From Bacteroidales bacterium (GTDB lineage: Bacteria > Bacteroidota > Bacteroidia > Bacteroidales > UBA932): 45,119 bases of DNA. Made by a program: the position numbers and the translations under genes. The notes under the pieces were generated by a model. It was not told the DNA's origin. It was given only the letters and a program-made list of their open reading frames with translations, and did not search any database. The stretch is taken from positions 1-45,119 of the forward strand of contig JAFYME010000011.1 in assembly GCA_017556765.1 (NCBI GenBank), written 5' to 3'. The stretch's first letter is position 1, and each line of letters starts with the position of its first letter. This document shows, one piece after another, positions 1 through 45,119 of the stretch.

Positions 1-747
1 ACAGAAGCATCGCAGCCTTCTCCTCTACGCTTGGATAGAGTTCCTGCCCATCCCATGTCTGATAGATCTGACCTATGCTGCTATGGAAGGACTTGTCCTT
101 CTCGACTCCAAATAGCTGACTCTCCTTGAACTTTTCCTTCAGACTTTGTATTGCCTCCATCGCACTCTCATATGTCGCGCGGAACTTCTCCTGAAGGGTG
201 GTATCGGATATCTCAAGGCTCTGATAGTCATATGCATCCAGAGTATCCAGGGCATAGGTATAATCCTTTACGACCGCAAATAGCTCTTTGGCCTGCTGTT
301 CAGCCATAATCAGGTTCTGTCCAAACACATTCTCCAACAATCCCAAAGCACGCTTCAAGTCCTCGTACTTCTGCTCTGAAACAGCATTCTGGTTAACGGC
401 GTAACCTTTAAGCATATATTGCTTCAGAACGGAGGTCGCCCATTGTCTGAAGGCAGTGGCCCTTATTGAATTGACTCTATAGCCGACTGATATGATCACA
501 TCAAGGCTATAAAAGCAACCGGTTTGTCTGATTTTGCAATTTGCATTTTTTGCAAATTGCTTTTTTCATCTAATTCCCCAGATGAAAACACATTAACCAC
601 GTGACGGGATATTCCCGAAACATTAACCCCAAACAACTGAGCCATAGCCTTCTGCGTAGCCCAGATAGTTTCATTGGAAGCATCAACCATCGCCTCCATT
701 TTCACTAATCCGTCATCAGACTGATAGATTACCACATCGTTACTCAT
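1..747 (-). pseudogene. RhuM-family protein, frameshifted and cut by the window edge
   Basis: The N-terminal part (from the ATG at 745-747; a second ATG lies directly upstream at 748-750) reads MSNDVVIYQSDDG and then a helix-turn-helix-like stretch, WATQKAMAQLFGVNVSGISR. This is typical of RhuM (virulence protein / Fic-DOC-associated) proteins, which often sit beside type I restriction loci in Bacteroidota; their biochemical role is unknown. The frame stops at 496-498, but the family motif YSLDVIISVGYRVNSIRATA continues without interruption in the -1 frame, through RQWATSVLKQYMLKGYAVNQ and on to position 1 with no further stop. One T appears to be missing in the four-base run at 511-514 (AAAA on the plus strand). 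So this is either a decayed gene or a homopolymer sequencing error. The C-terminus lies outside the window. Confidence 0.85.
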
Positions 748-773
748 CATTAAAAACATTAAAATCACGAGGG

Positions 774-781
774 CAAATCTA
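774..781 (-). promoter_or_regulatory. Bacteroidota -7 box for the RhuM gene
   Basis: TAGATTTG on the minus strand fits TAnnTTTG and lies 27 bases before the start codon at 747. I see no clear -33 TTTG at the usual distance. Confidence 0.4.
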
Positions 782-1002
782 CACAACAAAATCAACACGT
801 AAAATATTGATTCTCAACAACTTTTTCGCCAAATAACTGAAGAGATATTATGATTACCTTATAATAGAATATTATTATATATATTTATAATATATACTAG
901 TATGATATATATAAGATTGATATGTAAAAACCAGTATGAACACTAATACAATATAGCAAAAAACACTTGAAAATCAACGTTTTAAATTTCGATATTCATG
1001 CA

Positions 1003-1010
1003 TACATTTG
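1003..1010 (+). promoter_or_regulatory. Bacteroidota -7 box
   Basis: TACATTTG fits TAnnTTTG and lies 28 bases before the ATG at 1039. About 19 bases upstream there is only a weak T-rich -33 candidate (TTTT at 980-983). The rest of 782-1002 is very AT-rich (runs of TATATA around 875-925) with no coding potential. Confidence 0.5.
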
Positions 1011-1038
1011 CCTCGTAAAATTTTAAAACACCATATGT

Positions 1039-1386
1039 ATGAAAAAGATTTTGGAAGTGCTGGAGTGCAGCAACGGAGAGTTGAAGTTCAACACGGATGT
1101 GGATGTGATCAAGGATCCGGAATCTGTCATCGACATTACTGGAAGAGCCATCTTCTGTATGGCAACGAAACTATGGGGCGGGAATGAGCATTCGGTCATT
1201 GCCATGATCAGAGCGTTATTCTCCGCAGATATGGCATTAAGCCCTGATAGAAAGACCGTCTGCAAAGGTATCGCAGAAGAGTCCAAGGTCCTGTATGAGA
1301 TATTCCAGAAGAGTCTCTCGCAATGCGGGAAAGTTCAGACTTTTCCTCCGGGGTTCGGCCCCAACATGAAGGGCAGGAAGAACTAA
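1039..1386 (+). CDS. Small protein of unknown function
   Basis: This 115-residue protein starts MKKILEVLECSNGELKF and has no signal peptide or membrane segment. It looks like a compact alpha/beta protein with a hydrophobic middle (AIFCMATKLWGG, VIAMIRALFSADMAL) and a short basic tail with PGFGPNMKGRKN. I do not recognise the family. It is accepted as real because it has a good -7 box 28 bases upstream, an ATG start, and codon use like its neighbours. It stands alone, convergent with the peptidase gene, and the two share the hairpin at 1400-1429. No function is proposed. Confidence 0.6.
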   Translation: MKKILEVLECSNGELKFNTDVDVIKDPESVIDITGRAIFCMATKLWGGNEHSVIAMIRALFSADMALSPDRKTVCKGIAEESKVLYEIFQKSLSQCGKVQTFPPGFGPNMKGRKN

Positions 1387-1394
1387 CCGACACA

Positions 1395-1429
1395 AAAAAC
1401 TCCCGAAACAGAAAAAACCGTCCCGGGAG
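1395..1429 (-). terminator. Intrinsic terminator of the M13 peptidase gene
   Basis: Arms CTCCCG (1400-1405) and CGGGAG (1424-1429) are separated by an 18-base loop. Read on the minus strand, the stem is followed by TTTTTT, so it serves the minus-strand gene ending at 1453. On the plus strand there is no T run after the stem. Confidence 0.7.
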
Positions 1430-1452
1430 CATCAAAATCAATATGTAACCGC

Positions 1453-3486
1453 TTACCAGATGACCACTCTCTCCTCCTCAGGAAGGAACATGGCTCCGTC
1501 GGTGATACCGAAGGCTTCGTAGAATGTCGCTACGTTGCGCAGGGTCGCGTTCACGCGGTTCTTGCCGAGCGAATGAACGTCAACCTTTGTAAGGCGGGCA
1601 GCCTCCTCGTCACGGATGTTCTGGCCCCAGATCGTAGCATATGACAGGTAGAAGCGCTGGGCTGCTGTGAAACCGTCGATCGGCTCCGGCTCGCCGTTAC
1701 CCTCGAATGAGTTCTGGAGAGCCGTGTAGGCCACTCTAAGACCGCCCTGGTCAGCGATGTTCTCGCCGAGAGAAAGAGCGCCGTCTGCCATAAGGGCCGG
1801 CTGGCCGTCCTTTGCAGGGAGGATCACGATCTTGTTGAACTGATCCACAAGAATGTCTGTACGATCCTTGAATGCGGCCGCATCAGCCTCTGTCCACCAG
1901 TTGAACATGTTGCCGTCCTTGTCGAACTGGCGTCCCTGGTCGTCGAATCCGTGGGTCATCTCATGACCGATCACCACTCCGATGGCTCCGTAATTCACAG
2001 CATCGTCAGCCGATGAATTGTAGAACGGCGGCTGGAGGATGGCTGCAGGGAAGCAGATCTCGTTGGTAGTCGGGTTGTAGTATGCATTGACTGTCTGAGG
2101 CGACATGAACCACTTTTCGCGGTCGACCTCCTTGCCAAGGTCAGCAAGGTTATCCGCAGTATACCATGCGCTCGCACGCTTGATGTTCTCCCAGTATGAA
2201 GCCTTAGGATCGATGGTCAATGTAGAATAATCCTTCCACTTGTCAGGATATCCGATCTTGACTGTGAATGTGTTGAGCTTCTCATGGGCCTTTGCCTTAG
2301 TCTCGTCCGACATCCACTCAAGGGCATCAATGCGCTGACCGAGAGCAACCTGAAGGTTCTTCACCATCTGAGTCATGCGCGCCTTGTCGCTTTCAGGGAA
2401 ATACTTCTTTACATACACCTGACCGATCGCCTCTGAAAGAAGGCTGTTAGGAACCGCCATCGCACGCTTCCAGCGCGGACGCATCTCCTGCTGGCCGGAC
2501 ATCTGGCGGCCGAAGAAATCGAAATGAGCGGCATAGAGCTCGTCGCCTACATAGCCTGCAGCGCTTGAGATCACGCTTGCAGCAAGGTAAGCCTTGACTG
2601 TCTCGATATCCTCATTGTTCAAAAGTCCGATGACTGCCTCGAGAACCTCAGGCTGTCCGACACTCACCTTGTCGAAATCACCGATTCCCATCTGGCCGAA
2701 ATACGCATTCCAGTTGAAATCAGGATACTTTGCAAGGAGCTCGTCCTTTGTCATAGGATTGTAGTTTGCAGTCACGTCGCGAAGCTCCACATTGCTGCGG
2801 AACGCCTCGGCCATCTTTGTCTCGAATGCAAGCACCTTCTCTGCCTCCGCAGCTGCATCAGCGCTGCCGATCATAGAGAATGCCTTTGTGAGCCACTGTA
2901 CATATCCATCACGAAGCGCCTGATTCTCAGCCGCAAGATAATAGTCACGGTTGCCCATTCCGAGACCGGCCTGATCAATGTAAAGCACATTCATTGTGCT
3001 GTTGAGAAGGTCGGCGCTTACACCTGTGCTGAACATCGGGTTGCTCGAGCATGTGTGGATGATGGCCAGAGCATAAGGAAGGTGCTCACGGGCATTCACC
3101 GACATGAGTCTGTCGATATCGGCCTTCAAAGGCGCAACGCCCTCGTTGTTGAGGCGTGTGGAATCAAGACCCATTGTATAGAGGTCGGCGATCTTCTGAT
3201 CTACAGTGCCCGGCTTTGCCTTTGTCTTTGCGATGTCGGCGAAAAGGTCATTCAGACGCACCTCGTTGGTCTCACGAAGCTGGTCGAACGTACCGTAGCG
3301 GGCAAATTCAGGCTTGAGCGGGTTTGCAGCCTGCCATCCGCCTGTCGCATACTGATAGAAGTCGTCCTTGAGAGATACGGTCTCATCAAAGTTCGCACGG
3401 TCGATTGCAGGCACTTCCTCAGCCTGCTTCACATTGCATCCTGCCATAAGTGCAATAGTTGAAAATGTCAATAATAGCTTCTTCAT
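1453..3486 (-). CDS. pepO: M13 family zinc metallopeptidase, lipoprotein (PepO-like)
   Basis: This is an endopeptidase of the neprilysin/PepO family, which cleaves oligopeptides; it is probably anchored in the periplasm or outer membrane. The chosen start at 3486 gives MKKLLLTFSTIALMAGCNVK, a signal peptide with lipobox MAGC. The longer upstream frame (to 3549) adds 21 unrelated residues and is rejected. The protein is 677 residues, the normal family length. Zinc motif HEMTH is at residues 508-512 (preceded by VVIG), the third ligand is Glu575 in GENIADQGG, with Asp579 four residues on. The substrate-binding NAYYNP motif is present upstream of the zinc site. The C-terminus ends VVIW, as in bacterial members that lack the C-terminal cysteine. 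It is apparently monocistronic, with a terminator just downstream and the lipocalin gene upstream on the same strand. Confidence 0.95.
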   Translation of the reverse strand: MKKLLLTFSTIALMAGCNVKQAEEVPAIDRANFDETVSLKDDFYQYATGGWQAANPLKPEFARYGTFDQLRETNEVRLNDLFADIAKTKAKPGTVDQKIADLYTMGLDSTRLNNEGVAPLKADIDRLMSVNAREHLPYALAIIHTCSSNPMFSTGVSADLLNSTMNVLYIDQAGLGMGNRDYYLAAENQALRDGYVQWLTKAFSMIGSADAAAEAEKVLAFETKMAEAFRSNVELRDVTANYNPMTKDELLAKYPDFNWNAYFGQMGIGDFDKVSVGQPEVLEAVIGLLNNEDIETVKAYLAASVISSAAGYVGDELYAAHFDFFGRQMSGQQEMRPRWKRAMAVPNSLLSEAIGQVYVKKYFPESDKARMTQMVKNLQVALGQRIDALEWMSDETKAKAHEKLNTFTVKIGYPDKWKDYSTLTIDPKASYWENIKRASAWYTADNLADLGKEVDREKWFMSPQTVNAYYNPTTNEICFPAAILQPPFYNSSADDAVNYGAIGVVIGHEMTHGFDDQGRQFDKDGNMFNWWTEADAAAFKDRTDILVDQFNKIVILPAKDGQPALMADGALSLGENIADQGGLRVAYTALQNSFEGNGEPEPIDGFTAAQRFYLSYATIWGQNIRDEEAARLTKVDVHSLGKNRVNATLRNVATFYEAFGITDGAMFLPEEERVVIW

Positions 3487-3558
3487 AATATCATGTAATA
3501 TCTTGTTCATCAGATTCAAGGACGCAAATCTAATGAATTTTCCGCACACGGCAAGCGA

Positions 3559-4104
3559 CTATTTTTCAGACTCCAAGGCATCGATATTACGGCCCTGATC
3601 GACCCAGATAAGCTTGGAAGTATCATAGCCTCGTGCCTGGGCCTCGTCGAGGATTGCCTGCAGGAGGTCAGGATCGGGAACCGGGGTGCGGGAGAGAATC
3701 CACAGATAGTTGTCCGACTTGCTTCCGACAAGCGAGATCTGGTAATTCTCATCGACCATCATGACATTGTAGTCGGAATAGAAAAAGAGGAAGAAAGACA
3801 CCCGCAAGGCACCTGGCTCCCCCACAGGGTCAGGATACTTCGCCTTGCCTTCCGCCACCTTATACTTGCCGTTCTTCCAGCCGGTGTTCAGGACCACGAC
3901 CTTGCCGTCATCCTCCAGGATGTATTGGGCCATGGTATTGTCCATGCCCCGCTCAAAGCTGTGGTCGTAACGGGCAATCTCATACCACACTCCCAGGTAG
4001 CGAGAAAGGTCAAACTCGTCGACAGTAGAGTTGTCAAAATCCTTCGTACATGCCGATACCGGAATGGCTGCTGCGACAAGAGCCGCAAAAATCAAACGTT
4101 TCAT
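3559..4104 (-). CDS. blc: Lipocalin family lipoprotein (Blc-like)
   Basis: This 181-residue protein begins with a lipoprotein signal peptide ending VSAC (Cys19), then the lipocalin signature YLGVWYEIARYDHSFERG. The rest matches bacterial Blc: a YSDYNVMMVDENYQ strand and a C-terminal ILSRTPVPDPDLL segment before the last helix. Blc proteins bind fatty acids and lysophospholipids at the outer membrane and are often stress induced. That role is inferred from family membership. The gene lies 72 bases upstream of the peptidase start on the same strand, so they could share a transcript. Confidence 0.93.
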   Translation of the reverse strand: MKRLIFAALVAAAIPVSACTKDFDNSTVDEFDLSRYLGVWYEIARYDHSFERGMDNTMAQYILEDDGKVVVLNTGWKNGKYKVAEGKAKYPDPVGEPGALRVSFFLFFYSDYNVMMVDENYQISLVGSKSDNYLWILSRTPVPDPDLLQAILDEAQARGYDTSKLIWVDQGRNIDALESEK

Positions 4105-4225
4105 AACACTGATGTATTTAAAAATTAATCACGTCGGGGCCAAAAACAAAAACCATTCCCCTCCGATCTTTCAAATTTGCAAGCCTTTGTATCAGCAACA
4201 GACACATATATTATGGAATAATCAC

Positions 4226-4233
4226 TATTTTTG
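4226..4233 (+). promoter_or_regulatory. Bacteroidota -7 box before the GH3 gene
   Basis: TATTTTTG fits TAnnTTTG, 33 bases before the ATG at 4267. No convincing -33 element is seen at 17-23 bases upstream. Confidence 0.45.
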
Positions 4234-4266
4234 AAAAATAAAAGAAAACACTAAAAACTATAACAC

Positions 4267-7200
4267 ATGAAACTTCTGACAATGCTTCTTTTCCTTTTCC
4301 TCAACCCTATGCCGGAAGAGGAAAAGACACCGATCTATCAGAACACGAACTACTCTTATGAAGAAAGAGCCGTGGATCTGGTATCACGCCTTACACTCGA
4401 GGAAAAGCAAAGCCTCCTGGGCAACAACATGGCCGCAGTCCCAAGACTGGGAGTACGCCAGTACAACGTCTGGAGCGAGGCTCTCCACGGAGTGCTCGCA
4501 GGAGCCAACCCGTCAGTAGGCCTTCAGGGCCCGACATCTTACCCTAACAGCGTCGCTCTCGGATCGTCATGGGATCCGGAACTTCTTGAAAAAGAAGCGA
4601 ATGCGATTGCAGACGAAGCAAGAGCGATCTTCCAGACCGGCACAAAGGGCCTCACATTCTGGTCGCCTGTAGTAGAGCCGGTACGCGACCCAAGGTGGGG
4701 AAGAACCGGAGAGTCTTACGGAGAGGATCCATTCCTTTCTGCAGTGATGTCCGGCGCATATGTACGCGGACTCATGGGCGACGACCCTGACTACATGAAG
4801 GCCGTTCCATGCGCAAAGCATTACTTCGCGAACAACAGCGAGTTCAACCGCCACGTAGGCAGCTCGGACATGGACAGCAGGGACATGAGGGAGTTCTACC
4901 TCTACCCTTACAAGGAGCTCATCGAGAATGACGACCTTCCGTCCATCATGACTTCATACAACGCCGTGAACCATGTACCTACGTCTGCAAGCGCATACTA
5001 CGTCGACACAATCGCACGCCGTACATACGGAATGAAGGGATATGTGACAGGAGACTGTGCAGCGATCGAGGACATCTACACAGGACATTACTACGTCGAG
5101 ACAGCCGAGGAAGCTACTGCAGCAGGTCTCAAGACCGGAGTAGACTCTGACTGCGGAAGCGTATATCAGAGATCAGCGATCAGCGCGCTCGAGCAGGGCC
5201 TGATCACAATGGCAGACATCGACAAGGCCCTTGTAAACGTATTCACTATCCGTATGCGTACAGGAGAGTTCGACCCTGAGTCGATGGTGACTTACTCCCT
5301 CCTTCCTGCAAGCACAGTAAACGCAGAGAGATATCAGGCTCTTGCTGAGGAAGTTGCGACAAGGACTCCTGTACTTCTCAAGGATGAGATCGTAGCGGGA
5401 ACCGACGACAGAGCCCTCCCTCTCAAGGCTTCAGAGATCAAGTCCATCGCCCTGATCGGTCCTCAGGCCGACAAGGTATAGCTCGGACCATACTCAGGAC
5501 GTCCTGAAGAGAGCAGCCGCATCAGCCCTTACAAGGGTATCAGCGACTATCTCGCGAAGCGCAATCCGGGCGTAGAGGTGAAGCTCGCATCAGGCGGAAG
5601 CACAAAGAGCAAGAGCAACCTCCTTTATGTAGCTTATTTCGAGCTCACAAAGACAGACGGAACAGTCACAAGACATGACGCGACCAAGTTCAGCGCATGC
5701 TCTGACGGCATCACAGTAGGTTCGGGAATGGGAACAGAGGAGCAGGTACGCTCTATCGACGACGGTTCATGGACAGCATATGAAAACATCGACCTCACAA
5801 ATGTGGAGAAGATCACATTCGGAGTGAACATCCCTACAGAGGGCGGTATCATCGAGGCCCATGTAGACTCTCCAAGCGGTAACCTCATCAGCACTCTCGA
5901 GGCCACAAAGGCTTCAGGAAAGCCTGTAGGAGGCGTTTACGGAGCCAGCACCCCTATGGAGGAGAAGGTCCTCAGACTCGGTGTGAACGAGCCTAAGACA
6001 GTTTATCTCGTGTACAAGGCTCCTGCAGACGACGAGATCGACCCTGAGACGCTCAAGGCGGCAAAAGAGTCTGACGTAGCGATCGTATTCGTAGGAACAG
6101 ACGAGAACACAGCGACAGAGGAGGCAGACCGTCTCACTCTCGACCTCCCTGGCAACCAGGTGAACCTCATCAAGGCTGTAGCGGCCGTAAACAAGCATAC
6201 CATCGTCGTGATGCAGACCCTCGGATGTGTGGAAGTGGAGGAATTCAAGAACCTCGAGAACATCCCGGGCATCATCTGGACAGGTTACAACGGTCAGGCG
6301 CAGGGTCCGGCTATTGCAAAGGTGCTCTTCGGAGACGTTACTCCTGGCGGTAAGCTCAACGCAACATGGTACAAGAGCGTGAAGGATCTCCCTGCTATCA
6401 CAGACTACACCCTCCGTGGAGGAGAAGGCAAGAACGGACGTACCCTCTGGTACTTCGACAAGCCGGTTTCATATGAGTTCGGATACGGTATTTCATATAC
6501 TACATTCGAGTACTCGAACTTCCGCATCAGCCGCACAAGCATCACTCCTGACGACAAGCTTACAATCAGCGTGGACGTGAAGAACACAGGAAGCTACGAC
6601 GGAGACGAGGTCGTTCAGATCTACGTGACAACACCGGACAGCCCTGCATCGGCACAGCGTCCTATCAAGAGGCTCAAGGGCTTCCAGAGAGTGACTATCC
6701 CTGTAGGACAGACCAAGACCGTAAGCATCGACATCGACTGCTCAGACCTCTGGTTCTGGGACATGGAGGCCGACAGGATGACTTACGACAAGGGAAGATA
6801 TGTATTTGAAGTAGGCTCATCTTCAAAGGACATCAGAGGCACAGTTACAGCGACAATGACAGCTTCAGAGATCACTCCTGAGCTCAAGACAGTCGTTGCC
6901 GACTGCGGAGTTTCAGTCCTCAGAGCCGGCGAGACAGCTCAGATCTCATACACAGCATGCCTCAACAACGACTCATTCATCAATGTCAGCGAGACCAAGG
7001 CAAGCTACAGAACAAACAACGACGCAGTCGTGACTATCGACGCTGACGGCAAGCTCAAGGCTGCAGGTCAGGGAGTTGCAACTGTCTACGTCGACGTCAC
7101 ATGGAACGGCAAGACAGTAACTGCGTCATTCTCTGTGAAGGTAATGCCAGATCTTTCTCTTGCGACTCTCAAGGTTGCCGGAAAGTCATACCTCAAGGCT

Positions 7201-8028
7201 GGAGTCAACCAGTACAGCATCGTACGCAAGGCCTCTTCAAAGGCTCCTGCAGTCACTGCAACAGCAAAGGATCCTTCTGTCAGAGTAGTGGTCGAGCAGG
7301 CATCGGCGGTTCCGGGCACAGCAGTCATCAGCGTGATCGATGACGTGACTTCAGACAAAGCCGTATATCTTGTAAACTTCGGAACAAAGGCAGTTTCTGA
7401 CGAGTTCAAGAACGCTCCGTCATCAGTATGGACAGTACTCGGAGAGAACAAGGACGGCTGGAAGGTTCAGTCAGGAGCCCTCGCTATCACAACAGCTGCA
7501 GGCGACGTGACCCTTGCCAACAACAACGCGACTAACGTATTCGTCCAGAGCGCGAACACAGACTGGACAGTCGACACAAAGCTCACATGCTCCGAGACTC
7601 CGGGAATGCCGGCTCAGAATGCAGGAATCATCGCTTATCAGGACGACGACAACTTCGTGAAGCTTGTATACAGCGCACAGATGTTCAGAAGAGGCGGCCA
7701 AGGAGGCGGAGCGATACAGCTTTCAAGCGAGGAGAACGGATACTCAAAGGCAAGCGTAAATACAACTCCTGAAGGTATCGAGAACAACGTCGTATGGCTC
7801 AGACTTCAGAAGAAGGGCGACGTCTATACAGCATTCTATTCTGCAGACGGAAAGAAGTTCGTAGAGGCAGGAAAGCTTGAGACAGGCCTCAAGGACATCA
7901 AGGCCGGCGTCATCGCATGTGACGGAGTAATGCCATCATTCGGCGGCTTCAGACGCGGAGCGATGCCGATGGCAGACCCTAAGCCGATGACAGCTTCATT
8001 CGACTACTTCAGGATCATTTCCAAGTAA
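4267..8028 (+). pseudogene. GH3 beta-xylosidase/beta-glucosidase, interrupted by an in-frame TAG
   Basis: The frame encodes 404 residues, a TAG at 5479-5481 (codon 405), and then continues in the same frame to 8028 (about 1253 codons in all). Domains in order: a short hydrophobic N-terminus; the GH3 barrel with KH at 184-185 and nucleophile Asp263 in YVTGDCAAIED; the GH3 C-terminal sandwich split by a CBM6-like insert (GGIIEAHVDSPSGNLI, about 5840-5890); an FnIII-like domain (SYEFGYGISYTTFEYSNF); a Big_2-like Ig domain; a second Ig-like domain; and a C-terminal concanavalin-like domain (VSDEFKNAPSSVW onward). Homologues have Gln where the TAG falls (context GPQADKV, stop, LGPYSG), so a CAG to TAG change is likely. 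No good start codon follows the TAG, and the first half alone lacks the second GH3 domain. The intact form would act on xylo- or gluco-oligosaccharides outside the inner membrane. Confidence 0.9.
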
Positions 8029-8033
8029 CATTG

Positions 8034-8942
8034 ATGAAGCGGTTGCTTATCATAATCATGATTACTCTGATCGGGCCCCTGGTCCGGTCAGAGTATTCTG
8101 CTTATGGACAGCCGTATCTTGACGTGGAAGCTTTCGGGGAAGGATTTGCAGTCCTCGAAGCGGACGACAAGATCCATTTCTACAATTCCGCCTCGGAGCA
8201 GACCTCAACAATACAGACAGAAGGAGTGAGCGGAGCGAAATTCATGTGTTCCGTATCCGACGCCTTGGTAATCGCCGGCGAGACTTACCTCTCCTGCCTT
8301 CTGGATGGCAGATGGCTGCCTATGGATGTGCCCGAAACGAGCAGAATAACCTGCCTGACAGCATTTTACGGAGGAGTCATGGCGGCTACAGAAGACGGAA
8401 AGTTCCTTTTCTGGGGAAGTCCTTTCGACAAGGCTCAGATCATCAAGACTGAAGTATCTGGCAGATTCATAGATATGGACTCATTCGCAGACCGCTGCTA
8501 CGCCGTGACGGACCGTTCGGAATTCGTGTCCATCGGCCTTAACCTCCACCCGAACACCTTTGACTTCAACGCCTATTACTCAGAGTATTACGGAGAGATC
8601 GACATAGTATCCGTCGCCGCCGGAGCGACCTCCGTATGCATCACCGGAAACCGTGGTGACGAAAGTCCAGCCGCCTTCATTTCCTCAAACGGAAACGTAT
8701 GGAGCGAAAGGGCTTTCGATTATCTGGAGAGCGGAAGCCAGAAATACATGGACAAGAAAACAATAACAGCCGCCTACAGGGAGTATGACGACTGTTACGT
8801 GATATTATGTGAAGAAGGTGTCATATTCCACCTTCCGGCTTGCTCCCACTGCAATTATCCGATATTCAGCAACTCCGGACGTCTTACATCCTTGGCCTTC
8901 AACGGCAAGTCTTTCATGGCAGTCGGAGAAACCATCTACTAG
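8034..8942 (+). CDS. Secreted protein of unknown function, possibly beta-propeller
   Basis: The chosen start is the ATG at 8034, which gives MKRLLIIIMITLIGPLVRSE, a signal peptide; a TTG directly before it could add one residue. The mature protein of about 280 residues has repeated short strands with small-residue turns (VLEADDKIHFYNSA, MAATEDGKFLFWGS, FISSNGNVWSERAF, LAFNGKSFMAVGE). This resembles the blades of a propeller or of photosystem-assembly-like repeats. I do not recognise a named family. It begins 5 bases after the GH3 stop, so it was probably co-transcribed with that gene. Its TAG stop overlaps the TAG of the convergent dehydrogenase gene. Confidence 0.75.
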   Translation: MKRLLIIIMITLIGPLVRSEYSAYGQPYLDVEAFGEGFAVLEADDKIHFYNSASEQTSTIQTEGVSGAKFMCSVSDALVIAGETYLSCLLDGRWLPMDVPETSRITCLTAFYGGVMAATEDGKFLFWGSPFDKAQIIKTEVSGRFIDMDSFADRCYAVTDRSEFVSIGLNLHPNTFDFNAYYSEYYGEIDIVSVAAGATSVCITGNRGDESPAAFISSNGNVWSERAFDYLESGSQKYMDKKTITAAYREYDDCYVILCEEGVIFHLPACSHCNYPIFSNSGRLTSLAFNGKSFMAVGETIY

Positions 8943-9955
8943 AATCTCAAAAGTATTCTGAATACCTTTCCCGGAGCATCCGCCCAGCGGTCCATCGCAT
9001 CCTTTGCCTCATCCGGGCTCACCGTCATGGACACAAGCCTATCCACAGGGCACTCTCCTCTCTGCATGTACCTGATGACCGCACGGAAATCTTCCGGCAT
9101 GGCATTTCGCGAACCTCTGATATCCAGTTCCTTCTGCACGAAGTACTTGGTCTGGAACGAAACTTCGGTATTCGCATAGCCTATGCATACGACCCTTCCT
9201 GTAAATGCGACCTCATCGACAGCCATCCTGTATGTAAACGGATTTCCGACAGCCTCTATGATCACATCAGGGCCAGTTCCGGCAGTGATTTCCTGAAGCT
9301 TCGCATGGACATCCTCGGTCATGGTGTTGATCGTATGCGCAGCTCCCATCTGACGTGCCAAAGCAAGCTTTTCATCGTCGATATCAGCCGCGATAACGGT
9401 AGCTCCGCGAAGTACGGAACGTACCACCGCACCAAGTCCTACCATTCCGCAACCGATCACCATAACTGTATCGATGTCGCAGACCGCACCTCTTGCCGCA
9501 GCATGGAAACCCACGCTCATAGGCTCCACAAGGGCACATGTACGTGCATCCAGCCCCTCTGCAGGGATAATCTTGGTCCATGGAAGGGCCATCTTCTCCC
9601 TCATCGCTCCGTTTCTCTGCACTCCGAGAGTCTCGTTGAACTGGCATGCATTCGCCCTTCCGTTCCTGCATGAAGGGCACTTTCCGCAAGCTGTGTATGG
9701 ATTTACGGTCACGGTCATTCCCGGCCTTATGATGTCAGGCACAGCTTCTCCGACCTTCTCGACCACAGCGCCGATCTCATGTCCCGGGATCACCGGAAGC
9801 TTCACCAGAGGGTTGCGGCCCAGATATGTATTCAGATCGGATCCGCAGAATCCGACATATTCAAGACGGACGATCACCTCATCCGCCGCAGGTACAGGCT
9901 CATCCATATGGACAAGGCCCATCTGCCTTTCACCGTTTATGTTTATAGCTTTCAT
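8939..9955 (-). CDS. Zinc-dependent dehydrogenase, probable L-galactonate 5-dehydrogenase
   Basis: This is a 338-residue medium-chain dehydrogenase. The catalytic zinc site is GFCGSDLNTYLGR with PGHEIG. The structural zinc site has four cysteines in CGKCPSCRNGRANAC. The Rossmann fold is MVIGCGMVGLGAV. By context it is the last step of the L-galactose operon: oxidation of L-galactonate to D-tagaturonate with NAD+, which would feed the hexuronate pathway. This assignment follows the order of the characterised Bacteroides vulgatus set (Bvu0219 dehydrogenase, Bvu0220 lactonase, Bvu0222 L-galactonate dehydrogenase). The family also contains threonine, sorbitol and other polyol dehydrogenases, so sequence alone does not fix the substrate. 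Only 1 base separates it from the permease gene upstream. Confidence 0.85.
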   Translation of the reverse strand: MKAININGERQMGLVHMDEPVPAADEVIVRLEYVGFCGSDLNTYLGRNPLVKLPVIPGHEIGAVVEKVGEAVPDIIRPGMTVTVNPYTACGKCPSCRNGRANACQFNETLGVQRNGAMREKMALPWTKIIPAEGLDARTCALVEPMSVGFHAAARGAVCDIDTVMVIGCGMVGLGAVVRSVLRGATVIAADIDDEKLALARQMGAAHTINTMTEDVHAKLQEITAGTGPDVIIEAVGNPFTYRMAVDEVAFTGRVVCIGYANTEVSFQTKYFVQKELDIRGSRNAMPEDFRAVIRYMQRGECPVDRLVSMTVSPDEAKDAMDRWADAPGKVFRILLRF

Positions 9956-9956
9956 C

Positions 9957-11201
9957 TTATTTCACTTTATAGCCCTTCCATCCGTAATATGCGCAGAAGC
10001 CGAAGCATATGAGAGGGACGATGTATGCGATCTGATAGATCTGAGGATTATGATGCATTATGAATGCCGTGAGCTGAGGGAGGCAGGCGTTTCCTACAAT
10101 CGCCATGACAAGGAAGGCCGAGCCGCTCTTTGTCTGTTCTCCGAGGCCGGTAAGTGCGAGAGAGAACTGTGTCGGATACATGATGGACATGAAGAATGAC
10201 ACTCCGAGCATAGCATAAAGTCCGACCATTCCGCCGAAGCCCATGATCACTCCGCAAAGGATGATGTTGACCACAGCATAGGCCGCAAGCATGTTCTGAG
10301 GCTTGAACTTTATCATAAGAGCCGTACCGATCCATCTTCCCAGGAGGAAGGCCAGCATGTAAAGGCCGAAGAATGTTGTCGCAGTGCTTTCAGGAAGGCC
10401 CACATAATTGCAGGAGTACACGAGGAAAAGGCTGTTTACGGCTGTCTGTCCTCCGTTGTAGAAGAACTGCGCGATCACTCCCCAACGAAGATTGGACTTC
10501 TTCAGAACGCTGAAATCTATGAGCTTGCCGTCGTCATTCCTGCTCTCCTCCTCTTCCTTTATCTTAGGAAGCTTGACGAAGATGAATGCTACAGCGATGA
10601 TGATCAGAACGGCCGCAAGAATGAGATACGGAAGCTTCATCGCATCTGTCTCCATCTGGATATAGCCTTCCCATCCGCCTTCAAATCCGGCCGGAAGCGT
10701 TTCACGTGTATATGTATTTCCACTGAGGACGAGCTTGCTGAGGAACATGGCTGCGACAAAAGCTCCGAGGCCGTTGAACGACTGAGCCAGATTGAGTCTG
10801 CGAGGGGCAGATGACTCGTCTCCCAATGCAGCCACATACGGATTCGCAGCAGTCTCGAGGAAGCACATTCCGGCCGCAATCACGAAGAATATGCACAGAT
10901 ATGCCCAGTACTCCTTTATGATCGCTGCAGGGAAGAAAAGAAGGCCTCCCAACGCCGCCAGGAGAAGTCCGAAGACGATTCCTGACTTGTAGCTGTACCT
11001 CTTCATGAACATAGCGATCGGAATCGGACAGATGAAGTAGGCCAGCCAGTAGGCCGTTTCTGTAAATGATGCCTCGAAGGCGTTAAGTTCGCAGGTCTTC
11101 ATGAGCTGACGGATCATCGTAGGCAGCAGGTTGCTGCTGATCGCCCAAAGGAAGAACAGACAGAAGACCAGTATAAGCGGAATCAATTGTTTTCTTTTCA
11201 T
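9957..11201 (-). CDS. FucP-family sugar:H+ symporter (MFS), probably L-galactose permease
   Basis: This 414-residue integral membrane protein has about 12 hydrophobic segments. It resembles the FucP/GluP group of the major facilitator superfamily: LFFLWAISSNLLPTM in helix 1, the signature CFLETAANPYVAALG, RLNLAQSFNGLGA, and late MSIMYPTQFSLALTGLG. In Bacteroidota such permeases carry fucose, galactose, glucose or related hexoses across the inner membrane. Its place between the lactonase and dehydrogenase genes suggests L-galactose, or L-fucose, as substrate; this is inference. Its ATG shares a base with the stop of the upstream lactonase gene (ATGA-type junction at 11201), which points to translational coupling. 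Confidence 0.92.
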   Translation of the reverse strand: MKRKQLIPLILVFCLFFLWAISSNLLPTMIRQLMKTCELNAFEASFTETAYWLAYFICPIPIAMFMKRYSYKSGIVFGLLLAALGGLLFFPAAIIKEYWAYLCIFFVIAAGMCFLETAANPYVAALGDESSAPRRLNLAQSFNGLGAFVAAMFLSKLVLSGNTYTRETLPAGFEGGWEGYIQMETDAMKLPYLILAAVLIIIAVAFIFVKLPKIKEEEESRNDDGKLIDFSVLKKSNLRWGVIAQFFYNGGQTAVNSLFLVYSCNYVGLPESTATTFFGLYMLAFLLGRWIGTALMIKFKPQNMLAAYAVVNIILCGVIMGFGGMVGLYAMLGVSFFMSIMYPTQFSLALTGLGEQTKSGSAFLVMAIVGNACLPQLTAFIMHHNPQIYQIAYIVPLICFGFCAYYGWKGYKVK

Positions 11202-12118
11202 TATTCAGACATGTTTTTGATGTATGGAAGATCCACAAGATTGTCAAGGCCATAAAAGCGGCATGCGTTTTCCCCGAGGAACAGAGCCTTCTCTTCTTCG
11301 GTCATTTCGTCGCTCTTCAGCACGAAATCATATGACATCCTGTATGTTATCGCTGTTATCGTGCGAGGATAGTCGCTGCCCCACATGAGCTTGTCCATTC
11401 CGACTGCATCGGCAGCCTCGCGGATGGCGCGCACAGCTCCCTTGAAAGGATAGAACTCGCTGTTATAGAGCCATGTGATGCCGCCGGACTCTACATAGAC
11501 GTTCTTGTTTGAGGCAAGCTTCACCTGCTCGAGCCATCCCTCGCGGGTCGGCATTCCGAAATGGCCTATTGCGATACGGAGGTCCGGACATTCCTGGATC
11601 ACGGTCTTCATCTCCCCTACCTGCACGTCTCCGTCGGCAAGGGTGATCGAAAGGAAGACATCCTCCTTCTCCATGAGCTTGAACATCTCCATCATCTGGA
11701 GAGAGTCAAGCATGACCCTTTCATTGTCAAGTATGAGGCGGTGTCCCGGAATCGCAAAACCCTTGAATCCCTTGTCTATCAGCGACTTTGCCTGTCCTTT
11801 GAGATCGTCCGTAAAATAATCGCACATACCGCATGTGATGAAGCGGTCAGGGTATTTACGGCTTACCTCGAGAAGGTAGTCGTTCTGACATCCGTCGATG
11901 AGCTCCTGCACGACCACAGCGGCCGCAACCTGAGCGTAATCCATGTTCGAAAGGAAAACCTCCGCAGAGTTTACGCCGTCTATTATGAACGGAGGGATCA
12001 TCTGCACCTCCTCACCGAGGAATATCGACCTTCCGTTCTTCAGGGAGCGGATCGGCAGACCGTTCCATGAGGTGTCCTGCTTCAGCCACAGATGGCTGTG
12101 GGTATCTATTATCTTCAT
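11201..12118 (-). CDS. Amidohydrolase-family lactonase (probable L-galactono-1,5-lactonase)
   Basis: This 305-residue TIM-barrel hydrolase belongs to the amidohydrolase superfamily (COG3618/COG2159 type). The metal and catalytic motifs are visible: DTHSHLW at the N-terminus, IGHFG in the middle, and WGSDYPR near the end, whose Asp activates water. Members of this group hydrolyse sugar lactones such as L-fucono- or L-galactono-lactone. In this operon it would open the 1,5-lactone made by the aldo-keto reductase to give L-galactonate in the cytoplasm. It starts 4 bases after the reductase stop and touches the permease gene. Confidence 0.88.
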   Translation of the reverse strand: MKIIDTHSHLWLKQDTSWNGLPIRSLKNGRSIFLGEEVQMIPPFIIDGVNSAEVFLSNMDYAQVAAAVVVQELIDGCQNDYLLEVSRKYPDRFITCGMCDYFTDDLKGQAKSLIDKGFKGFAIPGHRLILDNERVMLDSLQMMEMFKLMEKEDVFLSITLADGDVQVGEMKTVIQECPDLRIAIGHFGMPTREGWLEQVKLASNKNVYVESGGITWLYNSEFYPFKGAVRAIREAADAVGMDKLMWGSDYPRTITAITYRMSYDFVLKSDEMTEEEKALFLGENACRFYGLDNLVDLPYIKNMSE

Positions 12119-12122
12119 GGCA

Positions 12123-13058
12123 CTAGCTGTTTTTCCACCTTACCCTGATCTGGTCTCCTATGATCTCACGCACCTTGGCCACCATCTCCATGTCAACAGG
12201 CTCATCCACATATGAAATGTTCTTGAGCACATTCTCAGGATTGGCGCTGCTGAAAAGCGTTGTGGCGATGCGAGGATTCAGGCTTGTAGAGTATTGTACG
12301 GCCAGTTTCTCGATAGGATAGCCCTGTTCTGTACAATATGCGGCAGCACGGGCGCAAGCCTCCTTGAGCGGCTCCGGAGCCGGATGCCAGTCCGGTGTTC
12401 CTCTCTGAGAAAGAAGTCCCATCGAAAGCGGTGATGCGTTGATGATTCCAATGCCTCTTTCCTCGAAGAAGTCGAGGTAATCCAGAAGCAGGTCGTCGTT
12501 CAGACAGTAATGGCAGAAGTTCAGGATCGACTCGATCGTTCCCTCAGGAGTATTCTCCACGAGCCATTTCAGGTTCTCCGGCTGGAGGTCTGTGATTCCG
12601 ACATGGCTCACGACTCCCTTCTCGCGAAGCTCGACAAGGGCCGGAAGAGTCTCCTCCGCCACCTGCCTGAGGTCTGTGAATTCCACATCATGGACATTGA
12701 TAAGGTCGATGTGGTCGACATTGAGTCTCTCCATGCTTTCGTACACGCTTTCCTTCGCACGCTTTGCAGAATAATCCCATGTGTTCACTCCGTCCTTGCC
12801 GTAGCGGCCCACCTTGGTCGAAATGTAGTATTTGTCCCTCGGAATGTCCTTCAGAGCCTTTCCAAGCACGGTTTCAGCCTTAAGATGGCCATAATAAGGC
12901 GATACATCGATGAAGTTGATTCCATTCTCCACGGCTGTGAAGACGGCCTTGATGGCCTCATCCTCCTTTATGCCGCGGAAGACGCCTCCCAGCGAAGATG
13001 CGCCGAAGCCGAGATTGGACACGCGCATGCCGGTCTTTCCTATTTCGTTATAGATCAT
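12123..13058 (-). CDS. Aldo-keto reductase, plant-type L-galactose dehydrogenase
   Basis: The start at 13058 gives MIYNEIGKTGMRVSNLGFG, a standard AKR N-terminus; the longer frame to 13094 adds 12 unrelated residues. The 311-residue protein has the AKR tetrad context (NFIDVSPYYG, STKVGRYG, NVHDVEF). A long block, FCHYCLNDDLLLDYLDF through SPLSMGLLSQRGTPDWHPAP, resembles L-galactose dehydrogenase of the plant ascorbate pathway. The expected reaction is L-galactose + NAD+ to L-galactono-lactone. It is the first gene of a tightly packed four-gene operon and matches Bvu0219 of Bacteroides vulgatus in both kind and position. L-fucose is a possible alternative substrate. Confidence 0.9.
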   Translation of the reverse strand: MIYNEIGKTGMRVSNLGFGASSLGGVFRGIKEDEAIKAVFTAVENGINFIDVSPYYGHLKAETVLGKALKDIPRDKYYISTKVGRYGKDGVNTWDYSAKRAKESVYESMERLNVDHIDLINVHDVEFTDLRQVAEETLPALVELREKGVVSHVGITDLQPENLKWLVENTPEGTIESILNFCHYCLNDDLLLDYLDFFEERGIGIINASPLSMGLLSQRGTPDWHPAPEPLKEACARAAAYCTEQGYPIEKLAVQYSTSLNPRIATTLFSSANPENVLKNISYVDEPVDMEMVAKVREIIGDQIRVRWKNS

Positions 13059-13082
13059 AGTTGAAGTGTTATTAGTCACGAA

Positions 13083-13090
13083 CAAAATTA
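13083..13090 (-). promoter_or_regulatory. -7 box of the L-galactose operon
   Basis: TAATTTTG on the minus strand fits TAnnTTTG, 24 bases before the ATG at 13058. No clear -33 TTTG is visible. Confidence 0.45.
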
Positions 13091-13170
13091 GCAAATTTTA
13101 TTAAACCTTGACTATAAATACGCATCTAAAGAGTGTTTGATGAAAAACAACCAATTTAATAACACATAAC

Positions 13171-13785
13171 ATGAAAAGATTAGCTATTATCGCTGTTCTC
13201 GCAGCATTCTGCGTGGGCGCACAGGCACAGGAGAAGCTTTACGAAGTTAAATCCGGCAAGATCACTATGGAAATGGACATGATGGGACAGACCATGGTTC
13301 AGGAAATCTACTTTGACGACTATGGTGCAAAGCAGGCTACAGTGATGAACATGCAGGGTCAGAAGACAAGGCAGATCACACAGGACGGCAGCAACATCAT
13401 GATCGACGACGCAGCAAAGACAGCTACAAAGATGCCTGCAATGGGCATGATGGGCGGTGGTGAGCAGCGCATCAACTTCAGTAACCTTGACGAGAAGACA
13501 ATCAAGAAGAACAAGATCCAGGAAGCTGGCGAGGAGACTGTAGCAGGAAAGACTTGCAAGGTATACAAATATAAGGTCATGATGATGGGCCAGGCTGTTT
13601 CAGCAACAGCATGCGTATATAAAGGCATCGTCCTCAAGAGCTCTACAAGCACAGATTTCGGCGAAATGGGCCAGAAGGCTACAAAGATCGAGGAGAACAT
13701 CACTGTTGATCCTTCAATGTTCACAATTCCAGAGGGTGTGAAGGTTCAGGAGATGGACATGAGCATGTTCGGGGGCGGATTCTAA
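13171..13785 (+). CDS. Secreted Met-rich DUF4412-like protein
   Basis: This 204-residue protein starts MKRLAIIAVLAAFCVGAQAQ, a signal peptide with cleavage after AQA. The mature part has a repeated pattern of paired beta strands (SGKITMEMDMMGQTMVQEIY, EETVAGKTCKVYKYKVMMMG) and is unusually rich in methionine and glycine (MPAMGMMGGGEQ, EMDMSMFGGGF). The layout fits DUF4412, a periplasmic or outer-membrane lipocalin/LolA-like fold without a known role. The Met clusters could bind copper or other soft metals, but this is speculation. The gene is monocistronic, with a strong terminator after it. Confidence 0.75.
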   Translation: MKRLAIIAVLAAFCVGAQAQEKLYEVKSGKITMEMDMMGQTMVQEIYFDDYGAKQATVMNMQGQKTRQITQDGSNIMIDDAAKTATKMPAMGMMGGGEQRINFSNLDEKTIKKNKIQEAGEETVAGKTCKVYKYKVMMMGQAVSATACVYKGIVLKSSTSTDFGEMGQKATKIEENITVDPSMFTIPEGVKVQEMDMSMFGGGF

Positions 13786-13823
13786 TCAATCCGTTTATAA
13801 AATAAGTTAATTAATAAATGGAT

Positions 13824-13860
13824 AAATGCAGCGGCTAGTGTGTGGGCCGCTGCATTTTTG
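13824..13860 (+). terminator. Strong intrinsic terminator
   Basis: Perfect 12-bp arms at 13824-13835 and 13846-13857, a 10-base loop, and a T run to 13859. It ends transcription of the DUF4412-like gene. The A run before the stem also lets it work on the opposite strand. Confidence 0.9.
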
Positions 13861-13935
13861 TATCCGTATGTATCCTTTGAAACAAAAAGGATAAAAAGTG
13901 TTACGAAAATAATAGGATGTGAGCATGTCTTATAT

Positions 13936-13943
13936 TAAATTTG
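13936..13943 (+). promoter_or_regulatory. -7 box of the GH43 gene pair
   Basis: TAAATTTG fits TAnnTTTG, 26 bases before the ATG at 13970. The -33 element is not evident. Confidence 0.5.
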
Positions 13944-13969
13944 TAAATTGATATAAAACCACATAATTC

Positions 13970-15565
13970 ATGAAAAGATTTCTGATTACCGCAATCATGT
14001 CGGTATGCGCCCTCACATTTGCTAGCGCGCAGTCGTCAGACAACGGAGACGGCACATTTTCAAATCCTGTTATCTGGGCTGACTGCCCGGATCCAGACGT
14101 GATCAGAGTAGGAGAAGACTATTATTTCGTCAGTACGACCATGCACCTGATGCCGGGAGCACCGATCATGCATTCAAAGGACCTCGTGAACTGGGAGATC
14201 ATAAGCTACATCTACGACCGCTTCGAGGAGACTCCTCGTTACAGCCTTGAGGAAGGCACAGTCTACGGAAGAGGCCAGTGGGCGACATCTCTCCGCTACC
14301 ATAACGGTAAATTCTATGCATACTTCACCCCTAACGACCAGCCGGCAAAGGGATATGTCTATACAACCGAAGACCCACGCGGAAAATGGGAGCGCCATGC
14401 AGTGATTCCTCATTTCCATGATGCTTCCCTCTTCTTCGACACTGACGGAAGAGCCTATATGGTCTATGGAACAGGTCAGATCAGAGAGCTCAAGCCGGAT
14501 CTCACAGGCGTTCTCGAGGGTGGCCTTGACATGAAACTTTTCGAGAGGGACAGAGAGGAGAACTCGCTGCTCGAGGGAAGCCGTATGATCAAGAAGGACG
14601 GCAGATACTACCTCCTCATGATCTCATGGCCACGCGGAGGAATCCGCAGGGAGGTATGCTACCGAGCAGACCACATCACCGGTCCGTACGAGAAGAAGGT
14701 GATCCTCGAGACTCCGTTCGGAGGCCTCGCAGACGGAGTAGCCCAGGGAACCATCTTTGACGACCCTCAGGGCAACTGGTATGGATTCATATTCCAGGAC
14801 AGAGGAGGAGTCGGCCGTATCCCTATGCTCATGCCATGTACATGGATCGACGGATGGCCGATGCTCGGCGACAAGGACGGCAAGGTTCCTGAAATCATGC
14901 AGAAGCCTGTACAGGGTCAGGAGCGCAAGGCCCTCACAGTAAGCGACGACTTCAGCGGCGAGAAGCTCGGCCTGTGGTGGCAGTGGAACCACAATCCGGT
15001 AGACGAGGCTTGGTCTCTTACAGAGCGTCCGGGCTACCTTCGTCTTAAGACAAACAAGGCCGTTCCAAGCATCTACCACGCACGCAACACATTGACTCAG
15101 AGAATGGAAGGTCCTACATGTCAGGCTACAGTAGCTCTCGACCTCAAGAAGATGAAGAACGGCGACGTAGCCGGATTCAGCGCATTCAACAGCGACGCAG
15201 CAGTGCTTGCAGTGACCAAGAGAGACGGCAAGCTTTACCTCACAATGTCTGAGGAGTCAGTAAGCCTTGCCAACGACACAAAGGCAATCACAGGAGTGAA
15301 GAGGAACGTCAAGGAGGAGATTCCTCTCAAGAAGAAGACTATCTATCTCCGTATCGAGGGCGACTTCCGTCCAGGAGCGACAAAGGATCAGATCAAATGC
15401 TACTACAGCCTCAACAACAAGAAGTGGCACAAGATCGGCCCTGACTACATCACAAGATTCGACTGGCAGAGATTCTTCATGGGCACTAAGTTCGCGATCT
15501 TCAACTATGCGACCCAGAAGCCGGGCGGATATGTCGACGTAGATTGGTTTGAATACAGCAAATAA
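13970..15565 (+). CDS. GH43 beta-xylosidase/alpha-L-arabinofuranosidase
   Basis: This 531-residue secreted protein has a signal peptide ending ASAQ at about residue 21. The GH43 five-bladed propeller spans about residues 30-330. The general base is Asp41 in DCPDPDVIRVGEDYYFVST, the modulating Asp is in HDASLFFDTDGRAYM, and the acid is the Glu of LLEGSRMIKKDGRYYL. The C-terminal half from about residue 340 (VSDDFSGEKLGLWWQWNHNP) is the concanavalin-like GH43_C2 domain typical of subfamily 12-like enzymes. It removes xylose or arabinose from hemicellulose oligomers, probably in the periplasm. It is followed 19 bases later by a second GH43 gene, so the two form an operon. No SusC/SusD genes or sensor gene lie in the window. 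Confidence 0.93.
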   Translation: MKRFLITAIMSVCALTFASAQSSDNGDGTFSNPVIWADCPDPDVIRVGEDYYFVSTTMHLMPGAPIMHSKDLVNWEIISYIYDRFEETPRYSLEEGTVYGRGQWATSLRYHNGKFYAYFTPNDQPAKGYVYTTEDPRGKWERHAVIPHFHDASLFFDTDGRAYMVYGTGQIRELKPDLTGVLEGGLDMKLFERDREENSLLEGSRMIKKDGRYYLLMISWPRGGIRREVCYRADHITGPYEKKVILETPFGGLADGVAQGTIFDDPQGNWYGFIFQDRGGVGRIPMLMPCTWIDGWPMLGDKDGKVPEIMQKPVQGQERKALTVSDDFSGEKLGLWWQWNHNPVDEAWSLTERPGYLRLKTNKAVPSIYHARNTLTQRMEGPTCQATVALDLKKMKNGDVAGFSAFNSDAAVLAVTKRDGKLYLTMSEESVSLANDTKAITGVKRNVKEEIPLKKKTIYLRIEGDFRPGATKDQIKCYYSLNNKKWHKIGPDYITRFDWQRFFMGTKFAIFNYATQKPGGYVDVDWFEYSK

Positions 15566-15584
15566 ACTATAACTCTAAAATAAC

Positions 15585-17609
15585 ATGAAAAAGTACAGCT
15601 ATCTGATCATTGCATGTGTAGCGGGCCTTCTTTGCTCATGCACAGCGCAGACACCGACCGAAATCGGTACCGGTAACCCTTACCTCCCTCTTTGGGAGCA
15701 TCTCCCTGACGGAGAGCCACGCGTGTTCGAGGATCCAGACAATCCTGGTCACTATCGTGCATATATCATCGGTTCGCACGACCTCAGATTCGGCAGCTAC
15801 TGCGGTCCGGACATCCGAATGTGGTCAGCACCGGTAGAGGACCTCACAGCATGGGTTGACGAGGGTCCTATCTTCACATACAACATCGACGACCAGTGGG
15901 ACGTGATGTACGCTCCAGACCTCGTTGAGGTGACAAAGAGAGACGGCACAAGAGAGTATTACCTCTATCCGCACAGCCGTGGCTGGGGCCGTGAGGCTCT
16001 CGTGGCAAAGAGCGACCGTCCTGACGGTCCTTTCACAGTGATCAACGCCACTGAGGACGGAAGAAGAGCGGTTGAGGGAAGTATCCTCGGCTTCGACCCT
16101 TCTATCTTCGTTGAGCAGATCGACGATCCAAAGGATCCTGACTATGAAATCGGTTTCCGTGCATACGGTTACTGGGGATTCCAGAGATCATCAGCTGTAG
16201 AGCTCGACCAGAACACAATGTACTCTGCAAGACCAGACGGCACATACATCCCTTACTTCATCCCTGCAAGCTTCCGCTACGGCGTCGTAAGACAGGTTCC
16301 TGGCGTAAAGGAGTATCCTGCGCTTTACAAGGATCAGAAGCCTGAGGACTTCAACTTCTTCGAGGCATCTTCAATCAGAAAGGTAGGCAACAAGTATGTG
16401 ATGATCTTCTCCGGTTATTCAGGTCCTGACTACGGAGTAGGCAGCTCAAACTCTACTCTCCGTTATGCTTACGGTGATTCACCTCTCGGCCCATGGAGAA
16501 GCGGCGGTGTCCTCGTTGACTCACGCGGTATCGTTCTCAACGAGGATGGTTCAGCTCTCATCGAGAGAAATGCAGCTCACAACACCCACGGTAGTATCGA
16601 GCAGATCAACGGCCAGTGGTACGCATTCTACCACCGTCCTCCAAGAGGATTCGGATTTGCACGCCAGCCTATGGTTGCCCCTGTAACAATCCAGTGGGAC
16701 GAGGCTCCTGTAGCTGAAGGCGGTAAGGTTGTGATCCGCGGCTATGATCCATACGCAGAGGATGGCATCTGGGATGCAAAGGCTTCAAACGGCGACCACT
16801 ATACAGGTGCTGAGGTGACATCAGAAGGTTTCCAGATCTTCGGTATGCCTCCTTACAAGTACTATTCAGCTGGTTATGCATGCTTCCTCTCAGACATCGG
16901 AAGCCAGCAGGACAACTGGGATATCTGGGACAACAGCATGCCTGTAAACGTATCTGACAAGGATATCGTTGGTTACAAGTACTTCGGTTTCGGCGGTCTT
17001 GCAGAGGCTGAGAAGGGCATAAAGCCTTTCGAGGGCACAGCAGAGGGCAACGGAACATCATTCAACGTATTCCTTACTCCTAAGACTGACAAGGCGTTCA
17101 AGATCAACGTATGGCTTGATGGTCCATGGGCAAACGAGACATGGAAGGGTACAAAGATCGGCGAGATCAATGTTCCTGCAGGTTCAGATGAGGAGGTTAC
17201 AAGATTCACAATCGACGTTGCCAAGTTCGTTGACAACCTTGACAAGAAGCACGCTATCTACCTCGTTGCTGAGGGTGAGGGCGATCTTTGCGAGCTCATG
17301 GGTCTCGGTTTCAGCAAGAAGGGTCAGAAGATGAACTATCCTGCTCCTCCAACAGTCACTATCTCTGTTAACGGCAAGGCTCTCGAGATGCCTGCTGTTC
17401 CGGTAAGATCTACAAACGAGAACGGTTACGTAGGCTACGACCAGTACGAGGTGACTTACACAGCTGAGGGTACTCCTAAGGTTTCAGCAAAGGCTGACAA
17501 CAAGGCTGTGAAGATCGAGGTGACTCAGCCTGACGAAAACGGAACAGCTGTCGTGAAGTGCGACTACAACGGAGTCGTGAAGACTTACACTGTAAAGCGT
17601 GCTGAGTAA
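15585..17609 (+). CDS. GH43-family lipoprotein with CBM6-like and Ig-like domains
   Basis: This 674-residue protein starts MKKYSYLIIACVAGLLCSC, a lipoprotein signal. The GH43 propeller spans about residues 25-390, with Asp in VFEDPDNPGHYRAY, Asp in GFDPSIFVE, and Glu in FFEASSIRKVGNKYVMIFS. A beta-sandwich at about 400-590 (GAEVTSEGFQIFG onward) looks like a CBM6-type module. The last 80 residues form an Ig-like domain of the same kind as one near the end of the GH3 gene. The substrate is unclear; it could be galactan, arabinan or xylan side chains. It shares an operon with the preceding GH43 gene and perhaps with the nuclease gene 16 bases downstream. Confidence 0.88.
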   Translation: MKKYSYLIIACVAGLLCSCTAQTPTEIGTGNPYLPLWEHLPDGEPRVFEDPDNPGHYRAYIIGSHDLRFGSYCGPDIRMWSAPVEDLTAWVDEGPIFTYNIDDQWDVMYAPDLVEVTKRDGTREYYLYPHSRGWGREALVAKSDRPDGPFTVINATEDGRRAVEGSILGFDPSIFVEQIDDPKDPDYEIGFRAYGYWGFQRSSAVELDQNTMYSARPDGTYIPYFIPASFRYGVVRQVPGVKEYPALYKDQKPEDFNFFEASSIRKVGNKYVMIFSGYSGPDYGVGSSNSTLRYAYGDSPLGPWRSGGVLVDSRGIVLNEDGSALIERNAAHNTHGSIEQINGQWYAFYHRPPRGFGFARQPMVAPVTIQWDEAPVAEGGKVVIRGYDPYAEDGIWDAKASNGDHYTGAEVTSEGFQIFGMPPYKYYSAGYACFLSDIGSQQDNWDIWDNSMPVNVSDKDIVGYKYFGFGGLAEAEKGIKPFEGTAEGNGTSFNVFLTPKTDKAFKINVWLDGPWANETWKGTKIGEINVPAGSDEEVTRFTIDVAKFVDNLDKKHAIYLVAEGEGDLCELMGLGFSKKGQKMNYPAPPTVTISVNGKALEMPAVPVRSTNENGYVGYDQYEVTYTAEGTPKVSAKADNKAVKIEVTQPDENGTAVVKCDYNGVVKTYTVKRAE

Positions 17610-17625
17610 TATTCGATTGCAGAAT

Positions 17626-18387
17626 ATGAGCAACAGAATCATATCAATATGTGCAGCCGGCCTAATTTGCGCCGGCTGCGCTTTTACTCAGGACATCGAC
17701 ACCAGCAAGCTCGAGCTTCCGGCTTTGGAAAGCACGGATTACATTGTTGAATATGAAGGTTACATATCATCATACAATGTCCTGACCAAGACTCCGGAAT
17801 GGGTGGCATATGAGCTTACCAAGGACGAGACGTACGGAGATGCCATAAGAGAGGGAAAGTTCTTCAGTCCGGACGAGCGCGTCCTTTTGCCGCAGCCTGA
17901 CGACTATGATTATCGCGGTTCTGGATGGACACGCGGCCACCTTGCCCCTGCCGCTGACTTCAGATGGAGCGACGACGCGATGTGGGATACATTCCATTTC
18001 ACAAACTGCTGCCCGCAGGACAAGGACCTCAACGAAGGAATGTGGAACACATTGGAGAAGAAATGCCGTACATGGGCCAGAAAGCACGGAAGCGTCTATA
18101 TCGTGGCCGGTCCTGTCGTTGGAGACAACAGGTACGGAACCATAGGTGACAACAATGTCGTGGTTCCTGACGCATTCTTCAAGGCCGTACTGGCAAATGA
18201 TGGAAAGCGCTGGCACACAATAGCTTTCATGATGAAGAACCGTTCATACAACGAAAACATGCAGAAATGCGTGATGTCAGTAGACGAGCTTGAGGATCTT
18301 ACAGGATTCGATTTCTTCGCCGCCCTTGATGATACTTTGGAGGCCGAAGCTGAGAAATCCTACAAGCTCAACTTCTGGAAACTATAG
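17626..18387 (+). CDS. DNA/RNA non-specific endonuclease, NucA type, lipoprotein
   Basis: The start at 17626 gives MSNRIISICAAGLICAGCAF, with the lipobox Cys at residue 18; a GTG at 17599 inside the GH43 gene is rejected. The 253-residue protein matches the beta-beta-alpha-Me nuclease family. The active site reads SGWTRGHLAPAADFRWS (His105), followed by the metal-binding Asn region NCCPQDKDLNEGMWNTLE. The usual DRGH is TRGH here. Such enzymes degrade extracellular nucleic acid for nutrients. It lies 16 bases after the GH43 gene. Confidence 0.9.
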   Translation: MSNRIISICAAGLICAGCAFTQDIDTSKLELPALESTDYIVEYEGYISSYNVLTKTPEWVAYELTKDETYGDAIREGKFFSPDERVLLPQPDDYDYRGSGWTRGHLAPAADFRWSDDAMWDTFHFTNCCPQDKDLNEGMWNTLEKKCRTWARKHGSVYIVAGPVVGDNRYGTIGDNNVVVPDAFFKAVLANDGKRWHTIAFMMKNRSYNENMQKCVMSVDELEDLTGFDFFAALDDTLEAEAEKSYKLNFWKL

Positions 18388-18404
18388 GGTAAAAATCTTT
18401 ACCC
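18387..18404. repeat. 7-bp inverted repeat after the nuclease gene
   Basis: GGGTAAA and TTTACCC flank a 4-base loop, starting at the last base of the nuclease stop codon. No T run follows, so it may be a weak terminator or an operator for the gene at 18473. Its right arm overlaps the -33 position of that promoter. Confidence 0.4.
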
Positions 18405-18428
18405 ATATGAAATTTTTATTTACCTTTG
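18398..18428 (+). promoter_or_regulatory. Promoter of the first small barrel gene
   Basis: The -7 box TACCTTTG is at 18421-18428. A -33 candidate TTTA (one mismatch to TTTG) lies 19 bases upstream at 18398-18401. The ATG is at 18473, leaving a leader of about 40 bases. Confidence 0.6.
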
Positions 18429-18472
18429 TATCAACAAGAGTATAAAACAACTTTAACCAAATTTCTATAATT

Positions 18473-18928
18473 ATGAAAAAGATCATTCTTGCAGCAGCTC
18501 TCGTGCTTGGTTTCACAGTAGCTGCTTCAGCTCAGCCAAGAGCTATCGGTGTACGTATCGGAAACGGTGGTGAGATCAGCTACCAGCACAGCATGGGCTC
18601 AAACTTCCTTGAGGTAGACGGAGGTCTCGGACTTGGATTGGTTGACGGTGTTTTCAATGTCGGTGCAACAGGTATCTATAACTTCATGATCTCAGAGTTC
18701 GGAAACGGATTCGGATTCTATGCAGGTCCTGGCGCAGGTGTCGGCCTCGCACTTGGAGAGGTTAACTATCTCGCTCTTTCTGCAGCCGGTATGGTTGGTA
18801 TAGAGTACAACTTCAACTTCCCTCTTCAGATTTCGCTTGATTTCAGACAGCACATCGGAATCGGATTCAGCGGAAACGGCATCTGGGCTCCTTCAAGCAT
18901 AGGACTCGGTCTCCGTTATCAGTTCTAA
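18473..18928 (+). CDS. Small outer-membrane beta-barrel protein
   Basis: This 151-residue protein has signal peptide MKKIILAAALVLGFTVAASA and about eight amphipathic strands rich in Gly and aromatic residues (GVRIGNGGEISYQHS, FNVGATGIYNFMIS, GFYAGPGAGVGLALG, MVGIEYNFNFPLQISLDFR). It ends in Phe (LGLRYQF), the C-terminal signature of BAM-inserted barrels. Its function is unknown. It is a paralogue of the next gene, sharing AQPRA, YAGPG and the VGIEYNFNFPLQ block. Confidence 0.82.
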   Translation: MKKIILAAALVLGFTVAASAQPRAIGVRIGNGGEISYQHSMGSNFLEVDGGLGLGLVDGVFNVGATGIYNFMISEFGNGFGFYAGPGAGVGLALGEVNYLALSAAGMVGIEYNFNFPLQISLDFRQHIGIGFSGNGIWAPSSIGLGLRYQF

Positions 18929-18947
18929 TCTGAAGTATTCGAAACTC

Positions 18948-18980
18948 AACGGCGTCCTTTTTGCAGGTCGCCGTTTTTTT
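18948..18980 (+). terminator. Intrinsic terminator between the two barrel genes
   Basis: AACGGCG (18948-18954) pairs with CGCCGTT (18969-18975), followed by T's to 18980. Its loop holds the -33 element of the next gene. Confidence 0.85.
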
Positions 18981-18989
18981 GTATATTTG
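18960..18989 (+). promoter_or_regulatory. Promoter of the second barrel gene
   Basis: TTTG (18960-18963), 18 bases, then TATATTTG (18982-18989): a near-consensus Bacteroidota promoter, overlapping the upstream terminator. The ATG is 20 bases downstream at 19010. Confidence 0.8.
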
Positions 18990-19009
18990 GCAGAAATATA
19001 GAATTGCAT

Positions 19010-19540
19010 ATGAAGAAAATCTCAATAATCGTATCCTTGCTTCTTGGCATTTCAGCCGCAGCCATGGCACAGCCCAGAGCAGCAGGACTAAGAATTGGAG
19101 CCACAGGCCTTGACGCCTCTTTTCAGTATGATCAGAACAGAAACACCTTCCTGCAGGGAGACCTGGGAATGGACTTCGGCTCAAGTAAAGATGCGGCAGT
19201 CGGATTCAAGTTTACCGGAACATACAACATCGTATGGGCCCGTCCAGCATGGACAGATATGGGTACATGGGCACTTTATGCCGGTCCGGGAGTCTCTCTC
19301 GGATACGTCGGTGACAAAGTCACATACAAGAACGAGTTGACAAAGATAAATACCCGCGACCATGGATTCATGTTTGCCCTCGCCGCCCAGGCCGGAATCG
19401 AATACAATTTCGATTTTCCTCTCCAGCTCGCCGCCGACATCAGACCATACATCGGCCTCCACGTAGGCCAGAAGGCCGGTTTCTACGGCCGTGGCCTCCT
19501 CGGCCTCATCCCTACCCTCTCTGCCAGATACCGTTTCTAA
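19010..19540 (+). CDS. Outer-membrane beta-barrel protein, paralogue of the preceding gene
   Basis: The ATG at 19010 is preferred to a TTG two codons upstream. The 176-residue protein has signal peptide MKKISIIVSLLLGISAAAMA, then AQPRAAGLRIGATGLDASFQ, WALYAGPGVSLGYVG, AGIEYNFDFPLQLAADIRPY and a final SARYRF. It is about 25 residues longer than the first barrel because of a loop around DKVTYKNELTKINTRDHG. The gene is separately transcribed, with a terminator and promoter between the pair. The two probably arose by tandem duplication; their ligand is unknown. Confidence 0.82.
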   Translation: MKKISIIVSLLLGISAAAMAQPRAAGLRIGATGLDASFQYDQNRNTFLQGDLGMDFGSSKDAAVGFKFTGTYNIVWARPAWTDMGTWALYAGPGVSLGYVGDKVTYKNELTKINTRDHGFMFALAAQAGIEYNFDFPLQLAADIRPYIGLHVGQKAGFYGRGLLGLIPTLSARYRF

Positions 19541-19552
19541 AAAATATAGACC

Positions 19553-19756
19553 CTATGGATTCATAAGGTCTACATTCACAAAGCCGTTTATCTCTTGCAT
19601 CAGCTCGACTGATGCGAGGGATTTTCTTTTTATATCTTCCGAGGCATCCGGAGCCTGAGCAGCCGCACGATAGAAGTTAATCGCTTCTCCGAAGCGGCAG
19701 TTTCTTCTCAGTTCCTCGGCCTTCTCCAATAATTCTTTTGCACTATCTGCACTCAT
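19553..19756 (-). CDS. Small TPR-like protein
   Basis: About 67 residues from MSADSAKELLEKAEELRR; an alternative ATG at 19777 adds MSNKIII. It is one helix-turn-helix TPR-type unit (ELLEKAEELRRNCRFGEAIN, then FYRAAAQAPDASEDIKRKSL), ending INGFVNVDLMNP. Similar tiny cytosolic proteins ending in DLYNP-like motifs occur in Bacteroidota, with no known function. The open frame runs further upstream, but that extension (ILSEAKNLL) is encoded by a dispersed repeat and is probably not translated. Confidence 0.6.
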   Translation of the reverse strand: MSADSAKELLEKAEELRRNCRFGEAINFYRAAAQAPDASEDIKRKSLASVELMQEINGFVNVDLMNP

Positions 19757-19778
19757 GATAATGATTTTATTGCTCATT

Positions 19779-19812
19779 AAAAGATTCTTCGCTTCGCTCA
19801 GAATGACATCCT
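19779..19812. repeat. Dispersed repeat, copy 1 (encodes ILSEAKNL on the minus strand)
   Basis: This stretch (AAAAGATTCTTCGCTTCG and then TCAGAATGACA) matches 29947-29977 with about four mismatches in 29 bases, in the same orientation. Both copies sit just upstream of a minus-strand start codon. Short repeats of this type recur across many Bacteroidota genomes in my recollection. Confidence 0.6.
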
Positions 19813-19816
19813 GACA

Positions 19817-19870
19817 ACTCATGCCTCACCTCACCACTCATGCCTCACCTCCCCTCACCTCCCCTCACCA
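19817..19870. repeat. Low-complexity tandem repeat
   Basis: Two copies of ACTCATGCCTCACCTC, then repeated CCCTCACCT units. This is pyrimidine-rich on the plus strand and is noncoding sequence between the small TPR-like gene and the palindrome after rnfA. Confidence 0.6.
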
Positions 19871-19925
19871 CTTCCTCCTCACTCCTGCGTCAACGAAGGG
19901 TCTGGTTCCAGAACTCCTTGTATGT

Positions 19926-20019
19926 TAAATGGTGATATTGTTACAGGCGACATGCCACCCCGGCTAGGGGGTGCCTCCCACAGGGAGGCGGGGGTCGCCA
20001 GTAACAATATCACCATTTA
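19926..20019 (-). repeat. Nested palindrome A, downstream of rnfA
   Basis: Outer arms of 19 bp pair perfectly (19926-19944 with 20001-20019). After one A/A mismatch a further 6 bp pair (19946-19951 with 19994-19999). Inside are two hairpins: CACCCC/GGGGTG (19956-19961, 19968-19973) and CCTCCC/GGGAGG (19974-19979, 19983-19988). It starts 15 bases after the rnfA stop. No T run follows, so it is not a standard terminator. It shares its architecture with elements at 22824 and 34807. Confidence 0.85.
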
Positions 20020-20034
20020 TACTCTTATAAAGGA

Positions 20035-20634
20035 CTAAACCAGTCCCGAGAATCCCATGAACGCCATCGCAAGGATACCTGCGGTAACGAGTGCGATAGG
20101 AATGCCCTTGAACTCCTTAGGGACGTCGTTGAGAGCAAGCTGCTCGCGAAGACCTGCGAAAAGGACCATTGCAAGGCCGAAACCAAGCGATGTCGCGAAA
20201 GCATATACTGTAGCCTCACCGAGGTTCATCATGCCGTCAGCGGCCGCTGCAAAAGGAGATGTCTTCTGAACCACTGTCAAAGCGACACCGAGAACGGCGC
20301 AGTTTGTAGTGATGAGCGGAAGGAAGATACCGAGGGAAGCATACAGCGCAGGGCTGATCTTCTTGAGCACGATCTCCACCATCTGCACAAGGGCAGCGAT
20401 CACGAGGATGAACGAGATAGTCTGAAGGAACTCAAGTCCGAAGCTTACCAGAAGCGAGTTCAACAGGTAAGTCACAACTGTTGCAAGCGTGATCACGAAG
20501 CATACCGCCATAGACATACCGGTAGCTGTGCTGAGCTTGTTGGACACGCCGAGGAACGGGCATATACCAAGGAACTGTGACAGCAGGATATTGTTTACGA
20601 ATATCGCTGAAATGATGATAAGTATATATTCCAT
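20035..20634 (-). CDS. rnfA: Rnf complex subunit RnfA
   Basis: This 199-residue membrane protein has six hydrophobic helices. It is an RnfA/NqrE homologue (VNNILLSQFLGICPFLGVS, NCAVLGVAL, FALATSLGFGLA-type motifs). With RnfE it forms the inner-membrane core that binds a [2Fe-2S] cluster and couples electron flow from ferredoxin to NAD+ with Na+ or H+ export. It is the last gene of the operon, 2 bases after rnfE, and is followed by palindrome A. Confidence 0.95.
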   Translation of the reverse strand: MEYILIIISAIFVNNILLSQFLGICPFLGVSNKLSTATGMSMAVCFVITLATVVTYLLNSLLVSFGLEFLQTISFILVIAALVQMVEIVLKKISPALYASLGIFLPLITTNCAVLGVALTVVQKTSPFAAAADGMMNLGEATVYAFATSLGFGLAMVLFAGLREQLALNDVPKEFKGIPIALVTAGILAMAFMGFSGLV

Positions 20635-20636
20635 AA

Positions 20637-21242
20637 TTACTCAGCCTTTTTAGTTGTTAACTTTCTGAAGATCACGATAAGATATCCAAGCGCAAGGAAG
20701 GCTCCCGGCGCAAGCACGAATGCGAGGATACCGTCGCCCTGGATGAACTTGAATCCGAATGCAGAACCGCTTCCGAGGATCTCGCGTACAAGTCCGAGGA
20801 TTGTAAGAGAGCATGTGAAGCCGAGTCCGATACCGATACCGTCAAGGGCAGAATCGCCTACGCTGTTCTTGTTTGCAAACGCCTCTGCACGTCCGAGAAC
20901 GATACAGTTCACCACGATGAGCGGGATGAACAGACCGAGTGTCTCGTAGATATCCGGAACATAAGCCTGCATGATGAACTGGAGCAAGGTCACGAATGTA
21001 GCGATCACAACGATGTATGAAGGGATACGCACCTTGTCAGGGATATATGCAGCGATAGCTGAAATAACGATGTTCGAGAGAATGAGGACGAACGTAGTGG
21101 CAAGTCCCATGCTCATACCGTTGATGGCCGATGTGGTTGTGGCCAATGTAGGACACATACCCAGAAGGAGGACGAATGTAGGGTTCTCCTTGATGAGGCC
21201 TTTAGTTATAAGTTGAAATTTTCCCATTTTCTGTTCCTCCAT
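20637..21242 (-). CDS. rnfE: Rnf complex subunit RnfE
   Basis: This 201-residue, six-helix membrane protein is paralogous to RnfA (KENPTFVLLLGMCPTLATTTSA, FIPLIVVNCIVLGRAEAFA). The protein could start at the Met of MEEQKMGKF or of MGKFQLI. The ATG overlaps the last base of the rnfG stop region (21242), consistent with coupled translation. It is a core ion-translocating subunit. Confidence 0.95.
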   Translation of the reverse strand: MEEQKMGKFQLITKGLIKENPTFVLLLGMCPTLATTTSAINGMSMGLATTFVLILSNIVISAIAAYIPDKVRIPSYIVVIATFVTLLQFIMQAYVPDIYETLGLFIPLIVVNCIVLGRAEAFANKNSVGDSALDGIGIGLGFTCSLTILGLVREILGSGSAFGFKFIQGDGILAFVLAPGAFLALGYLIVIFRKLTTKKAE

Positions 21243-21826
21243 TATTCGTTAAGAAGCATTGGTGTCTGGCCGATAGCCTGGAAGACCTTTGTAGCAAGAA
21301 GAAGACCGTCTGCATAAGCTCTTGACGTGATTGTAGAAGCTGTGATAGCGTCCACATCACCACCGTCCTTCTTTACCGCGAGATCCTTTTCAGCAGGGTT
21401 CCAGCCCTTGAACTGATCTGAGAATGCAGGCTCCACGCACTTGGCTCCAAGACCTGGAGTCTCTGCCTGCGAGAGAACCTTTGTATTGCAGATGCATCCG
21501 TTCACATCGAAGCCGACCTTGATCACGATAGGGCCGCCGAAACCTACAGGAGCGACATTGATAGCGCATCCTACTGTGTTTCCGAGCTCGTCATATGCGA
21601 GGTTGTATGAGTATGATGCACCTTCGAAATCAACTGTCCTTTCCTCTTCGATTGTCACGGCAGTCTCAGGAAGAACCTCCTTGATAGCCGCCTCATTCTT
21701 TGCTGCCGCTGCCGCTGCAATCGGCTCAGCTGTAAGCGCATACACGCCTGCGAGAAGCGCCGAACATACCAGACAGATAGCGAGCAGGCAGAGGCTCATG
21801 TTCTTGAATGATGATTTTACTGCCAT
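21242..21826 (-). CDS. rnfG: Rnf complex subunit RnfG
   Basis: This 194-residue protein has one N-terminal membrane helix (LCLLAICLVCSALLAGVYAL) and a periplasmic FMN domain. The covalent flavin site is DAITASTITSRAYADG, where the second-last Thr of the ATS/T-type motif carries FMN through a phosphoester bond. The preceding GLGAKC segment is also conserved. It moves electrons between RnfD/RnfC and the membrane core. It starts 4 bases after rnfD. Confidence 0.95.
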   Translation of the reverse strand: MAVKSSFKNMSLCLLAICLVCSALLAGVYALTAEPIAAAAAAKNEAAIKEVLPETAVTIEEERTVDFEGASYSYNLAYDELGNTVGCAINVAPVGFGGPIVIKVGFDVNGCICNTKVLSQAETPGLGAKCVEPAFSDQFKGWNPAEKDLAVKKDGGDVDAITASTITSRAYADGLLLATKVFQAIGQTPMLLNE

Positions 21827-21829
21827 AGC

Positions 21830-22795
21830 TTATGCCCTCCCGTACTTTTTGGCATGGAACCACTTGTTGAGAAGAGGAACCACAGAGTTCATGATAAGGA
21901 TAGCGAATGACACACCCTCAGGATATGCGCCGAAGTAACGGATCAGCATTGTGATCACACCGATACCGATACCGAATACGATGCCTCCCATGTTGCTCAT
22001 AGGCGAAGTCACATAGTCGGTCGCCATGAAGATCGAACCGAGAAGGAGACCACCGGTGAGGAGGTTGAAGAGAGGATCTGTATACTCAGCAGGGTTGATG
22101 AGCCAGAAGATGCCTGAGAACACTGCTACAGTCGCGAGGATAGAGAGTGTGATGTAAGGTCTGATCACTCTGCGTGCAAGGAGATATACGAATCCTATGA
22201 TCAGGGCGATGGCAGAAAGCTCACCTGCAGAACCTCCGATGTTGTAGAAAAGCATGTCCATATAGTCAAGGCTCTCGATGGCTGCTACGCCGCCTTCCTT
22301 TGCAAGTCCGAGTGGAGTTGCTCCTGAAAGTGCGTCAAGACCGCCTCCGATGAAGCCCTGAGGTCTTGTCCAGTCTGTCATGTATGTAGGGAAAGAGATC
22401 AGAAGGAAGACACGACCTACGATTGCAGGGTTGAAGAGGTTCTGACCGAGACCTCCGAATGTCATCTTAGCGACTCCTACCGCTACGACAGCTCCGATGA
22501 ACACAACCCACCATGGAGTTGTAGCCGGAAGGTTGAGTGCGAGAAGAACACCGGTCACCACAGCGGAATAATCGCAGATAGTGCAAGGCTTCTTCAACAG
22601 ATATTTTGTGATAAGGTACTCCAGCAATACGCATGAAGCCACGCTCACTCCGAGGATAAGGAGCTCCGACCATCCATAGAAGAGGACAGAAACGAGAACC
22701 GCAGGGAGAAGAGCGATCACAACGTCACGCATCAAAGACTTCGTAGAGGTCTTTGTATGCAGATGCGGTGACGGTGAAACCAGTATTTTATCCAT
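21830..22795 (-). CDS. rnfD: Rnf complex subunit RnfD
   Basis: This 321-residue membrane protein has about nine helices. The motif DALSGATPLGLAKE holds the Thr for covalent FMN. The N-terminus, VSPSPHLHTKTSTKSLMRDV, and GLGQNLFNPAIVGRVFLL are typical. It is separated from rnfC by a 112-base gap filled by palindrome B, unlike all other junctions in the operon, which are 0-4 bases apart in this half. Confidence 0.95.
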   Translation of the reverse strand: MDKILVSPSPHLHTKTSTKSLMRDVVIALLPAVLVSVLFYGWSELLILGVSVASCVLLEYLITKYLLKKPCTICDYSAVVTGVLLALNLPATTPWWVVFIGAVVAVGVAKMTFGGLGQNLFNPAIVGRVFLLISFPTYMTDWTRPQGFIGGGLDALSGATPLGLAKEGGVAAIESLDYMDMLFYNIGGSAGELSAIALIIGFVYLLARRVIRPYITLSILATVAVFSGIFWLINPAEYTDPLFNLLTGGLLLGSIFMATDYVTSPMSNMGGIVFGIGIGVITMLIRYFGAYPEGVSFAILIMNSVVPLLNKWFHAKKYGRA

Positions 22796-22823
22796 TTTAT
22801 GCTTTTATTAGTTATCGATTTAT

Positions 22824-22927
22824 GAGGCAGGGGCAAAGGTAAAAACCGTGGCCGCCCATGGCCTCGTGAATGGGAGGGGCCCACCATAGGTGGGAGGGAT
22901 TTAGTTTTTACCTTTGTCCCCTGCCTC
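22824..22927 (-). repeat. Nested palindrome B, between rnfC and rnfD
   Basis: Outer arms of 23 paired bases (22824-22846 with 22904-22927; one bulged T at 22917) enclose two hairpins: CCCAT/ATGGG (22855-22859, 22870-22874) and CCCACC/GGTGGG (22880-22885, 22889-22894). The right arm covers the stop and last five codons of rnfC. On the minus strand the other arm contains TACCTTTG (22834-22841), a -7-like box 39 bases before rnfD. The core resembles element C when both are read in the sense direction (CCCTCCCAC, then GGGCCCCTCCC). Confidence 0.88.
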
Positions 22928-24269
22928 TTATAATCTTGATGACGTCGCCCTTGGCAAGACGGATGATGTCAAGGAGAGGAATGTTTGCAGGACAGCTGTA
23001 AAGGCAGCATCCGCACTCGATACAATCCTGTACCGCATTTTCCTCGAGTTCGTCCATCATATTGTTGCGAGCGTACTTGTTGAGAAGGAAAGGCTCGAGT
23101 CCCATAGGGCAAGCCTCTGCACATTTTCCGCAACGGATACATGCCGACTCAACACCACGTACAGTCTGCTCTGCAGTAAGATAAAGCAATGAAGATGAAC
23201 CCTTTACAGTAGTCGCATCCATATTTGCGATAGCCTTACCCATCATAGGACCTCCGCTGATGATCTTCGCAGCCTGCTCAGGAACGCCACCCGCATACTC
23301 TGCTATATAAGACAGAGGCATACCGATACGGAACTTGTAGTTGTGCTGCTTGTCCATAGGGAGGCAGTCGCCTGTGATTGTCATCACATTTGTCACAAGA
23401 GGCATGTTCTTCTGTACGGCCTCGTATACTGCGAGCGATGTTGCTACGTTCTGAACTACGGCTCCAACGTCGATAGGAAGGCCCATAGACTTCACCTGAC
23501 GGCCCATCACAGCGTCGATGAGCTGCTTCTCGCCACCCTGCGGATACTTCTTCTTGAGGGTCATCACAGAGATGCCGTCGTATCCCTTTGCGGTCTTCTG
23601 AAGCTCAGCCACTGCAGCTGTCATGGCAGCGATAGCCTCAGGCTTGTTCTCCTCGATACCGATCACTGTCTTGCATCCGCCGAGAACCTGCTTCATGATC
23701 GCAGCACCTACTACGATCTCCTTGCTTCTCTCGATCATGATGCGGTTGTCCGATGTGAGGTAAGGCTCACACTCGGCTCCGTTGAGGATGAGGCACTCAG
23801 CAACCTTTCCCGGAGGCGGGCAAAGCTTCACGTGTGCAGGGAAGGTAGCACCTCCGAGTCCTACGACACCGTTCAGCTTGATCTTCTCGAGAATGGCCTT
23901 GTTATCCTCCGGAATCTCTGTCACGAGAGTATCGGAAAGGTCGATGCCTTCAGCCCACTCGTCGCCCTCAACGTCGATCTCGATATGAGTCATGTTGTTG
24001 CCTGCCAGATCCTTGCGAGGTCCTACTGACTTCACGGTACCTGAAACAGACGAATGCACATATGCAGAAATGAATCCTGCCGGCTCAGCGATCACCTGTC
24101 CGGCCTTCACCTGGTCACCAGCCTTCACGATCGGAGTCGCAGGCGCGCCAAGATGCTGCGCTACAGAAATGAACACCTTGGAAGGAACAGGAAGGACCTC
24201 AATCTTGCAGTCCTTTGAAATCTTGCTGTCGCTTGGGTGGATACCACCGATTGAAAATGTCTTCATCAT
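22908..24269 (-). CDS. rnfC: Rnf complex subunit RnfC
   Basis: This 453-residue peripheral subunit binds NADH/FMN and two [4Fe-4S] clusters. The cluster motifs are CIRCGKCAEACP and CIECGCCLYSCP in the last 90 residues. The flavin/NAD region is VGLGGATFPAHVKL with ECEPYLTSDNR. It starts MMKTFSIGGIHP, so either Met could be used. The last residues, RGRGQR, are encoded by an arm of palindrome B, so the C-terminal tail may have been altered by that element. It starts 4 bases after rnfB. Confidence 0.95.
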   Translation of the reverse strand: MMKTFSIGGIHPSDSKISKDCKIEVLPVPSKVFISVAQHLGAPATPIVKAGDQVKAGQVIAEPAGFISAYVHSSVSGTVKSVGPRKDLAGNNMTHIEIDVEGDEWAEGIDLSDTLVTEIPEDNKAILEKIKLNGVVGLGGATFPAHVKLCPPPGKVAECLILNGAECEPYLTSDNRIMIERSKEIVVGAAIMKQVLGGCKTVIGIEENKPEAIAAMTAAVAELQKTAKGYDGISVMTLKKKYPQGGEKQLIDAVMGRQVKSMGLPIDVGAVVQNVATSLAVYEAVQKNMPLVTNVMTITGDCLPMDKQHNYKFRIGMPLSYIAEYAGGVPEQAAKIISGGPMMGKAIANMDATTVKGSSSLLYLTAEQTVRGVESACIRCGKCAEACPMGLEPFLLNKYARNNMMDELEENAVQDCIECGCCLYSCPANIPLLDIIRLAKGDVIKIIRGRGQR

Positions 24270-24273
24270 AGTC

Positions 24274-25155
24274 CTACTCCTCCTTTTTTACTGGTTCAGC
24301 CGGTGCCGGAGCAGCCTCTGGCTTAGGTTTGATTACCGGGAAGTTCACTGCATGGATAGCACCTGTAGGGCACTCAGCCACACACTTCTTGCAGAGCTTG
24401 CACTTTGTGAAATCGATGTAAGCCACGTTGTTCTCGACTGTGATAGCCTCGAACGGACATACCTTTGCGCACTTTCCGCAGCCGATACATGCTGCCTTGC
24501 AGGCCTTGCGAGCCACAGCTCCCTTGTCCTTGTTCACACATGAAACGAATACACGCATGTTCCTGCGTCCCTTGTTGCGGAGCTCGATGATGTTCTTAGG
24601 ACATGCCTTCACGCATGCGCCGCAGGCTGTACACTTCTCCTCGTCCACAACAGGAAGGCCTGTCGCAGGATCCATTGAGATAGCGCCGAACTGGCATGCA
24701 GACACGCAGTCGCCACATCCGAGGCATCCGAAAGAACAGCCTGTGTCACCGCTGTAGAGAGCGGCCTTCACACGGCATGACTGATATCCGCCGTACTCGT
24801 TTGTGCGAGGACGGTTCTCACATGTTCCGTTGCAGCGTACTACAGCGACCTGAGGCTCCTTTGCAGCAACCTCGACACCGAGAACAGCGGCAACCTTCTG
24901 CATACCTTCGTTACCTCCTACAGGACAGAAGCACTTGTCCAGATTTGGAGACGACTCGACGCAGAACTGAGCGAAGGCACGGCAGCCGGCCTGGCCACAT
25001 CCTCCGCAGTTAGCACCTGGCAATACCTTCTCGACCTCGTCGATCCTAGGGTCTTCCTCTACCTTGAACTTTTCAGCCACAACATAGAGAACCACCGCGA
25101 GAACCACACCAAGGACAGTGAGGATTGCAATAGTCCAGATAATAGTTAGTGTCAT
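24274..25155 (-). CDS. rnfB: Rnf complex subunit RnfB (ferredoxin-type)
   Basis: This 293-residue protein has an N-terminal membrane helix, then the Fe-S domain motif CGGCGQAGC, then several ferredoxin CxxCxxCxxxCP motifs (CTACGACVKACP, CIGCGKCAKVCP, CKLCKKCVAECP) and a Pro/Ala/Glu/Lys-rich tail. It takes electrons from reduced ferredoxin. It ends with TAG, one of several TAG stops in the window. Confidence 0.95.
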   Translation of the reverse strand: MTLTIIWTIAILTVLGVVLAVVLYVVAEKFKVEEDPRIDEVEKVLPGANCGGCGQAGCRAFAQFCVESSPNLDKCFCPVGGNEGMQKVAAVLGVEVAAKEPQVAVVRCNGTCENRPRTNEYGGYQSCRVKAALYSGDTGCSFGCLGCGDCVSACQFGAISMDPATGLPVVDEEKCTACGACVKACPKNIIELRNKGRRNMRVFVSCVNKDKGAVARKACKAACIGCGKCAKVCPFEAITVENNVAYIDFTKCKLCKKCVAECPTGAIHAVNFPVIKPKPEAAPAPAEPVKKEE

Positions 25156-25168
25156 TACAGCTATAATT

Positions 25169-25585
25169 TTAGTTTATATAGAATTCGAACTGATCCGACA
25201 GTTTCTCACGAAACAGCCAGATGATGAAATAATATACTCCGACTCCCGCTATTGCAACTCCTCCCCTGAGGAATTCATTGTCAATAACAAACGACAAAGA
25301 TAATATTAAAATCATTAAAATCGCCAATGGAATGACATAAGATATCCATACCGCTTTCAAGCCCATGGACATTTTTGTCTTCACCTGCACTATGTCGCCG
25401 ACTGCACGGACAGTATACGGATCCGTCGGCACCATTATCACCTTTTCCTGCTCCTCCGACATGCCGCAGAGGCCCTTTGCATGACACTCCGAACAAGCCG
25501 AAGAAACCATGATCTCGACTGTCGTGAAATCCTGGTCTATATGAACCACCTTTCCGGAATGCACTATTTCATTCTTCTTTGCCAT
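25169..25585 (-). CDS. RseC-family (SoxR-reducing system) membrane protein
   Basis: The start at 25585 gives MAKKNEIVHSGKVVHID; the frame to 25609 adds 8 poorly conserved residues. The 138-residue protein has a small N-terminal domain with the Cys motif CSECHAKGLCGM, two membrane helices (VWISYVIPLAILMILILSL and VAIAGVGVYYFIIWLF) and a short tail. RseC-like proteins occur next to rnf genes in many bacteria and help reduce or insert clusters. It heads the rnf operon, 13 bases before rnfB. Confidence 0.88.
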   Translation of the reverse strand: MAKKNEIVHSGKVVHIDQDFTTVEIMVSSACSECHAKGLCGMSEEQEKVIMVPTDPYTVRAVGDIVQVKTKMSMGLKAVWISYVIPLAILMILILSLSFVIDNEFLRGGVAIAGVGVYYFIIWLFREKLSDQFEFYIN

Positions 25586-25589
25586 ATAT

Positions 25590-26468
25590 CTATTTTCTTT
25601 TCGTTTCAACCAATGATGTGAAAGGATGCTTGAGCCCCTCGTATCCGGTCAGCCTTCCGCTCGCAAAACCCACAAGCAGAGGAGCTTCAAAATACACGGG
25701 AAGCCTGTTTTCATCATCTGTAACCCATATCATCATATCCTCCTCACCCTTGAAGATCTCTCCTTCGAGCAGCTTGGCGGCAAACTTTATCGTCTTGACC
25801 GAGCCCAGTCCCTTGACTTTTATCGTCTCCCTGCCATACAGGATGAAGTACACATTGTAGACGTCATCGTCAATGGCAAAGGTCATCGGATATTTCCTGC
25901 CTGGCTGCACCTTGTCAAAATCCATGTTCCTCGCATAGAAGAACAGGGCAGGGATATCAAATGTACACGGAGTCAGCGGCAGCTGCAGATTTCTCTGTCC
26001 GCTGCTGGTCGAATACACATCCGCAACTATGCACGGATCGGGCTGAGACCAGTCATAAGCATATGTGTTCCTTGCCTCATAGCCGCCTTCATGAGTATCC
26101 CTGGTAAACTTCAGAGGCTTCAGGCCGTCTCTTGTAAACCACGACTTGAAGTCTTCCCTCACCTTGAAGAAAAGGTCGAAGAGCTTTGTCGTCCTGCCAT
26201 GGGCCCGGCACAAGAAAGCCTCATGGCCGTTCAGGCGGACGGAATCCAGACTCACTGTCGCAGTACCGACATCAGAATTGATCGCGCCCCATTTATAATG
26301 CAGGGAGAAATGCATCCTCTCCCCCGCCTTGAAGGCAAGTTCGCTCTCCTTTACAGTCCTCACCGGGATGCATGAGGTACCCTTCAAATCAGAATTCTCC
26401 TGTGCATGCAGCGGGAATGCCGCCAGGCATGTACACAGGAGAAATATGATCTTGATGAGTGATTTCAT
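25590..26468 (-). CDS. DUF3108 family secreted protein
   Basis: This 292-residue protein has signal peptide MKSLIKIIFLLCTCLAAFPLHAQ. It then has the DUF3108 pattern: AFKAGERMHFSLHYKWGAIN, DVGTATVSLD, an LFFKVREDFKSWFTRDGLKP block, and a last WVTDDENRLPVYFEAPLLVG. It is a periplasmic beta-sandwich protein of unknown role, common in Bacteroidota. It ends with TAG 5 bases before the RseC-like start, so it may be co-transcribed with the rnf genes. DnaB lies 23 bases upstream. Confidence 0.85.
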   Translation of the reverse strand: MKSLIKIIFLLCTCLAAFPLHAQENSDLKGTSCIPVRTVKESELAFKAGERMHFSLHYKWGAINSDVGTATVSLDSVRLNGHEAFLCRAHGRTTKLFDLFFKVREDFKSWFTRDGLKPLKFTRDTHEGGYEARNTYAYDWSQPDPCIVADVYSTSSGQRNLQLPLTPCTFDIPALFFYARNMDFDKVQPGRKYPMTFAIDDDVYNVYFILYGRETIKVKGLGSVKTIKFAAKLLEGEIFKGEEDMMIWVTDDENRLPVYFEAPLLVGFASGRLTGYEGLKHPFTSLVETKRK

Positions 26469-26491
26469 GGAAAGGAACTTTATGCCGTCTC

Positions 26492-28021
26492 CTACATGAA
26501 GTCGTCATTCATGCCGAATTCATTGGCCGGCATATTCGGCATCGGATCCGGGCCGAACGGAGGGAAATCGTCATTCATGGCCGACGCAACCGGCATCATA
26601 TCTGCCTGATTGACAAGGCTTTCCTGTTCGTCCACGAAGCGTACCTCATCATGACGGAATCTCATGTCGATATCCGCAATCGAACCGTTTCTGTGCTTTG
26701 CGATGATGATCTGTGTCCTACCCACATCGTCAGGATTGTCAGAAAGTCCCTGATAGTCATAACGATGGATGAAGATCACCATATCGGCATCCTGCTCGAT
26801 TGATCCCGACTCACGGAGGTCACTCAGCTGCGGACGGCGGTTGCTTCCCTGACGGTTCTCCGACTGACGGGAGAGCTGTGAAAGAGCGATGATAGGCACA
26901 TTCATCTCCTTTGCCGTAGCCTTGAGCGTACGGGAAATCGCCGCAACTTCCTGCTCACGCATACCTCTCAGCTCCGCAGGACCCTGCATGAGCTGAAGGT
27001 AGTCGACCACGATCAGGCGCACACCTTTCTGCTTTACAAGCTTCTTGACCTTTGAACGGAACTCCATCACAGGAAGGGACGGAGTGTCATCTATATATAT
27101 AGGTGCTTTCGAAAGTCTCTTGAGCTGGATATCCAGCTGCTGCCACTCCCAGTCCTGAAGCTTCACACCTCCCTTGATCTTGTCGGCGCTGAGCTTGGTC
27201 TCGGACACCATCATACGGTTCGCGAGCTGCTTTGCGGGCATCTCAAGAGAGAAAATCGCTACAGGCATATTGAAATCGACGGCCGCATTACGGGCCACAT
27301 TGACCACGAATGCAGTCTTACCGACTGAAGGACGGGCCGCAAGGATGATGAGGTCCGAAGCCTGCCATCCGAGGGTGATCTTGTCCAATGAAGGGAATCC
27401 GGACGGAACGCCGCTGAGGCCGTTTGAATCCTGACGTTTCTGAAGGTCTTCCAAGGCATCGTTGATGACCTTTCCGATCTCCTGCACATCCTTCTTCACA
27501 TTGTTCTGGATCGCCGCGAAGAGCTTTGTCTGAGCGGTATCGATCAGGTCATCGACGTTTACCGACTCATCGTATGAAGTCTTGAGGATATCGTACGAGG
27601 CCGTAATGAGCTCTCTCTGAATACATTTCTGCTTGAGTATCCTTATGTAATACTCAATATGCGCCGCGGCTCCGATCTTCTGGGACAGCTGAGCAAGGGT
27701 TATGGTACCACCTACAGCCTCAAGGTTTCCCTGAGACTTCAGCTTCTGTGATACAGACAACAGGTCGAGGGCGACGTGCTCATTGTTCAGCGAGCTCATC
27801 GCCTCGAAAATCATCCTGTGCTTTTCGCTATAGAAGCAGCTTGGAGACAGCTCATCCATAGCTTCGTCCACACAGTGCGGTTCGATCAGAAGCGCTCCGA
27901 GGACAGCCTCTTCGACGTCAAGAGCTTGAGGCGGAATATTTCCCATCTCAAGCCCAAGCGTATCTAAGTTGACTGACGGATTTCTCCTTCTGACTGAACG
28001 TTTCTTTCCCTCTTCAGCCAT
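26492..28021 (-). CDS. dnaB: Replicative DNA helicase DnaB
   Basis: This 509-residue hexameric helicase opens the replication fork. The N-terminal domain (about 30-140, PPQALDVEEAVLGALLIE) is followed by the RecA-type domain. Walker A is ARPSVGKTAF, Walker B is LIVVDYLQLMQG, and motifs QLSRQSENR and DLRESGSIEQDADMV are present. The Met/Asp/Pro-rich C-terminal tail is typical of Bacteroidota members. No intein is present. Confidence 0.97.
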   Translation of the reverse strand: MAEEGKKRSVRRRNPSVNLDTLGLEMGNIPPQALDVEEAVLGALLIEPHCVDEAMDELSPSCFYSEKHRMIFEAMSSLNNEHVALDLLSVSQKLKSQGNLEAVGGTITLAQLSQKIGAAAHIEYYIRILKQKCIQRELITASYDILKTSYDESVNVDDLIDTAQTKLFAAIQNNVKKDVQEIGKVINDALEDLQKRQDSNGLSGVPSGFPSLDKITLGWQASDLIILAARPSVGKTAFVVNVARNAAVDFNMPVAIFSLEMPAKQLANRMMVSETKLSADKIKGGVKLQDWEWQQLDIQLKRLSKAPIYIDDTPSLPVMEFRSKVKKLVKQKGVRLIVVDYLQLMQGPAELRGMREQEVAAISRTLKATAKEMNVPIIALSQLSRQSENRQGSNRRPQLSDLRESGSIEQDADMVIFIHRYDYQGLSDNPDDVGRTQIIIAKHRNGSIADIDMRFRHDEVRFVDEQESLVNQADMMPVASAMNDDFPPFGPDPMPNMPANEFGMNDDFM

Positions 28022-28031
28022 AAGTCAGTTT

Positions 28032-28841
28032 TTATTCGAAATCAGGATTTACGAGGATCCTGCCGCAGTATTCGCAGATGATCATCTTCTTGTTAGAAGC
28101 GATGTCGATAAGTCTCTGAGGAGCGATTGTATTGAAACATCCGCCGCATGAGTCACCGTTGAATACAGAAACAACAGCAAGGTGATTGTTGCAGCTCTGT
28201 CTGATATGATCATATGCGCTCATTGTTCTCTCGTCGATCTTAGCCGCGCATGCGTCTCTGTCCGCGCAGAGTCTCTCCTCCTCCTTTGAAGTAGACTCGA
28301 CGATTGTCGCGAGTTCCTGCTTCTTGGCCTTGAGGTCCTCTGTTCTTACAGCGATCTTCTCCTTCACAACCTCGAGGTCGTTCTTCTTGTCGAAGATACG
28401 CTCCTTTGCCTCTGAGATATGCTTCTCTGCAATCTGTCTGAGGAGTCCCTGGTTCTCGATCTCCTTGTTCAGAGAGTCGTACTCACGGCTGTTCGCAACG
28501 TTCTCAAGCTGAGATCTGTACTTCTCGATCTGAGCGTCACACTCTGTGATTCCGAGCTTGTTCTCAGTGATGAACTTGCCGTACTCGTCGATCATCTCTG
28601 CAAGACGGGTCGACTTTGCCTTGAGCTCTGCAATCTCTGCCTCAAGAGCCTCCACTTCCATCGGAAGCTCACCTCTGAGCTGGAGGATCTTGTCGATCGC
28701 TGTGTCAGCCTGCTGGAGAGCATACAGTGTCTGGAGCTTCTCGCCGACGCTAAGGTCAGAATCCGCGAAGCTCTTCTGAATGGATACGAAGGTCTCCCTC
28801 TGGTCGATAGGAGTTTCGATTTTCTTAGTCTTTTTAGCCAT
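28032..28841 (-). CDS. Coiled-coil C4-type zinc-ribbon protein
   Basis: This 269-residue protein has a long coiled coil (about residues 20-200, rich in Lys, Glu and Leu) and a C-terminal zinc ribbon with CGGC and CEYCG. It is a homologue of the widespread YbgI-neighbour/CT398-type zinc-ribbon proteins, which in other phyla bind secretion or transport partners; the role here is unknown. It lies 5 bases after the Nif3-like gene, a pairing seen in many bacteria. Confidence 0.9.
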   Translation of the reverse strand: MAKKTKKIETPIDQRETFVSIQKSFADSDLSVGEKLQTLYALQQADTAIDKILQLRGELPMEVEALEAEIAELKAKSTRLAEMIDEYGKFITENKLGITECDAQIEKYRSQLENVANSREYDSLNKEIENQGLLRQIAEKHISEAKERIFDKKNDLEVVKEKIAVRTEDLKAKKQELATIVESTSKEEERLCADRDACAAKIDERTMSAYDHIRQSCNNHLAVVSVFNGDSCGGCFNTIAPQRLIDIASNKKMIICEYCGRILVNPDFE

Positions 28842-28846
28842 ATCGC

Positions 28847-29623
28847 TTAAAAATAAAATATCGGGTTACTATATATATTCTGAGTAATGCGAACCGCAAA
28901 GGTAGGAAAATTTTTCTTTATCAAAGAAAATAAAATGTCAACTATCTCTATTTCACTCTCGTAATGGCCTATATCCATGATCATGAAGCCTTCACGGGTG
29001 AAGAAATTATGGTATGAGATGTCTCCGCTTATATAAAGCTGAGCGCCGGATTTCATCGCCGTGCCAATGAGTGAACCGCCTGATCCACCGCACATTGCGA
29101 CGCGGCTGATCTTTCCGTCCACAGGCTTTGACGCTCTCATGGCCTTGAGTCCGAAGCTCTTCTTCACGAGTTTGACGGCCTCTTCTGCTGACAACGGCTC
29201 AGGCAGGTTTCCTACCACTCCCAGTCCTGTGCCTTCGCCATCCTCATCAAGTATCTGTACATCTTCAAGTCCCAGCCTTGCCGCCATGGCCCCGCTCACA
29301 CCTGCAATCACCTTGTCGGCGCTTGTATGGGCCGCATATATGCTGATGCCCGCCTTTATCGCCTTGATGACAGCCTCTCCGACAGGATTGTCCGGAGATA
29401 TCTTCTTGAGTCCGGAGAAGATGAGCGGATGATGGGTCACGATCATGTCCGCGCCGCATGCGATCGCCTCATCCACAAGCACAGGCGTGCAGTCGAGTCC
29501 GAGAAGCACAGACGAAACCACGTCTTCAGGAGAGCCTATGCACAGACCGCTGTTGTCCCATCCTTCCTGAAGCGAAAGCGGAGCGAATTCCTCGATTACC
29601 CTTATTATATCCTTTACTTTCAT
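28847..29623 (-). CDS. Nif3-like dinuclear metal center protein (GTP cyclohydrolase I type 2-like)
   Basis: This 258-residue protein has metal ligands visible in VTHHPLIFSG, AAHTSADKV and DIGHYESE. The usual AAHTNLD is AAHTSAD here. It lacks the central CutA1-like insertion of the long form. The biochemical role is unsettled. Its start overlaps the MerR gene stop by 4 bases. Confidence 0.92.
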   Translation of the reverse strand: MKVKDIIRVIEEFAPLSLQEGWDNSGLCIGSPEDVVSSVLLGLDCTPVLVDEAIACGADMIVTHHPLIFSGLKKISPDNPVGEAVIKAIKAGISIYAAHTSADKVIAGVSGAMAARLGLEDVQILDEDGEGTGLGVVGNLPEPLSAEEAVKLVKKSFGLKAMRASKPVDGKISRVAMCGGSGGSLIGTAMKSGAQLYISGDISYHNFFTREGFMIMDIGHYESEIEIVDILFSLIKKNFPTFAVRITQNIYSNPIFYF

Positions 29624-29937
29624 AGTTCTTCACGGATCTCTGAAAGCTGCTGGCGGATAGCCTTGAGGGACTCCAGCACGCGAGCCTTGTTTATGACTTC
29701 CTTCCTGTCTCCCTTGAGTCTCTTGGCCGCTCCTTCAAGAGTCAGACCTTCGACCTTAACGAGCACATGGATATGCTTGAATGTCTCCACATCCTCCTTG
29801 GTGAAGAGACGGTTGCCCTTGGCGTTTCTCTGAGGCTTGATGAATTTAGGGAATTCATTGGCCCAGAAACGCACCAGGGATGTGTTTTCTCCAAGGATTT
29901 CGGCTACTTCGCCGATGGTGTACAAATATTTTTCCAT
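29620..29937 (-). CDS. MerR family transcriptional regulator
   Basis: The start at 29937 gives MEKYLYTIGEVAEILGENTS; the longer frame to 29964 adds MKDLLKEDI, encoded by a dispersed repeat, and is rejected. The 105-residue protein is a winged-helix MerR DNA-binding domain (SLVRFWANEFPKFIKPQRN, KGNRLFTKEDVETFKHIH) with a short helix after it and no effector domain. This short form is common in Bacteroidota. Its target is unknown. Confidence 0.9.
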   Translation of the reverse strand: MEKYLYTIGEVAEILGENTSLVRFWANEFPKFIKPQRNAKGNRLFTKEDVETFKHIHVLVKVEGLTLEGAAKRLKGDRKEVINKARVLESLKAIRQQLSEIREEL

Positions 29938-29946
29938 TATATCTTC

Positions 29947-30036
29947 TTTTAAAAGATCCTTCACTTCGTTCAGGATGACAGTGTCAGGTTCTATGTTCAG
30001 GATGACAGTGTCGGGTTTCGTGTCTTGGATGACATG
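29947..30036. repeat. Dispersed repeat copy 2 with short tandem units
   Basis: AAAAGATCCTTCACTTCG, then TTCAGGATGACAGTGTC twice (about 29968-29984 and 29996-30012), then a diverged TTGGATGACATGTC. It resembles 19779-19812. It fills the space between the MerR start and the stop of the M23 peptidase upstream. Confidence 0.6.
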
Positions 30037-30039
30037 TCA

Positions 30040-30987
30040 TCAATCCAACGACTGGCCTGTCGAGACGGACATCACCAGCATGCTCACGTATTCCTCCGGC
30101 GTCACCGACGCAAAGAGGTGATTCACCGGATCCAGAACCACCGAATCACGCAGCACCTCGTAATGCAGATGCGGAGCGAATGAATTTCCCGAAACGCCCA
30201 CATATCCCAGACGGGTGCCGCGGCGCACCTTGCGTCCCTTTACGGCCTCCATGTCCGCAAGATGGGCATACCTTGTGAAATATCCGTTTCCATGGTCAAT
30301 CACGACCTGGTTGCCAAGGCCCTTGCGGGAGCGGATGACCTCGCTTATCGTTCCGTCCGCGGCAGCAAAAACCGGCTCGCCGGCAGGCGCGATGATATCC
30401 AGTCCGTTATGCTTTATGCTTACCTTGTAGAAAGGGTTTATCTTATCACCCACGGACGCGCCCGTCTGGGCAAAAGAGAACTTCTCCACAGGCTTGTGCA
30501 TAGGCGGCATCACGAAACCGCTGTCCACGATCATTTCCATGACTCTTGCAAAATTCGTCTCCACAGTACTGGCCGACTCCTCGACATGCTCAAGCTTCCT
30601 TTCCGTATAACTCACGATATCCGTATCTGGAATGGAATCAATTCCCATGAGGAAATCCACTGACGACAACGGGTCCATGCTCGGGGCCGAGGTATGGAAT
30701 ATCTCCTCATATATGCGGTCATCCTTAAGCCTGAGGCCTTCCACGACATCAGCCAGCAGTTCCTCCTTGCGCTCCAGTTCCGGAAGTTCGCGGGCATACA
30801 TCCTGTTTTCGTTCTTCAGACGCTGTTCTGTATCAGTGCTGAACACAAGCGCGAATATAAGATAGTAAACAACTGCAAGAGAAACGGTTACAACAAAGAA
30901 CATCAGCACCTTACGCACATAATGCCATGCTGATTTCTTCGCTTTCCTGAACCTGAAGCCGTCCTTATCGTATTCGTACTGACTCAT
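30040..30987 (-). CDS. M23 peptidase with membrane anchor (first of a pair)
   Basis: This 315-residue inner-membrane protein has one helix at about 30-50 (VLMFFVVTVSLAVVYYLIFA), a periplasmic coiled coil (about 55-80), and a LytM domain with HNGLDI and HLHYE (H..D and HxH zinc ligands). It probably cuts or regulates peptidoglycan hydrolysis during growth or division. It is a paralogue of the gene upstream, which overlaps it by 4 bases (30984-30987). Confidence 0.92.
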   Translation of the reverse strand: MSQYEYDKDGFRFRKAKKSAWHYVRKVLMFFVVTVSLAVVYYLIFALVFSTDTEQRLKNENRMYARELPELERKEELLADVVEGLRLKDDRIYEEIFHTSAPSMDPLSSVDFLMGIDSIPDTDIVSYTERKLEHVEESASTVETNFARVMEMIVDSGFVMPPMHKPVEKFSFAQTGASVGDKINPFYKVSIKHNGLDIIAPAGEPVFAAADGTISEVIRSRKGLGNQVVIDHGNGYFTRYAHLADMEAVKGRKVRRGTRLGYVGVSGNSFAPHLHYEVLRDSVVLDPVNHLFASVTPEEYVSMLVMSVSTGQSLD

Positions 30988-32006
30988 GACCTGCGGTTTT
31001 CCCTTCTTTTATGAGACGGATGGAGAGTGATGTTCTTCGACGCATCCGCCGTGTTCTGCACCATTACAGAATACTCCTCCGGAGTGATAGATAGATCATA
31101 ATAATTGGCCGGATTCACATGGTTGCCCTTGTAAATCACTTCATAATGGAGGTGCGGTCCGGACGATTTTCCCGAATTTCCGGTCTGTCCTACACACTCT
31201 CCCCTCTTTATCTTCATGCCCTCAACGACGCCTACCGCCTTGAGATGGGCATATCTTGTCTTGTATCCGAATCCATGGTCTATCACGACCTGGTTGCCGT
31301 ATCCGAAGAACTCGAACTTGACGCTTTCCACGACTCCGTCGCCTGTCGCATAGACAGGGTTGCCTGGCTTCATGGCAAAATCCACACCGGTATGACGGGC
31401 CGTACGGCCATTGATCGGGTCTTTTCTGTAACCGAAGCCGCTGGAGAGCCTGTACCTTGACGGATCAGGATTTATCGGCGGGATGGCCGGTATGCATACC
31501 GCCATGTCGCCCGCCCTCTTTGAAAGAAGCGCGACCTCGTCGAAAGAACGGCTCTGCACGTAGGTCTTCTTAGTAAGCACATCCAGCCTTATCGCAGTCG
31601 ACTTGAGAAGCCCGTCAGGGTCAATGTCATCATAATGTGCATATCGGTTCACTCCTCCGAATCCGGCGTTCCTCACTTCAGACGGGATCTCGTTCATACC
31701 GAAGATGGAACGATAGATACCGTCATCCCTCATCTGAAGCGACGAAAGGGCCTCTTCATATGAATCCAGCTGCCTGTTCAGGACCTCTACCTTCGAGCAC
31801 CACTCCGCATTCTGCTTTTTCAGAAGCGCCGTCTTCGGAAGTTCCAGATCAAGCACGAACACATATATCCAGAAGTAAATAACCGCCATCACAACGCTTA
31901 CCACCAGCATCAGCAGCGGACCGAACACACGTGACATTCTGGAACGCTTTGTCACTTCGTACATGAGCGTTCTAGGGTTGAATGTATATTTCTTGTTATC
32001 GGACAT
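30984..32006 (-). CDS. M23 peptidase with membrane anchor (second of a pair)
   Basis: The chosen ATG at 32006 gives MSDNKKYTFNPRTLMYEVTK; a TTG at 32015 would add three residues. The 340-residue protein has a membrane helix (VFGPLLMLVVSVVMAVIYFW), a coiled coil, and a LytM domain with HTGVDF and HLHYE, ending in a basic tail. The Tyr-Gly-Asn-Gln-Val-Val-Ile-Asp-His block is shared with the paralogue. A minus-strand -7 box TATCTTTG lies at 32013-32020, only a few bases before the ATG, so the mRNA may be nearly leaderless. Confidence 0.92.
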   Translation of the reverse strand: MSDNKKYTFNPRTLMYEVTKRSRMSRVFGPLLMLVVSVVMAVIYFWIYVFVLDLELPKTALLKKQNAEWCSKVEVLNRQLDSYEEALSSLQMRDDGIYRSIFGMNEIPSEVRNAGFGGVNRYAHYDDIDPDGLLKSTAIRLDVLTKKTYVQSRSFDEVALLSKRAGDMAVCIPAIPPINPDPSRYRLSSGFGYRKDPINGRTARHTGVDFAMKPGNPVYATGDGVVESVKFEFFGYGNQVVIDHGFGYKTRYAHLKAVGVVEGMKIKRGECVGQTGNSGKSSGPHLHYEVIYKGNHVNPANYYDLSITPEEYSVMVQNTADASKNITLHPSHKRRENRRS

Positions 32007-32012
32007 ATCGGG

Positions 32013-32020
32013 CAAAGATA
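32013..32020 (-). promoter_or_regulatory. -7 box for the M23 gene pair
   Basis: TATCTTTG on the minus strand, only 6 bases before the ATG at 32006. If real, it implies a leader of almost zero length. Confidence 0.4.
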
Positions 32021-32114
32021 ACGAAAATCTCTCACACTTCTATAAAAAATAATATTTTTTAAAGTAAGGTCATAGAAAACAAGGATTAGTATGGGCTTTT
32101 AAGGAAAAAATATG

Positions 32115-32122
32115 TATTTTTG
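32115..32122 (+). promoter_or_regulatory. -7 box of alaS
   Basis: TATTTTTG fits TAnnTTTG, 62 bases before the alaS ATG at 32185. No clear -33 box. Confidence 0.5.
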
Positions 32123-32184
32123 CGAGTTATTTTGCCGTACTGCGTATGAGCGGCAACCGATAAGAAGATAAAACTGAAATACAT

Positions 32185-34800
32185 ATGACTTCAAAAGAGA
32201 TCAGAAAGGCCTTCCTGGACTTCTTTGCGTCCAAGGGCCACCAGATTGTGCCTTCGGCACCTATGGTCGTAAAGAACGACCCGACACTCATGTTCACCAA
32301 CGCCGGAATGAACCAGTTCAAGGATTGGTTCCTCGGCAACAGCCCTGCAAAATGGAAGAGGGTTGCCGACAGCCAGAAGTGCCTTCGCGTGAGCGGAAAG
32401 CATAATGACCTCGAGGAGGTAGGACGTGACACATACCACCACACAATGTTCGAGATGCTCGGAAACTGGAGCTTCGGCGACTACTTCAAGGACGAAGCAA
32501 TCGACTGGGCATGGGAGCTCCTCACAGAGGTATACAAGCTTGACAAGGACAGACTCTACGCAACTGTGTTCGAGGGTTCTGAGGCTGACGGCACAAAGCT
32601 CGACGTAGAGGCTATGGAGGCATGGAAGAGACATCTTCCTGAGGACAGGATCCTCCTCGGAAACAAGAAGGACAATTTCTGGGAAATGGGCGATACAGGT
32701 CCATGCGGTCCATGTTCGGAGATCCACATCGACCTCCGTTCAGACGAGGAGAGAGCTGCCGTACCGGGCGCATCGCTCGTGAACAAGGACCACCACCTCG
32801 TGATCGAGATCTGGAACAACGTGTTCATGCAGTACAACCGCAAGGCAAACGGCGAGCTTGAGCTCCTTCCTAACAAGAACGTGGATACAGGTATGGGATT
32901 CGAGCGCCTCTGCATGGCTCTCCAGGGCAAGAAGTCAAACTATGACACAGACGTGTTCACAGGCATGATCGCTAAGATCGAGGAGCTTTCAGGACACAAG
33001 TACGGCGTTACGACAGAGGAGGATGTTGCCATGCGAGTTATCGCTGACCACATCCGCGCGATCAGCTTCTCTATCGCTGACGGCCAGCTTCCTTCAAACG
33101 TGAAGGCAGGATATGTGATCCGCCGAATCCTCCGCCGTGCGGTACGTTACGGATACACATTCCTCGGCTTCAACGAGCCGTTCATCTGCCGTCTTGTACA
33201 GCAGCTCGTGGACGACATGGGAGAGTTCTACCCAGAGATCGTGAAGCAGCAGACTCTTATCGAGCGTGTCATCAAGGAAGAGGAGATGGCTTTCCTCCGC
33301 ACTCTTGACAGAGGTATCCGTCTGATGGACAACATCATGGCGAAGTCAGCCGAGACAAAGGTGATTTCCGGCGAGGACGCATTCGTGCTCTATGACACAT
33401 TCGGATTCCCTATCGACCTTTCAGAGCTCATCGCTTCGGAGAAGGGCTACAAGATCGACCTCGAGGGCTTCCAGGTGGAGCTCCAGAAGCAGAAGGACAG
33501 AGCGCGTAACGCCACAGCCATCGAGTCAGGAGACTGGGTTGAGTTCGCTCACTGCGACAACATCGAGTTCTGCGGATACGACCAGACTGAGCTCGAAGGC
33601 GTACAGCTCACACGTCACCGTACCGTGAAGGCAAAGAACAAGACAATGTACCAGCTCGTGTTCGAGCGCACACCGTTCTACGCTGAGATGGGTGGACAGG
33701 TAGGAGATACAGGATACATCCTTTCAGAGAGCGGCGAGAAGATCCAGATCGTAAATACAATCAAGGAGAACAACCTCACCATCCATGTTGCAGAGCGCAT
33801 CCCTGCAGACTGTACAGAGAGCTTCAGCCTCCATGTGGATGCAGAGCGCAGACTCCAGATCGAGAACAACCATACAGCGACTCACCTCCTCCACCAGGCT
33901 CTCCGCGAGATCCTCGGAACACATGTGGAGCAGAAGGGTTCATATGTATGCGACAAATACTTCCGCTTCGACTTCTCGCATTTCGAGAAGCTCAGCGAGG
34001 AGCAGGCAAAGCAGGTAGAGAGCCGCGTGAACGAGCTCATCAGAGCCAACAACCCGCTCGACGAGAACCGCAACGCTACTATGGAGCAGGCTCAGGAGAT
34101 GGGTGCAATGGCACTCTTCGGAGAGAAGTACGGCGACACAGTGCGTGTGATCAAGTTCGGTGATTCATGTGAGCTCTGCGGTGGTACCCATGCTGCAGCG
34201 ACAGGCCAGATCGGTTTCTTCAGAATCGTTTCAGAGTCTGCGATCGCTGCCGGAGTACGTCGTATCGAGGCTACAACCGGAGTAAGCGCCGAGGCTCTTG
34301 TAGACGAGATGGCTGAGACAATCCGCACTGCAAAGGCATTCTTCAACAACGTTCCTGACCTTGCGGGAGCGATCAGAAAGATGGTAGAGGAGAACGAGGC
34401 GTACAAGAAGCAGATGGAGGAGATCGCAAAGGAGAAGACCCTCGCCCTCAAGGCTGAGCTCAAGACAATGGCCAAGGAGGTAAACGGCATCAACATCGTT
34501 GTGATCGATACTCCGATGGATCCTGTAATGCTCAAGAATGCAGCGTTCATGCTCCAGAAGGAGGCTCAGAACCTTGCCATTGCAGCCGCATTCGAGGCAG
34601 CTGGCAAGCCACAGCTCCTTCTCATGTATACAGAGGATCTTGTAAAGGCAGGTCATAACGCAGGCGCTGACGTACGTGAGGCCGCAAAGCTCATCATGGG
34701 CGGCGGTGGCGGACAGCCAGGTCTTGCGACAGCCGGTGGAAAGAACCTTGAAGGTCTTTCTGAGGCGTTGACCAAGATGTCAGAACTCGCTACACGCTAA
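32185..34800 (+). CDS. alaS: Alanyl-tRNA synthetase
   Basis: This 871-residue class II synthetase charges tRNA-Ala. In order: catalytic core ([40 protein letters not shown]), tRNA recognition region, editing domain with HTATHLL and zinc ligands CELCGGTH, and the C-terminal oligomer/DHHA1-like part ending with the glycine loop [15 protein letters not shown]. Length and motifs are normal. It is followed by palindrome C and then the LptG-Fmt gene. Confidence 0.98.
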
Positions 34801-34806
34801 TAATAC

Positions 34807-34906
34807 GGATAGACTGTTGTCTCCATTGGCCCCCTCCCACTCTGCGAGCGGGCCCCTCCCCCTACCCGGGGGTGGGAAAATGCCAATTCCGACAATCAGT
34901 CTACCC
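34807..34906 (+). repeat. Nested palindrome C, between alaS and the lptG-fmt gene
   Basis: Outer arms: GG (34807-34808), TAGACTG (34810-34816), TTGTC (34817-34821) and ATTGGC (34825-34830) pair with GCCAAT (34882-34887), GACAA (34891-34895), CAGTCTA (34897-34903) and CC (34905-34906), with a bulge at 34896 and a 3x3 internal loop. Inner hairpins: CCC-CTC/GAG-GGG-type (34836-34852) and one in 34858-34876 that pairs either CCCCC with GGGGG or CCC-ACC with GGT-GGG. It begins 6 bases after the alaS stop. No T run follows. Confidence 0.82.
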
Positions 34907-34917
34907 GCACTGATCAG

Positions 34918-37386
34918 ATGAAGAGACTAGACAGATTCATAATAAAGTCATTCGTGGGACCGTTCATAGCGATCCTCTTTGTCGTCGTGTTCATCCTCGT
35001 CATGCAGTTCCTATGGCTCTACATCGACGAACTCGTCGGCAAGGGATTGAGCATGAGGGTGATCCTGGAGTTCCTGGCATGGGGTAGCGCGACAATGCTC
35101 CCGCTCTCCCTGCCTCTGGCGACTCTCCTTGCATCCATGATGACTCTCGGACAGCTCGGAGAGAACAACGAGCTCCTTGCCATCAAGGCAGCCGGAATCT
35201 CCCTGCAGAGAGTCCTCGTCCCTCTTGGAATCATCTGTCTGGGCATCAGTATCGGTACTTTCTTCGTCTGCGACAGACTCATCCCGATAGCCTACAACAA
35301 CATCTACCAGCTGAGAGAGGATATCGGCAAGACCAAGGATGAAATCAAGATTCCGACTGGAACCTTCTATAACGGTATCGACGGATATATCCTCAGAGTC
35401 AATGGTCGAAACGACGACAGCGGCATGATGCATGGCGTCATGGTATACAACCATACCAAGAACAAGGGCAACACAAGCCTTACCATCGCGGATTCGGCCA
35501 TGATGAAGATGTCCAAGGACAAGACATACCTCACGTTCACACTTTTCGACGGATCGAATTACGAGGAAACCAACACCAAGAAATACCGCGACACGACCCT
35601 CCAGCTTCAGAAGATCGACTTCCACAAGCAGGAAATGATCATCCCGCTTGAAAACTATGCTTTCCAGAAGTCAGATTCCAGCAGATTCAGCGATCAGGTC
35701 AAATCCATGAATCTCAAGCAGTTGCAGCACAGCCAGGACTCGATCGGTTCGTTGGATTCGGCAGGAAAGCAGGAGAATCTGAAGGCATTGAGGAGCACCC
35801 GTGTACTCAGGTACAACATCCAGCTTGACACTGCAAGCAACACATACAAGAAGAGCAAATCGCACTTCACAAGGGAAGACATCGGAGCATGGCGAACTCT
35901 CACAGACGAGATAAACGCTCTGGAAAAGGCGAAGACTTCCGCTGGTGAGCTTCAGAGCATCCTTGAGTCATATGGAAGAGACAGATATTTCCACAACTAT
36001 ACCCTGAGGCTCATAGACATTCAGATCCTCAAGAAATTCGCCATTGCTCTGGCATGTCTTATCTTCTTCTTCATCGGAGCTCCTCTGGGAGCGATCATCC
36101 GCAAGGGAGGACTCGGAGTCTCAGCGATCATATCGGTACTCTTCTTCGTCGCATACTGGGTCATCGACATCTCGGGTGAAAAGCTGGCTAGAGATGGAGC
36201 TGTGGGCCCTGTCCTGGGTGTATTCATATCGTCATATATCCTGCTCCCTACCGGTCTGTTCCTGTCATGGAAAGCAATCAATGACGCATCCATCTTCAGC
36301 GCAGACAGCATAAAGAGCAGATTCAATAAAATCAAAAGCAAGATAATAGGAATGTTCAAGAAGACACGTATTGTATATATGGGTACTCCGGAATTCGCAG
36401 TTGCTCCTCTGGACGAACTCATAAAGAACGGTTATAATGTCGTAGGAGTCGTTACCGTAGCCGACAAGGCGAGCGGACGAGGCCTGAAGATAAACGAAAG
36501 TGCAGTAAAGAAATATGCCGTTGAGCATAACATCCCTGTACTCCAGCCTATATCACTCAAGGATCCTGAATTCCTTGATGCCATCAAGGCATGGAAGCCG
36601 GATCTTTTCGTTGTGGTCGCATTCAGAATGCTGCCTAAGGTGGTATGGGAGATCCCTAAACTCGGAACATTCAACCTCCACGCAGCCCTTCTGCCTCAGT
36701 ATCGTGGCGCAGCTCCTATCAACTGGGCAGTGATCAATGGCGAGAAAACGACCGGTGTTACGACATTCATGATCGACGAAGGCATGGATACCGGAGGCAT
36801 CATGTACAGATATGACTGCAAGATCGAGCCTGAAGACACAGCCGGAGACGTGCATGACAAGCTCATGGAGCTCGGTTCGAAGCTGGTTGTAAATACAGTA
36901 GAGGCAATCATCGACAAGAATGTAGAGCTCAGAGTACAGAAGAGCTTCATCCAGGGATCAGAGATACTGCATCCGGCTCCGAAGCTTACCCGTGAACTCT
37001 GCCATATAGACTGGAACGGCAAGACAAAGGACATCTACAACCTCATCAGAGGTCTGAGTCCGTACCCTGCCGCATTCACCGAACTTGTAAAGGATGAGAA
37101 GGCGCTTCAGCTGAAGATCTTCAAGACCGAAAAGGTTACAGGAGAAGTTTATTCTGAGATGTTGTCAGCCAACGGACTCAGTACAGCCGAGCCGGGAACA
37201 GTTCTTTCAGACGGCAAGAGCTATCTTGCAATCAGCACTGCTGACGGAGCGATTTCCGTTACAGAACTGCAGCTTGCAGGAAAGAAGAGGATGGCGGTAA
37301 AGGACTTCCTCATCGGCTTCCGCGAGCCTCAGGCATATGGCACCAGCAAGGGCACATCATCGCAAATAACAGGAAAACATGCTTAA
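34918..37386 (+). CDS. fmt: LptG-like lipopolysaccharide export permease fused to methionyl-tRNA formyltransferase
   Basis: One open frame of 822 residues. Residues 1-478 are a YjgP/YjgQ (LptF/LptG) permease: N-terminal DRFIIKSFVGPFIAILFVVV, several helices, a periplasmic domain, and C-terminal helices with GAPLGAIIRKGGLGVSAI. It would help extract LPS from the inner membrane. Residues 479-822 are Fmt: KKTRIVYMGTPEFAVAPLDE, the catalytic NLHAALLPQYRGAAPINWA and DEGMDTGG, then the C-terminal OB-fold-like domain. There is no stop between them. An ATG at 36352 (residue 479) sits exactly where Fmt proteins begin, with only a weak AGG before it. So it is either a true fusion or two overlapping products from one frame. 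It overlaps the next gene by 8 bases. Confidence 0.9.
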   Translation: MKRLDRFIIKSFVGPFIAILFVVVFILVMQFLWLYIDELVGKGLSMRVILEFLAWGSATMLPLSLPLATLLASMMTLGQLGENNELLAIKAAGISLQRVLVPLGIICLGISIGTFFVCDRLIPIAYNNIYQLREDIGKTKDEIKIPTGTFYNGIDGYILRVNGRNDDSGMMHGVMVYNHTKNKGNTSLTIADSAMMKMSKDKTYLTFTLFDGSNYEETNTKKYRDTTLQLQKIDFHKQEMIIPLENYAFQKSDSSRFSDQVKSMNLKQLQHSQDSIGSLDSAGKQENLKALRSTRVLRYNIQLDTASNTYKKSKSHFTREDIGAWRTLTDEINALEKAKTSAGELQSILESYGRDRYFHNYTLRLIDIQILKKFAIALACLIFFFIGAPLGAIIRKGGLGVSAIISVLFFVAYWVIDISGEKLARDGAVGPVLGVFISSYILLPTGLFLSWKAINDASIFSADSIKSRFNKIKSKIIGMFKKTRIVYMGTPEFAVAPLDELIKNGYNVVGVVTVADKASGRGLKINESAVKKYAVEHNIPVLQPISLKDPEFLDAIKAWKPDLFVVVAFRMLPKVVWEIPKLGTFNLHAALLPQYRGAAPINWAVINGEKTTGVTTFMIDEGMDTGGIMYRYDCKIEPEDTAGDVHDKLMELGSKLVVNTVEAIIDKNVELRVQKSFIQGSEILHPAPKLTRELCHIDWNGKTKDIYNLIRGLSPYPAAFTELVKDEKALQLKIFKTEKVTGEVYSEMLSANGLSTAEPGTVLSDGKSYLAISTADGAISVTELQLAGKKRMAVKDFLIGFREPQAYGTSKGTSSQITGKHA

Positions 37387-38044
37387 GACCGTAGTCATAA
37401 TCTGCGACGGAACATTCCCGAAGACGGAATATCCACGTTATCTCATCCGTACGGCAGACCATATCGTCTGCTGCGACGGAGCGTTCAGAAAATTCCTGCG
37501 CAACAGCATGAGCATATTCGGTGAGGAGCGTCTTCCTGACGTTGTCGTCGGAGACATGGACTCATTGTCGCAGAGCATGAAGGAGAAATACAGCGACATC
37601 ATCGTCCAGATTGACGAGCAGGAGCACAACGACCAGACGAAGGCTTTCCGATGGGTGCTTGACAACCTCTCAGGAGTAGGCAGCATATACATCCTCGGAG
37701 CCACAGGAGAGCGTGAAGATCATACGATCGGAAACATCTCCCTTCTGATGGAATATGCAAGGACATATGACCTCGACGCCATGGGCATAACGTTGGAGAT
37801 GGTTTCTGATCACAGCACCATCTTCGCGATTACAGACACATACGAGATGGAATGCGGCGAAGGAAGGAAAGTGTCCATCTTCAGCCCGGACAACAGCCTG
37901 AGGATAAAGTCAGAGGGTCTCGAGTGGCCGACAGACGGAGTCGTTTTCGACAACTGGTGGAAAGCAACCCTCAACAGGGCAAGTCAAGACAAGGTAAGAC
38001 TCGAACTCAGTCACAGGTCAATTGCGCTTATCATGTTGAATTAG
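37379..38044 (+). CDS. Thiamine pyrophosphokinase
   Basis: This 221-residue protein matches the TPK family: CDGTFPKTEYP, CCDGAFRKF, VVGDMDSL, the HNDQTKAFRW motif, GATGEREDHTIGNI and a C-terminal beta-sandwich. It makes thiamine diphosphate from thiamine and ATP. It overlaps the end of the lptG-fmt gene by 8 bases, which suggests translational coupling. It ends with TAG. Confidence 0.93.
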   Translation: MLKTVVIICDGTFPKTEYPRYLIRTADHIVCCDGAFRKFLRNSMSIFGEERLPDVVVGDMDSLSQSMKEKYSDIIVQIDEQEHNDQTKAFRWVLDNLSGVGSIYILGATGEREDHTIGNISLLMEYARTYDLDAMGITLEMVSDHSTIFAITDTYEMECGEGRKVSIFSPDNSLRIKSEGLEWPTDGVVFDNWWKATLNRASQDKVRLELSHRSIALIMLN

Positions 38045-38090
38045 AAGCTCTGACCGAGCATTTTTATTAGGAAATCCGCATTTTTAATTA

Positions 38091-38098
38091 TATTTTTG
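38091..38098 (+). promoter_or_regulatory. -7 box of ilvA
   Basis: TATTTTTG, 36 bases before the ilvA ATG; an imperfect -33 TTAG lies 20 bases upstream at 38067-38070. Confidence 0.5.
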
Positions 38099-38134
38099 AC
38101 GGAGAAATCAAAATCTGATTTTAAATCATAAGAA

Positions 38135-39394
38135 ATGGACACGAACAAGTACATCCCAACTGTTGAAGCGATAGAAAAGGCTTCCGGCGTGCTTGAGGAA
38201 ATCCTCGAACCAACACCGTTCCAGAAGAACCAGAATCTCTCGGACATCTATGGCGCCAACATCTTCCTCAAGAGAGAGGATCTCCAGATGGTAAGGTCAT
38301 ACAAGATCCGCGGAGCATACAATAAGATAAGGACAATAGATCCTGCATTGCTTAAGAACGGTATCGTCTGCGCCAGCGCAGGAAACCACGCCCAGGGAGT
38401 TGCATTCTCATGCAACAAGCTGCAGATCATGGGTTCCATCTTCATGCCGACTACAACTCCTAAGCAGAAGATCGAACAGGTGAGGATGTTCGGAAGGGAG
38501 TTCATAGAAATCGTACTTACCGGAGACACCTTCGATGCAGCCAATTCAGCCGCGATCAAGTTTGCAAAGGAGAATGAAAAGACCTTCATCCCGCCGTTCG
38601 ACGACCCGAAGGTGATGGAAGGTCAGGGAACTATCGGACGCGAGATCCTGAATCAGAGCAAGGTGAAGCTTGACTATGTATTCGTTCCTATCGGAGGAGG
38701 CGGACTTGCATCAGGCCTCGGTTCATATTTCAAGCAGATGTCTCCTGAGACAAAGATCATCGGAGTCGAGCCAGGCGGAGCTCCATGCATGAAGGAAGCG
38801 ATCAAGGCAGGCAAGGTCATCAAGCTCGAGCAGATCGACAAGTTTGTTGACGGAGCTGCAGTACAGGAAGCCGGTGCGCTGACATATCAGGTATGCAAGG
38901 AAGTTCTTGATGATATCGTCGTCGTTCCAGAAGGTGCTGTTTGTACAACGATCATACAGATGTACAACAAGAGCGCGATCGTTGTCGAGCCGGCAGGAGC
39001 TCTTTCTTCAGCAGCGCTTCGTTTCTATGCAGACGAAATCAAGGGAAAGAACGTCGCATGTATCGTCAGCGGAAGCAATAACGACATCACACGCATGGAG
39101 GAGATCCGCGAGAAGTCTCTTCTCTATGAAGGTCTGAAGCACTATTTCATCGTGAACTTCCCGCAGAAGTCCGGAGCTGTGCTTTCTTTCATCCGCGATG
39201 TGATCGGCCCTACAGACGATCTCGTGTACATCCAGTACATCAAGAAGACCAACAAGGAGTCCGGCCCAGCCCTCATCGGTATCGAGGTAGCTGCAAAGGA
39301 AAACCTTGAGGCCCTCATCAAGAGAATGGAGGCGAACAACATCAAGTTCGAATACATTAACGAAAACAATAAACTATTTGAAATACTAATCTGA
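38135..39394 (+). CDS. ilvA: Threonine ammonia-lyase (biosynthetic threonine dehydratase)
   Basis: This 419-residue PLP enzyme converts threonine to 2-oxobutanoate, the first step of isoleucine synthesis. The PLP Lys is in MVRSYKIRGAYNKI. Also present are SAGNHAQGVAF and the glycine loop PIGGGGLASG. The last 80 residues form one ACT-like regulatory domain (YFIVNFPQKSGAVLSFIRDV), as in the shorter Bacillus-type IlvA. It is followed 7 bases later by ilvE. Confidence 0.95.
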   Translation: MDTNKYIPTVEAIEKASGVLEEILEPTPFQKNQNLSDIYGANIFLKREDLQMVRSYKIRGAYNKIRTIDPALLKNGIVCASAGNHAQGVAFSCNKLQIMGSIFMPTTTPKQKIEQVRMFGREFIEIVLTGDTFDAANSAAIKFAKENEKTFIPPFDDPKVMEGQGTIGREILNQSKVKLDYVFVPIGGGGLASGLGSYFKQMSPETKIIGVEPGGAPCMKEAIKAGKVIKLEQIDKFVDGAAVQEAGALTYQVCKEVLDDIVVVPEGAVCTTIIQMYNKSAIVVEPAGALSSAALRFYADEIKGKNVACIVSGSNNDITRMEEIREKSLLYEGLKHYFIVNFPQKSGAVLSFIRDVIGPTDDLVYIQYIKKTNKESGPALIGIEVAAKENLEALIKRMEANNIKFEYINENNKLFEILI

Positions 39395-39401
39395 TAATAT
39401 C

Positions 39402-40436
39402 ATGGCAAACATCGACTGGACAAAGCTCACTTTTTCCTACACTAAGACAAACACCATTCTCAAGACCACATTCAAGAATGGCGCTTGGACTCCTGTAGAG
39501 AGTCTCACCGACGACAACATCAACCTGAGTTCATACGCAGGAGCGCTCCACTACGCAATCGAGTGCTTCGAAGGACTCAAGGCATTCAGAGGCAAGGACG
39601 GACAGATCCGCCTCTTCAGACCTGAAGAAAACGCGAAGCGTCTCCAGAGATCGGCTAAATACCTCGGAATCGAGGCACCATCGATCGAGATGTTTGTAGA
39701 CATGTGTAAGCAGGTAGTAAAGGAGAACATCGATTTCCTTCCTCCATACGAGGTTTCTGGAGCGTCTCTCTACCTTCGCCCTACCCTTATCGGTACAAAC
39801 CCTCAGCTCGGAGTACAGTCATCAAAGGAAAGCACTTTCCTCATGCTTTGCTCGCCTGTAGGAGCATACGTAGGCGGCGCTCTTGACGCAGTGGACGTAG
39901 TAATCGCAAGAAACTATGACAGAGCTGCTCCAAATGGCTCTGGAGCCTTCAAGGTAGGTGGTAACTACGCTTGCTCACTGTATTCTCTCAACGTAGCTCA
40001 CGAGCTCGGTTACAAGGCAGTTCTCTACCTTGACCCTGCAACAAAGACTTATATCGACGAGTTCAACTCATCGAACTTCTTTGCAATCAAGGGCAACTCA
40101 TACATCACTCCGAAGTCACCTTCAATCCTTCCATCGATCACAAACATGTCTCTCGAGACTGTAGCCGCTCACCTTGGAATGGAGGTAGAAAGAAGACCGG
40201 TACATGTTGACGAGCTCAGCACATTCGAGGAGGTCGGAGAGTGCGGTACAGCAGTTGTCATCACCCCTGTCCACAAGCTCGTAGACAAGCCTTTCCTTGA
40301 GTCAGAGGAGGAGACAGTATACACATACGGAGACGGCCAGTGCGGTCCTAAATCCCTCAAGCTCTACAACTACATCAGAGCTATCCAGAGAGCTGAAATC
40401 GAGGATCCGTTCGGATGGAATGTGATTGTCGACTAA
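39402..40436 (+). CDS. ilvE: Branched-chain amino acid aminotransferase
   Basis: This 344-residue fold-type IV PLP aminotransferase transfers the last amino group in Ile, Leu and Val synthesis. Visible motifs: LHYAIECFEGLKAFRG, LYLRPTLIGTNPQLG, the PLP Lys in GAFKVGGNYA, and EFNSSNFFAIKG. It is in an operon with ilvA, and a strong terminator follows. Confidence 0.95.
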   Translation: MANIDWTKLTFSYTKTNTILKTTFKNGAWTPVESLTDDNINLSSYAGALHYAIECFEGLKAFRGKDGQIRLFRPEENAKRLQRSAKYLGIEAPSIEMFVDMCKQVVKENIDFLPPYEVSGASLYLRPTLIGTNPQLGVQSSKESTFLMLCSPVGAYVGGALDAVDVVIARNYDRAAPNGSGAFKVGGNYACSLYSLNVAHELGYKAVLYLDPATKTYIDEFNSSNFFAIKGNSYITPKSPSILPSITNMSLETVAAHLGMEVERRPVHVDELSTFEEVGECGTAVVITPVHKLVDKPFLESEEETVYTYGDGQCGPKSLKLYNYIRAIQRAEIEDPFGWNVIVD

Positions 40437-40457
40437 GTTCGATTGTCAGATATATGC

Positions 40458-40486
40458 AAAAGGCAGCCTTCGGGTTGCCTTTTTTT
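40458..40486. terminator. Intrinsic terminator after ilvE (works both ways)
   Basis: AAAAGGCA and TGCCTTTT arms (40458-40465, 40476-40483) with an inner CC-TTCG-GG tetraloop, followed by T's. The A run before the stem makes it usable on the minus strand too. Confidence 0.92.
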
Positions 40487-40496
40487 GTTGGTAAGG

Positions 40497-40713
40497 CATT
40501 TCCAAAGACGGTGAGCACACCAGAATGTAATACAGGACGAATATTAGTGTTTTCTGTGCTCAACGTCAGGGTTATAACCACCGATAGGCACGTTACATGA
40601 TATTCTACACCATTCAGTTCATGATAACCGCGCTCATCGTCTTGGAGTCCTCGTGGGTCGGTGGGATTTGCTCACTGAGGTAGCTCATCCCTAGGCACTC
40701 GCCGCGGGACAAG
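40497..40713. ncRNA. Candidate structured noncoding RNA, strand uncertain
   Basis: These 217 bases have no open frame of note but are GC-richer than the AT-rich DNA to the right and lie between two strong terminators. They hold long complementarities: GACG + TGAGCACA (40507-40519) with TGTGCTCA + CGTC (40555-40567), one mismatch; CCACCGA (40578-40584) with TCGGTGG (40658-40664); GGTTAT/ATAACC around 40570-40628. I could not match the sequence to tmRNA, RNase P or SRP RNA by eye. A 6S-like or unknown RNA is possible. Confidence 0.35.
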
Positions 40714-40774
40714 GCAAAACACAATAAAAAAATCGCGTTCAAGCAAGCTTGACGCGATTTTCATTGTGTTTTGC
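40714..40774 (-). terminator. Nested terminator hairpin beside the tRNA fragment
   Basis: Outer arms GCAAAACACAAT / ATTGTGTTTTGC (40714-40725, 40763-40774) enclose AAAATCGCGT / ACGCGATTTT (40729-40738, 40752-40761) with CAAGC/GCTTG inside. On the minus strand the inner stem is followed by T's. It directly follows the tRNA-Ser 3' fragment in that direction, so it may be the original tRNA-Ser terminator. On the plus strand it could end the candidate RNA. Confidence 0.75.
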
Positions 40775-40789
40775 GGAGAGTGAGGGATT
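40773..40789 (-). repeat. attachment-site repeat: duplicated 3' end of tRNA-Ser
   Basis: GCGGAGAGTGAGGGATT is identical to 42397-42413, the 3' end of the tRNA-Ser gene, in the same orientation. It marks the far boundary of the 1.6-kb insert. Confidence 0.85.
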
Positions 40790-40949
40790 AAGGTCCAATT
40801 TTGCATTGTTCTTACCCCCTTTCATATGTAGTTTATACTGCCAATAATACATTTCTACAATGAGATAATGGGACATAAAATCTACTTTTCGCCATCTCAA
40901 TCTTCTCACATTATCTTATCGGTCCCACTTCGGTGCAACTTTTTTATAG

Positions 40950-40964
40950 CAAAAATGCACCAAA
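40950..40964 (-). repeat. Inverted repeat, left copy
   Basis: CAAAAATGCACCAAA; its reverse complement is found at 42316-42330. A nearby GGTGCAACTTTTT (40932-40944) is also repeated at 42331-42342 as GTGCAACTTTTT. Confidence 0.65.
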
Positions 40965-41188
40965 AGCCCTAATACCCCCACTTACCTAAATTACTGATAG
41001 CCAATAAAATAATTATTATTTTAACTAATACATAGTTTCCCACTTGAACGCTTCTTCTCAATTTCTCATTTTTGTTATGTTGTATTTTTCTGTCAGTTTG
41101 AATAACTTTATACCGATAAATCGGGATTTATATGTCACATAACACATATTGATTGCATCTATATTCCAAAATCACTAAATAAACTTAT

Positions 41189-41686
41189 ATGAAACTCATT
41201 AAACTTGCCACTTTCTGCATAGCACTTTGTTCTATGCTGTCATCGTGTTTCAATACAGAATGGTATGAGCCTAATGTTGAAATTCAAGAGGAATATCAAC
41301 ATTTGACAATCCCTTCTAATGGAGAACGATATGATGTTCCATTCGAGTTTAAGTTCACAGTCACTAAGACTTCAGTTCCAATGAAGAGTAAGGCAATAAG
41401 GTGCAGGATGATTATAAATGATATTGCAAGCGAAATCTGCGATGCATCAAGCAACAATGTCCCTATAAGATGGTATTGGCATCCTGATGGTGAAGTTCAG
41501 AATGGTGCAATAAAGGCATTCTTTGTTGTCAATGTGCCTGAGAATGAAACGACAGAGTCAAGAACGATATCTGCTCAGATAAGCATTGATAATAATTGGA
41601 ATGAAGGATACGATATAGACGAAGAAGATGAACACGATTGGGGTGAATTTATAACGATACTTAGCGGTGTCCAAGAGGGCAAGTAA
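41189..41686 (+). CDS. Island-encoded lipoprotein of unknown function
   Basis: This 165-residue protein starts MKLIKLATFCIALCSMLSSC, with the lipobox Cys at residue 20. The mature part is a small beta-sandwich-like domain with strands YDVPFEFKFTVTK, AIRCRMIINDI and KAFFVVNVPENETTES, and an acidic stretch (DIDEEDEHDW). It may resemble BACON/Ig-like lipoproteins, but I recognise no family. Its AT-rich codons differ from the rest of the window, in agreement with transfer. It is 14 bases upstream of the next gene and probably co-transcribed. Confidence 0.75.
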   Translation: MKLIKLATFCIALCSMLSSCFNTEWYEPNVEIQEEYQHLTIPSNGERYDVPFEFKFTVTKTSVPMKSKAIRCRMIINDIASEICDASSNNVPIRWYWHPDGEVQNGAIKAFFVVNVPENETTESRTISAQISIDNNWNEGYDIDEEDEHDWGEFITILSGVQEGK

Positions 41687-41700
41687 ATTCCAATTTAATA

Positions 41701-42039
41701 ATGAAACATATGAACTTTAATGATATATATTGGCACGACTCTTATTTGGAGGAAATAACCCTCGGAACATCCTTAAAGTCCGACGAAAGAGTTTTCAAAA
41801 TGAAAGTAGACTGCCCTGATAGTTCGAATGTAATGGTAGTCTTTGATGGGTACTACTCTTTTAACTTGTCGCTGAATGGTTGGATTATGGGTAAGGATAT
41901 TATTGTAGAAGCACGTGAGGAAAAGGTGAATGTAGTCTCATTCAATAAAGAATACGAACTCACAAAATACACGTTTATAACTTGTAGCGGTAGATTTGAG
42001 GTGATTGCAAATGGATTTCAAGTAATAACAGAAAACTAA
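41701..42039 (+). CDS. Island-encoded small cytosolic protein of unknown function
   Basis: This 112-residue protein without a signal peptide starts MKHMNFNDIYWHDSYLEEI; the second Met is an alternative start. The YWHDS motif followed by a compact beta-rich domain is reminiscent of small immunity-type or accessory proteins in toxin loci, but no toxin gene is adjacent and the match is weak. It is AT-rich, co-transcribed with the lipoprotein gene and followed by a strong terminator. Confidence 0.65.
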   Translation: MKHMNFNDIYWHDSYLEEITLGTSLKSDERVFKMKVDCPDSSNVMVVFDGYYSFNLSLNGWIMGKDIIVEAREEKVNVVSFNKEYELTKYTFITCSGRFEVIANGFQVITEN

Positions 42040-42058
42040 TTGAGCGTATTCATAAATC

Positions 42059-42096
42059 AAGTGTATTCAGAAAAATCAATTTGAATACACTTTTTT
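42059..42096 (+). terminator. Intrinsic terminator of the island gene pair
   Basis: AAGTGTATTC (42059-42068) pairs perfectly with GAATACACTT (42083-42092); T's run to 42096. Confidence 0.9.
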
Positions 42097-42170
42097 ATGC
42101 CCTTAATTCAGGAATAAAGAAGGCTCGGTAATCTGAACTGAAATCCACAATAATCTTTTTGTCGCAAAAA

Positions 42171-42194
42171 GAACAGCCACCAGAACAGCCACCA
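42171..42194. repeat. 12-bp tandem duplication
   Basis: GAACAGCCACCA occurs twice in direct succession in the noncoding right part of the island. Confidence 0.7.
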
Positions 42195-42315
42195 GAATGG
42201 CGGCTGCATATGAAGATTTGTTTGTATTAAAAGGTGGCAGAACGAGAAAAGTAGGATAGAAACTGTGGGATATATGGGATTTGAAAAACACCCGTAGAAG
42301 TGCGTAGAAACGGGG

Positions 42316-42330
42316 TTTGGTGCATTTTTG
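42316..42330 (+). repeat. Inverted repeat, right copy
   Basis: TTTGGTGCATTTTTG, the reverse complement of 40950-40964, located 66 bases inside the tRNA-side end of the island. Confidence 0.65.
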
Positions 42331-42352
42331 GTGCAACTTTTTGGACACGAAA

Positions 42353-42391
42353 AAAGCCTACAAGATTGATAATCAATTTCTTGTAGGCTTT
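42353..42391 (-). terminator. Terminator downstream of tRNA-Ser
   Basis: AAAGCCTACAAGA (42353-42365) pairs with 42379-42391 over 13 bp, with TTGAT/ATCAA inside. On the minus strand it is followed by T's. It lies on the island side of the tRNA, so it may have arrived with the island. Confidence 0.88.
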
Positions 42392-42397
42392 ATTCAG

Positions 42398-42482
42398 CGG
42401 AGAGTGAGGGATTCGAACCCCCGGACCCGTTAAGATCAACGGTTTTCAAGACCGCCGCATTCGACCACTCTGCCAACTCTCC
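42398..42482 (-). tRNA. tRNA-Ser(UGA)
   Basis: 85 nt. The acceptor stem GGAGAGT pairs with ACTCTCC, followed by discriminator G; CCA is not encoded. The anticodon loop is CTTGAAA with TGA, between GCGGT and ACCGT-type arms. A long variable arm (about TGATCTTAACGGGTCC) marks a class II tRNA. The T arm is GGGGGTTCGAATCCCTC. It has a consensus promoter upstream. Its 3' end is duplicated at 40773, marking it as an integration site. Confidence 0.97.
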
Positions 42483-42509
42483 AAGATTGTTCCCTTTCTG
42501 AAGGGAATG

Positions 42510-42540
42510 CAAAGGTACGAATAAAATCGTAATCTGCAAA
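42510..42540 (-). promoter_or_regulatory. Consensus promoter of tRNA-Ser
   Basis: On the minus strand: TTTG (42537-42540), 19 bases, TACCTTTG (42510-42517). This is a textbook Bacteroidota promoter, 27 bases before the tRNA 5' end. Confidence 0.88.
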
Positions 42541-42592
42541 TTTATTTTCAACTTTTTCGACAAAAGTTCTGTAAAGATGCTGCAATAAGGGA

Positions 42593-43177
42593 TTATTTAC
42601 CTTCTTCTTGTGCAAAAAACCGGTACTGGAACAACAGCAGGTAAATCGCACCGCATGTCACGCAGCTGTCTGCGAAGTTGAATACTGCTCCGAAGAATGT
42701 GCGTGGATACTCCATCCATGGAAGCTTATAGTCAAACAACGGGAAGTAGAACATGTCCACCACCTGACCGAACATGAACGGGAAAGGTGCGCCAGGCATT
42801 ATTGTTTCCGGCCATATGTAACCGTAGAAGAAACAATCGACTATATTGCCGAGAGCTCCGGCCGCAATCATCGTCAAGCCCACTAGTACGCCAGTCGGAG
42901 TATCAGAGCGACGCGAAAGCTTGCCGATCCACCAGAAAAGCGCTCCAAAAAGAACGATTCTGAATACAGACAGGATGACCTTACCCCACACACCTCCGAA
43001 GGCCATACCGAAAGCCATGCCCTTGTTAAGGACGAAATGGAGCTTGAACCAATCCCCTATTACATCTATGGTTTCGCCAAGATCCATATTCGTCTTGACC
43101 AGAACTTTGATGATCTGGTCAAGAACGACTAGAATGAATCCTAAAATAAAAAGTCTCTGACCTTTTGAAAGCTTCAT
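42593..43177 (-). CDS. lspA: Lipoprotein signal peptidase II
   Basis: This 194-residue membrane aspartyl protease cleaves prolipoproteins before the lipidated Cys. It has four helices. The two catalytic Asp lie in GALGNIVDCFFYGY and AVFNFADSCVTCG; VLDQIIKVLVK and FVLNKGMAFGMAF are conserved. It lies 6 bases after the DksA-like gene in an operon with ileS. Many lipoproteins in this window depend on it. Confidence 0.96.
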   Translation of the reverse strand: MKLSKGQRLFILGFILVVLDQIIKVLVKTNMDLGETIDVIGDWFKLHFVLNKGMAFGMAFGGVWGKVILSVFRIVLFGALFWWIGKLSRRSDTPTGVLVGLTMIAAGALGNIVDCFFYGYIWPETIMPGAPFPFMFGQVVDMFYFPLFDYKLPWMEYPRTFFGAVFNFADSCVTCGAIYLLLFQYRFFAQEEGK

Positions 43178-43183
43178 AGACGA

Positions 43184-43594
43184 CTACCTGTTCTTGTTCA
43201 TCATCTCCTTAGCCTCAACGGTAAGTGTTGCATGAGGAACGAGACGAAGTCTTTCCTTAGGAATAAGCTTACCGGTCATGCGGCATACACCATAAGTCTT
43301 GTTCTCAATTCTGATGAGAGCAGCCTCAAGGTTCTGGATAAACTTGTACTGACGCTGAGCAAGTGCTCCAGCCTCCTCCTTGGAAAGAGTCATTGCACCC
43401 TCCTCCATCACCTTGAATGTAGGAGAAGTGTCTTCAATGTCATTGCTCGAGTCGTGAGTTACAACGTCACGAAGTGTCTTATATTCCTTCTTTGCCTTTT
43501 CAAGCATTTCAAGAATAATGGCCTTGAACTCCTGGAGTTCCTCGTCGCTGTAGCGGACCTTGAGTTCAGGTGCGCCCTTCATTTCTTCTGCCAT
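43184..43594 (-). CDS. TraR/DksA-family protein with reduced zinc finger
   Basis: This 136-residue protein has an N-terminal coiled coil (about 15-85, with DSSNDIEDTSPTFKVMEEG) and the C-terminal DksA-like finger region TYGVCRMTGKLIPKERLRLV. Only one of the four zinc-type cysteines remains, which is usual for this Bacteroidota group. It may bind the RNA polymerase secondary channel like DksA; its effect here is unknown. It is between ileS and lspA, 26 bases after ileS. Confidence 0.92.
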   Translation of the reverse strand: MAEEMKGAPELKVRYSDEELQEFKAIILEMLEKAKKEYKTLRDVVTHDSSNDIEDTSPTFKVMEEGAMTLSKEEAGALAQRQYKFIQNLEAALIRIENKTYGVCRMTGKLIPKERLRLVPHATLTVEAKEMMNKNR

Positions 43595-43620
43595 GGTTAT
43601 AGTAGTTTTTATAGTTTATA

Positions 43621-45119
43621 TTATCGTTTTGCCACACTGATCCTTATAGATCCCTCATTCCACTCAACCTCTGGAGCATCTCCTGCCTCAGCAAGAGAAG
43701 CATAGCCAACAGATACTGCAAGGGTCTGCGCTCCTACATATTCAGCAAAGTTCGCAAGCGAAGCTGCAATCTCCTCACCATCGTTACCGTCTGCATAGAT
43801 CTTCACATCGATCTTGTCGGTAACATCGAATCCGCTGCTCTTGCGGAGGTTCTGGATACGGTTGATAAGCTCACGCGCTACACCTTCCTGCTTGAGTTCC
43901 TCGGTGATGGTCACATCGAGAGCGATTGTCATCGCGCCCTCTGTAGCCACGAGCCAGCCCGGCATATCCTCAGACGAAATCTCATAGTCTCCCTTATTGA
44001 GGGTAACGTCGCCTGAAGGAAGGTTCAAAACATATCCTGTGCCAGAAGCCTCAGATGCCTGGATTTCAGTGATCACCTCCTGCGAGAGAGTACCGAATGC
44101 CGCTGCGATTTCCTTCATCTGCTTGCCATAGATCTTTCCAAGAGTCTTGAAGTTAGGCTTGATCTTCTTGGTGATAAGACCTGTTGTATCTGAGATGAAC
44201 TCAGCCTCCTTCACATTCACTTCATTGAGGATCAGACCCTTGACAAGCTCAAGCTGATCCTTGACGCGTGCATCGATCACAGGGATGATGATCTTCGAGA
44301 GAGGCTTGCGGACATTGATCTCGGCCTTTCTACGGAGAGCAAGCACCATCGAAGTCGCTCTCTGAGCAAGAGCCATACGCTCCTCGAGATCCTTGTCGAT
44401 CACAGACTCGTCACATGCAGGCATTGCGACATAGTGAACTGATTCAGACTCACCCTCCACGAGGTCAAGATAGAGACGGTCCATGAAGAACGGAGCGATA
44501 GGAGCAGCAAGCTTAGCAACAGCTACGAGCACCTGATAAAGTGTCTGGTAAGCCGAAAGCTTGTCTGTATCCATTGTGCCACCCCAGAATCTCTTTCTTC
44601 CCAGACGTACGTACCAGTTGCTGACATGGTCACATACAAAATCCTGAATAAGGCGACCGGCTGCAGTGATGTCATAATCCTCATATGCAGCTACAACGTC
44701 CTTCACGAGAGTGTTGAGCAATGAGATCACCCAACGGTCGATCTCAGGACGCTCTGACATAGGCACAGCCTCTGCCTTAGGGTCGAATCCGTCGATGTTC
44801 GCGTAAAGCGCAAAGAATGAATATGTATTGTAAAGTGTTCCGAAGAACTTGCGGCGAACCTCATCCACACCGTTCACATCGAAACGGAGGTTGTCCCAAG
44901 GCTGCGCGTTTGTAAGCATGTACCATCTGAGGGCGTCAGCTCCATATGTATCGAGCGCCCAGAATGGGTCAACGGCATTTCCGAGACGCTTACTCATCTT
45001 GTTTCCGTCCTTGTCGAGAACGAGACCGTTTGAGATAACCCTCTTGAATGCGCACTTGTCGCTTACCATAGTATTGATTGCATGGAGTGTATAGAACCAT
45101 CCGCGTGTCTGGTCCACTC
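43621..45119 (-). CDS. ileS: Isoleucyl-tRNA synthetase, C-terminal part (5' end outside window)
   Basis: About 499 residues are visible, from DQTRGWFYTLHAINT to the stop. The class I signature GNKMSKRLGNAVDP is present. It is followed by the anticodon-binding domain (DRWVISLLNTLVKDVVAAYE, SNWYVRLGRKRFWG) and a long C-terminal region (about 43650-44250) without the usual Zn-binding cysteines, as in the eukaryote-like (IleS2-type) enzymes found in Bacteroidota. The N-terminal catalytic HIGH part and editing domain lie beyond 45119. It is the first visible gene of the ileS - dksA-like - lspA operon. Confidence 0.96.
   Translation of the reverse strand, partial: VDQTRGWFYTLHAINTMVSDKCAFKRVISNGLVLDKDGNKMSKRLGNAVDPFWALDTYGADALRWYMLTNAQPWDNLRFDVNGVDEVRRKFFGTLYNTYSFFALYANIDGFDPKAEAVPMSERPEIDRWVISLLNTLVKDVVAAYEDYDITAAGRLIQDFVCDHVSNWYVRLGRKRFWGGTMDTDKLSAYQTLYQVLVAVAKLAAPIAPFFMDRLYLDLVEGESESVHYVAMPACDESVIDKDLEERMALAQRATSMVLALRRKAEINVRKPLSKIIIPVIDARVKDQLELVKGLILNEVNVKEAEFISDTTGLITKKIKPNFKTLGKIYGKQMKEIAAAFGTLSQEVITEIQASEASGTGYVLNLPSGDVTLNKGDYEISSEDMPGWLVATEGAMTIALDVTITEELKQEGVARELINRIQNLRKSSGFDVTDKIDVKIYADGNDGEEIAASLANFAEYVGAQTLAVSVGYASLAEAGDAPEVEWNEGSIRISVAKR

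Follow-up and report, generated by a model that had tools for sequence, protein, structure and literature searches.

Among small structured repeats present in many copies, those of the REP/BIME type are associated with RAYT proteins, with a REP element flanking its cognate RAYT gene. MITEs are typified by conserved terminal inverted repeats with a target-site duplication, and the attC sites of integrons by conserved R' and R'' core sites with IntI nearby. Rickettsia palindromic elements (RPEs), in the portions of the literature considered here, are dispersed repeats of about 150 bp that often occur in frame in unrelated genes (PMC10969869, PMC6649704), encode a conserved peptide (PMC10969869) and lose their repeat identity over time (PMC6649704). 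In the corresponding portion of one of these accounts, long inverted repeats with matched arms are described in coding genes of nematomorph mitochondria, with template switching being proposed as their origin (PMC6649704). Template-switch mutation itself, as outlined in parts of two further papers, homogenizes arms and inverts spacers, coding DNA included (PMC8604942, PMC8794818).

The palindrome family analyzed here, of which no description was found in the titles and abstract openings of the open-licence PMC papers listed, might be likened to a variant of these known kinds, with in-frame insertion as in the RPEs: it too is a palindromic repeat in frame within unrelated genes (18 copies in 17 ORFs). 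It differs from RPEs, as far as these are characterized in the above portions, in having arms that mostly stay matched, are site-specific and may hold inverted host sequence, and in lacking a conserved peptide, the inserted subtypes being read in at least three frames to give peptides unrelated by eye; further, the Bacteroidales core possesses a pseudoknot. With REP/BIME elements it shares the form of a small structured multi-copy repeat, and Y1 enzymes are present in most carrier genomes, but its arms are mostly unshared, copies lie inside genes and the core is not nearby (700 bp) at 39 of 40 fetched RAYT loci. It is reminiscent of MITEs in being short, dispersed and without a visible transposase of its own, but most arms are not shared between copies, 27 of 185 having a 14-mer in common with another copy, though one subfamily retains its arms. 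The nematomorph palindromes similarly combine matched arms with a location in coding genes, but are mitochondrial and, in the portion of the account considered, no shared mobile core is mentioned (PMC6649704). Both arm homogenization and spacer inversion, as in the quasipalindromes of template-switch mutation, were found here from few comparisons; however, that is a mutational process and not an element, and would in this family operate on a single mobile core in its many copies.

Three palindromes and their shared core

The window, i.e. the whole analyzed stretch of 45,119 nucleotides from a Bacteroidales contig, contains three palindromes (A, B and C; Table 1).

Table 1. Positions of the palindromic elements, their parts and neighboring genes in the window
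Feature	Coordinates	Strand	Remarks
Element A	19926-20019	-	divergent subtype; 3' of rnfA
Arms of element A	19926-19951 / 19994-20019		26 nt, 96% complementary
Core of element A	19947-19996	+	weak model match
rnfA	20035-20634	-
Element B	22821-22930	-	between rnfC and rnfD
Outer arms of element B	22821-22845 / 22906-22930		76% complementary
Inner arms of element B	22830-22846 / 22904-22920		94% complementary
Core of element B	22844-22901	+ (folded strand)
5' arm of element B (gene direction)	22904-22930	-	native rnfC last codons and stop
3' arm of element B	22821-22846	-	probable inverted copy of rnfC end
rnfC	22908-24269	-
alaS	32185-34800		upstream neighbor of element C
Element C	34806-34906	+	between alaS and LptF/G-like + fmt fusion gene; pairing from about 34806
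Core of element C	34829-34883	- (folded strand)
LptF/G-like + fmt fusion gene	34918-37386		downstream neighbor of element C

Their existence, as claimed in a preliminary description, was confirmed by the recovery of inverted arms and by folding z-scores of -8.7, -7.3 and -4.5 for A, B and C, with none of 200 shuffled versions being equally stable. Inspection by eye agreed with the earlier view that their outer arms have no sequence in common. The core said to unite all three is shared by B and C (73.1 and 49.1 bits against the core model), but that of A (11.8 bits, E 0.3 in the window) is only a distant relative and defines a separate subtype; it yields no match at E<=1 when the model is run on its own genome. 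One further copy of this subtype is present in that genome (L370), and it also occurs at the rnfA end of three relatives. The rnfA-end site is occupied in G021, G031 and L290, with arms that are unrelated to those of A, yet self-matching, and orthologues of element B are present in G021, G025, G065, G031 and L290. At Rfam gathering scores the window yields one tRNA elsewhere and no match to the elements; element C recovers no Rfam family up to E 1, and the copy in the RNase R gene has two matches, both far below gathering scores. As no T run follows A, B or C by eye, intrinsic terminators (a GC hairpin with a T run) were rejected, and the earlier judgment that these are not plain terminators stands.

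Among 101 congeneric genomes, that of the window included, 74 contain the core motif, with up to 37 copies per genome, as against no matches for a reversed-pattern control, and among the matches listed it is patchily distributed elsewhere in Bacteroidales. This agrees with the predicted occurrence of many copies with aligning cores. Within one genome the same core occurs at several sites with different arms. Five matches are on viral contigs, two of which (L312 and L315) are alike in both flanks. Three of 80 listed matches (L213, L220 and L269) are from GC-rich Proteobacteria and probably due to chance; these were retained in the 198 copies of the pseudoknot count and, where flanks allowed, in the 185-copy arm set, and were left out together with the viral matches from the strand-stability comparison and the choice of sequences for alignment. 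In a sample biased to element loci, autonomous relatives, in which a gene would separate the two core halves, were sought, and one orphan half was recovered, at a stretch end.

The core spans about 40-70 nt and on the folding strand typically comprises a hairpin GCC-RCCCNN-GGC, followed by AGGGGCCC-[variable hairpin]-GGGAGGG, the whole being closed by the long arms. Both hairpins of the preliminary description were found, but they give an incomplete picture, as the loop of GCC-RCCCNN-GGC pairs with N'N'GGG just downstream to form a covarying pseudoknot, its pairs being Watson-Crick in 191 and 188 of 198 copies, in several pair combinations. An alignment of 24 sequences, chosen from 45 that were drawn from the 198 copies, is 98.3% paired, and double-changed cells number 47 versus 13.4 in shuffles. 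The strand on which the core had originally been read is not the better-folding one: its complement gives the stabler fold for 166 of 180 copies versus 157 of 348 control flanks. Arm mismatches on the sense strand include 16 G-U, 57 A-C and 44 transversions (57 vs 16, p 1.5e-6), and the hp3 closing pair on this strand is A-C in 76 cases and G-T in 0. Neither the wobble asymmetry nor the higher stability of one strand would be expected from template switching alone, and both suggest selection on a folded strand. Of the strong RNA-structure selection proposed earlier, the importance of a folded strand is upheld by covariation and wobble bias, though the strand concerned is the opposite one and may be either RNA or single-stranded DNA, which cannot be told apart.

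Copies inside genes

Sense placement after stop codons had appeared to be the rule from the window, but many copies were found to lie within genes, in both orientations. The 17 ORFs with such copies, which were selected as long open frames, all have identified Pfam families, and the copies are in frame and stop-free within these conserved, unrelated genes. Core proteins of gut bacteria that have gained in-frame insertions from this family include DnaX, RNase R, AroK and AtpG. At three loci found by gene and having empty relatives, all measured gaps, occupied or empty, are multiples of 3. Of the 18 copies, 13 have their stronger fold on the strand antisense to the host gene.

Matched, site-specific arms and their orthologous sites

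Arm pairing exceeds the 95th percentile of swapped-flank controls in 167 of 185 copies, with the remaining 18 being no better than the control, and at least 19 outer pairs are present in 66 of 67 copies. Of the 185 copies, 158 have arms that share no 14-mer with any other copy. The subfamily that retains its arms (in G064) has the same arms in 8 of 10 copies, the others being cut by a contig end or having a different 3' arm. The aroK copies of G025 and G007 differ by 7 compensated changes, with 17 unchanged, 1 unaligned and none uncompensated. Over 16 overlapping pairs the compensated arm changes total 26. Single changes without compensation number 41, of which 28 are neither G-U nor A-C, and there are 7 double changes that do not pair, both classes being partly due to indels.

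By eye, paired arms are lacking at the empty sites of rnfC, alaS, a VWA-domain gene end (L002), aroK, RNase R and an FAD-protein gene. At the alaS junction no core was detected within 600 nt downstream in 19 relatives, the sequence of a 20th ending before the junction. The rnfC gene with element B encodes the end ..IIRGRGQR*, and RnfC of relatives without it ends in ..IIRGR.. (L115, L118) or ..IIRTRK (L117), with L118 reading AGAGGCAGGG at this point; the empty sites have the native 5' side only. Element B was described as lying after the stop codon, but its 5' arm holds the last codons and stop of rnfC, and comparison with these relatives supports its 3' arm as being an inverted copy of that native end. 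Similarly, in the FAD-protein gene the native ATTTCC (G057, G008) or CATCTC (G015) recurs inverted beside the native 3' flank, with this copy missing in one of the four carriers (G096). Inverted copying of the flank, one of the originally suggested origins, is supported at these two genes and suggested at two further sites; in the RNase R copy the arms look wholly inserted. Inversions also affect the interior: the hp3 loop is GAA in one and TTC in the other of G025 and G065 at an orthologous site, and the whole core of G057 has the opposite orientation to that of G008, although their arms are collinear (score of 83 in inverted vs 30.5 in direct alignment). The evidence for arm homogenization and inversion comes from few orthologous comparisons. 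At two compared sites G007 has a different palindrome. Independent insertions could likewise leave a site with cores of opposite orientation or with differing arms.

Origin of the arms and potential mobilization

We favor, with a probability of roughly 0.65, the explanation that these are non-autonomous mobile palindromes, in which template switching gives each copy its site-specific arms and maintains their match, and in which the fold of one strand is under selection. Unpaired empty sites, inverted flank copies, compensated changes and an inverted loop and core would constitute the signature of polymerase template switching, as judged from orthologous sites, the changes being deduced by comparing genomes. 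The unit, in the form of RNA or of a folded single strand, might be moved by a putative enzyme acting in trans, and would land between genes or, in frame and stop-free, within conserved proteins. The strong hairpin of its core could then cause DNA polymerase to switch templates between the arms, copying one onto the other to give compensated changes, extending the palindrome by an inverted copy of neighboring host DNA and occasionally inverting the loop or entire core. Such switching would render the arms site-specific yet matched. With one core in many natural replicates that differ in their arms, the family would allow the growth of palindromes to be measured in bacteria, together with template switching and compensatory evolution, and it cautions that near-perfect stem covariation need not signal selection on RNA alone.

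That the common core was inserted into the tip of pre-existing hairpins, an earlier suggestion that would account for site-differing arms enclosing it, is rejected because the six kinds of empty site above are, by eye, without paired arms, leaving it a negligible chance. Hardly more probable are bidirectional terminators or mRNA-stabilizing hairpins: all three window copies are indeed at gene ends, but inspection by eye shows no T run, many copies are located within open reading frames and the stronger fold of in-gene copies is mostly antisense to the host. Under structure selection alone, every copy would be selected for its fold as RNA or single-stranded DNA, in the service of transposition, mRNA stability or antisense control, and ordinary compensatory mutation would make the arms covary. 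This would fit the pseudoknot, the wobble bias and the stabler complement strand, but we consider it rather unlikely, as it leaves unexplained the outer arms that copy host codons, the inverted loop and the inverted core, as well as copies of both orientations in unrelated genes without obvious shared function. A comparably doubtful scheme is that only the pseudoknotted core is carried and that, at insertion, its folded strand serves as a primer from which the flank is copied back on itself, thereby making custom terminal repeats from host sequence, with a dedicated enzyme that recognizes structure and not end sequence.

No transposase for the element was identified. Mobilization in trans of a REP-like element by a RAYT (Y1 transposase) would be compatible with the template switching favored above, and is offered tentatively as an improbable but specific candidate. 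Y1_Tnp matches are present in 66 of 74 element-positive versus 12 of 27 element-free genomes (odds ratio 10.3, p 8.9e-6, kinship uncorrected; three genomes without a match were established by elimination), and in 35 of 38 versus 3 of 9 of those at least 90% complete. A reverse transcriptase family, present in 25 of 74 versus 7 of 27 genomes, shows no such association and was rejected as the mover. However, the RAYT association may be phylogenetic; of 40 RAYT loci picked by hand, just 1 has the core within 700 bp, and many of about 30 loci inspected visually have other REP-like hairpins at their flanks.

Palindromes of the window and the structure of their core

The presence of three nested palindromes in the window was confirmed, all with strong arms and strong folding. 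The preliminary description had placed each of them after a stop codon and given them a common core; however, the 5′ arm of B overlaps the coding end of rnfC, and the core of A is only a distant subtype.

Palindromic elements and a fused gene of the window
Feature	Position	Neighbouring genes
A	19926..20019	rnfA
B	22821..22930	rnfC and rnfD
C	34806..34906	alaS and LptF/G-like+fmt fusion gene
Single frame joining LptF/LptG-like permease to methionyl-tRNA formyltransferase	34918-37386	

The dinucleotide that follows CCC and the one that precedes GGG in the second hairpin loop pair to form a pseudoknot. Its two positions are Watson-Crick in 191 and 188 of 198 distinct copies, in the combinations TC/GA (87), GT/AC (59), AT/AT (17), CC/GG (11) and GC/GC (7). 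Among 24 aligned copies 98.3% of cells are paired, as against 32-60% with the partners slid. On the C-rich strand, from which the elements were first read, the variable hairpin begins with an A-T pair in 104 copies, A-C in 76, G-C in 5 and G-T in none, with five other kinds in one copy each; the presence of A-C without G-T implies a standard or wobble pair on the other strand. Isolated arm mismatches are biased likewise (A-C 57, G-U 16, transversions 44), and folding energies favor the complement strand in 166/180 copies vs 157/348 control flanks. Hence, the G-rich strand is the better-folding one.

Distribution of the family

Of 101 genomes of the genus, including that of the window, 74 contain the core pattern CCCTCCC-N(4-34)-GGGCCCCTCCC, with up to 37 copies each; the reversed control gave none. 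A model built from 24 copies found eight places with E<0.01 in the window's own genome (58% complete), and a weaker place (E 0.47) belonging to A's subtype; element A is itself missing from these matches. Of 295 genomes sampled across the order, five contain a longer pattern, namely the own genome and four other genera, three of them from other families. Its scan of named genomes returned at least 119 stretches; among the 80 matches listed, 77 are from Bacteroidota, for the most part gut or rumen MAGs of Bacteroidales and with Candidatus Cryptobacteroides and Coprenecus among them, and three are from Proteobacteria. Cryptobacteroides is thus the likely genus of the window.

Site-specific arms and their concerted change

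At least 19 pairs lie outside the core in 66 of 67 copies (median 35), compared to a median of 7 (maximum 39) when the 3′ flank is borrowed from another copy. For 185 of the 198 copies the flanks are complete: here the arms align over a median length of 27 nt with 92% complementarity, 18 copies are no better than the 95th percentile of swapped controls, and 27 have a 14-mer in common with another copy. In one subfamily of the genome G064, eight of the ten copies have identical long arms; of the other two, one is cut by a contig end and one has another 3′ arm. This indicates that arms can travel along with the unit.

Between the aroK copies of G025 and G065, 24 pairs are unchanged and one is compensated, while between those of G025 and G007, 17 are unchanged, seven compensated, one unaligned and none uncompensated. 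Sixteen overlapping ortholog pairs selected by hand (14 of 36 in-register pairs and two from aroK) together give 360 same, 26 compensated, 6 G-U, 7 A-C and 28 other single changes, the remainder being 7 unpaired double, 30 already unpaired and 6 unaligned. The aroK hairpin loop reads GAA or TTC in different copies. In G065 the variable hairpin appears to have been lost by deletion between two CCCTCCC repeats.

Insertion sites and the origin of the arms

Eighteen in-frame copies (13 sense, 5 antisense) lie inside 17 open frames picked for length, all 17 with a Pfam family: shikimate kinase, RibF, AtpG, HI0933, TldD, DnaX (two loci), RNase R, RlmI-like methyltransferase, SpoU methylase, tyrosine recombinase, an aminotransferase-like (GcvP) protein, THUMP-like, MiaB-like, YgiQ-like, RsmF and UvrD, some subfamily names being our own assignment. 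One dnaX frame in G064 holds two copies in opposite orientations. The RNase R, aroK and FAD-protein loci were instead compared gene by gene. Gaps are 15-144 nt at 10 RNase R loci and 18-195 nt at 14 of 15 aroK loci, six with an element or remnant; at 21 of 22 FAD-protein loci from 15 genomes four have the element and the 11 empty genomes have gaps of 27-45 nt. Every gap measured in these genes is a multiple of 3.

At the rnfC end (20 of 21 loci, including the window) B is present in five, a different palindrome in one (G007) and neither in 14. B's 5′ arm encodes the terminus ..IIRGRGQR*, while relatives lacking B end in ..IIRGR.. (L115, L118) or ..IIRTRK (L117), and L118 reads AGAGGCAGGG there. 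These ends argue that the 3′ arm of B is the copy, made from the native rnfC end. In G031 the codons are ATTATTCG and the 3′ side CGAATAAT, other carriers of B differing at both places. In the FAD-protein gene GGAAAT adjoins the native 3′ flank in G057 and G008, the native 5′ sequence being ATTTCC, and GAGATG does so in G015 (native CATCTC); G096 has no inverted flank copy of that kind beside its native 3′ flank. At the THUMP-like protein gene and site C, copying from the 3′ flank is suggested less securely. By contrast, the RNase R arms appear to have been inserted whole. The inverted flank copying considered in the preliminary description is supported at rnfC and the FAD-protein gene.

Mechanism and possible movers

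The best explanation, to which we give a probability of about 0.65, is a mobile palindrome whose arms are made site-specific and kept matched by template switching. In the available text of published accounts, template switching between inverted repeats is marked by arm homogenisation and spacer inversion (PMC8604942, PMC8794818). The whole core is inverted between collinear arms in G057 vs G008; however, independent insertion could explain this site too, which counts against template switching. Similarly, A's rnfA site is occupied in four cases (G000, G021, G031, L290) with unrelated arms, for which rewriting and separate insertion would look alike. The strand bias shows that the fold formed by one strand is important as well, and this would most simply serve the element's own movement.

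The Y1 transposase of REP-like elements (RAYT; Y1_Tnp) has matches in 78 of the 101 genomes, one to seven each, and is associated with the element (66/74 element-positive vs 12/27 element-free genomes); RVT_1 shows no association in the same set. A core lies within 700 bp of one of 40 fetched RAYT loci and is absent from that distance at the other 39. Many of the RAYT loci read (L322-L361) have distinct REP-like hairpins of their own on their flanks.

Known systems and other palindromes

As far as the available descriptions go, the Rickettsia palindromic element works likewise, but here there is no conserved peptide and the arms are mostly kept matched; the present element is not filed as a member. 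Rfam gave no match for it at the gathering score (window, C and an RNase R copy), and the accessible literature yielded no published description of this family.

G007 has a second kind of palindrome (L115/L086, L373) with the common loop AGARAAATAAGGGAAA. Its two sites, the end of rnfC and a position downstream of a VWA-domain gene, have different arms. At the rnfA end, L121 and L123 carry a third family, whose core resembles TTCTGCGTTATGCTTG...GCAAGCCTTGAAAATCC and whose arms are site-specific; L125 has a remnant of it by eye. After alaS, L121 and L123 have a further structured-looking repeat, GACTTGTGCCGGAAACCGGCAGTTATAAGGCCGTCAAGGA, with a variant by eye in L125.
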